Origin: Toxorhynchites rutilus septentrionalis
Taxonomy: Eukaryota > Arthropoda > Insecta > Diptera > Culicidae
Assembly (NCBI RefSeq): GCF_029784135.1
Contig: NC_073745.1
Location: 80,849,569-80,913,568, forward strand
DNA: 64,000 nucleotides
Reading direction: 5' to 3'
Within the stretch, counting starts at the first letter, position 1; every line of letters starts with the position of its first letter. A model generated the notes under the pieces. It did no database searches and was not told the DNA's origin. It saw only the letters and a list, made by a program, of their open reading frames with translations. The position numbers and the translations under genes were made by a program. Positions 1-64,000 of this stretch are shown here, piece by piece.

Positions 1-334
1 AGATGCCAATTTCAGCCAAATCGGTCGAGTAGATCCTGAGATATCGATACCACCAGTTGAAAAAACATGGTTTCGAGAAAAACGCGTTTAAAGTTTTTTT
101 CAAGTTTTCGGTCAGCAATGCGTTGCAATAAATGAAGTAGATTATATTGAAATGAGTTTCTTTTTTTCTTTAAGTAGCTGAATACCTGTCCGTTACAAAT
201 TTATGAAAAAAAAACAAAATGGCGGATGCAAAATGGCGAATGAAAAATGGCGGATCAGAAACGGAAAACATATGTTTGAGGAATATTAATGTATTTGTAA
301 CACAAAATAATACACTTTTAGAAATGATCAACTT

Positions 335-2053
335 TTAGTTAGCTATTCCGGCTCCATACACTTCGCCTTCGGCCTCCAGGAAGCTGTCCGCAGCACTTTT
401 TCTGGCCGCAGCAATCATTTGTCGAGCAATCTTACTGCTCTCGTATTTCTTCACTTCTGCCTTGGAAATTCTTTTTTTGTTCAGTTGCAAATATAACGCA
501 TGGCAGCTCGGTCCAATCAGCATTCCCATTAATTTCATCATTTTCAAAACAGAAATATAGCCATCGTTAAACAAACTAACTGCTGTATAACTAGCGAAGT
601 CAACAGTGTGTTTGCCACTATGCTTGGATTTTGGAGCGATTGACCAAATAACTGAATTGAGGCTTTCATTATTGTTCTGCGTAAACCCCCCTTCGCATCG
701 TTGCAATAAATTGTCTGCCGAAAGGTCCTCATAGACTGGTCGAATTGCGTCCTGCACATCTTTCGGCAAAGGTTCGTGGTGATCATAATCCTTCAATGTG
801 TTCAATTCGTTTGCTTTCAGATATGAGCACCAGGCACTATCACATAAGTCATGTTGTGGATGCCTGTTGTTCGAAACTTTGTGAAGAAATGTCGCCCAAA
901 TCGCCTTCTTCATCTCCTCTTTACTGTCAGAATTGCGTCGAATTGCTAGACCGTAGTAAACTGTCAATTCATTGATTAGTTTATCGGTCAGCTTTCCTCT
1001 TCCTCCCAGGCCTTTGTTGTTCTTTTTAACACTTCGCAGTCGAGTTCCCATTCGCTTCTGTACATGTCCTATGCATTCCTTCTTTACAATGTTGACGCCT
1101 TTATACGGATTGCTGTCGACAATTCCCTTGTAAGTCTTGCTGTCACCATCACCAACGTAATTAGTATATCGAACGGAGTACTTTTCCTCGGAGCGCAGAA
1201 ACATCTCCCGAATCGCGTCAACTTCCATTCTTCCAGCTGATCCCTCGTGGTTGTTGCTGCAGTGGTTCGCGTGATCTTCTAACCACGAATCGTATTCCGG
1301 GCTTCCCATCAATTTCTTCCAGGTCTCGCATTCTTTACAGTACGATGATTTTACATTTATATCAACCACTTTTCCACTGTTATACCCAATCAAGGACGAC
1401 ACTCCAAATAGTGAAGAATACCCACGTTTCTTCCAAGTGCCGTCTCCAGAAACCGTGATGTCTCTGCTTCCTCCACTCATTTTTGTTTCATCAGCGACTG
1501 CATTTTCCATAGAACTTTCACCGATAACTTCTGCTGCTTTGAAAATGTAGGAACTGATATTGTCGTACGTGCTCTCCGCGACTTGCTTTGGGAGATCCAT
1601 TAGTCCACAAAACTTTTCCAGCGCAGCATAGCCAAGTCCCAGTAACTTAAATACGAAGGTGATTCGGCGGTTGATTTCATATGCTTTTCCACGGATTAAA
1701 GGACTCGAAAAAACATATGTTGGTTTACAAGACGGACAGTTGATCACCAGTTTAAATCCAAGTCCGCGGCAACTTTCCTCGGAAAATGTTACATTTCCAT
1801 CACATTTTTTACATTTCGTAACTTTCGAAACGACAGAAAAAACTGTCAAAAAATTGATTATGCGATACCCGAAAGAATCATTCACAGCAATGTCAGACAA
1901 CTTTGGTGCTTTTAGCTTCTTCGCCGATCGACTTGTATTCTCGATTCTTCCTCCATATCTGTTTATTGGATAATTTTTTCGCTTTAAGGATACACGGTGT
2001 GGTCTCGCAATTCTTGAGCCTTTCGTATCGCGATACACACTTTTCGGACTCAT
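335..2053 (-). CDS. Mutator-like transposase (MULE, insect Phantom-like type)
   Basis: Intact 572-residue frame from the first in-frame ATG at 2053; the open frame continues to 2101 only with a non-ATG codon. It would catalyse cut-and-paste transposition in the nucleus. Visible features: a basic N-terminus (residues 1-60), a CX2C...CX2C zinc-binding pair (about 81-84 and 106-109), then the RNase-H-like catalytic region with DGTW (about D204), GDGDSKTY (about 302-308) and a C-terminal NNNESLN glutamate, and a CIGH (CX2H) motif near 327-330 typical of MULE transposases. Family known: insect Mutator-like transposase domain proteins. No frameshift or stop was seen, so the copy may be recent. No neighbouring accessory gene is visible. 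Exact subfamily is inferred from motif resemblance only. Confidence 0.8.
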   Translation of the reverse strand: MSPKSVYRDTKGSRIARPHRVSLKRKNYPINRYGGRIENTSRSAKKLKAPKLSDIAVNDSFGYRIINFLTVFSVVSKVTKCKKCDGNVTFSEESCRGLGFKLVINCPSCKPTYVFSSPLIRGKAYEINRRITFVFKLLGLGYAALEKFCGLMDLPKQVAESTYDNISSYIFKAAEVIGESSMENAVADETKMSGGSRDITVSGDGTWKKRGYSSLFGVSSLIGYNSGKVVDINVKSSYCKECETWKKLMGSPEYDSWLEDHANHCSNNHEGSAGRMEVDAIREMFLRSEEKYSVRYTNYVGDGDSKTYKGIVDSNPYKGVNIVKKECIGHVQKRMGTRLRSVKKNNKGLGGRGKLTDKLINELTVYYGLAIRRNSDSKEEMKKAIWATFLHKVSNNRHPQHDLCDSAWCSYLKANELNTLKDYDHHEPLPKDVQDAIRPVYEDLSADNLLQRCEGGFTQNNNESLNSVIWSIAPKSKHSGKHTVDFASYTAVSLFNDGYISVLKMMKLMGMLIGPSCHALYLQLNKKRISKAEVKKYESSKIARQMIAAARKSAADSFLEAEGEVYGAGIAN

Positions 2054-2284
2054 GTTTAGGCAAAATTTGTAAAACTGTCTATTTTTATACCTGTCAAACA
2101 CAAGCGAGTGAACAACTGAACAACAACAAACAGCATAACCAACACCAATTTAGAAAGCTCCCTACACAAATACAAATACAATTCCAACAAAATAAATATA
2201 TGTATGTACAGAAAAAACTAAAATTACCATCTTTCACTAATCGGCAAAACAGCTGATACTTCACCCTTCTACATCCTCCATTAT

Positions 2285-2411
2285 TTATAACTGTGTATGT
2301 GTGTTTCTGTATGTGTATGTGTATGTGTATAAGTCTGCATGTGTATGTGTATGTGTGTATTTGTATGTGTGTGTATGTTTGTGTATGTGTGCGTATGTAT
2401 GTATGTGTTCG
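2285..2411. repeat. TG / TATG microsatellite
   Basis: Imperfect (TG)n and (TATG)n tract between the transposase start and the right end of the MULE. The short open frames in all phases here only reflect the repeat. Confidence 0.9.
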
Positions 2412-3720
2412 AGAGAGTATGAGAGCAACCAAAAAGCTAGCAAAACGGCTACTGCTACTTTTCTTGAGGTCACCTCATACTTTTGGCTGTAATTTTCCAA
2501 CGAAATCAAATATCGAAAAATCCTTTTAGGACAACATTTCTGAGGGCATAAGCTTCCCAAAAATGCAAAAAAAGAAAATTCGATTTTTTCGATTTTCCAG
2601 ACCGGGGTCCCCCCTTAAACAACTGAACGAAATGGTATGATAAACACTTCATTTGAAAGATAAAATGTCTACGCGTCATATACTTGTTACTTTTTCATCC
2701 AAAAACTTGTTTCAATAGTCTTAAAATTGCTTTCAAAACAGGCTATTGAAATCAAAAATCGGTATATAAGCGAGCGCCACTCGTAAACCCACTCAGTTAT
2801 GATTGAACAGCGATTGGAGCATGTTATCGCTGTTGTTGTGAAGCTAATTTCGTTTATCATGAAAGCGCTGATGAACGGTGTCACCAAGAGCCTGTTTGTG
2901 CACCTAAGGCCAAAAGGGAATCCATCAGGAGGAGAGTGATGCCACGGTTCCACTTGAAACATCGAAGCAGCCGCCACACACACACACACATACACGCGCG
3001 GAATTCTCGTTGCTATCATCGTTGCTGAAAAATAATCTGCCAGTTCCCCTGGGAATTGAAAAATACATTCATGCGAAATAGTTTATTTTAATGTTTTCTA
3101 TCCATATAACACTGTGACCAAATACATTTGGTTTTGTTATTTTTCAATCAATCGCAATTAACAGGAAAGCTTCTGAATATTTTTTTCCCCATCAGTGGAA
3201 ATTTTCGTATCCAATATTGGATGCATAACATGAAAAACGGAAAATGTTTCACATCGCGAAAATCAAGTCATTTTCGAGCGATTATTTGCTTTCCAGTTTC
3301 TACTCATACAATGCTGCGACCAAATACATTTCGTTTTGGATTTTTTCAATCAAGTGCGATCAACGTAAGACCACGTCTTTCGACAATTTATTAGAGGTGC
3401 AATGAATCTTTAGGAATTCCCACTCTACGCGCACTGGCAAACAATGTTTACTCAACAATTTCTCAAACTAGAAATGGGTGTTGTGAGAAAGGATTAGCGA
3501 ACGCGAAAACGACAAACGGGAGAAAGATACGTTTGGAGGTTGAAGGAAATTGGCAGAAAACTTCTTCATTCTATCATTCAAATAATGTGATTCATACCAC
3601 ATCGTTTTGCCAGAAAGAGATTATCGGTAACGAATTATTTCGAAACCACGATTTTCGCTAAATGCTCCTTTCAGTTCGGCCTGTAAAAAACTTTTCTGTA
3701 CTCTAATCCATCAAATTTGG

Positions 3721-3736
3721 AGCCCTGAAAAGGGCC
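3721..3736 (-). terminator. Histone mRNA 3' stem-loop of the minus-strand H3 pseudogene
   Basis: On the minus strand reads GGCCCTTTTCAGGGCT: a 6-bp stem with a 4-base loop, 22 bases past the H3 homology. This is the signal that binds SLBP and directs cleavage of replication-dependent histone mRNAs. Both stem arms are intact. Confidence 0.85.
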
Positions 3737-3757
3737 GTTGATTATATGCTAAGCTAA

Positions 3758-4124
3758 TAGCACGCTCTCCTCGGATACGATGGGCCAGCTGGATGTCCTT
3801 GGGCATGATGTGACGCGTTTTGCATGGATAGCACACAAATTGGTATCTTCGAACAAGCCTCCTGCAGCGTCATAGCCGCGGAACTTTGGAAGCGCAAGTC
3901 GGTTTTGAAGTCCTGAGCAATTCCACGAACCAAATGCTGCAAAGGTAGCTTTCGGATCAGCAATTCGGTCGACTTCCGATAGCGATGAATTTCACGCAAA
4001 GTTCCCGGTCGATAGCGATGTGGCTTCTCCACCTATCCTGCTACTGGTGCGCTTATCCGAGCTGACTTCGTGTGCCTTACCACCGAATGACTAACGAGCT
4101 GTCTGCGAAAGACTAACGAGCTCG
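3758..4124 (-). pseudogene. Histone H3 pseudogene, copy 1
   Basis: Translated minus strand matches canonical histone H3 over most of its length: [42 protein letters not shown] and RIRGERA at the end. The H3 N-tail region is damaged: TKQTAR-like codons are followed by TAG where Lys9 should be, the segment is duplicated, and no start ATG is in frame. A deletion after LQEA shifts the frame before the CAIHAKRV region. The stop is lost and a histone 3' stem-loop follows. It lies head-to-head with copy 2 and shares a 235-base intergenic segment. Certainly H3-derived; not a functional gene. Confidence 0.9.
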
Positions 4125-4360
4125 AGTCCTCACGGTGCGAGAGTAGAGTAAGAAATGAACGAAAGCAAAGGAAGCGTCATTTTATAAACCATAAAAGTAT
4201 AGAATCTAAATCCCACCCTTATTATATTCGTGAGTATACAGTAAGCTTATACAATAAAGAGGGTGGGGTTTACATTCGATTCTTTTATGTTTTATAAAAT
4301 GACACTTACCTTGCTTTCGTTCATTCCTTACTCTACTCTCGCACCGTGAGGACTCGTTTC
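4125..4360. promoter_or_regulatory. Palindromic divergent segment between the two H3 pseudogenes
   Basis: The segment is an inverted repeat: the arms 'ctactctcgcaccgtgagga' (about 4331-4352) and its complement (about 4130-4150), and 'cattttataaa' (about 4177) against 'ttttataaaatg' (about 4291), face each other around a 50-base centre rich in 'taagcttata'. It occupies the place of the 5' flanks of both H3 copies. Whether it promotes transcription is inference; the TATA-like 'ttataaa' words are symmetrical. Confidence 0.5.
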
Positions 4361-4725
4361 ATCGGGACTAAGCAGACAGCTCGTTAGTCTTTCGGTGGAA
4401 AGGCACATGAAAGCAGCTCGGATAAGCGCATCAGCCGCAGGAAGCGTGAAGAAGCCACATCGCTATCGACCGAGAACTTCGCATGAAATTCGTCGCTATC
4501 AGAAGTCGACCGAATTGCTGATCCGCAAGCTACCTTTGCAGCTTTTGGATCGTGGAATTGCTCAGGACTTCAAAACCGACTTGCGCTTCCAAAGTTCCGC
4601 GGTTATGACGCTGCAGGAGGCTTATTCGAAGATACAAATTTGTGTACTATCCACGCAAAACGCGTCACATGATGCCCAAGGACATTCAGCTGGCCCATCG
4701 AATCCAAGGAGAGGGTGCTATATAA
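4361..4725 (+). pseudogene. Histone H3 pseudogene, copy 2
   Basis: Starts where the H3 ATG should be but has ATC, then TKQTAR, a TAG at the Lys9 codon, and GGKA. The middle matches H3 closely ([44 protein letters not shown]). About ten bases are missing after LQEAY, which shifts the frame; the next frame continues with FEDTNLC, IHAKRV, then [11 protein letters not shown] and a TAA stop. It keeps a histone stem-loop 19 bases downstream. The lost start, stop codon at residue 9 and indels make it a pseudogene. Shared lesions with copy 1 (the TAG at residue 9) show the two copies descend from one already broken copy. Confidence 0.92.
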
Positions 4726-4743
4726 GCTTAGCATATAATCAAC

Positions 4744-4759
4744 GGCCCTTTTCAGGGTT
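4744..4759 (+). terminator. Histone mRNA 3' stem-loop of H3 copy 2
   Basis: GGCCCTTTTCAGGGTT: same element as at 3721-3736 with one weakened pair at the stem base (G-T). Confidence 0.85.
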
Positions 4760-6064
4760 CCAAATTTGATGGATTAGAGTTTAGAAAAGTTTTTTGCAGG
4801 CCAAACTGAAACGAGAATTTTCGTTTGGATGCCATACAGCATCGAGAAAATTCCGGAAAGATCTAATCGTTGCTGAAAAATAATCTGCCAGTTCCCTGGG
4901 AATTGAAGAATACATCCATGCGAAAGAGTTTATTATAATGTTTTCTAATTATATGACGAACACAGCGACCAAATACATTTGATTTCGTAATTTTTCAATC
5001 AAGTGTAATTAGCTGGAAAGCTTCTGATGATTATTCTTTCTCATCAGTAGGATATTTTCGTATCCAATATTGGATGCATAACATGAAAAACGGAAAATGT
5101 TTCGTATCGCGAAAATTATATAATTTTCAATCGATTATTGCTCAGTCGCCGAAATTTTCATACTCAGAGAGTTCATTCTCCTCTAGTTTGCCTTCCAAAT
5201 TGCCATCGTAAACCACACCTTCTCTCGATTCAATCACACACGAAAAGCATACTGAAATGATATTCTGGTGGTGAAACCGATTCATTTTTCGTGAGGCGTC
5301 GTGCACAAATTACGTAACGCGATAAGGGGGAGGGGGTAGATGTTGCGTTACTTTCTGTTTATTAGAGATAGGAAATTGCGTTACGAAAGGGGGGGAGGTG
5401 GTTCAAAATTCGGATTTTTAGCGTTACGTAATTTGTGCACGACGCCTGAGGACATCGACAAGACAACATCGTTACTGAACGAGCTGAACGGCGAGGGATC
5501 GAGGGATTCATTACCTGGCCTGACCTGACCTGAAATGCAATCAGTTTGTTTTAACTGTGAGGGAGCGCAGAAAAGCCGATGCTGATACTCTCGTGACCAA
5601 GAGAGTATCAGCATCGAAATACGGTTCCTCGGGAAGACATAGAAGCAGCCGCCACACACACACACATACACGCGCGCAACTCTTTTCGTTTGCTGGTTAT
5701 CGAGAGGAAACCTGGAAAGAAATGATCGTTACTGAAAAATAATCTGCCAGTTCCCCTTGGAATTGAAAATTACATTCAAGCGAGTTTATTTTAATGTTTT
5801 CTATCCATATAACACTGCGACCACATACATTTGGTTTTGTGATTTGTCAATCAAGTGCAGTTAGCAGGAAAGCTTCTGAAGATTATTCTTCAGAACAAGG
5901 TTTTTTGTATCCAATATTGGATGCATAAAACCTTGAGTCTCCAACGTAACACTCTCGTTTTTGAAGTCACCCAAATATATATTTATTCATTCATTCAGGA
6001 TGGATTTAGATTCAACTTCAAACAAATGATCTCTAAATCAACGATAGTCCTACGTCACCCTTGC

Positions 6065-6085
6065 GGTTATACCATAGATATAACC
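6065..6085 (+). other. 3'-terminal hairpin of the HINE-like family
   Basis: GGTTATA, 7-base loop, TATAACC: a perfect 7-bp stem 10 to 15 bases after the subterminal TCCTACGTCA motif and 9 bases before the element end. Equivalent hairpins with different sequence but conserved pairing occur at 42960-42980, 47124-47146 and other 3' ends. Confidence 0.7.
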
Positions 6086-6094
6086 CACTTCCTG

Positions 6095-6638
6095 TTTTTT
6101 CCATTTTCTTAACATGTCCTTCTCGTCTTTGACTGTCTTCTTGCTCTTCCAAAGTTCCCGCTTCATTATTGCCCAGTACTGCTCCACCAGGCGCAGCTCC
6201 GGACAGTTTGGCGGGATCATGTCCTTTGGAACAAAATGGACAGAATTGGCCTCATACCACTCCAGGACACTTTTAGAATAGTGGCATGATGCCAAATCTG
6301 GCCAAATAGCGGAGCTCCGTCGTGCTGCTGCAAGAACGGCAAAAGGCGCTTCTCGAGGCACTCAGATTTGTAGATCTCTTGGTCTCTTGATCACTTGCTC
6401 TTGCCGGTGAAAAACTGCAACCCCGGAATTTGCTTAAAATCGTCTTTTATATACTTTTCGTCGTCCATCACATAGCAGCCATATTTTGTCAGCATCTTCT
6501 CGAAGAGATTCCGTGCCCGAGTTTTAGCCGTCGATTGTTGCCGCTCATCGCGGTTTGGGAAGTTCTGTACCTTGTACGTATGTAGTCCAGCTCTCTTCTT
6601 TGCATTCTGGACGTAGCTCTGCGACATGCCGATCTTTT
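6095..6638 (-). pseudogene. ITmD37E-type Tc1/mariner transposase, C-terminal half (broken)
   Basis: The minus strand carries SQSYVQNAKKRAGL, MDDEKYIKDDFKQIPG (first catalytic Asp), WPDLASCHYSK (second Asp) and PELRLVEQYW (Glu). I count 37 residues between the second Asp and the Glu, the DD37E signature of the mosquito ITmD37E family. A frameshift near 6360-6395 and a stop after FFTGKSK separate the two catalytic parts. The gene is cut at both ends by insertions: at 6638 by the element starting GACGTAGG, and at 6095 by the end of the preceding element. The apparent tail reading QEVGYIYGITARVT is not transposase but the hairpin end of that element. Its N-terminal half is at 18478-18748. Confidence 0.85.
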
Positions 6639-6824
6639 GACGTAGGACTACGTCTTTCGGGAACATCTTGGGGTACAATTTGTAAATCGAAAATCGGGCA
6701 CATCGTGAAAATTGTCCAATTTAAAACGCTTATTGCTCAGTCATTTCATGATGGATTGATGAGATTTTTGCGTCAATCGATTTCGACATTCCATAACAAT
6801 TTTTTATATTGAAGAAAATAATAT

Positions 6825-6828
6825 ATGT
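6825..6828. repeat. Target-site duplication ATGT, left copy
   Basis: ATGT flanks the retrotransposon here and at 17206-17209. The sister element at about 55555 has the uninterrupted site (atataggtcatgac). Confidence 0.85.
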
Positions 6829-8202
6829 TGTAGCGGACCGGGTTTTAAAAGACAACCCGGAACCTACGGCCAGCTCGAAGAAGGCTAACAGCTCAGCTTT
6901 CCCACCCGACCTCTCTTAAGCGATTGGCTTAAGCGCCACCTCTTTCGAGGACCAATCGCCGCGTTAGTTGCCCAGCTAGAGGCCTGACAGGCAGGCCTAA
7001 ATTGTATCCTTTTATCAGGATCGGGGGACGATCGAGCTGTACCAATTCCAACCAGCGAAGACTTCTAGAAGACACCCGTAGGGTACTCCGAGAGAACCAT
7101 CAAACGACCAAGAATCACCCTAAAAGCACAGAATACCACAACAGGGGTTTCTCATCACAGGCAACGTTACTCTAACAAATTACCAGACTGGCACGGCCAT
7201 CTGGGAAACAAAGGAGGACCACAAACAACTCCAGACATCAACTACGAAACACGGATAACGTGAAACCTTAATAAAAATAAATTGAATGTTCACAGGACAT
7301 GTATTATAGCGACTTTTACTCCTAGACAACACTAGAAAACTTTCTGCATTTGGGTAGACTATGGTTTTACATATTTCTACATTTATTTGTACATTTACTT
7401 TTGCTTAAACTATGGGGACATCACATGTGCACATGGACAAACAGGGTACCTGGGGAGTGCGGTGAGGACACAAATTTCCTCACCGACTCCTTCTGCTTCT
7501 TTGCGGCGGATTCTCCACCGGTTGATAGCTTCCAGCGGGTCTGTTGAAGGCGCGATGGTAACGGCGCAGCCTTTTCTCCGACGCGTTTTGGTTCGTCGGG
7601 TTTAGCCAAGAGGAATTTCCCTGTTGTAGTCGCTTTTTTTTTTTTTTTTTTTTTCGCTCGTTAAATTTTATTGAGCGTTTGTTTGCTAACTAGGGACAAA
7701 TGATGGCAAATTAGCGATCGCGAACAAAACACACAATGGTTCCGCGATGTCGGACAGTTCTTGGCAAAAATGGTCGAAGAACATTGTAGTCCTCAGATAA
7801 ACCGCAGGGTATCTCTCGATTCAGAGCTCAAGCTCAGCCGAAGACAATTTCCCCAAAGCATCCCCTTGTGTGCATCTTGCTTCAACTAACCGTCCTTAGA
7901 TACAGCCTTCTCATTTCCCTCCCCAAACTCAAGGCCACGAAAGTAAGCGCTGCGCGAACAGACACTCATTGGCCGAACAACTTTGGCGATTGAGCTTTCG
8001 CCCAGCTCCAGGGAGGTGGGATGGGAAATCTAAGCACTTAAGTATACTTTCTGGAGTATCTTTTAGTTTACTTTCGGTTGTGACTTAGTACAGGTACACT
8101 CCAAATGTTTCAGTGTGAGTTTTTGAATTTAAATTTTTATATTTGAATAATTACTAACTATCCTAACCAATAAATAAATAAATAAGTATATAAATAAATG
8201 AA

Positions 8203-8269
<67 letters not shown>

Positions 8270-8362
8270 ACAATACTCAATAAATATGCACACCAATAAT
8301 AAATAAGTAAATAAATAATCCAAAAATATCACATGATGAAAACAGTTGTGGCAACTGTTACA
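6829..8362 (-). repeat. LTR (3' LTR in element orientation)
   Basis: 1,534 bp, TGTAGCGG...ACTGTTACA on the plus strand. Contains a 21-base T run (about 7634-7654) and an (AAAT)n array (about 8170-8272). Short open frames here recur identically in the other LTR and have no family resemblance. Confidence 0.95.
8170..8320. repeat. (AAAT)n microsatellite inside the LTR
   Basis: Near-perfect AAAT array. It is two units longer than the equivalent array at about 17021-17115, the only LTR difference I found. The frame reading LFIYLFIY across it is an artefact. Confidence 0.95.
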
Positions 8363-10214
8363 TCACTCCATGCTTTAGTTACGAAAATTTAGTTGAATTG
8401 ATTCAACTAAATTTTCGTAAGGGGATTCCTTACTTCCAAAATATTGTAAGAAACAAAACCGAATTATAGATTAACTATTGTCATCACAAATATTGATGCG
8501 ATTCGGGGTCATATGTGTTCATCATCAGCAAGCTGACTCCTCCTCTGTTTACAGTCTACGTCCCATCATAGGTCGTATCTGCCACTGACCTTCACCGTCG
8601 TAAGACTCAGGTCTCCAGCGAATGCATATTAAATTTGATTCGACTATGTGTAATCTTTACGAAAATAAATCTGATCATCGTTCCATCCCATTATGTGTAG
8701 CACTAGCAACTCTTCGACAACTGCTTAATGAAGCTCCTCAACAAAACGTCCATTCCCAACTCAATATTTTTTTCAATATTGTGTGAATGACGAGTGTGAA
8801 TCCCAATTCCCCATTTCCCAAAACAGGTTCATTCAGTCATAATACTAATTCCAAAATTATTGGACAAGAGAATATTCCCGAACTCACCGCCGAAACTCCC
8901 GAAACTATTGTGAATAGATTTGGATACCCCGAGTTTTACTCGAGCACTCAACCATTTCCCACCCACAATGCACCCCAACCCACTGTACTGAATGTTTACA
9001 CCAGAAAAACTGGTCACCATACATTCACAATGATATACCGAAACTGTTATACAACATTCACAGTATATTTTTACATCGAAGAGTTAATTGTGCCTGTGCT
9101 TTAACACTGGGTTAAATATCGAATCTCGAAACAAAGTAAGTGTGATCTGCAGTTCTATTGTGCACGCTGAATCAAAGAGATCAGAAGCTGGATCATCCGT
9201 TGGAAATTTTCCTTGGCCGGAAAATAAACGGGGGGAGTATTAATATATTTCTTTAATATCTTGAATTGTTGTGCTTTGTGTGTTTTTCCTTTCCTTTTTC
9301 CCAGATAAACTTTCGAATTTATTCTAAATTTCGACGGATATGGAATGATGAATGACGAACAATGAGGACAATGTGGACCACAAGGATCACATTTCAAAGA
9401 TGGACGAAATTTTTCAAGGATAATGGAGACAATTACTTAACTAAATATTCTGGAATTGATGATGGAAGAACTACTGAAGGACATTCATTGGATTTGAAGG
9501 ATGGACGGAAATACTTACATACCTAAAAGGACATCCATCTAATCATAAGGGAAGGACCTAATATACTTAAATTGATGAAGGAAGAACTACAATAAACGTA
9601 CGTGGGAAATACCATGAAGAACAGGAATAATACGGTATACAATTCGAATATTGCTAATCTAAATACTATCTTATTCTACAGTTATGGTTACTATTCGTGG
9701 AAATGTGTCGAGTTAGGGATGTCTATTTTTCCTATTTCTTCACTCCCTGACATAGTCCTATAAGGATTTCTTTGATCCTTTCTATCCCATGTCGTTGGGG
9801 TAAAATGCTAAATGCTCATTCATAATGTCACCAGTAGATTGTAGATTTTGTGGGACGGCTCGACTCAGTATTTGAGGAGACTTGGAATGGCTATTTAGAT
9901 TTTTGTGCAAGCTGTTTGCTGCGTGGTCCACTAAAAGTATACATAGCTGAAATATTTTGAGGCATGGCTATTTTTCTCCTATTCTTTCATTCTTAGACAT
10001 TGTCCTGGAAGGATTTATTTTATCCTTTTTCTCCCAGGTTGTTTGATTTTGATACTAAATGCTCATTCTTAACGTCACCAGTAGATTGCTTATTTTGTGG
10101 GACGGCTCGACTCAATAGCTGAGGAGACTTTGAATGGCTATTTATATTTTTGTGCAAACTAATTGCTGCGTGGTCAACTAAAAAAAAGTCTACATAGCTG
10201 AATATTTATTTCTG
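8363..10214 (-). other. Untranslated 3' region of the gypsy element, with a tandem duplication
   Basis: No reading frame on the minus strand here exceeds about 80 codons and none looks like an envelope gene. A roughly 245-base segment is repeated in tandem: about 9718-9962 and 9963-10206 share 'gggacggctcgactca', 'ttttgtgcaa' and 'gctgcgtggtc' in the same order with about 80 percent agreement by eye. A 105-codon plus-strand frame (8787-9104) is antisense to the element and unrecognised. No strong polypurine tract adjoins the LTR at 8363. Confidence 0.7.
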
Positions 10215-13200
10215 TTAAGAATTTGGAAGTGTAAGTTTTTTGAGATATTTGCAATGAAATACACCAAGTCTTTTCCCATTTTCATCATCTACTTCGTAGC
10301 AATGATCACCTATGCGCCTTTTGATTTGCGCCCGAACATATTTCGGTGCCAATTTCGCACAGTATCCTTTCCCTTTGTCCGATAACTCCGTGTTCTTTTT
10401 AAGGACTTTTTCACCCACAGAATATGTTGGACAGTTGGCGTTCGATCTCAAATTGTAATATCGAGAGTGTTTTTCAAAAGCTTTCTTGATGTTTTCTCTA
10501 ATTTGCTGGTATAATTCATTTCTTTCTAGAACACCTAAACCGTGAGTTTCGGAGGAATTGTCTCTCATATGACGATACTCTCTTCCGTCGGAGATCATAT
10601 TCCTTCCGAACATCACAAAATATGGTGAATATTGGGTCGCCTCATGGACTGAATTTCTCATGGCACTCGCAATTGTTTGGATGTTATTAGCCCAATCTTT
10701 ATGCCTGTTTTTGATTGTGGCTCTTATTGCTGTAGTCATCACTCTATTCACCCTTTCAGAGTCATTTATTTGGGGGTGGTAACTAGGAGTTTTCCAGTGC
10801 GTAACATGGTATCGGTTCAAAAGATCTTCAAACAATTTTGACGTAAATTGAGTCCCATTGTCGGTCAGGATCACTTCCGGAACCCCAAATAACAGAAAAA
10901 TCATGTTTTCCACGAATGGAACAAGAGACTCTGCTGTTGCTTGCCTGAATGGCTGGATTAACACGAATTTGCTGAACACATCCGTGACAACCAGTAAACA
11001 GGTGTTTTTACCCTTCCCCGAAGCGGGTAGGGGCCCAACATAATCCATCGTTAGAAACTGCCATGGATGGTCAGCTATTTTTTTCTGCGTTACTAGAGGA
11101 GTTGTTGTATTGACATTGGTCGCTTTGCTAGTTTGACAAGTTAGACATTGCTTACAATATTTTTTTATTTCCGAGTTCATTGATGGCCAGTAATATTTTC
11201 CCTTAATTGCATTTAGGGTTTTCTCGAAACCTAAATGCGCTCTTTCGTGAATTTCTTTCATAATTTCGGTCCTTTGAGGTTTGGGTGGATATTGCTTCCA
11301 TTGAAACCTGTGATCTTCTAGTTTACTCCTATGTTTTACAAGTTTGTAGATTTGGTTATCAACCACGCGAAAGTCGGAAAATTTTTGAGGATCACTAGAA
11401 ATTTTCTTTATGAGATCCTGATAATCTGGATCAATTTGGATTGTGGAAATTGTTTCTAATGAACGTGACAAGCAGTCAGCCGTAATGTTTTGTTTCCCTT
11501 TTCTGTACTCCAGCTCGATATCATATGCTTGTATCTTTAGAGCCCATCTCATTAGTTTCGAATTTCCGGACTCGACTCCAATGGTAAAGAGCCATAATAA
11601 GCTTCTCGCATCTGTGATAACCTTGAACTTTGTACCTTCGACGAAATGTCTGAAGTGCTCAATCGCGAGTAACACACCCAAACACTCCTTTTCTACGCTA
11701 GCATATTTCCTTTGTGTGCTATTCAGTTTTTTGCTGAAATAGCCAATAATTCGAGCTTCGCCCTCAATATGTTGAATGAGCGCTGCTCCAACAGCGTTAT
11801 CGGATGCGTCTGACTCGATCACAAACGGCAGACTAAAATCCGGATTGGCTAGAATTGGGGCAGAGATTAGAGCAGTCTTTAGCTTTTGGAATCCTCGTTC
11901 TGCTGCTTCTGTCCAAACGATTTTCTTTGGTCCCTTTTTGAGCAGATCAGAAATTGGAGACACGATCTCGCTATAATCGCGAATAAATCGCTGGTAGAAA
12001 CCCGCGAGACCAAGAAGTCGTCGTATGTCCTTCACATTTTTCGGTCTGTGATAATTTAATATTGGCTCTATTCTTGTGTTGTCAATGGCAACACCCTCAC
12101 TTGTCAGTAGGTAGCCCAGGTAGTTAACCTGCTTTCTACAAAACCGCGATTTATCCAGTGAAATGGTTAAATTTGCCTTGGTTAGTTTTCTGGCAACTAT
12201 TCCCAGTAGTTTAAGATGCTCTTCTAAAGTCATTGTCGCTATCACAATGTCGTCGAGGTATACAAATACCTGTGGCTCAAGGTCAAACCCAATGACCTTG
12301 TCCATAAGTCGACACATTGTAAAAGGGGCATTCGTCAGGCCAAAGGGACACACTTTAAATCTGTACAGACCCTTCGATGTTCTAAAAGCTGTGTAGTCTC
12401 GGCACTCCTCTTTAAGAGGAATTTGAAAGTACGCATCCTTCAAATCTATCACGGAGAAAAATCTAGCGCTACCTAGTCTATGAAAAATACCTCTCATGTC
12501 CCGCATTGGGTATGAGTCTTTTTTAGTTACTGCGTTGATGCGCCTCGAGTCCAAGCATACCCTTAGTTTGCCGTTCGATTTCCGAACCGGAACAAGGGGA
12601 TTGGCCCATTCGCTTGCGCATTCTTCGATAGCGTCTAGTTGTTTATACCGTTCAATTTCTTCATTCATCTCTGCTTGTATTTTTGGAGAACATCGATACA
12701 GTGCTTGTCGTCTCGGCAATGCACCCTCTTGAAGAACGATCTCGTGCTCGATCAACGACGTGCGTCCTAAATGGTTCTTTGATGTACACGGGAATTGTTT
12801 AATGACTTCGGTTAATGCATTTTTCTCTTCTATCGTTAAATCGTGCTCAGTTTCTAATGACTCAGGGCTTACCTCTGAAGCTTCAGGGAGATCTAAACCA
12901 GGAATATCGAGTGTTTCGTCTGGTTCTTGTTTTAGAGTTACAGGTATAGTCTCAATGGGATGGACGTAAAAATGGTGAGACTCAATAGTTGATTTCGTAT
13001 TAATTCCTATTTGGTTTATTTCCTCTATACCATCGACTCCTCGTATCATTGGTTCTATTCTAAACGCTTTCCAGAAATTTATGCCCAAGATTAAATTGCG
13101 ACTAATTTCTGGAACTATTGCTATTGGGATTATTTTGGTTACTCCCCGGAAAGTAACAGGAATGTTCGCGTAGCCTTCGCATGAATATTGCGTTTCATCA

Positions 13201-13424
13201 GCCGTGCAAATGCGAATCGGAGACGGTAAAACTTTGAGACCATATTGCTCGATTAAATTTTTGGAATTTGTGACGCTTATGCTCGCACCAGAATCCAATA
13301 ATGCTTCTATTTCCGTTTCAAAAATTTTAATTTTAACATGAGGACACTGGCTTGGTTGAATGTGAATCTCGTGTATGGTTCTAAAAGGATTAAAAAAAAA
13401 ATTCTGATTTTCTGGGAATCTTTT
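10215..13424 (-). CDS. pol: Ty3/gypsy Pol polyprotein (PR-RT-RNaseH-IN)
   Basis: Open from just after a TGA at 13425-13427 down to the stop at 10215; there is no ATG before the protease core, so it is probably made as a Gag-Pol fusion. Numbering from the LDSGAS Leu (13298): protease LDSGAS at 1-6; reverse transcriptase about 195-410 with YLDD at 347-350; RNase H Asp497, Glu537, Asp562 and Asp608; integrase zinc finger H684/H688/C715/C718; catalytic Asp752, Asp813 and Glu848. There are 34 residues between the last two, one fewer than the usual gypsy 35. About 40 residues upstream of LDSGAS are also gypsy-like (IHEIHIQP...). No internal stop or frameshift was seen. Likely regulated by the LTR at 15680-17205. 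Confidence 0.95.
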   Translation of the reverse strand, partial: KRFPENQNFFFNPFRTIHEIHIQPSQCPHVKIKIFETEIEALLDSGASISVTNSKNLIEQYGLKVLPSPIRICTADETQYSCEGYANIPVTFRGVTKIIPIAIVPEISRNLILGINFWKAFRIEPMIRGVDGIEEINQIGINTKSTIESHHFYVHPIETIPVTLKQEPDETLDIPGLDLPEASEVSPESLETEHDLTIEEKNALTEVIKQFPCTSKNHLGRTSLIEHEIVLQEGALPRRQALYRCSPKIQAEMNEEIERYKQLDAIEECASEWANPLVPVRKSNGKLRVCLDSRRINAVTKKDSYPMRDMRGIFHRLGSARFFSVIDLKDAYFQIPLKEECRDYTAFRTSKGLYRFKVCPFGLTNAPFTMCRLMDKVIGFDLEPQVFVYLDDIVIATMTLEEHLKLLGIVARKLTKANLTISLDKSRFCRKQVNYLGYLLTSEGVAIDNTRIEPILNYHRPKNVKDIRRLLGLAGFYQRFIRDYSEIVSPISDLLKKGPKKIVWTEAAERGFQKLKTALISAPILANPDFSLPFVIESDASDNAVGAALIQHIEGEARIIGYFSKKLNSTQRKYASVEKECLGVLLAIEHFRHFVEGTKFKVITDARSLLWLFTIGVESGNSKLMRWALKIQAYDIELEYRKGKQNITADCLSRSLETISTIQIDPDYQDLIKKISSDPQKFSDFRVVDNQIYKLVKHRSKLEDHRFQWKQYPPKPQRTEIMKEIHERAHLGFEKTLNAIKGKYYWPSMNSEIKKYCKQCLTCQTSKATNVNTTTPLVTQKKIADHPWQFLTMDYVGPLPASGKGKNTCLLVVTDVFSKFVLIQPFRQATAESLVPFVENMIFLLFGVPEVILTDNGTQFTSKLFEDLLNRYHVTHWKTPSYHPQINDSERVNRVMTTAIRATIKNRHKDWANNIQTIASAMRNSVHEATQYSPYFVMFGRNMISDGREYRHMRDNSSETHGLGVLERNELYQQIRENIKKAFEKHSRYYNLRSNANCPTYSVGEKVLKKNTELSDKGKGYCAKLAPKYVRAQIKRRIGDHCYEVDDENGKRLGVFHCKYLKKLTLPNS

Positions 13425-13466
13425 TCATAACAGGGCTGCTAGACTTCCCATTTCTGCATCCCGATT

Positions 13467-15275
13467 TCAGTTTCCCGAGGTCGGAAATGTAGAATGCCGT
13501 TCAGTCGTAGGCCTTCTTGGATGAGCATTGCAATTCATTGTTGTTTTCCCTTGGTTTCCGCAGATGTAACAAAAAATCACCTTCGCTTCCCTACACTGTC
13601 TCCAAAAATGCCCTTGACCTCTACAATTCCAACATAGCGGTAATCTGATCATTTCAACTTGACTATTCTTCTGTTCTTGCTGTGGTGGCCCTTCTTGGTT
13701 TGTTATTAGGTTTCTTCGCTGCCTACTCGTTAGAACATTCAATTCTTCTTCAATAGACCCCTCATCACCTGATTCTGCTTCAATATGGTGAATCGCATGC
13801 CTTGTTCCTATGGGATGTAATGATGGATCACTGGCATCGATTCGGTAATTGTATTGCATTAGTTCTTCTAACGTATTTACAGCGAAACATGCCAATTTCG
13901 ACCGGTAATGTTGACGCATGTTTTCCCAGATCACTTCGAATTTCCTTCTTGGTGACATGGGTTTCGTCAAAAGTTTGTTCAGTCGTTCGATATCCGTAAC
14001 GAATGCGATAAACGTTTCACCTTTTTGCTGTTTCCTATCGTAGATTTTCTGCCTATTTCCCTGATCCTGATTGGGATTTCCAAACCTGTACCGAATATTC
14101 GTTTCGAAAATATCCCAGTTCCAAAATGCTTCGTAATAAGTGAAGAACCAATTAGATGCTTCACCACGTAACAACAAGTGGATATGGCTGAAAAGATTAT
14201 CCCTTGAAATCCCATTCATGCTGGCGAGAACTTTAGCTTTATAAATGAAGTCTTCCAGTGTTGTCGAACGTGTATCTCCCGAAAACGCAAGATTCCATTT
14301 TTCAATTCTTCTGTCGTAATTATTTCGATCTTCCCTGTAACCGTGTTGCATTGGTCTAGGTGGCATTTCCCTACTAACCTCTTCTTCATCACTTCTCAAA
14401 TCATTTTGCTGCCCATTCGGAATGAATGGACGAAATTGTTGATTGAGCTCTATCCTATGCTGATTTGAATTAGTGATCCCAACAGGTTTTAGTATCGGTC
14501 CAGCATTTGAAGAACGAATTTGTTCCAAACAGTTTACTTCAGTTTTTCCTCGCGGCATTTCTCTTTTCGTTTCGCCTACCATGCTAGTGGTCAACTGTTG
14601 CACCATCCCTATCAGTTGTTGCATTTGAGTTTCTAAATTCTGTACCTTCAACTTCAAATCTTCGTTCGAGGGACCAACGTCACCTTCTTCCCTAGTCACA
14701 CTATCAGTTTTTTCCAATAATTTTCCCAATGGATTGCTTTTCGGAATTGCTCCTAAGCTGTCATATGTTTTCGCGGATACATTTTCTTCGATGTTTGTAT
14801 TTATTATTTTGGGACTCACAACTGTTACTTCTCTATCATCTCTTTCAGGCGATCCGATTTGTTCTGGATCCTCGGCTGTGAAATGTGTCTCTTTAAGATT
14901 TTGTACTAATAAAATATCTTTGATATTCTTACATAATGATTCCTTCATACTATTTGATCCTTCATCCGGAGCATTGCTACGTTCTGCCCTCAAGTAATAA
15001 TGCTTGAGGCGCGAAACGAATCGTGCATCCGGAGCTTTATCTAATGCATTCCTAATGCTTTCGACACGCGCTGTAATTAAATCGAATTCCTGCTCTATCG
15101 TATAAGGAGAACGATATTGTCGATTTTCTTTTGCATCTTTATGGAAAAGTCTCCTCAGTAATCTTTGTTTATCATGCAATTCTTTATCCAATTCGTCACC
15201 ATAATTTCTTAATTTTAATTCGTAATTTACTTCATCGTCAAGTAAATGTGACGCATACGGAAATTTAGAAGACAT
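13467..15275 (-). CDS. gag: Ty3/gypsy Gag polyprotein
   Basis: 602 residues from ATG at 15275. Structural protein of the intracellular particle: it packages RNA. N-terminal half is charged, with a probable coiled coil around LKLKVQNLETQMQQLIG; the capsid-like middle follows (WNLAFSGDTRST...FRFGNPNQ). Two zinc knuckles near the end: CWNCRGQGHFWRQC (548-561), canonical CX2CX4HX4C, and CYICGNQGKTTMNC (569-582), in which the histidine is replaced by lysine. It ends in TGA and lies in the same frame as pol, separated by that TGA (13467-13469), 13 codons and a second TGA (13425-13427). A fused product would need readthrough of both or two shifts of frame. Confidence 0.92.
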   Translation of the reverse strand: MSSKFPYASHLLDDEVNYELKLRNYGDELDKELHDKQRLLRRLFHKDAKENRQYRSPYTIEQEFDLITARVESIRNALDKAPDARFVSRLKHYYLRAERSNAPDEGSNSMKESLCKNIKDILLVQNLKETHFTAEDPEQIGSPERDDREVTVVSPKIINTNIEENVSAKTYDSLGAIPKSNPLGKLLEKTDSVTREEGDVGPSNEDLKLKVQNLETQMQQLIGMVQQLTTSMVGETKREMPRGKTEVNCLEQIRSSNAGPILKPVGITNSNQHRIELNQQFRPFIPNGQQNDLRSDEEEVSREMPPRPMQHGYREDRNNYDRRIEKWNLAFSGDTRSTTLEDFIYKAKVLASMNGISRDNLFSHIHLLLRGEASNWFFTYYEAFWNWDIFETNIRYRFGNPNQDQGNRQKIYDRKQQKGETFIAFVTDIERLNKLLTKPMSPRRKFEVIWENMRQHYRSKLACFAVNTLEELMQYNYRIDASDPSLHPIGTRHAIHHIEAESGDEGSIEEELNVLTSRQRRNLITNQEGPPQQEQKNSQVEMIRLPLCWNCRGQGHFWRQCREAKVIFCYICGNQGKTTMNCNAHPRRPTTERHSTFPTSGN

Positions 15276-15679
15276 ATTTTAATATTTAAATAACACACAA
15301 TAAGCAACAACAATATAGTATAAATAGTAATAAATAACAAATAATTGTAAATATAATTTATAAATAAATAGGGAATATATAATTTGTAAATATGAAAAAA
15401 TAAAAATAATTCAGCACAATATTTTGCACATGCAACTCTAGAACAAATACAGCACAAATACTTTCAGAAAATACTTCAAAAATATTCCAACACTCCGGAG
15501 ACTATAATAATTCTATGTACAACTATATTACCAAAATTAACCCAAAAAAATGTATAAATATCACTAGAAATATCACGAAAAAGAAAAATTCTCTCCTCAA
15601 AAAAACCTAAGTCACAACGAAAAAATACTAAATTTGAATTTATTTTTTTCCAGGTTCGTACTTGTCGTTGGGCGCCAAA
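15276..15679 (-). other. Leader of the gypsy element with tRNA-Lys-type primer binding site
   Basis: AT-rich 5' untranslated leader. Next to the LTR, after two bases, the minus strand reads TGGCGCCCAACG (15666-15677). This is complementary to the 3' end of insect tRNA-Lys (12 bases), and a further CGAACC a little downstream also fits that tRNA. It is the expected site for first-strand priming. Confidence 0.85.
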
Positions 15680-17053
15680 TGTAGCGGACCGGGTTTTAAA
15701 AGACAACCCGGAACCTACGGCCAGCTCGAAGAAGGCTAACAGCTCAGCTTTCCCACCCGACCTCTCTTAAGCGATTGGCTTAAGCGCCACCTCTTTCGAG
15801 GACCAATCGCCGCGTTAGTTGCCCAGCTAGAGGCCTGACAGGCAGGCCTAAATTGTATCCTTTTATCAGGATCGGGGGACGATCGAGCTGTACCAATTCC
15901 AACCAGCGAAGACTTCTAGAAGACACCCGTAGGGTACTCCGAGAGAACCATCAAACGACCAAGAATCACCCTAAAAGCACAGAATACCACAACAGGGGTT
16001 TCTCATCACAGGCAACGTTACTCTAACAAATTACCAGACTGGCACGGCCATCTGGGAAACAAAGGAGGACCACAAACAACTCCAGACATCAACTACGAAA
16101 CACGGATAACGTGAAACCTTAATAAAAATAAATTGAATGTTCACAGGACATGTATTATAGCGACTTTTACTCCTAGACAACACTAGAAAACTTTCTGCAT
16201 TTGGGTAGACTATGGTTTTACATATTTCTACATTTATTTGTACATTTACTTTTGCTTAAACTATGGGGACATCACATGTGCACATGGACAAACAGGGTAC
16301 CTGGGGAGTGCGGTGAGGACACAAATTTCCTCACCGACTCCTTCTGCTTCTTTGCGGCGGATTCTCCACCGGTTGATAGCTTCCAGCGGGTCTGTTGAAG
16401 GCGCGATGGTAACGGCGCAGCCTTTTCTCCGACGCGTTTTGGTTCGTCGGGTTTAGCCAAGAGGAATTTCCCTGTTGTAGTCGCTTTTTTTTTTTTTTTT
16501 TTTTTCGCTCGTTAAATTTTATTGAGCGTTTGTTTGCTAACTAGGGACAAATGATGGCAAATTAGCGATCGCGAACAAAACACACAATGGTTCCGCGATG
16601 TCGGACAGTTCTTGGCAAAAATGGTCGAAGAACATTGTAGTCCTCAGATAAACCGCAGGGTATCTCTCGATTCAGAGCTCAAGCTCAGCCGAAGACAATT
16701 TCCCCAAAGCATCCCCTTGTGTGCATCTTGCTTCAACTAACCGTCCTTAGATACAGCCTTCTCATTTCCCTCCCCAAACTCAAGGCCACGAAAGTAAGCG
16801 CTGCGCGAACAGACACTCATTGGCCGAACAACTTTGGCGATTGAGCTTTCGCCCAGCTCCAGGGAGGTGGGATGGGAAATCTAAGCACTTAAGTATACTT
16901 TCTGGAGTATCTTTTAGTTTACTTTCGGTTGTGACTTAGTACAGGTACACTCCAAATGTTTCAGTGTGAGTTTTTGAATTTAAATTTTTATATTTGAATA
17001 ATTACTAACTATCCTAACCAATAAATAAATAAATAAGTATATAAATAAATGAA

Positions 17054-17112
<59 letters not shown>

Positions 17113-17205
17113 ACAATACTCAATAAATATGCACACCAATAATAAATAAGTAAATAAATAATCCAAAAATATCACATGATGAAAACAGTTGTGGCAACTG
17201 TTACA
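15680..17205 (-). promoter_or_regulatory. LTR (5' LTR in element orientation)
   Basis: 1,526 bp, the same sequence as 6829-8362 apart from two AAAT units. Would drive transcription towards lower coordinates. No TATA box was identified with confidence. Right-hand duplication ATGT at 17206-17209. Confidence 0.93.
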
Positions 17206-17329
17206 ATGTCATAAAACTAACTATCAAACAATTGAAAAATCTCAACCCCTATCCTAACGGAAATATCCACTTCTGATTGGTCGAAATTGACGACACATGC
17301 GGCGGGCCCCTGACAGAGACATCAAAACC

Positions 17330-17580
17330 GGGCTGCCTGGGGGAAATCGGCATTGCAAATACATGAAAATAGGAGGGGTTTTTGTTCCTACCGAAATGTG
17401 TTCCCTAACAGAGACATCGAAACCAAGCTACCTGGGGGAAATCGACATTGCAAATACTTGAAAGTAGGGGGGACTTTTGCTCCCACCGAAATGTGTTCCC
17501 TAATAGAGACATCAAAACCAAGCTGCCTGGGAGAATCGGCATTACTAATATATGCAAGTCGGGGGCATTTTCATATTGCA
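17330..17580. repeat. Minisatellite of element B (about 90-base unit)
   Basis: Three units sharing 'ctgcctgggggaaatcggcat', 'gcaaatacatgaaa' and 'ccgaaatgtgttccctaa'. The same family of units recurs at 19800-20360, 48980-49440 (minus) and 55660-55925, always inside HINE-like elements. Confidence 0.85.
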
Positions 17581-18340
17581 AGTAAGGTGAGTGATAGGAT
17601 TTCTTCCAGCAAATAAAATTTAAATTTGGAACTTTAATGTTAGTTGTCTCGTGAAACTTCATATCAATGACCGATCGTGTATTGTGAAAAATTTAGCACA
17701 AGTGTAAGCGTAAAATTTTATATGGTAGCAGTTTGGTTTAAAAATGACTTCATATATGAAACCATCTATTTCAATTTCCATAAATAAAAATCAAGGTGTG
17801 TTCCTGCTCGAGAACGGGTCGTTTGGTTTAAGCTGTCTGTTTTGTTGTGCTCATTTTCACCCAAAGAAAAATTTGTACGGCGAGAAAAATTGGAAAAGTG
17901 AAGAAACATTAGAAAAAGTGATTCCCCATATGCTCTACATATAGTATTAGTTGTTGTTAGTCCAATTAAAATTCGCATTGGGTTGAATAAACACTTAGAA
18001 AGTAAAAAATTATAAAAGAAAATTACCTTTTCCATTTCAAAAATGTTTTCTCTATAATAAAGTAACATGTTTTCACTGATGAGAAAAATTGATAATTGTG
18101 TTCGGTATTGGTAATTATTTTATATTACATTGGTGAGTTTTTTTTTCTTTATTCCATCCATACACAACACAGGAGGCATCTCGTCTAGGATCACATAGGA
18201 ATATTTTCATCATATCTCGTTCCACTTCGGTATCTTTTATCTGATATGCCCCATTCAATGACTGTTTACCATCCTTCTGTCATCATCACTCGATAAACAC
18301 TGGTGGAGTGAACAAACAATACCCAACAACCAAACAAAAC

Positions 18341-18356
18341 GGACCTTTTCAGAGCT
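18341..18356 (+). terminator. Degenerate histone-type stem-loop near the 3' end of element B
   Basis: GGACCTTTTCAGAGCT preceded by AAAAC, 120 bases before the element end. The sister copy at 56912-56929 has the closer match GGCCCTTTTCAGG(A)GGCT. Loop and flanks fit the histone signal; the stem has decayed. No histone coding homology was recognised upstream in either copy. Confidence 0.6.
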
Positions 18357-18477
18357 ACTAAATCATTATCAATGAGTTTAACGATGTAATTCTTCAAACA
18401 TACCCAAAATCAACAGATAGCCTAACGGAATCCTACGTCAACTATGCGGTCATGTCTTGTACACAAACCTCCTGTGA

Positions 18478-18748
18478 CTTTTTAGCCAAATCACGGCTTG
18501 AGACGTTGGGATTTGCTTTAATCATCCGCTTCACCTTTCCCTCCGTCTTTTTGTTCTCCGGTCCCGGTTTTCTTCCAGCTCCTTTGCCGTGGTCCAACGT
18601 CAACCGCTCCTGGAACCGCTTCAACACTCTGAAGACGGTTGAATGGTGAATGTTCAAAATTTTTCCCAACTGCCGGTGCGACAGGTCAGGAAATTCCAGG
18701 TGTTTGGAAAAAAATTTGTTCTCTCGACTCGCGTTGGTTCAACTCCAT
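18478..18748 (-). pseudogene. ITmD37E-type transposase, N-terminal half (DNA-binding)
   Basis: Minus strand: MELNQRESREQIF from ATG at 18748, one frameshift near 18688, then LSHRQLGKILNIHHSTVFRVLKRF (first helix-turn-helix), GRKPGP, KTEGKVKRMIKANPNVSSRDLAKK (second HTH). It stops at 18478 where element B begins; residues after LAKK (SQEVCVQD...) are element B sequence. Its continuation is at 6095-6638. Together the halves would encode a paired-like Tc1/mariner DNA-binding domain plus DD37E catalytic domain, now split by about 11.8 kb. Confidence 0.85.
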
Positions 18749-18883
18749 TTTCGTTGAATCGAAAAACACGACTTCGAGTTTGACAGCATGTAGACAATAC
18801 ACATCAATGAGAAAGTGTGCTAAATTTGGTTGATTTTTAACCAATGGTAAAAAAGTTATGCCCTGTTGAATGTGTCGCAATAA

Positions 18884-19140
18884 TTTCGTGTTCGCCTTTT
18901 AGAAACATTTCTCATACCCAAAAACCCTAACATCCCAAATTGTGCTTGATTAGTTTTCGAGTTATGCAGAAATTTGTGTTTCATTTGTATGACAGCCCCC
19001 CTTAGAGAGGGGGTGGAGGGTCTAACCATCATAGAAACATTTATTGTACCCTAAAACCTCAATATGCCCAATTTGGTATCATTTGCTTGATTAATTCTCG
19101 AGTAATGTAGAAATTTGTGTTTCATTTGTATAGGAGACAA
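18884..19140 (+). repeat. Dispersed repeat of about 150-base units (partial copy)
   Basis: Two degenerate units sharing 'cccaaattgtgctt', 'tcgagttatgcagaaatttgtgtttcatttgtat' and 'cagccccccttagagaggggg'. A longer copy is at 25440-26040. Confidence 0.8.
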
Positions 19141-19149
19141 CCACCGCCA

Positions 19150-19312
19150 AATTTTCCTCCGACTTGCACTGTGGTCACGCGTATTCTAGAGCTTGCCATT
19201 CAGAATGCCTTCAAGGCCTGTTATTCGGCATAGAAATCTCAATCAAGTACTAATAAAAATGACGCAAAAAAAACTACGTTGAGACGGCGAAGTTCCTCTA
19301 TGAACTGAATTA
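19150..19312 (+). repeat. 5'-truncated tRNA-derived SINE
   Basis: Matches the body of the SINEs at 37461-37735 and 57717-57959 ('cgacttgcactgtggtcacgcg', 'agagcttgcc', 'gttattcggcatagaaatctca', 'acgttgagacggcgaagttcctc') but lacks the tRNA-like head. Confidence 0.85.
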
Positions 19313-19492
19313 GATGACTATTAAAACTGAATACATATTGCATGTCTTCATCTAAGAGATATTATCAATCATCAACAACGGATGGAAGCCAGTTTTCAAC
19401 ATAACAGTTCTGTATTCGTACCACCTACGAAATTGTGCAACTTGCTCGATGCTAAATGCTTTCTCTCTTTCAGATCGATTGTTCTGTTTTTT

Positions 19493-20846
19493 GACGTGGG
19501 ACTACGTCTAACCGGAGTATATGGGGGGTAAAATGAAAACCTAAACGCAGAACATGCAGGAAAAAAAATGAAAGATTCCAAATGCTTATAACTCGAACAT
19601 TTCTTACTGTATCGGAAAGATGTTTGCATCAATTGGTAGGGAATATTTCTACGCATCTATCGCAATTAATAAAATTCTATTTATCATTAGTTAAACAGTT
19701 AAATAACTGTAAAATGTTAATCATTATCTAAACGCCCTAACTACCTCGTTTTGATTGGCCCGATTTACAGTTTCCCCAACACAGCCATCATAACTAAACA
19801 GCCTTGGAGAAATCTGCATTGCAAACACATGAAAGTGTGGGGATTTTTGTTCTCATCGAAATGTGTTCCCTAACACTGACTTCAAAACCAAGCAGTGGAG
19901 AAATCGGCATTATAAATATATGAAAGTTGAGGGTATTTTTGTTCCGACTGAAATGTGTTTCCCTAACACAGACTTCTAATCCAAGGAGCGTGGGGAAGTT
20001 GGCATAGCAAATTCATGTAAGTCGGGGGTATTTTTGTTCCGACTGAAATGTGTTTACTAACAGAGACTTCTAATCCATAGAGCGTGGGGAAATTGGCATT
20101 GCAAATTCATGCAAGTCGGGGGTATTTTTGTTCCGACTGAAATGTGTTTCCCCAACACAGACTTCAGAACCAAGGTGTCTGGGGAATTGGCATTGCAAAT
20201 TCATGCAGGTCGGGGGTATTTTTGTTTTGCAAGTACTCGCTTGCCTTTATGCAGGCTAGAATATGTTTCCTGAACACGGTACAAGTTGAAGTTGTTGATT
20301 CATGCAAGCCAGGGGTACTTCTGCACCCGCATGTTTTTTTGCACTCCGAAAAGTGTTTTCCTAACACGAATTACAAAAACGGGTACGAACACAACGCTTC
20401 GGCTCGGCTATTCTAGATTGCATTGAAGGATATGCCTTCATATCTTCTACTCACTGAATTTCTGGCACTGTGTACTGAAGTTCATCAAATCAAACAAATT
20501 CGCGGTTCGAGAAGTGCGTTCACTTAGAGATGCAAACTTCTGAGGGAAATGTAAAACAAAATAATCTAAAATAATTAATTCTTCCGTTCCTAATTTTGTC
20601 CTAGGCATCGTACCAAACGAAAAAGGACTATCATTAAATTTACTTGTAACGAAGAACATAATCTATCACAATGCATGAATTGACCTTACCTAGCATTTAT
20701 TCAATCTCTTTACTCACAAAGCAAATATATTGAATTCGGAAATTGTTTCATTCAATCAAAAATTTTATCAATACAAACATATGATTGCTATGCTAAGCTA
20801 GTCCCACGTCAACTTTGCGGTTATACCATAGATATAACCCACCCAT
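19493..20846 (+). mobile_element. HINE-like element C
   Basis: 1.35 kb. Starts GACGTGGGACTACGTC after a T run; ends with subterminal TCCCACGTCA (about 20803), the GGTTATA/TATAACC hairpin (20819-20839) and CCACCCAT before a T run. Both the terminal and subterminal motifs carry the same change (GTGGGA for GTAGGA), so they co-vary as an inverted pair. Contains a four to six unit minisatellite. Closest relative is the minus-strand copy 48747-49709. Confidence 0.7.
19800..20360. repeat. Minisatellite of element C (88-96 base unit)
   Basis: Units start near 'aacacagactt' and contain 'ggggaaattggcattgcaaattcatgcaagtcgg' variants and 'tttttgttccgactgaaatgtgtt'. Unit starts fall near 19883, 19971, 20068 and 20161. 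Confidence 0.85.
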
Positions 20847-21885
20847 TTTTTTGAAATATTTTGAACAAGATGACGTGTTAGGGAAACGCCTTGCGACCTT
20901 TGCGAATGTATGGAAAATTAGTAGCTCTTATTTCATCCTATCTTAACTTATTATCTGTCGAACATTTCATAATCATCTATATTGGAAAAGATTGTTAGTG
21001 CAAAGATTCCGTGAATCCATCTAGAACTGACGCTCAAAATTGGACAATTTTCGTGATGCGACCGATATTCAGTGTTTCAATTTGTACCCTCGTTATGTTC
21101 CGAGCCCTACCCTTTAACCCTACGATAAATGTTTCAATAAAATCATGGAATTGCTTCATAGCAACTTTTGAATCAATCAACATCGGAGAAATCCAGTTGT
21201 AATAAACATCGGATAGCAAACCAACAGTTTTATGGCGCAATTTTCCCTGGAAGTATGCATTCCGTAGCGCATGTATGATCCGTCTCAATCAGCTGTGTGC
21301 GTTGTTTACCCTCGCTTGAACGTGAAATGATAAGCGCTACGCCTGTAGCTCAGACGCGCGGGATGATTGTATCGATTTGCCATCGAATGCCGCCTCAACC
21401 ATGTGGATCGGAAGAAAACATAAGCAGAAGCATGAAAGCGAAACATTTATTTCGTAGTTCGCACGACGTACATAAACCGTTTACCAGATACATATTTTCG
21501 GACGCCAAGTTTCTCTGAATTATTGCAGCTAAATAGATGGTCATTTCGCATACTTTTTTTTACATTGAGTAATCGCGCCACACACTGCAAGAGAGTTGTT
21601 GATTTTTGCGACGAGAAACTGCGCGGGTAACCCCAAAGGTTCATGTTAATTGCGACATCGATTGATGCTTGCCGCAATCAATAATCGGAGATGTATTTCC
21701 GCTCGTTGCAGTTTTTCCCAGAGAATATGAAACAAAGTGAATCAAATCTTGAGCTCAAATAAGTAACACAAAGCCAAACGAGTAAAATTATGTCTAGGCC
21801 AACAAGGTTTATTATTAGAACTAAATCGAACAACCGAATCAAAGTATATCTGTAAAAACTGAAGATGAAAATAAAAATTACTCAC
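20847..21885. other. Unassigned stretch left of the candidate exon
   Basis: If 21886-22003 is a first exon this is the start of its intron. I see one 84-codon minus-strand frame (21034-21288, MKQFHDFIETFIVGL...) that I do not recognise, and no repeat shared with the rest of the window. Confidence 0.4.
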
Positions 21886-22003
21886 GTTCGTCACTTTCTT
21901 CCAGCAGTAAACCTTCGTAGTCGTTGCGAATCCGTCGGCGACGACCAACTGGTCCACCCCCCGGGAGCATTAGCTTTCTTCGGATTCTCATCAGAAGACT
22001 CAT
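21886..22003 (-). CDS. Candidate first coding exon of a host gene (unknown)
   Basis: ATG at 22003 (purine at -3) opens 39 codons plus one base, followed by a consensus donor (C|GTGAGT) at 21885. The peptide is basic then acidic: MSLLMRIRRKLMLPGGGP, a run of four Arg, then YEGLLLEESDE. An arginine-rich amphipathic start could be a targeting or DNA/RNA-contact segment, but I do not recognise the protein. No convincing second exon was found at lower coordinates within the window, so the intron would have to be long or the rest lies outside. Upstream (22004-22600) is comparatively GC-rich and free of repeats, as expected for a 5' untranslated region and promoter. Without splicing the frame ends one codon later in TAA. 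Confidence 0.45.
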
Positions 22004-23046
22004 GGCGCGAACTGGTTTGCGGAACAAAACAAAACTTAAACTAATACACTTTCAAAAAAAAAAAAAAAGAACTCAACACTAATCAGCACCGTAAAAAGTG
22101 GAAGGGAAAAAAAACTTCAGTAGCAACGAAATGAATGCGGCTGCAACAGAAAAAAAACAATCCAACTGCCGTTCAACTAATTAGCACCGATAACCGAACG
22201 GAAATAGACTCCAAATCGGAACAAAACGGCGGCGGCAACGGAAGGAAGGTGAAAACTCTCAACTTCGCTTTTACGAATACGACTGAAGAGATTAAACAAA
22301 CTTATTCCACACAACAAGCGAAATAAGCGAAACTATCGACCGATAAGAGCTGTCTTCTTCTCGTACAATTGGAGCTTCCTTTCGTGGGGGCAATGTGGAA
22401 AAAAATCGCAATCGCCAATTACGACAGTAAAGCGACTCATCAAAACATAGCGATCGTCATACTCACGCTTGTGCGAGTGAGCGTGTAGTTGTGGCATTGG
22501 CCAACGATTGTTTTGACGGCGAAAGAGAGAGAAGGAAGCTCACGAAGTGACACTCACGGTGTCGGCCAGGAAGGATGATATTGTTGTTTGAATAACATTT
22601 ATGCTTTTAAATAGCGAAGCAGGTGATTAAAACCGAAATCTGTGATTTTGAAATGGTTTGAGGAGATGGTACTGTTTCGTATTCTATGGATGACCGTACG
22701 AATAACATCAAACAGCTATAAAATTATGTGTTGCTATAAAACGTCGCTATTTGAACACTGAAGCAAATCTTTTATGATATGGGCTGTATTCAGATATGTT
22801 TCGGTAAAATTGTCCCACGGATCGTTTTCTTCAAGCAGCCACAGGAATAATGTTTTCGATATAAAGCAGCTTTTAAAAATTCGGTTTGCTTGTATTGCCT
22901 TAGAAATTTAGCAGTTTGCTCTGTTAGAAACAGGAAAGTTTGATAGGAATTTGCATCATTTAATTTAAATTAACCAAATTTTAACATTTCACAGATATAA
23001 GTTAAAATGTATCAAACTAATTTTTGATCGCTCTATTAACTCTACT
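22004..23046 (-). promoter_or_regulatory. Upstream flank of the candidate exon
   Basis: Unlike its surroundings this segment is repeat-free, richer in G and C between 22180 and 22570, and contains a GA-rich tract (gaaagagagagaagg, about 22518-22535). A promoter here is inference from position only. The 63-codon plus-strand frame at 22135 looks non-specific. Confidence 0.3.
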
Positions 23047-23097
23047 TTTAACGTGGGACTACGTTTTATTCAATGGTATATGGTGCCAAGTTGAAAT
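23047..23097 (+). mobile_element. 5' end fragment of a HINE-like element
   Basis: AACGTGGGACTACGTTTTATTC after 'cttt' resembles the family 5' end, with G to A at the first base. It is followed after about 50 bases by a decayed mariner. No matching 3' end was found downstream. Confidence 0.45.
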
Positions 23098-23905
23098 ATT
23101 AGTTTGGGCAAAAAGAAATCCATTATTTTTGCGTGAAATTTGAAACTTCATTTAAGATGCTTGGAATTGTCCGATTTGGGTCAAATATACACCGTTTCGA
23201 TTTATAATTTGTTTCAATTCTAAAGATAGCTTCATAATCCCTCTATCATAGAAGTCTTTCCTCCTATTGGTGAAAAACCCATTTCGGGCGGTTTCTGGTC
23301 AATCACTAGTATCAAACGGTCCAGTTGTCGACAGTAGAGATCTGAATTTAGTGTTTGGCCATAAGCTTCATCACGCTTTGACCACGATCGTTTTCTCACA
23401 AAATTGTCATATGTGATCTATTTCTCATCCCCAGTCACTATCCGTTTAAGAAATTGCTTGATTTCATTCCTTTTGGTCAAGGTTTCGCAGATGGAAAATA
23501 TGTCCATGTCATGTTTTTGGTATTATTTGGTGTGGCACCAAACATCAAGCTTCTTTGTGAATCTGGCTTTGTGCCTATATATTCAAAACTATTTATGGTC
23601 GATCTTTAGCTCCGAGGCAATTTTACGACTGTTAATATGCTGGTCAACTTCGATTAAGCGAGCTTCATCTTTAACATTGAAAAGGCCTGAACAGAATCGA
23701 TCGGAGAACTGTAGTTCATCCTACGCACTGATTACGAACGAACTATTTGCGGGCGAACTGATTGGTGATAGATGAAGTGCAATTAAACTGAATACATGTG
23801 GGAAGCAGATTGTGTTGGACGGAACATATTAACATAACGAAGAAGTTTGGAGAAAGCCAAAAAAAAAATTAAGATATTGACGAATTTCATGCCAACTCGT
23901 CTTAG
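23098..23905 (-). pseudogene. Decayed mariner transposase
   Basis: Reading the minus strand through several frames gives mariner signatures in order: HK-VLN-, KEA-CLVPHQ, FLKRIVTGDEK, YDNFVRKRSWSKR, QTLNSDLYCRQLDRL, DQKPPEMG, then a C-terminal KHLK-like segment. The TGDEK motif holds the first catalytic Asp. The segment with the second and third catalytic residues (HQDNARPH and SPDLAPSDY in relatives) is deleted. A terminal-repeat-like 'ttagtttgggcaaaaagaaat' lies at the 3' end next to a TA. Inactive. Confidence 0.75.
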
Positions 23906-23984
23906 GAGTTGACAGCACCATTCACCATCTCAGATAGTAGTGAAACGTTGTGGGTGTTAAGACATGGGTCATTTAAGAAACTTT

Positions 23985-25260
<1,276 letters not shown>

Positions 25261-25439
25261 CTTGCAAATAACATGTTTCTCCGTTACATGAAATAAATGT
25301 TTGATACAGAAAATATGATAGAAGGAAGACAGCCCTAAATCGGACAATTCCTTCCTCGAGTTCTGCTCTTATCCACATATTCGGCTATACTTTTTTATTG
25401 GTATAGATAGAAGAAGATAAAGGAGTGCGTTTCATCGTG

Positions 25440-26040
25440 CGAAGGAAGGAGGGGTGTCATACCAACATAGGAATATTTCTCATGCCCAAAAATCGTCACA
25501 TCCCAAATTGTGCTTAATTAGTTCTCGAGTTTTGCAGAAGTTTGTGTTTGTGTGCCCCCTGTAATTTGTGTTTCATTTGTATGGCAGACCCCCCCCCCTT
25601 TAGAGAGGAGAAAGGAGTGTCAAACCACTATAGAAACATTTATTGCCCCCTCCACATGCCAAATTCGGCTTCATTTGCTTGAACAGTTTTCGAGTCATGC
25701 AAAAATTTGTGTTTAATTTGTATGGCAGCCCCCCTTTAAGAGGGGGGTGGAGTGTCTAACCACCGTAAAAACATTTATTGCACCCTAAAACCTCCACATG
25801 CCAAATTTGGTTTCGTTTGCTTGTTTAACTCTCGAGTAATGAAGAAATTTGTGTTTCATTTGTATGACAGCCCCCCCTTAGAGAGGGGGGAGGGGTCTGA
25901 AAATGTCATAAGAACCTTCCCCGACACCAAAAACTCATACATACCAATTTTCATGTCGATCGGTTCAGTAGTTTCCGAGTTCATAAGAATCAGACAGACA
26001 GACAGACAGAAATCCACTTTTATATATATATATAGATAGA
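25440..26040 (+). repeat. Dispersed repeat with about 150-base tandem units and (CAGA)n/(TA)n tail
   Basis: Three to four units, each with 'tcgagt(t/a)atg(c/a)a', 'aatttgtgttt(c/a)atttgtatg(g/a)cag', a C-run then 'agagggg', and 'aacatttattg'. The last unit runs into 'ttttcatgtcgatcggttcag', a (CAGA) tract (25991-26010) and (TA)n (26021-26034). The simple-sequence 3' tail suggests a retroposed or rolling-circle element; identity unknown. Confidence 0.75.
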
Positions 26041-27893
26041 TGTTTTTGTCTATATTAGCATGATGATTATGGCGAAAATCTTCCAATGAAGGAACTAAAC
26101 TGAATACCGATCGAGAGGCTTGAAAGGGTACACTCACGCATACCTGTTTAGTTTTCTTGAGCCAACTACACTTTCTCAATTCCTCTTGTACTTTTTCCTG
26201 CCCCATCCGTATGTATAAGCAGCACCCCTTGGGATCAGTTCACTACAGAATCATCCATGCTTCGTGTTCATAGAGGACTGTATTGTATTTCGAAGGGTGT
26301 ATTTTCGTCCAGCACAGCAACATATCCGCGGGCGTAATATTTGTGCAATAGAGGAACATAAGTCACAAATTTGCCTTCTCCTGAACAATCCTTGTTTATG
26401 TGCTTGTCGGAATATCAGGTGCTTGTTTTTACCGGGTCAGTTTTGAAAGCACAGAAAAAAAGTTCAGAATAAATGTAATGGAAAATAATAATTCCACATT
26501 TTTTTGTTGTTGATTATCAACTTTTTACGGTTTACAAAATCAAATTTTATACCATATCGAATAAATCTGAGAGAATCCGTAAAATTAGTAAAAATTAGTG
26601 ACATTTGTTCAGGTTTGGCATCCTTAAGAATTAAAGATCTTTTCGAAGAGATCACAGAATAGAATACACGAAATTGAAAGACTTGATAGTAAGACTTCAT
26701 CGAGGTCTTCGAGGGCTCTCATATTTTTCTTCTAAAAATCCCTAACTACATCGGTCAGACAATATTTCAACATAATTACAAGTAACTTTAGAACGATTGA
26801 ATTATTACTGCGACATCACCACGAAACAAAAATATCAACAATTGAAAGTAACTCTCTCATATCATCAATTATTCGACTTGTGGAGCTGTTCTCAAAGTAT
26901 AGCATGATTTGATATTCCGAATCTAATATCATTCTAAATATCGATTATTGATTAATATTGTCGACCATGGATGCCACGTGATTTTCTCAGATGTCTTCAA
27001 ATGGTACGAAAAATTGTCTTCAAATGTCTTCACAATCATATTGAAGGAAACTAAAATTAACAACTTAATTTTGGACAATGTTTGATAGATTATTCAAGAT
27101 GAGATTCTGACCTATCTTCCACATTGTCAAACACAGCTGGGAAGGTATGAAATTTCAAAATTGTAAATTATCCTTCCTTCTCTGAAATTCTTTAAAATCT
27201 TATGTTGTCTAGCAGAATAAGATACTAATCTAGCTGCAGTACAAGAAAAATAATTAACTAGCAACATTTTTTTTTTATCCGCTTTGCTATAAAACGGCGT
27301 GATATAAAAGCTATATCACGATGAACCAACGAAGCTTTTGCGCTTTTTCGGTAGCGTGTAACATGTGTAACTTATTTTCAATTCCTTTCCGCTGTAACGC
27401 TTATAATGCCCTACAGAATACGTATGGCAGGATGATGCAACGTTACGCTTTCATGAATGTTTTAGAATGTTATTATGTTGAATTTTTATATTACAGAAAT
27501 GTTAAACTACGAAGTCCCTGCCGTGGAAAAAGCCAATATGAAGATTAATCAATCGGGGGTATGTTTCAGATGCTTATATACGTAATTCGGAACCGATAAG
27601 TGCGTGAATTCTTCGACAGTGCGCCAACCAGAAGACCACGCTTTCATAAATTTGATTATTCAAAGATCCTTGAACAGCCGTAATATTAAAAACTCGATAG
27701 AGAAACAAAAAATACATTGCAGTATGAAGGATTAGCGCATGGTATGGTTAATGGAATCAAAAACATTTGATCCCTAGTGCTTCATCGAACGAACAACAGT
27801 GAAACAACACGCTGAAACAGGGCAATTTTAACCACCACGAACAAAAGGACCGCTAGCCCAGCATGATAACATGGTTCGGTAAGCCAAACACAA
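26041..27893. other. Stretch without recognisable gene
   Basis: AT-rich, no long frame, no repeat shared with elsewhere in the window. Confidence 0.6.
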
Positions 27894-29393
27894 TAGGGGT
27901 AGTGGGGGCAAAGTGGTCACCTGCTTGTTTGGTAGTATAACTATTGACTACTGATACCGTATTGATAGGCACCTTATGTTTGAAGAATTTAATGAATTTT
28001 GAGTCACCCTGTACTTCAGTAGAGCTGTCGCATGTCGAAATATAAATAGAAACAGAGATTGCTCTCTCGAAAGCCATTCAACCGTAGTTCTGTGCGCATG
28101 TTATCTGAGGAATTTCTCGTGAAATTTAGTTTATTCAATCTGATATGTTGGACAAATCATCAGTTTGGACGACTTGACACATATTCTAGGAGAGGTGAAC
28201 AGATATTTTGTTGAATCTCAGCGAATAATTAGCATAGAAATTACGTTGATGTTTGGGGGCAAAGTGGTCATAGGTGCATAACGACTTACAATGTTCTGTT
28301 TACCAATGCTAATATACCTCTTGTATGCATGAGAAAATTTGAATTGAGACTCTAGGTGAATAGATCATTCATATCTTTACCTACTAAATTGAATATGATT
28401 TGAACAAATTTGGACGAAAAAAACGCATAAATCTATCCCATTTAGCTTGATATATACGAGTGACCACTTTGCCTCCAAGTAAAAAAAAGGTTCGATTTTT
28501 CACCTTTTTCTAATGATGGAAAATGTACTATTTTGAATTTTTATAGTAAAAGCCGTATGCTACCGTTTTGTCTCATATTCCGAACACTTAAGCTTTGATG
28601 GCCATTAAACAGTGTCTCATTACACAAAATGGTACTCTATCGCGAAATACATTTGATTTTTGGATACAATAGAGGATATGTATTTACAAATACATATTCG
28701 TGGTGAAATACTAAAAATATGTTTAATCACCTTTGTCTCAAATTCCGAACACCATTTATGTCACTGACTCATATTCCAAATACTTTTGTCTCAAATTCCG
28801 AACAGCAAAAATGCATTTTAAAAAAAATCATAACTTTTAAACTACTGAACCGATTCACATGATTGATATATCAAATTAAAGTCAATTAGCTATTCTTTTA
28901 TGGGAAAATGCTAGCTAGCAAAATTGGATTTTGCTTTTGTAATTATTGATTGTATTGTTTCTTATAGTCTACATGGTTTCGGTAATAAGGGCGCTATATC
29001 GGTACCGATAGCTGTAAATGATGTCAAAATGAAGTCTATAACCCGAAGAATGTCAGGGTTTTGAATAATCAATTATTATAACATTAAAGTTCAGCAAATT
29101 CATATTTAAAAATGAAGGGTTCGCAATTTGAATCATGCGTAGAAACTTCATTCATATTCCGAACACTAATTTTAATGAAGATTTCTGCATAAAATATCAT
29201 GTTATTTCATCCATTTATTGTAGTTTCTTACCACTTCTAGCACTTATCATGAAAACAACAAACAAAATAGTTGAAAAAAATACTAAAACTGAAAAATTAA
29301 CGACGCTTGCTTTTTACAGAATTTGCTAACGAAAGCATTTTATCATTGGTTTTTACTGTCACTTTTTTTTTGCAAATGTCCAATACACTCATA

Positions 29394-29533
29394 CCTCGCT
29401 TTACGGCCTGGGTCGCTAAGAAAAAAGTCGCATAACGAATCAATTATTCCAATACAAATTCATACAAACTCTATCGGATCGGTTCCAAGCTTGTTCAACG
29501 AAAAGCCGTATAAAGAGCGGCCGTATAGCGAGG
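29394..29533. mobile_element. 140-bp MITE
   Basis: Inverted ends CCTCGCTTTACGGCC and CCTCGCTATACGGCC, TA on both sides. It separates the element's left direct repeat from the right one. Non-coding. Confidence 0.85.
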
Positions 29534-30044
29534 TATAGGTGTATTATAAATTAAAGGCTGTATGATACCTATAAATGATGTTAAAATAAAAGCTATAACC
29601 CAAAGAATTGCAGGGTTTTGATTATTCAATTATTTATAACATTAAAGTTCAGTAAACTTACATTTTAAAATTAAGTGTTCGGAATTTGAATCATGCGTAG
29701 AAACTTGATTCATATTCCGAACACTACTTCAATATTAATTTTAATGAAGATTTCCGCACAAAATATCATTTTTTCACCCACTTATTGTAGGCTCATACAT
29801 TCTCTAGCACTTAATATGAAAACAACAAACAAAATAGTTGAAACAACTACAAAAACTGAAAAATGAACGATGCTTGTTTTTTACGGAATTTGCTAACATA
29901 AACGTTTTATCATTGGTTTTGACTGTCACTTTTTTGCAAATGTCTAATGTTATAAATCATAGGCTGTATCGATACATGTAAATGATGTCAAAATTAAGCT
30001 TGTACCTCAAAGATAGTAGCTGGAATGTGATTATTCCGCCCAAA

Positions 30045-30335
30045 CCATGCACGAGGCTTCATCAAAATTGGTGGTTGACAAATACTGCTCCTCCTTCCGT
30101 AAATCACGCCAGTACCCATTGAAACCATCAGGACCATCCAAATTGAACTTTTCTCGTTAGTGAAGATAATCTAAAGTATACTTTTCGTTTCATATAGAAA
30201 AATGTATTTTTTGGAAACATTCTTTGTCACAACATACCATGTCCCACTGTCGGTTCATGTGAGCTTTGGCAAAACTCAGACGTCTTCCGATGTGGGATGA
30301 TGTGAGCCCTCTTTATGTGTGGACTTTTTACCAAA
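30045..30335 (-). pseudogene. Tc1-like transposase remnant
   Basis: Minus strand, several frames: CQSSH/FAKAHM--QWD, then FTNEKSSIW with FNLDGPDGF-like codons, GYWRDLRKEEQYLST, TNFDEASCMVW. This corresponds to the DEKKFNLDGPDG...YWHDLRKE...VWGA block around the first catalytic residue of Tc1-family transposases. Frameshifted and truncated. It supports a Tc1-like origin of the enclosing TA-flanked element. Confidence 0.7.
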
Positions 30336-30587
30336 ACTTGACGCATTGTACCTCAAAGAATGCCTGTGTTTTCATTATTCAATAATTTATAACATAAAAG
30401 TTTAGTAAATTTACATTTAAAAATGAAGTGTTCGGAATTTGAAACTGTTCAGAATATGAGACAAAACGGTATCTTGAACAACAATGAGTTGAACTATAAT
30501 AATCTTAGAAAAACGGGAATTGTAGCGGTATGTGGACGCTGGATATGGACCTATTCCTTAGGGTAACCATTATGCCCCCACTTCCCC

Positions 30588-31833
30588 TACATAGTGTTCG
30601 ACATTTGAAAAGCCCACCATCGTAACAAAACAAAATTTGAAGAGCATCGAAAATATATTTCAGTTCTCTGAACGGTATCAACCAACAACATATAATTCAA
30701 TGTTACTGACAAGAGCCTTCGGGGGGAAATTTGGTGTACGCGAGCGAATCAAAGTCATGTGCTTCAATCAACCGAAAAGCTGCAGTTCGATTCTTCCAGC
30801 ATAGCAGCACAACAGCAGATCAGGTGCTTACGTCTTCTTAGCGTTGAAACGTTGCAAACGTTTCTAATTGCAACTCTAGTGGGTGAAACTGGTCAGGTGG
30901 GTGCTCGGGTGGTGGGTGGTAATTGCGATGCTGCTGTAATTGCATTCGAATTCATTGTACTCGTGTTGGGTGCAGCGATGGAAAGTATCGGTGGTGGGAG
31001 CTGGAAAGAATAATGGACAGAAAGTGTGGACATGTTCTATCAGTGGAGAAGAATTTTTTGCTTGTTTCAAACATTGACTTCCAACGTTTTGTTATTATTT
31101 TCCAGCTTTTCCAGATGCAGCTCGAACATTTTCATGGAATTCTTGTTATTTGCGCAGTGGCAGCTTCTCGAACACTCCGTTAACACAGATTGGTATGTCT
31201 GATTAGAAATTCTCTTCGTGCTGTTCGTATCAGTAGATTATCTATTTGAACTATATTCGTAAATTGTGTTGTGCAGTAACCAACATCTAGTAGTGAGGAC
31301 CCACGGCTTTCCTTCGCTGACGATTTCAAACTTTTCTTCCACGTGAAGTTTGAACTTAGCGCATTACGCTCTAGCAATAGGTAATTTTCCAGAAATGGTG
31401 CGCAGATTATTGTATGACTGTGTCCAAATTGGTATCCCATTCTAGAAATGAAAAGAGATGAATCATCCCTATGGTTTTCCGCTAGTCAAACTTGACTGCA
31501 TTGCGGATCTAAGAGTTTATTTAGACTGCAAGCTTGTCGTGTCAACTACATCGTTGGAAAAACCACCCATAGTCTTGGATGCATTGTGCGTACTGGGATT
31601 TCACCGATGTCCACTACTTGAGATTTTTGTTAAGTATTCATACTGGAATACTTTTCAGGGATTTGGATTTAGGTGAGATTTACGGACCTGGAACCCTAGC
31701 GAAAGATTACTATAGTCGAACAAAGAAAAATATTGAAAAACAAATTGGAACAATTAACAAAACCAAACGAAGCTCTAACCGATAGGTATAGACAATCTGC
31801 GCTAATAGAAAAATCAAATAAATGGGCAACGAG
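30588..31833. other. Unassigned stretch
   Basis: Contains an 86-codon minus-strand frame, 31180-31440, whose ATG directly follows a possible splice acceptor (TTTCATTTCTAG|A). The peptide (MGYQFGHSHTIICAPF...) is not recognised. No repeats shared with the rest of the window. Confidence 0.35.
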
Positions 31834-32802
31834 TAGGGTAAATGATCTTGGTTTGTCCAGTCGAAAATATGATCATGGTTTGCCCACTTTTTTGAATGCT
31901 CTAATTCACCGCTCCTGTGTCAAATAAGGCCTTCGAATGTTTCGAAACATATAAATGAAATTGCCTTTTACATGATTTATAGTAGTTTGATAGTATATTT
32001 TTACGAAATCACATGTTTTAAAGGATTATAAAATACACCTTCTATTTGTGTCAATGCGCCCCTCATTCGAGCTAACTTTTAATCGATCACCAGATGATTA
32101 TCTGGCACGTATTCAGACCTTTTCTGGATTACAACACTTATAAATATTGTAAACATCATGCTTGCTCACCATTTGTATCGGATTTACATAGCTAAACCAT
32201 TAAATTAACGCATTTTGATGAACTCAATTCTGATCATGAGTTGTCCAATTCAATAATTTTGTTTTGTCCACATGATTTCTATGGCAACCGCTTGGCGCGC
32301 TGCAGTTTGTTTATGTTTGTTTATGGTGTGCTTCGCGCATAGCAGAAGTATGGTTTTTCTGTGTTGATTGTGTTGAGGTGAACACTTCTAAAATGCCCAT
32401 GAAAAGGCAATATTCTGAAGAAAGCCTAAATTATGAATGAATCAATATGATGACAGTAAACTCAAGCAATGATAAATGCAACATCTAATTGTGAATTCGA
32501 ATGTTTTCATTCAAAAATGGAGATTTCTAAAACCGGACAAACCATGATATTTTTTTTTGGCAAACCATGATCAGAGGTGGTCAAACCATGATCATAATTC
32601 TTCTTTAAGGAAAGTCGTTAAAAAACATAAAAATTTGAATAATTTCAACACCTTATGGTAGTATTAGCAACTAGAGACTTGGGGCTTTTCAACAAACCCA
32701 AACTCGTATCGATTATGTGTGATTTTCATGAAGAAAAATCGATTTGCATTTACTAGTTGCGTAAAAACACCCCAAATTGGACAACCAAGATCATTTATCC
32801 TA
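31834..32802. mobile_element. TA-flanked MITE (GGGTAAATGATCTTGG ends)
   Basis: Ends TA-GGGTAAATGATCTTGGTT and, inverted, TA-GGATAAATGATCTTGGTT. Interior repeats the phrase 'ccatgatcat' / 'aaaccatgat' several times near both ends, so subterminal repeats could serve as transposase sites. About 0.97 kb and non-coding. Confidence 0.8.
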
Positions 32803-35800
32803 ATAGTTCGAAAGAAGGAATTCCGCGAGAGCATTCAACGAGTGCAGATGTGTTTTTCGGTCGCTCCGTTCCATGTTTCGTTGTTTTTTTTTCGAGGTGT
32901 CAGTGGTTCCGTTCCTTGTTTAATTTTTTGTGAAGTGTTACGGCGTAAGGAAAAAGGGCTATATTCCTAAAACAATCCGAATATTGAATGAAGTGTAGTA
33001 AGCGAACAAAGCAAAGTTTTGTCTATAGTGTGCCATGTTTTCGGAAGGGTTTTTTTTCTTCCTGTTTGGTGCACCGAAGTGGTTGTGTATGTATGTGTAG
33101 TGCGGAATGGCTGCTGAGCGAATGTCGTAGCGGGAGCGTTCTCATCGCAAAGCTTCCGAAATCGGAGAATCGATGTTGTGCCAGTGACGATGGATTCAAC
33201 CTGATTCTACGAGCTGAGTTTCTCTACATTGTTTTTTCTCTCACTATTCCCCTGTACATCTCTCTCTCTCTCTCAATAAATTTAACTTTTCTGTTATCCG
33301 GTATAAGTAACTAACTTTGAATTTGTTCTATGTAATAGCTTGCTTGTGTGTCGCGGATATTTGTGATATTGTCTTCATCGTAGAGAGGGCGTCGGCGTCA
33401 AGGACTACATGCAAACTTGCTTTTTTTTGTCCTTTTTTGGGCGATTCCTCTTTTGTACGGCCCTTTTTGTGTGATGTTGTTATTGAATCAGAATATGAAT
33501 CACTAAAACCAATCGAGTAAATGATAAAGTCAAACAGAAGGGGTATCGCAGGTGACTCCCCACCTGCATGGAGGGGGATCGTGCGAAGAGGGGTTTGCTT
33601 GTATTCTCTTTTTTATGTCTTGTTAGACGTTGACATTGATGGTGTATGTGCATGCGGCTATCAGATTTCCAAGCAATATTATTCAATGCGTTTGCGGAGC
33701 TCGAGAGGAAGTGTGGATTGTTTTTCTTGCTCACTCATGTTTTCTTAGGATTTTTTCATGGGATTATGGTAGTGTTCTGTTTGTGGGGTGTGGTGTGCGA
33801 TGAAGGCGTATGTATGTCAAATTTGTTCACCTTGCATGTCTGAGTTCTTGTTGAAGGGATCCCATCTTCATTATTATTTTTAAGTAGAATTGTCGTAGCT
33901 TTTCCTTCAATTATATGACTCCCATCCTTCCTAAGAGTGTAGTAATTTCGTCAATAATTGCTCGACTACTGGTTGGTTCAAACTTCCGTTTTAGAGTTTC
34001 AGATACAAATTTCGTGTCTAAATTCCAGATCAAGGATGCAAAATTTCGAAAGAACATGTTGAAATCGAAAAGCAATTTTTATCAGTGCAAAATATCTCCA
34101 CCGACATTCTTCACTTCTTTCTATCGCGGTGCCGCTGTGCCTATGACCGCTGGCTCACCATCTCGTTTGTTTTGATATAGTTTTCGTTCCATCAACAGAA
34201 ATATCAGTTCATTCTCGATGTCAGTGAATGCTCAAGCCGAAAATATCACCTTTCATTGCGTCCTGGTGAAATTTTCGTTGGTCATACACCCATAAACTCA
34301 GCACTCAAATGTGCCGTTGCCCATCGATGTGTGTGCAATAAGCGGCACAAAAATGGGACCGGGGCTAGAAACATACTAGGAAAACACACACGAACACGCG
34401 TTTAAAGGTCGGACGCGGTGTCAGTGAGATGATATTTCCTTGTATGGAATTTTGTTCCCTTCCACTGTCAGCTGATCGAAGATGCGTATGAAAATTTCGG
34501 GCGTAAATTCTCAGTGAGACAGTCGAACGAATCAGTGTGTTTAAGTTTGGTTCATTTGTCATTGAATTGGTGGTTGATTTTGATGTTGTCTCAATATCTT
34601 GCGCTGTCAGTAAAGTGAGTGTGAGATTTTGCAACTCTGTTCCAGATGCTAGATTTAGAGTACCAATTTGAATTCTAGAAATAATGCTTAAATATTAGAT
34701 TGAGCATGCAGAACATTTCGAAACATGATGTTGTGTATTAGGAGGTATTTTAATAATCAATATGAGTTTTCGTTAGTGCCGTATATGTGATTTTTTTTTG
34801 TTCGTATAATCTATTGCCTTGGCATAGATTTAGTTTAATAATATATTTTATCATATTTTATATCATCATCACTTCATTTAGTTAGTTTCTGATTGTTGAT
34901 GGCATACGAGGTAACTATGAAAATAATAATGCTTTTCAATATACAGTTAGAATTTATTGCATCGCCCCATCGTATTTGCATGACCTATGCCCGGGATTCA
35001 ACGATTATTGTTTTTTTAGCGAATCTATTATCATATGTTAGTTTGATCAGACCAGTTTTGGTTATGTGTTCGTCTATAGTAAAACATATGCCATATGAGT
35101 GTATGTGAATGTAAAAATCCACCGCCGGGTCTATCATCGAATATATCGTCGGTTGGATTCAATGTAGAAGAGTTAACCAGGTAACCTTCTCAGGTTACCC
35201 ATGGAATAAAATTCAAGAATTCGTGCTGCAATGAGGAGACCTTTTCAGGTCACGCTTCAATATATTCAGTTGCTACGAAATGCATTTGATGTTCGAGTTT
35301 TCGTTTTGTCGAGAGGTCAATTGATCGCATTTACATAATCACATCACTTACCACAGTGAATCCTGATTTTCCTTAACCATTCCCACTTACAACTATCCCT
35401 TCCATGATAAACGCTAGGGAACCACGCTATAAAGGCAACCGAATATAAAGGCGGCGAATATCATACTAACATTCCTTCCCATCCCCTGGTGACTGTAAGG
35501 ACGTGGCCGGCGTCGTTATTGACCGTGTAAAGCTCGAATCAACGAAAATTGCACAACGAGAATGATTTGCTAGTCCCAAGCGTCATTCTGTGTGTTCTTT
35601 GTGCAATTTGGTTGGTTCAGGTCAATCACGGAGAGCAACTACGAATTGTACAGTCTACCCAAGCTCAACAAGTAATAGATCGAACGAATCGCCTCTCGTG
35701 TACGCGTAGATCACGGACGTCTACTTCCGGGCTTTCTATGTTTAATACCATACCGCAGAGAATTTTTGATGCAGTAAATAATGACAAATAAGAGCCCGTG

Positions 35801-36094
35801 CGATTTTTCTTGGCGTTTTTTGGACAAGCAGCAAACTGATCACATATTCATCGTAAGTTTTCACCAGATCACAGTGAAATACTGACTATTTTGTAGTGCG
35901 GTGCTTGAAACTAATGATTGCTAAGTGCATTGCAAAAAGGAAAATCTAAAAAAAACTGATAATTTTTTTGATCAAAACAGGTTGGGGTTAGGGTCACTTT
36001 TCGTATTATTCAATTGATACTTACAATAACTAGTTTTATATTTAGATTTTATAATAGCACGTTCAAATTAGATTTAGATTTAGGAACTTAAGAA
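32803..36094. other. Largely unassigned stretch
   Basis: No recognised gene. A (TC)n tract is at 33257-33275. A 63-codon frame ending at 35791 opens with a hydrophobic stretch (VILCVLCAIWLV) but has no ATG upstream within the frame, so it could only be an internal or terminal exon. A splice-acceptor-like 'tttggttggttcag' precedes GTCAATCACG. Not strong enough to call. Confidence 0.35.

Positions 36095-36149
<55 letters not shown>
36095..36149. repeat. (AT)n microsatellite
   Basis: About 55 bases of uninterrupted alternating AT. Confidence 0.97.
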
Positions 36150-36152
<3 letters not shown>

Positions 36153-36219
36153 GGAAAGAATAAATTTGTACTGCCAAACTTAATAAGCCTTCTGATGTTT
36201 TTAATATTTTTTTTGGTTC

Positions 36220-38107
36220 ATCCTTTTATGTCCCAGTAGTATTCGTTGACAGTTGACGCCACGTCGTAGCGTGAGGCGTTGCTGCGTTGAGGGGTCTCGT
36301 AACATACTCCCGCCCGTAAACCTCGGTGAGAGGCCACAATTCTAGGACCATCAGCAGCAGGTTTACTGTTCAACTCGACGTCCAAAACAGCTTGTTTCAC
36401 TACTGATCTTCGTAAGACCCCCGACGATGCTCCCATGCTTGCCGCACTCTACCGTCTCGTCCTGGGAACACCCGTTCATTTTTTCCTCGTACCCACTGGT
36501 TCCTCGCCGCCCCGTCAACTACCAGTACCAAGTCACCAGCCTCTAGATTTTTCACGTCCTCGAACCACTTGCATCTCCGCGTGATCATCGGGAGACATTC
36601 CTTGAGCCATCTGCGCCACAATTCATCCGTGATGTACCTGGCCAATTTCCTGCTGCTTCGTAGAGTTCTACGGTTGTCCAGTAGGTAGGAACTTTGTCCC
36701 AGAAGAATTTCCCAACAAAAAATGGTTGGGAGCCAGGGCCTCCTGATCCACGGATTCCAACGGAATGAAAGTAAATGGTCTGGAGTTTATCATTCCTTCT
36801 GCCTCCAAGATGATCGTCTTGAATGTCTCATCATCTGGCTTCCGCAGGTCGCTCAAAACTGATCCTATCGCCACCTTCACTGCTTTCACCCCACCTATAT
36901 GCTTTCAGTTCATTGCTGGTACCTTGGAAGCAGATGGCATTATCAGTCCAAAATTTTCTGGGAATGCCTCTGCGTGCGACGAAGCGTTGGACTCCGAAAT
37001 AGTCCATCCCGGTGAACGTAAAGGGTTGAGTGAATGCTGTCAGACACATCTCGGAAAGCGGAGCCGTCACTGGAGATCTTGGCATCGCCTTGGTTACCCT
37101 GCAGAAAGTACATGAGCGTTCAACTTTATCCAACAGTCGTCTTAGGGCAGGTATTTCGAAGCGCTGGCGGATTTAATTAAAGATGGTCTCTCGGTTGGCG
37201 TGACGGAAGCGGCGATGATACCAGTCTACAATGAGGAAAGTGATTTAATGTTGGTTGGGAAGAATGATCGGAAACTTAGCTTCTGTCGGTGCATACGGTG
37301 CAGCACCAATTCGACCACGGCTACGCAGAACGCCGTTCTCATCCAGGAATGGACACTTGGTTTAGATAGGGCTGGATTTGTCTTCGGTGACGTGGTGATT
37401 CTCTGGTGACCCTTGAGTCTTGACGAGTTTGTTGATTTCGTCTGTGTAATACACGGTCTGCACGGTCGAGTGCACCCGTGGCCGAGTGGTTAGCGTCTCA
37501 CATTGTCATGCCGGGTGTTCGGGTTCGATTCCCGTTCTGGCCGGAGGATTTTTCGTCAAAGAAATTTCCTTCGACTTGCACTGTGGTCACGCGTGTTCAA
37601 GAGCTTGCCCCTCGGAATACATTCAAGGCATGTTATTTGGCTTAAGAAATCTCAACTAAGTATTAATAAATGACGCTGATTAATGCATACGTTGAGACGG
37701 CAAAAGTTCCACAGGGAACGTTAACGCCATTCAAGAATACACGGTCTGAGCGGTTTTCAGCAGTTCTTCCTCAGCCCGCCGAAGTTCCTCGCTGGTATGG
37801 TTTCCGAGATCCAGTTTATCCTTCGATCGACACCTGCGAAAATTCTCGATGCCTCGGAAAACATATGCGGCTACTCTATGTATTTTGGTCCATCTATTGA
37901 ACCTCTCGAACACCATATTCGGAGCGAAGTGGGCGGCGTGGAAACGAGATGGTCGAAGCCCTTCTTCTGTTCGGACGATTGTTCGCTGCTTAGAGGCTCA
38001 TAGAGGAAGGCTGGTCCCCGGAACCTGGGGTTGTCGATTGTCACTGGCCATTCCTCCACTTGGTGGTAAAATCCGCAATGTTTAGCTTGGGTGGCACCCA
38101 CCGCCAT
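36220..38107 (-). pseudogene. BEL/Pao retrotransposon pol fragment (pre-integrase to C-terminal domain)
   Basis: Reading the minus strand in several frames from high to low coordinate: RGPAFLYEPL, ERFNRWTKIHRVAAYVFR, LLKTAQTVY, GVLRSRGRI (linker), DWYHRRFRHAN...CTFCRV (integrase zinc finger), FTGMDYFGV and RKFWTDNAICFQGT (integrase core), EGMINSRP...ALAPNHFLLG and GDLVLVVDGAARNQW (C-terminal domain of BEL/Pao integrases). The order and motifs are diagnostic for BEL/Pao. Frameshifts and stops break it at least four times. No LTR was identified, and reverse transcriptase and gag are absent. A SINE interrupts it within the LLKTAQTVY...TDEI segment. Confidence 0.85.
37461..37735 (+). repeat. Full-length tRNA-derived SINE
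   Basis: The head is tRNA-like, with A box TGGCCGAGTGGTTAGCG and B box GGTTCGATTCC, the internal promoter of RNA polymerase III. A unique body of about 180 bases follows. Flanked by the 13-base duplication AATACACGGTCTG (37448-37460 and 37736-37748), so it was retroposed by a LINE machinery into the BEL/Pao fragment; removing one copy restores the BEL reading frame. Confidence 0.92.
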
Positions 38108-39085
38108 TCTGACTGTTGCGTAGAAGAAAGAATCTCTCCTAATCGAACGGCTACGAATTTATTGTAGCGCCGATGATCGGTGGAGCGTACCCCGCTAAAA
38201 CGGTACTGGCATCACTCCAGCTAAACCTTCGACTTACTGTGTACGTTAGGGTTGCAATGGATGCATGGAAAAAATTTCATCATCGAATTTCAAAAACCGA
38301 CCATGTACATTTTGTTTATCGACCCAAAAAAATGATCTGCGCACTGTTTCAGTCAGGGTTGCCACATATACAGAATATTTTGTATTTTACAGATTTTTCA
38401 ACAAATTTCAGATACAGAATTACAGATTTTCGGCAAAAATACAGAATTTACAGATTTTTTTTTAAATTAAATTTTAAATATTAAATTAATTACAGTGCAT
38501 ATGCTACGAGATGGCTTTGGTTGGAGGCAGTTATTAAGCGAAATCTTAAAGAGCTTAAATTATTTTTGACGTAGGACTACGTCTAACCGGAAGATATAGG
38601 GGGTGAAATGGAAATCTAGGCACTGAACAAGTAGGAAAAAATGCAAGATTTGGAACGCTTATAACTCGAGCATTTCTCAATAGATCGCAAAGGTTTTTGC
38701 ATCAATTGATAGGAAATATATCTACGCATCTATCATAACGAATAACATTTCATTTTTCTTGAGATAAATAATTGAATAATTGTGAAATATCAAGCATTGT
38801 CCAAATACACTATGTGCCCATTTTTGATTGGTCCATTTTGTGCTCCTCAAATCGTACCGACCAAAACGGGCAACCAGAGCAGCAGCGAAATAGAATGAAG
38901 CACGATTGGAAAGGAAAAAGAAAAAAATGAACGAAACATCGGTCGCAGTCTCACACATGCGTAATTCTCGAGCCAGCCAGTCAGCTTAAAAATCCCCGCT
39001 CCGCTGCCGTAACGATCATTCTCATCCGAACCGTACACCACATCGTTTCGCATAACCTCACATCAACAAACCAACACAAGCAGCC

Positions 39086-39567
39086 ATGGTTGGATATGGC
39101 AAAGGAGGAAAAGTGAAGGGAAAGGCAAAATCCCGCTCGAACCTTGATCTGGAGTTCCCGCTCGTGTTGATCTGGAGTTCCCCGCAAGGGTAGCTAGGCC
39201 GAGCGCGTTAGTACCAGAGTACCAGTCCACCTAGCCGGCGTTATATAGCTTCGGCCGCCGAAGTGATCGAGTTAGCTGGCAAAGCTGCTCGCGACGATAA
39301 GAAAACCTGCATTCGGAACAGAACACATTCGGTTCGGTGGACATCAAGACAACAACAGGCAGTTGCAGCGAGTGGCGAGTGGCAAACGCAATCGCAAAAC
39401 GGCATCAGGTAGCAGAAGAAAAAAGTTTGTTCTTTATACAAACTGCTTTGGCGGCAAATCCAGAACAAGGCGGCATCGAGGGCGTTCGAAATGGTTTTTT
39501 TCAAAACCACGAGTACTAAGTTTTCTAAATTGGAACCATTCCATAAAACAAGGCGCTTTTCAGGGCC
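39086..39567 (+). pseudogene. Histone H2A pseudogene, E1 unit 1
   Basis: ATG at 39086, then a peptide matching the H2A N-terminus (GKGGKVKGKAKSRSN). The alpha-1 region is disrupted by an indel; later codons in shifted frames resemble AERV, APVHLA, EVIELAGKAARDDKKT and a degraded C-terminal segment (NKLL...). It ends at a histone-type stem-loop 39552-39567 (GGCGCTTTTCAGGGCC, one mismatch). Canonical H2A is about 124 residues and the segment is of about that size. Not translatable as H2A. Confidence 0.88.
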
Positions 39568-40155
39568 ATTAAACCTTCCAAAAAAGAGTTTAGGAAATAA
39601 AGTTCAATGCTTTCTAAAACATTATCCAAAATAATAATAAAACACAAATTGATGTTTTCATAATTTGTTTGCCAGGATCTGATGAGTATGTGAATTTGGC
39701 AGTTGTTCTGAGCTTATTGATAGTTGGGGGCTTTCCTGATTATTCAATTTTCACCAATTCTTAAATTGTTTCCAGATTTAAAGTACAGTAATCTACAATT
39801 AGTTCGACATTTAGCTAATTGGACGGACATGTAATGCGACTTATTTAGTTGGACATTTTTGTAAACATAGAGATCCAAATTATGACCCCACATTGAAAGT
39901 CGACACTGTACCACTGTCATCGCAAATGTTCAATTACAGGTTAAAATTACCTCCAATCCGGCACTGAGTGGTGGTAATGCGACGTGCCATTGAATGTAAT
40001 TCACTGTAAAATATGTCACAAGCTGGATGGGAAGAAATTTTCCAACTGTGAAAGCTGTGGCGAGTGGCAAATGCAATCGCTAAACAGAAAGGTTTAGCCG
40101 AACAAGATGGGGATATCGAGTGATAACAAAACAATAAACTCTTTAGACTTTTTGT

Positions 40156-40171
40156 GATCCTGAAAAGGACC
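40156..40171 (-). terminator. Minus-strand histone stem-loop with HDE in the unit spacer
   Basis: On the minus strand GGTCCTTTTCAGGATC, followed 11 bases on by AAAGAG (the histone downstream element that pairs with U7 RNA). The same signal recurs at 41486-41501 and 51853-51868. It implies that the captured fragment once included a second, oppositely oriented histone gene (H2B is the usual divergent partner of H2A), of which no coding remnant is recognisable. Confidence 0.7.
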
Positions 40172-40331
40172 TTTTTTAGCCTGTATGTGAATCCAACGAG
40201 CGAACAAATCGTAATGAATGCATTTTTTTACCATCGCTCCCTTTTAACGCTCATTCGTTCGTCTCGTTGGACCCGCCCCTTTGGCTGAGTCTGCCGATTT
40301 GTCTCTATCCTGTGAGTGTGTACCGCTAGAG

Positions 40332-40338
40332 TATAAAA
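40332..40338 (+). promoter_or_regulatory. TATA box of the H2A units
   Basis: TATAAAA about 70 bases upstream of the H2A start region, in a repeat-conserved context (gagtataaaacacgcggacccc). Same at 41662 and 52029. Consistent with a replication-dependent histone promoter; activity unknown. Confidence 0.55.
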
Positions 40339-40403
40339 CACGCGGACCCCAAAAAAATATCTTATTTTCTTTCAAACCGTAAACCCGTGTGGTTGTACGG
40401 CAT

Positions 40404-40899
40404 CGGCATCGTGTACTCAACAAAGGAGGAAAAGAGAAGGGAAAGGCAAAATCCCGCTCGAACCGTGGTGGTCTGCAATTTCCCGTAGGTGTATCCGCCA
40501 ATTGCACCGGAAAAGGTAGCTAGGTCGAGCGCGTTAGTACCTGTGTACCAGTCCACCTAGCCGGCGTTATATAGTTTCGGCCGCCGGAGTGATCGAGTTA
40601 GCTGGCAAAGCTGCTCGCGACGATAAGAAAACCTGCATTCAGAACATAACACATTCGGAACATAACACATTCGGTTCGGCGGACATCAAGACAACAGGCA
40701 GTTGCAGCGAGTGGCAAACGCAATCGCAAAACGGCATCAGGTAGCAGAAGAAAAAAGTTTGTTCTTTATACAAACTGCTTTGGTGGCAAATCCGGAACAA
40801 GGCGGCATCGAGGGCGTTCGAAATGGTTTTTTTCAAAACCACGAGTACTAAGTTTTCTAAATTGGAACCATTCCATAAAACAAGGCGCTTTTGAGAGCC
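40404..40899 (+). pseudogene. Histone H2A pseudogene, E1 unit 2
   Basis: Same as unit 1 but lacks the ATG (reads ATCGTGTACTC). It keeps KGKAKSRSNRGG-LQFPVG-like codons, then an indel, APVYLA-like and EVIELAGKAARDDKKT in shifted frames. Stem-loop remnant at 40884-40899 (loop base changed, TTTTGA for TTTTCA). Confidence 0.85.
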
Positions 40900-41732
40900 A
40901 TTAAACCTTCCAAAAAAGAGTTTAGGAAATAAAGTTCAATGCTTTCTAAAACATTATCCAAAATAATAATAAAACACAAATTGATGTTTTCATAATTTGT
41001 TTGCCAGGATTTGATGAGTATGTGAATTTGGCAGTTGTTCTAAGCTTATTGATAGTTGGGGACTTTCCTGATTATTCAATTTTCACCAATTCTTAAATTG
41101 TTTCCAGATTTAAAATACAGTAATCTACAATTAGTTCGACATTTAGCTAATTGGACGGACATGTAATGCGACTTATTTAGTTGGACATTTTTGTAAACAT
41201 AAAGATCCAAATTATGACCCCACATTGAAAGTCGACACTGTACCACTGTCATCGCAAATGTTCAATTACAGGTTAAAATTACCTCCAATCCGACACTGAG
41301 TAGTGGTAATGCGACGTGTCATTGAATGTAATTTACTGTAAAATATGTCACAAGCTGGATGGGAAGAAATTTTCCAACTGTGAAAGCTGTGGCGAGTGAC
41401 AACAAATCGCTAAACAGGAAGGTTTAGCCGAAAAATATGGGGATATCGAGTGATAACAAAACAATAAACTCTTTAGACTTTTTGTGATCCTGAAAAGGAC
41501 CCTTTTTAGTCTGTATGTGAATCCAACGAGCGAACAAATCGTAATGAATGTATTTTTTTGCCATCGCTCCCTTTTAACGCTCATTCGTTCGTCTCGTTGG
41601 ACCCGCCCCTTTGGCTGAGTCTGCCGATTTGTCTCTATCCTGTGAGTGTGTACCGCTAGAGTATAAAACACGCGGACCCCAAAAAAATATTTAATTTTCT
41701 TTCAAACCGTAAACCCGTGTGGTTGTACGGCA

Positions 41733-42220
41733 GCGGCATCGTGTACTCAACAAAGGAGGAAAAGAGAAGGGAAAGGCAAAATCCCGCTCGAACCGTGGTG
41801 GTCTGCAATTTCCCGTAGGTGTATCCGCCAATTGCACTGGAAAAGGTAACTAGGTCGAGCGCGTTAGTACCTGTGTGCCAGTCCACCTAGCCGGCGTTAT
41901 ATAGTTTCGGCCGCCGGAGTGATCGAGTTAGCTGGCAAAGCTGCTCGCGACGATAAGAAAACCTGCATTCGGAACAGAACACATTCGGTTCGGCGGACAT
42001 CAAGACAACAGGCAGTTGCAGCGAATGGCGAGTGGCAAACGCAATCGCAAAACGGCATCAGGTAGCAGAAGAAAAAAGTTTGTTCTTTATACAAACAGCT
42101 TTGGCGGCAAATCCAGAACAAGGCGGCATCGAGGGCGTTCGAAATGGTTTTTTTCAAAACCACGAGTACTAAGTTTTCTAAATTGGAACCATTCCATAAA
42201 ACAAGGCGCTTTTCAGGGCC
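41733..42220 (+). pseudogene. Histone H2A pseudogene, E1 unit 3
   Basis: Nearly the same as unit 2, including the missing start and the indels, so units 2 and 3 are tandem copies made after the gene had decayed. Stem-loop 42205-42220. Confidence 0.85.
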
Positions 42221-42795
42221 ATTAAACCTTCCAAAAAAGAGTTTAGGAAATAAAGTTCAATGCTTTCTAAAACATTATCCAAAATAATAATAAAACACAA
42301 ATTGATGTTTTCATAATTTGTTTGCCAGGATTTGATGAGTATGTGAATTTGGCAGTTGTTCTGAGCTTATTGATAGTTGGGGACTTTCCTGATTATTCAA
42401 TTTTCACCAATTCTTAAATTGTTTCCAGATTTAAAGTACAGTAATCTACAATTAGTTCGACATTTAGCTAATTGGACGGACATGTAATGTGACTTATTTA
42501 GTTGGACATTTTTGTAAACATAGAGATCCAAATTATGACCCCACATTGAAAGTCGACACTGTACCACTGTCATCGCAAATGTTCAATTACAGGTTAAAAT
42601 TACCTCCAATCCGGCACTGAGTGGTGGTAATGCGACGTGCCATTGAATGTAATTTACTGTAAAATATGTCACAAGCTGGATGGGATGAAATTTTCCAACT
42701 GTGAAAGCTGTGGCGAGTGACAACAAATCGCTAAACAGGAAGGTTTAGCCGAACAAGATGGGAATATCGAGTGATAACAAAAACACAACACCAAA

Positions 42796-42811
42796 GGTTC
42801 TTTTCAGAACC
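42796..42811 (+). terminator. Intact histone mRNA 3' stem-loop closing E1
   Basis: GGTTCTTTTCAGAACC: perfect 6-bp stem and 4-base loop with the A/C-rich 5' flank (ACACCAAA), followed by CATCA and AGAAAGAG (downstream element). This is the full histone processing signal. The same sequence closes E2 at 53463-53478. Confidence 0.92.
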
Positions 42812-42988
42812 ATCAACATATTCAGAAAGAGTAAACAGTAAACTAATCCATTTTTCAGGTAGATAGGTAGGTATTCACGTAGGTGAAGAAAATAAAACAA
42901 TATATTTAAAATATATATTTAACAAAAGCTGTCCCCTTTGTATAGTCCTACGTCACTCCGGTTATGTCCCCGACATTACCCACCCGTC

Positions 42989-43960
42989 TTTTTTCGTTCC
43001 AAGTTATGTATGACCATAATCAATCCGCCAATCGTATATTGACTCATTTAGACGATCCTATGGCTAAATCGATTATACTGTTCCTAAACTTTGTTCTACC
43101 GCTCATCAATAACGCCAATCGCTCCTTTCAATCAGAAAGTTCTCAATATTGCGAACTTTGTAATGAGAGAAGACTGTTATTGTTGATCATGTTGGGTAAG
43201 TTATGTTTGGAGAGCTACGTGATGCTGACTTTTGAAAATTTTGAAGACTTTCTGAAGAAGCTTGAGGATGTTTGCGTTGGTATCGATGCAGAAGAAGCTG
43301 AAAAAGGATTGGATGCAGCTAGGAAGTTGATCTTCAAATCGATCTGTCGTGACATCCATATTGAACTGGTGAAACATAGCTGCAGCCTTGATAATCCGTC
43401 CAAATTTCGTCAAGCTACCAAACTTTAATGATTTGATACGACAATTTCCTCAATTCCTTGAAACAGGTAATAGACAAGGCTTGGATTACGAATTCAGGCT
43501 ACTTAAGTCGAATATTATGGGGCAAAAAATGGGTGACTCGGATATAACTTGGTCCCAGCTGTTGGGTGTCAAAAGGCGTGATGGGAAATTTTTGTATCCA
43601 TTGCTAAGGTCGTTTGTAAGACATTTTTTGGGGCTCTGCAATGCTTTTGCGATTGAGCCTTACACTTACACTTACAAATAGTCATTTTTGATGTCATTCA
43701 TTAGCATGTGTTTAGCGAATATTCTTGCGTTACAGGGCCATCAAAACAAAATCCGGAAATCGGTTGGCTCCCACAATTATGTACTCTGTTTTGAGAGCAG
43801 AGAACTATGTATCGCCTCAAGGAGGAGCGTCAAAGATAAAGTTGAAGAAAAATTCGATGGCAAAGTTCAACAAAACCATGTAAAAACATCATGCAATTCA
43901 GAGGCGAAAGACTTTTATATGATTTTTTTTAATGTATTGACACGACTTTCATAACCCATA
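42989..43960 (+). pseudogene. hAT-family transposase, C-terminal part (broken)
   Basis: Frame 1 (to 43428) reads SIILFLNFVLPLINNANRSFQSE, then VCVGIDAEEAEKGLDAARKLIFKSICRD; frame 2 (43388-43681) reads GLDYEFRLLKSN, WSQLLGVKRRDG, FLYPLLRSFVRHFLGL. The last is the hAT dimerisation motif (YPLL...LSLP). Later frames carry FANILALQGHQNKIRK-like codons and RAENYVS. At least two frameshifts. It lies inside the hAT terminal repeats on the same strand, consistent with being its own transposase. The catalytic N-terminal part is gone. Confidence 0.75.
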
Positions 43961-44678
43961 AATAAGAAAAATAAGTTGTGAAAATAAACCTTTACTTTCA
44001 TTTGTTTCCCTTTACTTTACGATACAGATTTTTGGCTAAAAATACAGATGTAAAGATTTTTTTCAGATAATTTAACAGAATTAAATGTGGTAACCCTGGT
44101 TTCAGCTTAATCGGACATGATTTAGGGGTGCCTCAAAGCACTCAAAGTTTTGATTTTTTGGCCACTCAGGCTAAGTCCCAAAAAGTCGATTTTCGGCCAA
44201 AAATTTTTTTTTCGAGATAACACCAGATCTCGAGGTTTCATGCGTTTTTAAGTCATTTGGCATCGGAAAATATCGATTTTCCAAATTTCCTTTACTCCCC
44301 CCTTGGAAGATTTTCGAGGATCAAAAAATCAAAACTTTGAGCGCTTTGAGGCACCCCTAAACCATGTCTGATCGAGCTGAAACTTTGCACAGGTCATTTT
44401 TTGTGCTAATAAACAAATTGTAAATGGTCGGTTTTTGAAATTCGATAATAATTTTTTTCCCATACCTTCATTGCCTCTCAGGTTAAGTCCCAAAAGGTCG
44501 AATTTCGGCCAAAATTTTTTTTTCGAGACGACACCAGATCTCGACGCTTTCTTCCATTTTCGTCATTTGGCATCGAAAATAAAATTTCGATTTTCCAAAA
44601 TTCCAAATTTTCAATGCTGCTTTAACCGTGATAGCGCTCCTCTTGTTCTATGTTATTATTTTTGACTTAGCACCTCTT

Positions 44679-44720
44679 AACGTAGGATTTCGTCTTTCGG
44701 GGACGTTTTTTAAAGAGGAC
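44679..44720 (+). mobile_element. 5' end fragment of a HINE-like element
   Basis: AACGTAGGATTTCGTCTTTCGGGGACG resembles the start of elements B and 55367-57050. No body or 3' end was recognised after it. Confidence 0.5.
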
Positions 44721-44998
44721 TTCACGCGCTTTGTGCAGCAAACCATAGTTTTGAATGAAATTGTTTAAATATTATTTTTCATTATTAAAAATGTATAAAT
44801 AAGGGAGTTTATGATAGTAAATTTTATCACTTTTTATGTTTTTTTTCCTATTAATACAACTTTTGTGACCTAATCAGTTATCTAAGCTCTTTAGTATTTT
44901 TTTAAATATACCCAAACTCATCCGCATTTTTGGCATATGCTAACAAAATTTACTTCGCATTCAAACGGTTAAACTAGTTTTAAATAACTGTCGATTAT

Positions 44999-45251
44999 TC
45001 AACCCTTTCAGACGATCCGGAAGGGCATTGTACACAGATGGACCGTAGAAAGAAATTCACATTTGCTCTAGGTTTGTGAAGGTTCTCGAACGCATTAGAT
45101 TATGAGCATACCGAGTATTGTGCTCATGATTTGTGGTCGGTAGGATGACGTTACAAAGCATTTTCTGATTTTGAATCCCGTCGTATACAAACAAGCAAGA
45201 CTGCAACTTGCACAGGTAAGGTAAACAAAGGTGCGGATTGCGCTGAAGCAT
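44999..45251 (-). pseudogene. Probable non-LTR retrotransposon reverse transcriptase C-terminus
   Basis: Minus-strand frame CLFVYDGIQNQKML...NHEHNTRYAHNLMRSRTFTNLEQMNFFLRSICVQCPSGS resembles the stretch that precedes WNSLP in CR1/L2/jockey-like reverse transcriptases (HNTR...R.RT....SF...G...WNSLP). The WNSLP itself is not there. Weak call based on pattern. Confidence 0.4.
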
Positions 45252-47119
45252 TACAATATTTTGGTAATGGGTGGGTTGAAAAATAATGTTTACTATATAT
45301 ATTTTTATCGCGTTAATCCATCATTCCTAGTAATAGTTATGATTTCTGTTTTAACTTACCCGGAATTTCAAATTGTCCCGGTGTACCTTATATTAAATTC
45401 ATTTGAAGAAGGTTCGTGGCAAACGGGAAAATTTTGATCAGCGTTGTATCTACAAATGGAAATGCAATGATGGAACAGCATACATTGAATAAACGTCTTT
45501 TCATCATTGTTTTTCATGACCTTAATTCGGGCAAGCTTTTATACACATACACACTCCTTTATATCTATGCATAACATTCCAACACCCGCCGACTGAAAGC
45601 GACCGAAAGCTATCAAATGAACAGCTTGGCATATTCCTCCCAATCCAAAAGCGGAAATTAAACAGAGCTCATCATCATCATTACCACCACGGCAATTACC
45701 ATTCTGGACGTTTTGCTACTGACGGACACCCGAAAATAAATGGCACGATGACCCAACTGTGGCCCGCGTGGACGGCTTCACGGTGAACCACATGCCAGCC
45801 TGGCTATCCGCAACACTCACCCCTCCAATGTCAGAGCATAAATAAAGTTCTGCCGCTGACAGACGAGGACGACGATGTGCGTAACAGCTGTCCAAAAGAG
45901 GGGTGGAAGGATGATGACTCGCTGGGTGTGTGCCCCCTCAAAACCACCCAGAAAACACCGGTGTAATGAGGCTCCCAAGGTTCGCGTGTGAGCACCCACT
46001 TGATTGATGGGAACAAAAATTGATTCTCAAACCGTGAGCTGATGGGATCGGTTCAGGAAAAATAGCAGCGTGGGTTGTGATTATTGGCATGTATAATTGG
46101 AGTGAATGCGGTCTAATTTGCTACGATTGAGCGGAGAATCTCGTTCAAACACAAGTAATCATTTGTTGTAAAGTGTCCCCAAAAATCATGAATAGCGTGT
46201 TATGTGAATAGATAATTAATTTAATTATATGACTGAATACTATTGAATTTCGTAAAGTGTTCTGCTCCCAGTCGGAATTTGTTCGTTCGTAGTACATAAT
46301 TAATTGGTATTTCCCGGAAAACAGTTTATGTTGCTCAAATTTTCCACCAGGCATTATGAAATACCTGACCGAGATAATGAACAATCGCAATTCACTCTGA
46401 CAGAAACGCATTTGAGTGCACCTGCCAGCCCCAGGGAAAGGTATTTTAATTAAACCGTATGCTGTAACAGCAATTTTGCAATTTTCCCAAATTCCATTAC
46501 CAAATGCTTAAGCGAACAAATGAGAGCACGTAGGTAATTGCGTATGTTCCAAGGTGATTGTGTTCGAAGCGAATCCTCTAAACACGTATGATACCATCGG
46601 TGGTAAACGTATGTAGAACATAACCGTTAAGCGGGACTTGGCTTCATCCAATTTAATCATAATGACGTTAATATTCCGAGTGCAGCTCTTGTATGATAAG
46701 TCCCACCCAATCCCAAGCACTGACGTATGCTCTTCGCTCAGTCAGCTCGTTCAGGGATACGCCTCGGGGGACAGCGAGGGAGGATGCTCTGTTGAACATG
46801 GTGGCTGAATATCTGACAAGAGATTTAATCACTTATTCATGTAGAAGTTGTCCTCCGAACGAACGTTTCGCAGTTGTTGTAAATCCAAAACTAATGCGTG
46901 CCACCGAATTAATTTGCGTTCTGATGATTCGATTTCCATTCGAGATTATAAAAACTTCAGCCAGAAGGCTGAATGTGAAGACTCACGCTATTCAATTAAA
47001 TCTCTTATTGTGACACTTGATCCAATGATGCAATGCTGCGACATTCAATATGTGTTACAGCGCAGTGATTCGAATCCTAATCCTCATGATCTGAAAGCTG
47101 GACAAGCTGAAAAAATTAT
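45252..47119. other. Stretch without recognisable gene
   Basis: The longest frames (46693-47013 plus; 46145-46411 minus) are unrecognised. Segment 45700-46050 is less AT-rich and repeat-free and could be conserved non-coding DNA. Confidence 0.4.
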
Positions 47120-47172
47120 AGGAGGTTGTGTCCTGGAGACACGACCGCATTGTTGACGTAGAACTACGCTGT
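47120..47172 (-). mobile_element. 3' end fragment of a HINE-like element
   Basis: Minus orientation: element end AGGAGG, a hairpin of stem GGTTGTGTC / GACACGACC (47124-47146; 8 of 9 pairs plus a G-T), then GTTGACGTAG. The hairpin stem differs from other copies but pairing is kept. No 5' end was found at higher coordinates. Confidence 0.6.
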
Positions 47173-48746
47173 AATTTAATTCAAGTCGCTTGTTTATAAC
47201 TTCGAATATTATTTTATAATGCTACGACATTTTAAAAATAACTGTTTAGTACAATGGTGTGGTCGTCCTGAAATGTTTTTTTTTATTGTAGAATCACGAT
47301 AATTGATTGATGATTCATGATGGCCTGCTTCGCCATAGCATCAGTTCAATGTATTGATGCAATGTCAAAGGAACCAAAGAAGACCCCATGATAACGGAAA
47401 ACAAGCAATGTTAAGTGCTTTTAATAAAGAAAATGACTGAATATTTGCTTCAACAGATATTCATTGTTCATACCCTAGTGCAAATATTCCTCTTCCGCTA
47501 TCACCTCTCTTTGCCAATATTCATCATCACTTATATTCATCATATTTTGCACCACCAAACAATCGTTCATCATAGCATCAAAGAAATTCGACGGCTGTTG
47601 CATCGCGACAGGGCCAATGCACACAGCATTGCAGGTACAAATGGATACAAATACAATTACAGCGTAGCGAAGATGTACTATTCTTACGTACGGGTTATGA
47701 AGCACGCAAGTACGCCCATAAATATCCATATATCCAAATATACACACACTTATCTACGTTTTGCGCTCTTCTCAACGGAAGCCCTTTCTGTTGATATTAC
47801 CGGTCTAGATTAGCTTAGCTGTCATCCTTGATGTGGAGAGTTTTGCTACCGTCATGCGTAATCAAATCACACACAAAATTTCAGAACAATTATTTTCTTG
47901 GTGGGCCGACGATAGCCTAGTTTGATGATTCCTCACACAATTGTGTAGTTCAGAACACGTACAGGGAACAAGAATTGATGGAGTCAGAAAATAGTGCATT
48001 GTTTTTACCAAGGGTCCCCTTGAAAGCAAAAGAAAATTGAGCAGATCGAACTGTTTTAAAGAACTGTGTCGAGACGATGGAGCAAATCCGTGGGGAAACG
48101 CCAACGATTTCTGTTGAATCGTGTCCCGAAAAAAATTAATGTTTCCGAAACACGACGCAACAAATAGGGACAACTACAATATATGGTGTGGAGGAAGACG
48201 AACGAGTACATATGTCTGTGGGATACACTCGGGAATCTACCAGAGTGAACCATTCTCAATACGTTAATTCAATAGTGGCTCCCGTTTTCCAATATAGCGA
48301 AGCTCTGGGAATTTGGTGGTTCTTTTTGGCACAAAATTAATAATGTTGGCGTTTACCAGTCCAACATGTTTCAAGCGTTCAAGCAATTAACTTGAACATC
48401 TGTGTTTCTTTAGGAACAACAAGAGACGCTTCTGAAGACTTTCTTCCTTGTATGTTTTATCGGGCCCTATCATAGAAATGGAATTATAGAAATCGAGGAA
48501 AACAGCTCGATTCGTTACTCTGCTCGAATGTCAGTGGCGGTGCTGAAATATTTTGAAACGAGTTTAAAATCTTTCACAAAGCACTATAGAAAAGATACCA
48601 AATCTTTTTGTAAGACATCTGCAAGAAAATCATAAATATCTGTATTTCCTGAGTGTTAATATGGTTATGTTTTGGAGAAAACTGATATTCCCTCAACGAA
48701 TGATGCTTAATAGGTGTAATGCATGCATGGATGTGTAATAAAAAAA
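47173..48746. other. Stretch without recognisable gene
   Basis: No frame over 132 codons (47415-47813 plus, no resemblance). No repeat shared with the rest of the window. Confidence 0.5.
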
Positions 48747-49709
48747 TGGGTGGGTTACATCTATGATATAACCGCAAGGTTGACGTGGTACTAACTTAGC
48801 TTAGCAATCATTTGTTTGTACTGATTAAATTTTTGATTGAATGAAACAATTTCCGAATTCAATTTGTATAAAAAGATTATATAATGCCATGTGAGATCAA
48901 TTCATGCATTGTGATAGATTATGTTCTTCGTTGTAAGAAAATTTAATGACAGTCCTTTTACGTATGGTATGATGACATCTTGGTATTGAAGACTGTGTTA
49001 GACAAACACATTTCAGTCGGAATAAAAATGCCCCCGATTTGCATGTATTTGCAATTCCGAGTTCCCCAGACACCTTCGTTTAGAAGTCTGTAATAGGTAA
49101 ACACATTTCAGCCGGAACAAAACTGGCCCCGAGTTGCATGTACTTGCAATGCCAATTCTCCCACGCTCCATGGATATGAAGTCTGTGTTAGGGAAACACA
49201 ATTTCACCACGCTCCTTGATTTTGAAGTCTATGTTAGGGAAACACATTTCAGTCGGAAGCAAAATACACCCGACTTTCATGTATTTGCAAAGCGGATTCC
49301 CTCAGGCACATCGATTAGAAGTCCGTGTTAGGGAAACACAGCTTGGTTGGAACAAAAATACCCCCTACTTGCATGTATATTTGTTAAGCGGATTCTAATG
49401 AGTACATTGATTTTGAAGTCTGTGTTCGGGAAACCGTAAATCGGGCCAATCAAAACTAGGCAGTTAGAGCGTTTAGATAACGCTTGACATTTCACAGTTA
49501 TTCAATTGTTTATCTAATGAAAAATAACATTTTATTAATTGCGATAGAAGCGTAGAAATATTCCGTAGAAATTGATGCAAACTTCTTTCCGATTCAGTAA
49601 GAAATGTTCTAGTTATAAGCATTTGGAATCTTTCATTTTTTCCTGCATGCTCTGTGTTTAGGTTTTCATTTTACCCCCCATATACTCCGGTTAGACGTAG
49701 TCCCACGTC
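48747..49709 (-). mobile_element. HINE-like element, relative of element C
   Basis: On the minus strand starts GACGTGGGACTACGTC (ends at 49709, followed by AAAAG) and ends with the subterminal CCACGTCAACCTTGCGG, a GGTTATA.../TATAACC-like hairpin with changes, and CCACCCAT before a T run. 963 bp with a minisatellite (48980-49440). Confidence 0.7.
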
Positions 49710-50293
49710 AAAAGACATCATGGAACAATTTGCTTTACAAAAAATATAATTATTAGAAAATGAAATTTTTCATGTATTTTCACAACCGCAATCTATGGAA
49801 TTCCGTAAGGAGTCACACATGAATTCCACTTTTTTTAGCAAAACAATTTTGACGTAGGACTACGTCTAACCGGAAGATATAGGGGGTGAAATGGAAATCT
49901 AGACACTGAACAAGTAGGAAAAAATGCAAGATTTGGAACGCTTATAACTCGAGCATTTCTGAATAGATCGCAAAGGTTTTTGCATCAATTGATAGGAAAT
50001 ATATCTACGCATCTATCATAACGAATAACATTTCATTTTTCAAGAGATAAATAATTGAATAATTGTGAAATATCAAGCATTGTCAAAATGCCCTATGTGC
50101 CCATTTTTGATTGGTCCATTTTGTGCTCCTCAAATCGTACCGACCAAAACGGGCAACCAGAGCAGCAGCGAAATAGAATGAAGCACGATTGGAAAGGAAA
50201 AAGAAAAAAATTAACGAAACATTGGTCGCAGTCTCACACATGCGTAATTCTCGAGCCAGCCAGTCAGCTTAAAAATCCCCGCTCCGCTGCCGT

Positions 50294-50731
50294 AACGATC
50301 ATTCTTTGTGTGGACACCGACTGGACAACATCGTTGCTGGACGAGCTGGACGGCGAGGGATCGAGTGCCTTTCTCAAGGCAAGAGGGCGGAGGTGGTAGC
50401 GCTGGAGTAAAAGTAGAGTAGAGTTTTCAAAGGGCCTTTCTCAAGGCTAGAGACGAATGAACTGCAAAAGTTTAAAGTCTCTATAATACAAGACCTTCCT
50501 TCCTTCCGTAACGATCATTCTTTGTGTGGACACCGACTGGACAACATCGTTGCTGGACGAGCTGGACGGCGAGGGATCGAGTGCCTTTCTCAAGGCAAGA
50601 GGGTGGAGGTGGTAGCGCTGGAGTAAAAGTAGAGTAGAGTTTTCAAAGGGCCTTTCTCAAGGCTAGAGACGAATGAACTGCAAAAGTTTAAAGTCTCTAT
50701 AATACAAGACCTTCTTTCCTTCCGTAACGAT
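50294..50731 (+). repeat. 219-base tandem duplication in the E2 leader
   Basis: Two nearly identical copies, each with 'gtgtggacaccgactggac', 'ctggacgagctggacggcga' and 'caaagggcctttctcaaggc'. E1 lacks the segment entirely (its leader runs straight from 'taacgatcattctcat'). A relative of the first half occurs at 5452-5520. Confidence 0.9.
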
Positions 50732-50800
50732 CATTCTCATTCAAACCGTACACCACATCGGTTCGCATCACAACACATCAACAAACCAACCCAAGCAGCC

Positions 50801-51261
50801 ATGTCTGGACATGGTAAAGGAGGAAAAGTGAAGGGAAAGGCAAAATCCCGCTCGAACCGTGTTGATCTGGAGTTCCCCGCAAGGGTGTAGCTAGGCCGAG
50901 CGCGTTAGTACCCGTGCACCAGTCCACCTAGCCGGCGTTATATAGTTTCGGCCGCCGAAGTGATCGAGTTAGCTGGCAAAGCTGCTCGCGACGATAAGAA
51001 AACCCGCATTCGGAACAGAACACATTCGGTTCGGTGGACATCAAGACAACAGGCAGTTGCAGCGAGTGGCGAGTGGCAAACGCAATCGCAAAACGGCATC
51101 AGGTAGCAGAAGAAAAAAGTTTGTTCTTTATACAAACTGCTTTGGTGGCAAATCCAGAACAAGGCGGCATCGAGGGCGTTCGAAATGTTTTTTTTCAAAA
51201 CCACGAGTACTAAGTTTTCTAAATTGAAACCATTCCATAAAACAAGGCGCTTTTCAGGGCC
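50801..51261 (+). pseudogene. Histone H2A pseudogene, E2 copy 1
   Basis: Has the most intact start: MSGHGKGGKVKGKAKSRSNR, then DLEFPAR where H2A has GLQFPVGR, and an in-frame TAG. Downstream codons resemble AERV, APVHLA, EVIELAGKAARDDKKTRI in other frames. Stem-loop 51246-51261 with one mismatch. Confidence 0.9.
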
Positions 51262-52054
51262 ATTAAACCTTCCAAAAAAGAGTTTAGGAAATACAGTTCA
51301 ATGCTTTCTAAAACATCCAAAATAATAATAAAACACAAATTGATTTTTCCATAATTTGTTTGCCATGATCTGATGAGTATGTGAATTTGGCAGTTGTTCT
51401 GAGCTTATTGATAGTTGGGGACTTTCCTGATTATTCAATTTTCACCAATTCTTAAATTGTTTCCAGATTGAAAGCACAGTAATTTACAATTTGTTCGACA
51501 TTTAGCTAATTGAACGGACATGTAATGCGACTTATTTAGTTGGACATTTTTGTAAACATAGAGATCCAAATTATGACCCCACATTGAAAGTCGACACTGT
51601 ACCACTGTCATCGCAAATGTTCAATTACAGGTTAAAATCGCCTCCAATGCGACACTGAGTGGTGCTTCGGCACGTCGCATTAAATATAATTTACTGTACA
51701 ACATGTCACAAAGCTGGATGGGAAGAAATTTTGCAACTGTGAAAGCTGTGGCGAGTGGCAACAAATCGCTAAACAGGAAGGTTTAGCCGAACAAGATGGG
51801 GATATCGAGTGATAACAAAACAATAAACTCTTTAGATTGAAGATAATTTTGTGATCCTGAAAAGGACCCTTTTTAGCCTGCATGTGAATCCAACGAGCGA
51901 ACAAATTGTAATGAATGCATTTTTTTGCCATCGCTCCCTTTTAACGCTCATTCGTTCGTATCGTTGGACTCGCCCCTCTGGCTGAGTCTGCCAATTTGTC
52001 TCTATCCTGTGAGTGTGTACCGCTAGAGTATAAAACACGCGGACCCCAAAAAAA

Positions 52055-52937
52055 CAGGAAGTGGGTTATATCTATGGTATAACCGCAAGGGTGACGTAGG
52101 ACTATCGTTGATTTAGAGATCATTTGTATGAAGTTGAATCTGAATTCATTCTGAATGAATTAATATTTGGAGAACTTCGAAAACGAGAGCGTTACGTTGG
52201 AGGCACAAGGTTTTATGCATCCAATATTGGATACGGAAATATCCTACTGATGGGGAAGAATAATCTTCAGAAGCTATCCTGTTGATTGCGATTGATTGAA
52301 AAATCACAAAACCTAATGTATTTGGTCACAGTGTTACATGGATAGAAAACATTCAAATAAACTCTTTCACATGAATGTATTTTTAAATTCCTAGAGGAAC
52401 TGGCAGATTATTTTCCGGATCTTTCTTGATCCAAACTGAAAGAATTCCGTGCGTGTATGTGTGTGTGTGTAGCGGCTGCTTCGAGATCTTCCCGGGGAAC
52501 CGTTTGTAGCATCACTCTCCTCCTGATGGATTCCCTTCTGGCCTAAGGTGCACAAACAGGCTCTTGGTGACACCGTTCATCCGCGCTTTCATGATAAATG
52601 AAGAGCTTCACCACAACAGCGACAACATGCTCCAATCGCTGTTCAATTAGAACTGAGTGGATTTCCGAGCGGCGCTCGCTTATATACCGATTGGTGATTT
52701 CAATAGCCTATTTTGAAAGCAAATTTAAGACTATTGAAACAAGTTTTTGGATCAGAAAGTAACAAGTATAGAACGCGTAGACATTTTATCTTTCGAATGA
52801 AGTGTTTATCATACCATTTCGTTCAGTTGTTTAGGAGCTATTAACACTCAAAATCTCGGTCTCCGGCGTAACGCTTTCGTTTTCGAAACTTTGATTTTAC
52901 ACCCCGGTATAGAAATGAAAGACGTAGGTCCTACGTC
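52055..52937 (-). mobile_element. Compact HINE-like element E3, nested in E2
   Basis: 883 bp. Minus strand: starts GACGTAGGACCTACGTC, ends TCCTACGTCACC, hairpin GGTTATA/TATAACC, CACTTCCTG. The undisturbed target is visible at 40342 and 41672 (ggaccccaaaaaaatat): E3 lies inside that A run (T run on its own strand). Carries the 'tatataagcgagcgccgctcg' promoter-like block and a CA microsatellite, and is the reference for the halves at 2619-3240 and 5720-6094. Confidence 0.8.
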
Positions 52938-52989
52938 AAAATATCTTATTTTCTTTCAAACCGTAAACCCGTGTGGTTGTACGGCATCG

Positions 52990-53478
52990 GCATCGTGGAC
53001 GTAATAAAGGTGGACAAATTAAGGGAAAGTCAAAGTCTCACTCGAACCGTGCAGGTCTCCAGTTCCCTGTTGGTCGCATTCACTGATTGCTCCGCAAGGG
53101 TAACTAGGCCGAACGGATTGGTGCCGGAGCACCAGTATACCTAACAGCGATTATAGAGTTTTGGCCTTCGGAGTGCTCGAGTTGGCTTGCAAAGCTGCTC
53201 ACGACAATCAGAAAACCCGCATCAAGAACAGAGCAGCTTCGGTTCGGCGCTCTTCAAGGCAACAATTAGTTTCAGTGAGTGGCAAAGTGTTTCTCCGGCA
53301 CGTCGCATTAAATGTAATTTACTGAACAACATGTCACAAGCTGGATGGGAAGAAATTTTCCAACTGTGAAAGCTGTGGCGAGTGGCAAACGCAATAGCTA
53401 AACAGGAAGGTTTAACCGAACAAGATGGGAATATCGAGTGATAACAAAAACACAACACCAAAGGTTCTTTTCAGAACC
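52990..53478 (+). pseudogene. Histone H2A pseudogene, E2 copy 2
   Basis: Start region damaged (ATCG-TGGACG for ATGTCTGGACG) but then the best H2A match of the window: [17 protein letters not shown], stop where Arg is expected, LLRKGN, AERIGAGAPVYLTAI. The C-terminal half is frameshifted and lost. Ends with the intact stem-loop 53463-53478 (GGTTCTTTTCAGAACC). Confidence 0.92.
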
Positions 53479-53651
53479 ATCAACATATTCATAAAGAGTA
53501 AACAGTAAACTAATCCATTTTTCAGATAGGTAGGTATTCACGTAGGAGAAGAAAATAAAACAATATATTTAAAATATATATTTAACAAAAGCTGTCCCCT
53601 TTGTATAGTCCTACGTCACTCCGGTTATGTCCCCGACATTACCCACCCGTC

Positions 53652-55366
53652 TTTTTTTTGCATGTAATTCCCTTTTAGCGTCGATTTCATGTTGTAGCGG
53701 CGTCAATAGCTTTATTGTAGTGTTTGCCAAATGATCCACTCATTGAAAAAATCGCTTTCGTTCGTTCAAATATGATCTTTCAGGAAACATTTCCCCCAGC
53801 GGTATTCTATTGTTGTTATGTGCTGCAAATCACGACACAAAAGAGAACGAGACAACTCTGCATCGGTTCGCACTTCATGATACACCGACACGCAAGCAGA
53901 ACCATCATATACGCTTTCGAGGCAGAAAGCTTATTTTCTTCTTTGCCTCTAACATATGCATACCGACCTCTCCATGCATCATGAAACAGCAGGATCGTAC
54001 GGACAACGGAAAGCGAAATATTCATATTCAGCTAATGTAGCAGATCCTGATTTTTAAGTCTCAGAGAGTGCAAACTATATGATTATTTAGCTCGATAGAG
54101 GCTAAGGGAAGGGTAGTCAGATTATATTTGCCATTTTTAACGCCTCTATCCCTTGAAATGTGTATATTCAAATAGACCGCATAGTTTTACTAGCAACACC
54201 GCTCTCTTTCCCCATTTGTTGCTCTCCGCAAATGGTGACCGAATGATGACGTAATTTTTCTTGTATCATTTATTGCTTTGCACTTGCCTGTGCAGTGGGT
54301 TTCGCTTTAGTAGAGCGGGACGATATATGCGGTTCAAACTTGTATGCAGGTTTCGAAAATGGTATGCGATGTTTGATACAGATCGGATATGCAATCAACA
54401 GTCTTCGTTCCTCTCTCAGTTTAATCACTAAATATTACACAAGTGATTACTGACATTCATACAAGTATCTGAATGATCCTCTCATATTTGGTTATATGTT
54501 CGTGAGAGTTTACTTGCATGACACATTGTGTATCATTCGATTTTGATCGAAATCCAAACACTGCTTTATTGTATTGGGCCACCACCTGTGGCCCTAAATT
54601 CTCGCTTGTTCTGTGCTAGTGTTTTCTTTACCTTTCACCTCATGTCAATCCAAGAAAATTACTGACAAAGGTAACACGTACTAATGTACGCTAGCAGGAA
54701 TAAGCAATTTTTAGGTAGGAAATTCGGTTGATAGTAATTGAAAGAATATGATAAAATTTACTTTTGAAGTTATATGTATCGTAGAAGAAACACTTACTTT
54801 CTGCCATTCTGAACCAAGACGCATTGATGGTCTCAGTGCATTAAGCTTCTCACTGAATTCCTCCCACTTTTCCATAACCGGGATTCTATTTGAACTGCCT
54901 CCACAAATACCTCGAGCAATGTTTACATTCGCTTTCATTGGTTCAACGAGTCGTTCAAACTGGTAGTGATTTATCTAGCCACTCATTTTCAGCCACTGAA
55001 ATATTCACTGGAAGTAAGTTCTGTTCATCATTGTAAATTATAACATGATTAATATAAATAATGCTGGATTGAACCGTAAAACAAATACTGATCAAAACGA
55101 ACGAACATGTGTTGAAAATTGCATATATTCAAGCGTTTCTGAAATGTTTCCCAAAGGAACATATCAGGGACGCAAACCAAAACAAAATAATTCTCTGAAG
55201 ATATGCAACAAGTGAACCAAACAACTCGAAACGCCTAAAACGTGACTTATGAATAAATCACGATAAATACAAGACGGTACCGCGACTTATGAGAAAGGCC
55301 TGTCAGCCACCTTGGCTATCAGCCGCAGTGTGTGTAAATAATCAGCAATGTTTTTTTTTGCTTTTT
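53652..55366. other. Stretch without recognisable gene
   Basis: No long frame of recognisable family; not repeated in the window. Possibly host intergenic or intronic DNA. Confidence 0.5.
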
Positions 55367-57050
55367 GACGTAGGATTATGTCTTTCGGGAACATATTGGG
55401 GTACAAATTGAAAATCGAAAATCGAGCACATCGGGGAAATGGGGAAAATATCCAATTTCAAATGCTTATTGCTCAGTCATTTCATGATGGAGTGATGAGA
55501 TTTTTGCGTCAATCGATTTCGGCACTCCATGACAATTTTTTATATTGAAGAAAATAATATAGGTCATGACACAAACTATCGAACAATCGAAAAATATGAA
55601 CCCCTATCCTAACGAAAATACCCACTGATTGGTCGAAATTGACGACACATGCGGCGGGTCCCTAACAGAGACATCAAAACCAAGCTGCCGGGGGGAAATC
55701 AGAATTGCAAATACATGAGAGTAGAGGGAACTTTTGTTGCTACTGAAATGTATTCCCTAACAGAGACATCAAAACCAAGCTACCTGGAGGAAATCGGCAA
55801 TGCAAATACATGAAAGTAGGGGGAACTTTTGTTCCTACCGAAATGTGTTCCCTAAAATAAACATCAAAACCAAGATGCCCGGGGGAAATCGGCATTACAA
55901 ATATATGAAAGCGGGGGGCATTTTTATATTGCAAGTAAGGTGAGTGATACGATTAATTCTAGCAAATAAAATACAAATTTGGAACTATAATGTTGGTTGC
56001 TTCGTGAAATTTCATATCAATGACCGATCGTGTATTGTTAAAAATTTAGCACAAGTGTAAGTGTAAAATTGTATATGGTAGCAGTTGTTTTAAAAATGAC
56101 TTGAAATATGAATTTTTTTTTTCAATTTTCATAAATAAAAACCAAGGTGTGTTCTCGCTCGAGAACGGGTCATTTGGTTTTAGCTGTCTGTTTTGTTGTG
56201 TTCATTTTTACACAAAGAAAGTTTATACGGCGAGATAAATTGGAAAAGTGAAAAAATATTGGAAAAAGTGTTCGCTCTACATATAGTAGTAGGTGTTGTT
56301 AATCCAATTAAAATTCGCATTGGGTTGAATATTGGGTTGAAAATTACCTTTTCCATTTCAAATATGTTTTCTCTATATTAATGTAACATGTTTTTAATGA
56401 AAAGAAAAATTGATAATTAGAATGAAGGGGTGTAAGTGATTTGATCGATTTCTCTACATCGACTCTCTCTTTCGATCATAATTTAGCTGCAAATACATTC
56501 CCAGCTGTATTTTACAATGTAGAAGATAGGTCAGAAACTCATCTATCGGATTCTATAGCAAACTTAAATTGGAACGTTTTTACAGTTGAGTTATTAACTA
56601 AAGAAAAAGTTGATGAAGAGAAATCGATCAAGTCACTTACACCCCTTGCACTCTAAGCCCCTCAATTGTGTTCGGTATTGGTAATTATCTTATATTACAT
56701 TGGTGAGTTTTTTTTTCTTTATTTCATCCATACATAACACAGGAGGCATCTCGTCTAGGATCACAGAAGGCGGTTTTTTATCATATCTCGTTCTACTTCA
56801 GTATATTTTATCTGATACGCACCACCCAACGACTGTTTACCGTCCTTCTATCATAATCATTCGGTAAAAACTGGTGGAGTGAACAAACAATACCCAACAA
56901 TCAAACAAAACGGCCCTTTTCAGGAGGCTACCAAATCATTATCAAAGAGTTTAATGATGTAATTCTTTATACATATCCAAAATCAACAGATAGCCTAACG
57001 GAATCCTACGTCAACTATGCGGTCGTGTCTCGGATACAACCCTCCTGTGA
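55367..57050 (+). mobile_element. HINE-like element, uninterrupted sister of element B
   Basis: 1.68 kb. Starts GACGTAGGATTATGTC after CTTTTT; ends TCCTACGTCA, hairpin with stem GGTYGTRTC type (57021-57041) and CCTCCTGTGA before CTTTTTT. Minisatellite 55660-55925. Histone-type stem-loop at 56912-56929 followed by AAAGAG. Provides the empty site for the gypsy insertion in element B. Confidence 0.72.
56912..56929 (+). terminator. Histone-type stem-loop (one inserted base)
   Basis: GGCCCTTTTCAGGAGGCT with 5' flank CAAAACG and 3' flank ACCA, then TCAAAGAGT 16 bases on. Flanks and downstream element match the histone signal more fully than the stem does. Confidence 0.65.
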
Positions 57051-57716
57051 CTTTTTTACTGTATTCACTGTTCATGTTTTAAGCTACAAAAAATCCTGGA
57101 TAAATTTCCTGTCTAATGGTATATACAGTCAACTCTCCCTAACTCGATATCCAAAGGGACCATCGAGTTAGGGAGGTATCGAGATACAGAACATTTTTTC
57201 ATATTTTTCTTTATGTCATAAATTGTCATGTATTAGGGTAAGTGTCCCAATTATGGTATGAATTTGAATTTTTGACTCAAAGTGAAAAAACATCTTTCTC
57301 ATATAAAAAATTTTTTTTTTCCAGAATCTCTCAGGAGGTGATAGACGGTTATATTTCACGAAAAAAATCCTTCTACGCATATGTTAGAATTTCAACGATG
57401 ACAGACTTATAGAACTTTTTCTTTGTTTCGGATTCTGTTGGCTCAAACTGACTCTACATTGAAAAGTATGCTACGTAATCCGATTTTGTTGCTTTCATTT
57501 AAAAGATGAGAAAATTTAGTACAGGATATAGTAGTGGAACATCTAAATTAGTGGATTAAACATTTTTGAAGTGGAAAATTTAAAAGTTTTTTTTTATTTG
57601 TAATTATTAATTTTATCCTAAAAATTCATACTAAACTTGATTGTTTCTATCAATTAAATTAAAGCTCTCTACAATTTGTTCTTTGACGCCCAACTTCTAT
57701 CTCTCTTAATTTCGCT

Positions 57717-57959
57717 TCTTCTTCTTATATGGCACTAACGTTCCTAGAGGAACTCCGCCGTCATTTTCATTAGTTGAGATTTCTATGCCAAATAACACGC
57801 CATGAATGCATTCTGAGTGGCAAGCTCTAGAATACGCGTGACCACAGTGCAAGTCAGAGGAAATTTCTTTGAAGAAAAATTTCCCCGACCAGAACGGGAA
57901 TCGAATCCGAACCCCCGGCATGTTAGGTTTGACGCTAACCACTCGGCCACGGGAGCTTC
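57717..57959 (-). repeat. Full-length tRNA-derived SINE
   Basis: Minus-strand copy of the SINE at 37461. tRNA-like head (CCGTGGCCGAGTGGTTAGCG, B box GGATTCGATTCC) at its 5' end, tail of AAG repeats at 57717-57725. Duplication ATTTCGCT at 57709-57716 and 57960-57967. Confidence 0.9.
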
Positions 57960-58499
57960 ATTTCGCTGCAATATCGATATAAACAATTCCTGATGAAGAT
58001 TCAATCAAAATCTTCAAAAATCGCGATTTTTAACCCACTGTACTTATAAAAGCCACTTAAATTTCACCTTAATGCTGAAAGGATATTTTTTTTTTCTTGA
58101 AATTATTCATATTTGAATTATAAAAAAAATCTTTTTTTTCCAAACTGTATACAATCGAGTCCTAAATTTTACATAATCTAATCATATATAATTGAGTCCA
58201 ACTTGCAAACAAACAAAGTTAACAAAGAAAATATTGATTAAGTATGTTACTCAAACTGAATTGTAACGACCACGCAGGAACTGTTAATCACAAAGAAATG
58301 TTCGAATAGTTTCACAGGAACATTTTCAGTTGATTTCAATATTCCGGACATATTCTTCAGGTTTGATTAAACGTTCGAATTAACATCTCAATAGAACTAC
58401 TATCTTCAGCGTTTTTCTCAGGTTTTTCAACACTTTCCAGTATATCGGTATCTGGCATCAGATCACAGCAAATCACGTTTTGGTCCTTTTTGCACTAAT

Positions 58500-59000
58500 T
58501 ATTAAAAGACATTGAGCAATCGAACGGTATTGTACCGTCGACATCAGCAAGCTCACGACGCAATAATTATGCCAGCGGAATATCACTCCCGTCCATGTTG
58601 GTTGTGCTTTGAAGTTAGGAATTCCCAGTTTCTGGACAAATTCTCAAGCCATATCCCGAAGAATAGAAGAGGGGTAAATTATTCTGTCTAGCTGGACAAG
58701 ACAAAAATTCATTGACCGCTCCAGCTTCTCAATTCTGACCAACCTTATATGCTTTTGGTCTAGATACAATTTTCCATTCCGATTCCATTTTTACTTTAGT
58801 TTGAGTAGTGTTGATACCGCACTTTGTGCAATACTGAAATTTTTTGCAGCTTCAGACCCCTTCCGTCCATACTTTCGACCTGCTCGATGATGCTCAAACC
58901 TTGCGCAATGGTTAGCGTTTTGATTGTTCGCTTGAAAGGTTTCTCGTGGATGGAAAACCAGAAAAAGACTTGAAAAGAAATTGTTTGATGACACGAACAC
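58500..59000 (-). pseudogene. pogo-type transposase DNA-binding region (degenerate)
   Basis: In two frames: KTLTIAQGLSIIEQVES and AAKNFSIAQSAVSTLL, the first helix-turn-helix of CENP-B/Tigger proteins; further on (58580-58680) FVQKLGIPNFKAQPTW, equivalent to the second CENP-B-type HTH. Frameshifts throughout and no DDE core. Confidence 0.75.
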
Positions 59001-59339
59001 TCCGTCTTCACTTTCAAGGGCAATTGAAATCTGAGGTAATAACGCACAAAAACATGTACGCGAAAATCAATCGAGTTAGGGAGGAGAAAATCCATGGAAA
59101 AATGAATCAAAACACATCGAGTAAGAGAGGCATCGAGTTAGGGAGGTATCGTGTTATGGAGAGAAGAATGCTTGTAAAATCGAAGGTGCCATGAAATCCA
59201 TCGAGTTAGGGAAAATATCGAGATACAGAACATCGAGTTAGGGAGAGTTGACTGTAATACAACATATGTCGCAATAACGATTTAGAGTGATATGCGTTTG
59301 AAAACTCCTAATGAATCGTTACATTTTTCGTAGAGTGAC

Positions 59340-60651
59340 CCCCTCTATATAGAAATCAAAGACATCCTATGTCAAAATACATTCAAGAGAAAGAGTCTAT
59401 TTTATTGTTTTCTATTCATATAGGGGAAATGGGGGCAAAGGGTCACCCTAAGGAATATGCCTATTTCCAGCGCCCACATACCGCTTCAATTCCCGTTTCT
59501 CGAAGAATATTATAGTTCAACTTATTGTTCTTCTAGATAGCAAACGGCTTTTACTATGAAAATTCAAAATAGTGCCCTTTTCATCATTAGAAAAAAAGGT
59601 GAAAAATCGAACTTTTTTTTGCTTGGAGGTAAAGTGGTCACCTAATGGGGGCAAAGTGGTCACCCGCACATATCAAGCTAAATGGGATAGATTTATGCGT
59701 TTTTTTCGTCTAAATTTGTTCAAATCATATTTGATATAGTAGCTACATGTATGAAATAAGCTTGGCGTATTCATCTAAAGTCCCAATTTAAACTTTCTCT
59801 TTCATACAAAAACGTAGTAAAAAACACATAACGTTCCGCATAATGAGTTTTGGTTTAGTTGGAGTGGCATATTCATCAAGGGTCAAAGCCACAAAAAGAT
59901 CTTCTTCAAAAGCAGAATGTGATGAGGTATATCAGCTTTAGTAAACAGAACATTGTAAGTTGTTATTCACCTATGACCACTTTGCCCCTAAACATCAAAA
60001 TAATTTCTATGCTAATTAATCGCTGAGATTAAACAAAATATATGTTTACCTCTACTAGAATATGTGAACAGTTGTCAAAACTGATGATTTGTCCAATACA
60101 TCAGATTAAATAAACTAAATTTCACGATAAATTCCTTAGATACCATGCGCACAGAACTACGGCCGAATGGCTATCTAAGGAGTAATTTCTGTTTTTATTT
60201 GTATTTTGACATGCGACAGCTCTACTGAAGTACAGGGTGACTCAAAAGTCATTAAATTCTTTAAACATAAGGTGACTATCAATACGGCATCTATAGTCAA
60301 TAGTTATACTACGAAACAAGCAGGTGACCACTTTGCCCCCCCATGACCAATTTGCCCCCCATGACCAATTTGCCCCCAATACCCCTAATACTGCGATCAA
60401 ATGCATTTCGTTTTGTGATTTTTCAATCAGGTACAATCAACAGGAAAGCTACTGAACATTATTCTTCCCTATCTGTAGAATATCTCGTATCCAATATTGG
60501 ATGCATAAAATCTTGTGCCTCAAATGTAACGCTCTCGTTTTCGAAGTCGATTTTTTTTTTCGAATTCAACTTCAAACAAATGATCACTGAATCAACGATA
60601 TACGTCAACCTTGCGGTTATACCACAGATATAACCCACTTCCTGTTTTTTT
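59340..60651. mobile_element. Decayed HINE-like fragments around a TA-flanked MITE
   Basis: At 59377 a decayed 5' end in minus orientation (ACATCCTATGTC). From 59385 a plus-strand body fragment ('ttctattcata') continues after the MITE at 60386 ('actgcgatcaaatgcatttcg') and ends with TACGTCAACC, hairpin GGTTATA/TATAACC (60613-60633) and CACTTCCTG before a T run. Confidence 0.65.
59423..60385. mobile_element. TA-flanked TIR element, second copy
   Basis: 963 bp, ends GGGGAAATGGGGGCAAAG and inverted GGGGTATTGGGGGCAAAT; the right end repeats 'atgaccaatttgcccccc' twice. TA duplicated. The undisturbed target is seen in other HINE-like copies (ctatccatataacactg at about 5806). Confidence 0.85.
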
Positions 60652-63379
60652 CGCTCCGTCGATGGTAACACTGCATTCCCCACTTCGGGACGATCTTATT
60701 CGACTACTCGTTCGTCTGGTCGGATGGATTTTCAGTAAAATAATATTACTCGAGCAACCGAAGCCTTAATGAAACATTGTTCTCTTATGGTTAGAATTTC
60801 AAAATTTTTCAACAGCATCGAAGTCGTAATGTTAGGCTTGTACATGAAGAATTTTGTTCACCGTTGAAAACGCGTTATCGAAGAAAGGGATGGTCACATC
60901 CTAAAATAAGCTTTAATTTGGTTTTTGAAAAATAAAAATCGATTCCCTTTTGTAGAAGTTATTATAATTTGTTGCGTGAGCGTTTAATCTGGAAGACCCT
61001 GTAGAATAAGGGTTTGCTATGAAGTGAGCGATTGGTTAGTTTGTAAATTTCGAAAACTAAAACTAAACTCATAAAATAAATTCCATAACTTTTGTTTATC
61101 TTTGATGTTTGATTTGAGATAATAATAGAAAAAAAATCAAGTAATAAGCTTTGCAGAAATCAATAACTAATTTCCCTCAAAGAAAAGCTGCTTACAGAAC
61201 ATGTCCGGAATTTGAAACAAAAGAGTCTGGAATTCGAATAATGATCAAAAATAAGTTCGGATTTTGAATCACGACACAGTGAAGGAATTCACATTCAGTT
61301 TTGAGCAAATATAACATGATATCGTGGATTTTTGTAATTCATGATTTACATGAATGCCTTCTGATTCTATTGGAATGGTACTGTTCCATGCTAGGCCGTG
61401 GCCACATTTTTTTGTAGTTGATGTTATCGTCGTAAGCACTTAAGTGTCCGGATTTCGGTGCATTACCGCATCGTTTGCGTCAGTTTGGAAAAAAAAATGG
61501 TTTCGAGGAATAATTTTGGGTTGAAAGTTTTGAACTAAAGACGTACTGGATTGGATATTGCGTCACTAAAATTGCTAAAACTCGGTAAATAATGTAAATT
61601 TTGAAAAATGAAATCTTCGAATGTACCCATATTTTACATTAATAAATAAAATATGATGATACGCATCGCGGTTTCAAATGTTTCATACATCTGCAATTAT
61701 TCTCGAGGGTACGCTATATTTTATATTTCACTTGAATGTCGGCGAATACATGCGATCGAATTGAATTCGAATAATGTTTGCTTACTTATCATATTTTTCA
61801 GAATAAAAAAAACATCAGGACATCCATTCAATATGCATCAGAAAAAAGTTATTTCCGGATGAATGTTGGGGATTAAAAAATTGTTTTCGTTTTACATGTT
61901 AATGTAACTTCACATTCTTTAATGTATGCATGCTGGCTGAATTCTCATTTGTTCAGTTTTCGGGCTTGTGAAATGATGCTCATGTTTAATGAAAACCAAT
62001 TCGAATCGTGGGGCATCAATGCAATTCAGTACTACCAGAGCCTCAATTCATATATTGCCTTAATGAGGATACATTTTACAGTCTCTAGCTGAAATGAATT
62101 GTGCATAATGGTAGTGGAATAAAAAAACGTTTTCAACTTCCCATGCTCATAGTTTGGGCGTTTTCCATTCCAAGTTTTGACTTGACTCATATTTATGGCT
62201 ATGAAATTTCCGGCATTATTCATAGTGAGCAATTCAGCGCGATGTGCGGAATATTCGCTACCGGAAATTAAAAACTGAACAGCGTTGCAAAAAAAAATAA
62301 AGCACAGATAAAAAGAAGCGATTGGCGATGAACGCGGCATTATATTGGCAGCATCCAATAACTTGAAATGACGGGGACATTAAATGCGTTGAGTTGTGGT
62401 TCCGGTGGTTGCGATGGTGGTGGGGATTTTTCTGTCTGCGCTTGTTTATTTCCGGACAATTCGAAAGTGTCAACTTCAATTTTGAAACAGCTACGGCCAA
62501 TTCAACTACGATGTTTGGTTACCTTTTTCGGTCCTTCAGTAGCGTTTTTTTTTGTAAATGGATACAACCCCCCGAAGGGGCATGGTTCCAGATATCCCAG
62601 CAGGAACCATTCATAAGAAGGAGAAAATATGGCTCTTCTCCATGGTATGCATTTATTCTTGGGCAAACTTCCCCTCCGCTCGTTATCTTTCCCAACATTA
62701 CATAAAACTTATTTTTCATGATAGTTTCGATGCAACTGGGGAAACAGCAATTAAGTTTCGAACGTTAAATTTTTCTGGAGTGGTAAAAAACTTAACGTAT
62801 CAATTCGAAGCTTAATTGCTTGTTTGCATCAAAAGTGAGCTGTGAATTTTATTGAACATTATGGAGTTGTTTTGCAAACAGGTGGAAGCAAGAGGAAGAC
62901 GAAAAAATACGGTAATTAAGCTTGGAAGTAATTCATACACCTGAGGGACAACGTATAATTATGCGAGGCTGCTGGCCGCCTTCAGACGACAAGCAGAGAT
63001 GGGATGGTTTTGTTTTCCTTCGCATTCTACCGCATTCAAGAGATATAATTAATAGCTGGGGGTCAACACAAATTAGGCAATATTTAATTAACTACTGAAA
63101 TTTTATCGTTATTATTACGTCTTCTATTTCTTTAAAGAGCATTTACAGGTAAAATGATCGTACGATTTGTCCGATTTTTTGAAGAGTGAGTGTATTTTAG
63201 CGTGAATTTACAAAAATGTAGGAAATATTTGTTTGTATAGGTAACATTGTCTTTAAATCAGTTGTAAGGAGCTAACAAGACTTGTTGTCAAAATATACTC
63301 CAAGAATTTTCATTTAAAATGAAAACAAATTCTAAGTTCTGATTAACTCAAAAATATTTATTTTTCATTTGACTACAAT
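60652..63379. other. Stretch without recognisable gene
   Basis: Only short unrecognised frames (for example 62368-62616 and 62394-62705, which overlap in different phases). No repeat shared with the rest, apart from 'ccggaatttgaaac'-like words at 61200-61270 that recall the Tc1-like element ends. Confidence 0.45.
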
Positions 63380-64000
63380 AAAATTGATTTACAAATACAT
63401 ATTCATGGTGAAAAACTAAAAATATGTTTAATCACTTTTGCCTCACATTCCGAACAGCAAAAATGCTTTTTTTTAATCTTAATTTTAAACCACTGAACCG
63501 ATTCATATGATTGATACATCTAACTAAAGTCAATTAGCTAGTCTTTTTTGGAAAAATATGCTATGTGCTTATGCTCGCAAAAAAGGAGATTTTGCTTTTG
63601 TAATTATTGATTGTATTTGTTTCTTATAGTTTACATGGTTTCGAGACCAAGGGCGCTATATCTGTATTGATACCTGTAAATGATGTTTAAACCCCTCAAA
63701 GAATGTCAGGATTTTGAATATTACATTATTTATAACATTAAATTTCAGTAAATTCACATTCAAAAATGAAGTATTCGCAATTTGCTAACGCAAACATTTT
63801 ATCATTGGTTTTGACTGTCACTTTTTTGCAAATGTCTAATAACATAAATTATAGGCTGTATTGATACCTATAAATGATGTTAAAATTAAAGTCATAATCC
63901 AAAGAATTTCAGGGTTTTGATTATCCAATAATTTATAAGTAAGTAAATTTATATTTGAAGATGAAGTGTTTGGAATTTGAATCATGCGTAGAAACTTGAT
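63380..64000 (+). mobile_element. Partial second copy of the Tc1-like element (28563-30469)
   Basis: Matches 28690-29130 in order ('aatacatattc(g/a)tggtgaaa', 'aaatatgtttaatcac', 'ccgaacagcaaaaatgc', 'acatggtttcg') and then the internal direct repeats, running off the window. Confidence 0.8.

Follow-up and report, generated by a model that had tools for sequence, protein, structure and literature searches.

A stretch of 64,000 nucleotides from the mosquito Toxorhynchites rutilus septentrionalis, analysed as a whole and referred to here as the window, raises the question of which kind of element carries pieces of histone genes, and where the intact histone stem-loops near the ends of such elements originate. 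The elements of the window (Table 1) are HINEs, non-autonomous elements that arose by internal deletion from a family of Helentrons (rolling-circle transposons). Four features underlie the assignment: subterminal repeats that are palindromic, a hairpin at the 3' end, insertion sites between Ts, and partner elements that encode a Rep/helicase/endonuclease protein (Rep/Hel). The subterminal repeats are located at position 1 and 34 bp upstream of the 3' end, distances slightly shorter than those given for mite Helentrons in PMC4067079, where the 5' repeat lies approximately 2-4 nt and the 3' repeat 38-60 bp from the respective end. The 3' hairpin of family A lies 8 nt from the end; families B and D likewise have hairpins near the 3' end, as does one of the two C copies; the C copy ending at 18478 folds less clearly. 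Insertion sites have at least TT before the element (10 of 10 5' ends) and at least TTT after it (30 of 30 3' ends). For an insertion of one copy into another (L037/L061), the site ATTTATC is converted into ATT, the element, and TTTTTATC, with Ts alone gained; no target site duplication besides Ts was observed.

Table 1. Elements, histone-derived pieces and 3' signals located in the window (64,000 nucleotides).
Feature	Positions	Strand	Remarks
Family B element, two H3 pseudogenes	2616..6094	+	5'-truncated
H3 pseudogene, family B element	3759..4072	-	
H3 pseudogene, family B element	4406..4719	+	
Family C HINE	6639..18478	+	interrupted by Gypsy element; stem-loop decayed
Family D HINE	19493..20845	+	3' limit approximate; without histone stem-loop
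Family A HINE (non-autonomous Helentron)	38568..42988	+	trimer of ~1.33 kb H2A-bearing unit
5' palindromic subterminal repeat GACGTAGGACTACGTC	38568..38583	+	recurs in copy 2 at 49851
H2A pseudogene piece 1	39086..39313	+	
Decayed stem-loop of captured H2A unit	39547..39592	+	24 bits; recurs at 40879, 42200, 51241
Histone stem-loop, spacer between units	40131..40176	-	29.7 bits; recurs at 41461-41506 (24 bits)
H2A pseudogene piece 2	40422..40639	+	
Promoter-like block, TATAAAA	41560..41674	+	upstream of H2A piece
H2A pseudogene piece 3	41752..41969	+	
Intact histone stem-loop GGTTCTTTTCAGAACC	42796..42811	+	AAAGAG 14 nt downstream
3' subterminal repeat TAGTCCTACGTC, hairpin GGTTATGTC-CCC-GACATTACC, 3' end CCCACCCGTC then T-run	42943..42988	+	30/30 loci
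Family D HINE	48747..49709	-	3' limit approximate; without histone stem-loop
Family A HINE, copy 2	49851..53651	+	216-bp tandem repeat and nested element
H2A pseudogene piece 4	50801..51010	+	
Family B HINE nested in second family A copy	52055..52937	-	
H2A pseudogene piece 5	52996..53222	+	
Intact histone stem-loop, copy 2	53463..53478	+	identical to that of first copy
Family C HINE	55367..57051	+	stem-loop 56907-56955 decayed (19.3 bits)

Readings as a Helitron proper, a Mutator element or a MITE were rejected on the ends and the target site. Mutator elements (MULEs) have terminal inverted repeats and a target duplication of approximately 9 bp; as no duplication other than Ts occurs, a Mutator carrier was discarded, and the Mutator ORF at 335-2149 lies outside the elements. 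The ATon elements of Aedes aegypti, which unlike those described here insert at AT (PMC3422177), were ruled out as well.

The first-pass annotation had described two elements with the same ends that carry five H2A pseudogenes and intact stem-loops, and this description is borne out. The first copy runs exactly from G at 38568 to C at 42988 and the second from G at 49851 to C at 53651, the five pieces are 67-72% identical to an H2A gene of a host cluster, and both stem-loops match the Rfam model RF00032 above its gathering score of 34 (42791-42835, 40.4 bits; 53458-53502, 41 bits). The annotation would have taken the histone pieces for chance neighbours if the ends were confined to the window or if histone homology broke off at random positions short of them; both ends recur on other chromosomes, and the scored ends are near-identical (40 of 40 by the 5' end, 40 of 40 by the 3' end). 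A first look at the genome yields 425 candidates by the 3' end and 783 by the 5' end, and monomeric (1768 bp), dimeric and trimeric copies have identical ends. Family A is young and abundant in this species. Among 10 copies selected by their 5' end, 8 have the H2A stretch at a fixed place, as anticipated for true cargo; the remaining two contain a nested element at approximately position 358, the point at which the read would pass into the interior. Family A took up pieces of an H2A gene cluster, amplified them as head-to-tail arrays within the element and has spread recently, and a sister family did likewise with H3, so that capture and multiplication of histone pieces by Helitron-group elements holds for at least two families.

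Other parts of the annotation stand in modified form. The block with the two H3 pseudogenes, which are inverted relative to each other, had been assigned to the same family; it belongs to the related family B and, judged against a complete copy elsewhere, is missing ~100 bases at the start of its element. A complete relative that includes Rep/Hel is located at C2:320563415-320575900. Of the two further elements in the annotation, 6639-18478 is a single element split by a Gypsy retrotransposon, and the stem-loops ascribed to the 3' ends of both are decayed: that at 56907 scores 19.3 bits, and that near 18341 is absent from the matches at E<=10. Neither the elements of the window nor two scanned autonomous stretches contain a full-length histone match; the cargo being spread is a decayed histone piece. 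An intact H3 at another locus (L003) was rejected as element cargo and looks like a retrocopy. Dating the capture from third codon positions was also rejected, since the two host H3 types themselves differ at 63 of 137 third positions.

The autonomous partner is represented by an ORF of 1674 aa with family A sequences on both flanks, pieces of which contain Rep, PIF1 helicase and Exo_endo_phos domains (PF14214, PF05970, PF03372). The protein is 50% identical to a protein of Galendromus occidentalis over 99% of the query and 57-70% identical to mosquito proteins; a scan of IMG/VR confirmed no relatives. Rep/Hel loci bear the ends of families A, B and C (the autonomous family A copy was read without its 5' end), and the Rep/Hel proteins of the three families are mostly 54-71% identical. 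Splice-site-like sequences and a separate first-exon-like ORF suggest that the gene probably contains introns.

From the 132 Rep matches listed, 12 were followed: nine yielded Helentron 3' sides, two (L093, L094) contain no Helentron sequence, and one (L079), belonging to a different Helitron group, has no stem-loop after Rep. All nine copies, from three families, have a histone-type stem-loop on the sense strand 220-472 nt after the Rep/Hel stop codon. In family A (L077, L084; 40.5 bits) and family C (L088 and L090, 38.1 bits; L091, 38.8 bits) it exceeds the gathering score. In family B (L075, L086, L087; 22.9 bits) it remains below this score, with all 6 pairs formed, one of them G-U; in a fourth B copy (L092) one stem position is mismatched and Rfam gives no match. 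In each family the signal consists of a 6-bp stem, a 4-nt loop, 14 nt and then AAAGAG, and the motif is recovered in 0 of 5000 dinucleotide shuffles for each of the three 3' UTRs. In these three Helentron families the Rep/helicase/endonuclease gene is followed by an apparently complete histone pre-mRNA 3' signal. The first-pass annotation had attributed the intact terminal stem-loops to the H2A pseudogenes. This attribution is replaced by another: the window elements are deletion derivatives of an autonomous partner with the stem-loop in its Rep/Hel 3' UTR, and their intact stem-loops are inherited from there and not from the captured H2A.

We consider it probable that these Helentrons make a Rep/Hel mRNA that ends like a replication-dependent histone mRNA and is produced when the host replicates its DNA. 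A less favoured, unlikely explanation is that the stem-loops after Rep/Hel are functionless leftovers of captured histone genes that hitch-hike, with Rep/Hel being polyadenylated. Captured H2A or H3 with decaying stem-loops are indeed present in A and B elements, the captured genes differ from host genes at only 8-17% of second codon positions, so that 16 bases left unchanged by luck would not be rare in one element, and the 3' UTR of family A contains two AATAAA, one of them upstream of the stem-loop. However, place, strand and 14-nt spacing are alike in three families, and no histone coding adjoins: the three 3' UTRs give a single match, at E 0.16. The 3' UTRs of the three families do not align outside the signal; those of families A and B (Rep/Hel 67% identical) have in common just the stem-loop, the subterminal repeat and short strings of a length expected by chance. 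Stem pairs 3 and 4 vary among families and from most host genes but still pair, in B via G-U; between stop codon and 3' end, families B and C have neither AATAAA nor ATTAAA; and the stem-loop is decayed in both C HINEs of the window yet kept in 3 of 3 C copies with Rep/Hel. A comparison for selection on the stem-loop among young A copies was dropped as uninformative, because the copies had been chosen for their resemblance to a query in which the stem-loop is present.

Marginally less plausible still is that the locus reflects histone capture by a Helentron and nothing beyond it. Such capture is not new: it has been published for Helentron-Cq-32A and HINE-Cq-32A of Culex quinquefasciatus (Thomas, Vadnagara and Pritham 2014, PMC4067079), and the H2A and H3 captures described here agree with this precedent. 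As described in the sections of that article on the element, the Culex system is likewise a mosquito Helentron with palindromic subTIRs, a 3' stem-loop, a TT target with variable Ts and tandem repeats, in which two histone genes are represented by fragments bearing stops and frameshifts. Its fragments are of the H4 superfamily (smart00428) and H15, in eight copies, as opposed to H2A and H3, and the passages of the article compared here do not mention a histone 3' processing signal after Rep/Hel. Capture alone leaves the conserved signal in three families unexplained, one of which, C, is devoid of histone coding across the stretches read (L070, L088). The stem-loop after Rep/Hel, at loci outside the window, appears new. 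That it is a cis-acting DNA feature for transposition, an extra hairpin that families A, B and C have within a few hundred bp of their 3' ends, is highly improbable, as all families already have a separate terminal hairpin, a gap of at least 49 bp removes the stem-loop from a family A copy (L055) with both ends intact, and near the 3' ends of the window's two D elements and two B HINEs there is no RF00032 match at E<=10.

For the histone-like mRNA end, SLBP and the U7 snRNP would cleave the Rep/Hel transcript at the stem-loop, giving an mRNA without poly(A) that is stable in S phase. The replication enzyme would then be produced while the host replicates its DNA, the time when a rolling-circle element could exploit the host's replication. 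The block directly upstream of the first Rep/Hel exon of family A appears to derive from the H2A unit's promoter-like block, a putative promoter. It might add S-phase transcription, a weak possibility because its TATA is altered (TACAAAA). With somewhat less confidence, we favour the view that a mosquito Helentron group has its replication gene controlled through a histone-type 3' end, with a captured histone promoter perhaps added in one family, which would couple rolling-circle transposition to S phase. Several observations count against a histone-like end: the score of family B, the poly(A) signals of family A, the apparent introns (metazoan replication-dependent histone genes have none, according to the relevant passage of PMC5636114), and the distance from stop codon to stem-loop, which in two host histone genes examined is only ~40-50 nt. 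Accidental acquisition is conceivable since further histone stem-loops, in decayed form, are present in the elements.

The signal resembles that of host replication-dependent histone genes, in which the stem-loop is followed after 14-18 nt by AAAGAG or GAAGAG in seven of eight host stem-loops compared; the eighth (L004) has AAGTG instead. Replication-dependent histone 3' ends characteristically have such a purine-rich element approximately 15 nt downstream of the stem. Host histone genes are short, whereas Rep/Hel is a transposon gene of ~1660 residues. The passages of PMC4067079 on Drosophila DINE-1/INE-1 describe a non-autonomous Helentron group with the same TT target, subTIRs and 3' hairpin but, unlike here, no histone content. 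Caenorhabditis Helitrons that spread heat-shock elements (PMC6927752, in the part concerned) are likewise rolling-circle carriers of a host regulatory motif; theirs is a transcription-factor site, here the motif is a signal for RNA 3' processing that follows a gene of the transposon itself.

If a transposase-type gene does carry a histone-like mRNA end, animal rolling-circle transposons would have a direct, testable link to S phase. To our knowledge, animals otherwise use the histone-type RNA 3' end signal for histone mRNAs only. If the proposed reading is true, Rep/Hel would be the first known non-histone protein-coding gene to use SLBP/U7 processing, the rule that histone mRNAs alone end in this way would be broken, and rolling-circle transposition would be coupled to S phase. 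Many histone stem-loops of the genome would be transposon-borne, which bears on the annotation of histone genes and on the interpretation of mosquito RNAs, small or poly(A)-minus, that look histone-like.

The histone-bearing elements of the window fall into family A (H2A-bearing) and its H3-bearing relative, family B, and together with families C and D they carry the features that, in PMC4067079, define Helentrons and their non-autonomous forms (HINEs), namely insertion at T sites, subterminal repeats and a 3' hairpin. The elements insert between Ts. Where one family A copy has entered another, the site ATTTATC, known from other copies, has become ATT-element-TTTTTATC; therefore only Ts were added at insertion. 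Families A to D have in common the subterminal repeat GACGTAGG or GACGTGGG and a hairpin close to the 3' end; in one C copy this hairpin shows least clearly. We also note that Helentrons insert repeatedly into one A/T-rich stretch at about position 340-365 of family A copies (flanks of loci L032, L056, L060 and L090), a hot spot of self-nesting and perhaps a source of capture and multimer formation. The window additionally encodes, at 335-2149 on the reverse strand, a Mutator-like transposase (PF20700; 604-aa open frame) with up to 63% identity to other proteins, the named ones being from insects.

Both family A elements of the window have identical 5' ends (a run of T, then GACGTAGGACTACGTC) and identical 3' ends (CCCACCCGTC, then a run of T), and their units hold five H2A pseudogenes, as the first-pass annotation had described. 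Against one host H2A gene these show 67-72% identity and 4-7 gap events apiece. Its proposal that such elements have spread also agrees with a search of the assembly: the 3' end query gave 425 first-look candidates and the 5' end query 783, numbers that denote search candidates and not copies, and of the 40 scored for each, all were full length at about 100% (3' end) or 100% identical over 253 bases (5' end). Over 1150 bases, thirty copies (the window copy and 29 fetched loci) lie 0.35-1.75% away from their consensus, and upstream of the query region they show a pairwise average difference of 1.7%; the estimate leans young, because the copies were chosen by similarity. Family A occurs as monomers (1768 bp), dimers and trimers of a unit of about 1.33 kb, with the same ends; eight copies fetched to 5.7 kb comprise three complete monomers, three dimers and two monomer-like copies whose fetched sequence contains no intact 5' start. 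A 216-bp tandem repeat in the second window copy (50287-50718) is present too in family B sequence downstream of locus L003.

The family B element (2616-6094) does contain the two H3 pseudogenes ascribed to it, in inverted order, and is set apart here as a separate family. It lacks its 5' end: a complete relative (C2:320,563,415-320,575,900) begins about 100 bases earlier, with GACGTAGGACTACGTC. Nested in the window element is a short inverted-repeat element (5295-5450, ends GGCGTCGTGCACAAATTACGTAACGC), spotted by eye. The histone-bearing elements are real and partly already known, as a Culex Helentron with histone gene fragments is described in PMC4067079 (eight copies, with stops and frameshifts). 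Two further observations concern histone genes. Locus L003 (C3:278458448-278461825) holds at 1483-1893 an intact H3 copy, identical in 411 of 411 bases to the H3 of L002, the identity beginning at the transcription-start region and ending before the stem-loop; it adjoins a non-LTR retrotransposon at that element's A-tailed 3' end, lies next to family B Helentron sequence, and resembles a retrocopy of histone mRNA made by template jumping. The histone cluster at C3:233.55-233.68 Mb is perhaps decaying, as several Histone-family matches contain one in-frame TAG (118- or 189-residue frames), in contrast to the cluster matches listed on C2.

A search of the assembly for the N-terminal domain of Helitrons listed 132 matches, among them autonomous partners encoding the Rep/helicase/endonuclease (Rep/Hel) of families A, B and C.

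Rep/Hel copies and the stem-loops behind them (Rfam gathering score, 34)
Feature	Location	Description	Distance past Rep/Hel stop	Rfam score
Family A Rep/Hel	C2:6,602,146-6,607,168	1674-residue open frame; Helitron_like_N, PIF1 helicase, Exo_endo_phos (scanned in two pieces)
Family A Rep/Hel, second copy	C2:26,079,453	99.8% identical over 639 bases of 3' part; flanks differ
Family B Rep/Hel	C2:320,570,664	1564-residue frame; Helitron_like_N, PIF1 helicase, Exo_endo_phos
Family C Rep/Hel	C2:95,628,221; C3:105,135,252; C2:90,351,286
Family A stem-loop		GGTTCT-TTTC-AGAACC	472 nt	40.5
Family B stem-loop		GGTTCT-TTTT-AGGACC	288 nt	22.9 (below gathering score)
Family C stem-loop		GGCTCT-TTTC-AGAGCC	220 nt	38.1-38.8

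To the left of the first family A frame lie at least three H2A units of family A, and the 3' end of family A lies to its right. The A and B proteins share 67% identity over 1549 residues. Between C and A the identity is 54-71% in most blocks and 88% in one 73-residue block. The best-scoring named relatives are mosquito proteins (57-70%), and a protein of the mite Galendromus occidentalis aligns with 99% of the query at 50% identity. At locus L077, two open frames, of 245 aa (1421-2158) and 163 aa (2178-2667), sit between the autonomous family A element and a family A copy in inverted orientation.

In all three families the Rep/Hel stop codon is followed, on the sense strand, by a histone-type 3' signal: a stem-loop and, 14 nt after the stem, AAAGAG. 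In seven of the eight host histone stem-loops compared, AAAGAG or GAAGAG lies at 14-18 nt; the eighth has AAGTG. Stem pairs 3 and 4 differ among A, C and most host genes with pairing kept. Twelve of the 132 listed Rep copies were targeted for their 3' sides; nine gave Helentron sequence, all with the signal (in one, family B locus L092, the stem contains a mismatch and Rfam gives no match), two stretches contained no Helentron sequence, and one copy, which belongs to another Helitron group, lacked a stem-loop. Apart from this signal and the subterminal repeat, the three 3' UTRs have nothing above chance length in common, and the motif arose in none of 5000 dinucleotide shuffles of each. In them tblastn found no clear histone coding (the one match, in B, has E 0.16). 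From the stop to the 3' end, B and C contain neither AATAAA nor ATTAAA, and A contains two such sites. The reading is limited by apparent introns in Rep/Hel, the weak Rfam score in B, the long stop-to-stem distance and the single species.

The intact stem-loops at 42796 and 53463, attributed to captured histone genes, are present, but their source is the Rep/Hel 3' UTR: they lie within a stretch common to HINE and Rep/Hel 3' UTR (L077 526-742, 97% identical to window 42778-42994), and hence descend, through internal deletion, from the terminator of Rep/Hel. Those that arrived with the H2A and H3 genes are decayed, at 24 and 23.7 bits, or, in the case of one on the reverse strand, score 29.7 bits. 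The family C stem-loops, annotated near the 3' ends of 6639-18477 and 55367-57050, are decayed in both of these non-autonomous copies and kept in three of three Rep/Hel copies. Among family A copies selected through their 5' end, the terminal stem-loop is intact in all three monomers where it is visible; L055 has lost it to a gap spanning 49 bp or more, and in a copy nested within L060 it is altered. The pattern is consistent with a signal that the protein-coding element requires and that the DNA can do without in transposition.

In histone pre-mRNA processing the stem-loop is bound by SLBP and the downstream element is recognised by the U7 snRNP. A corresponding arrangement stands behind Rep/Hel, whose transcript would, by analogy, be cleaved at this signal to yield an mRNA without poly(A) that would be stable in S phase. 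About 165 bases upstream of the first-exon-like ATG, family A also has the promoter-like block known from the H2A unit; before Rep/Hel this block reads TACAAAA instead of TATAAAA in both copies read. The first-exon-like ORF of family B (59% identity over 22 residues) is preceded by its own TATA-like ATAAAAAG. That these putative blocks act as promoters is a guess. In the literature covered, which mostly excludes subscription papers, no paper was found that brings Helitron and SLBP together, or that links SLBP with both the histone stem-loop and a transposable element. The occurrence, in three families, of a putative histone-type 3' end on the replication gene of a transposon is new as far as searched; it is a larger point than histone capture and directly testable.
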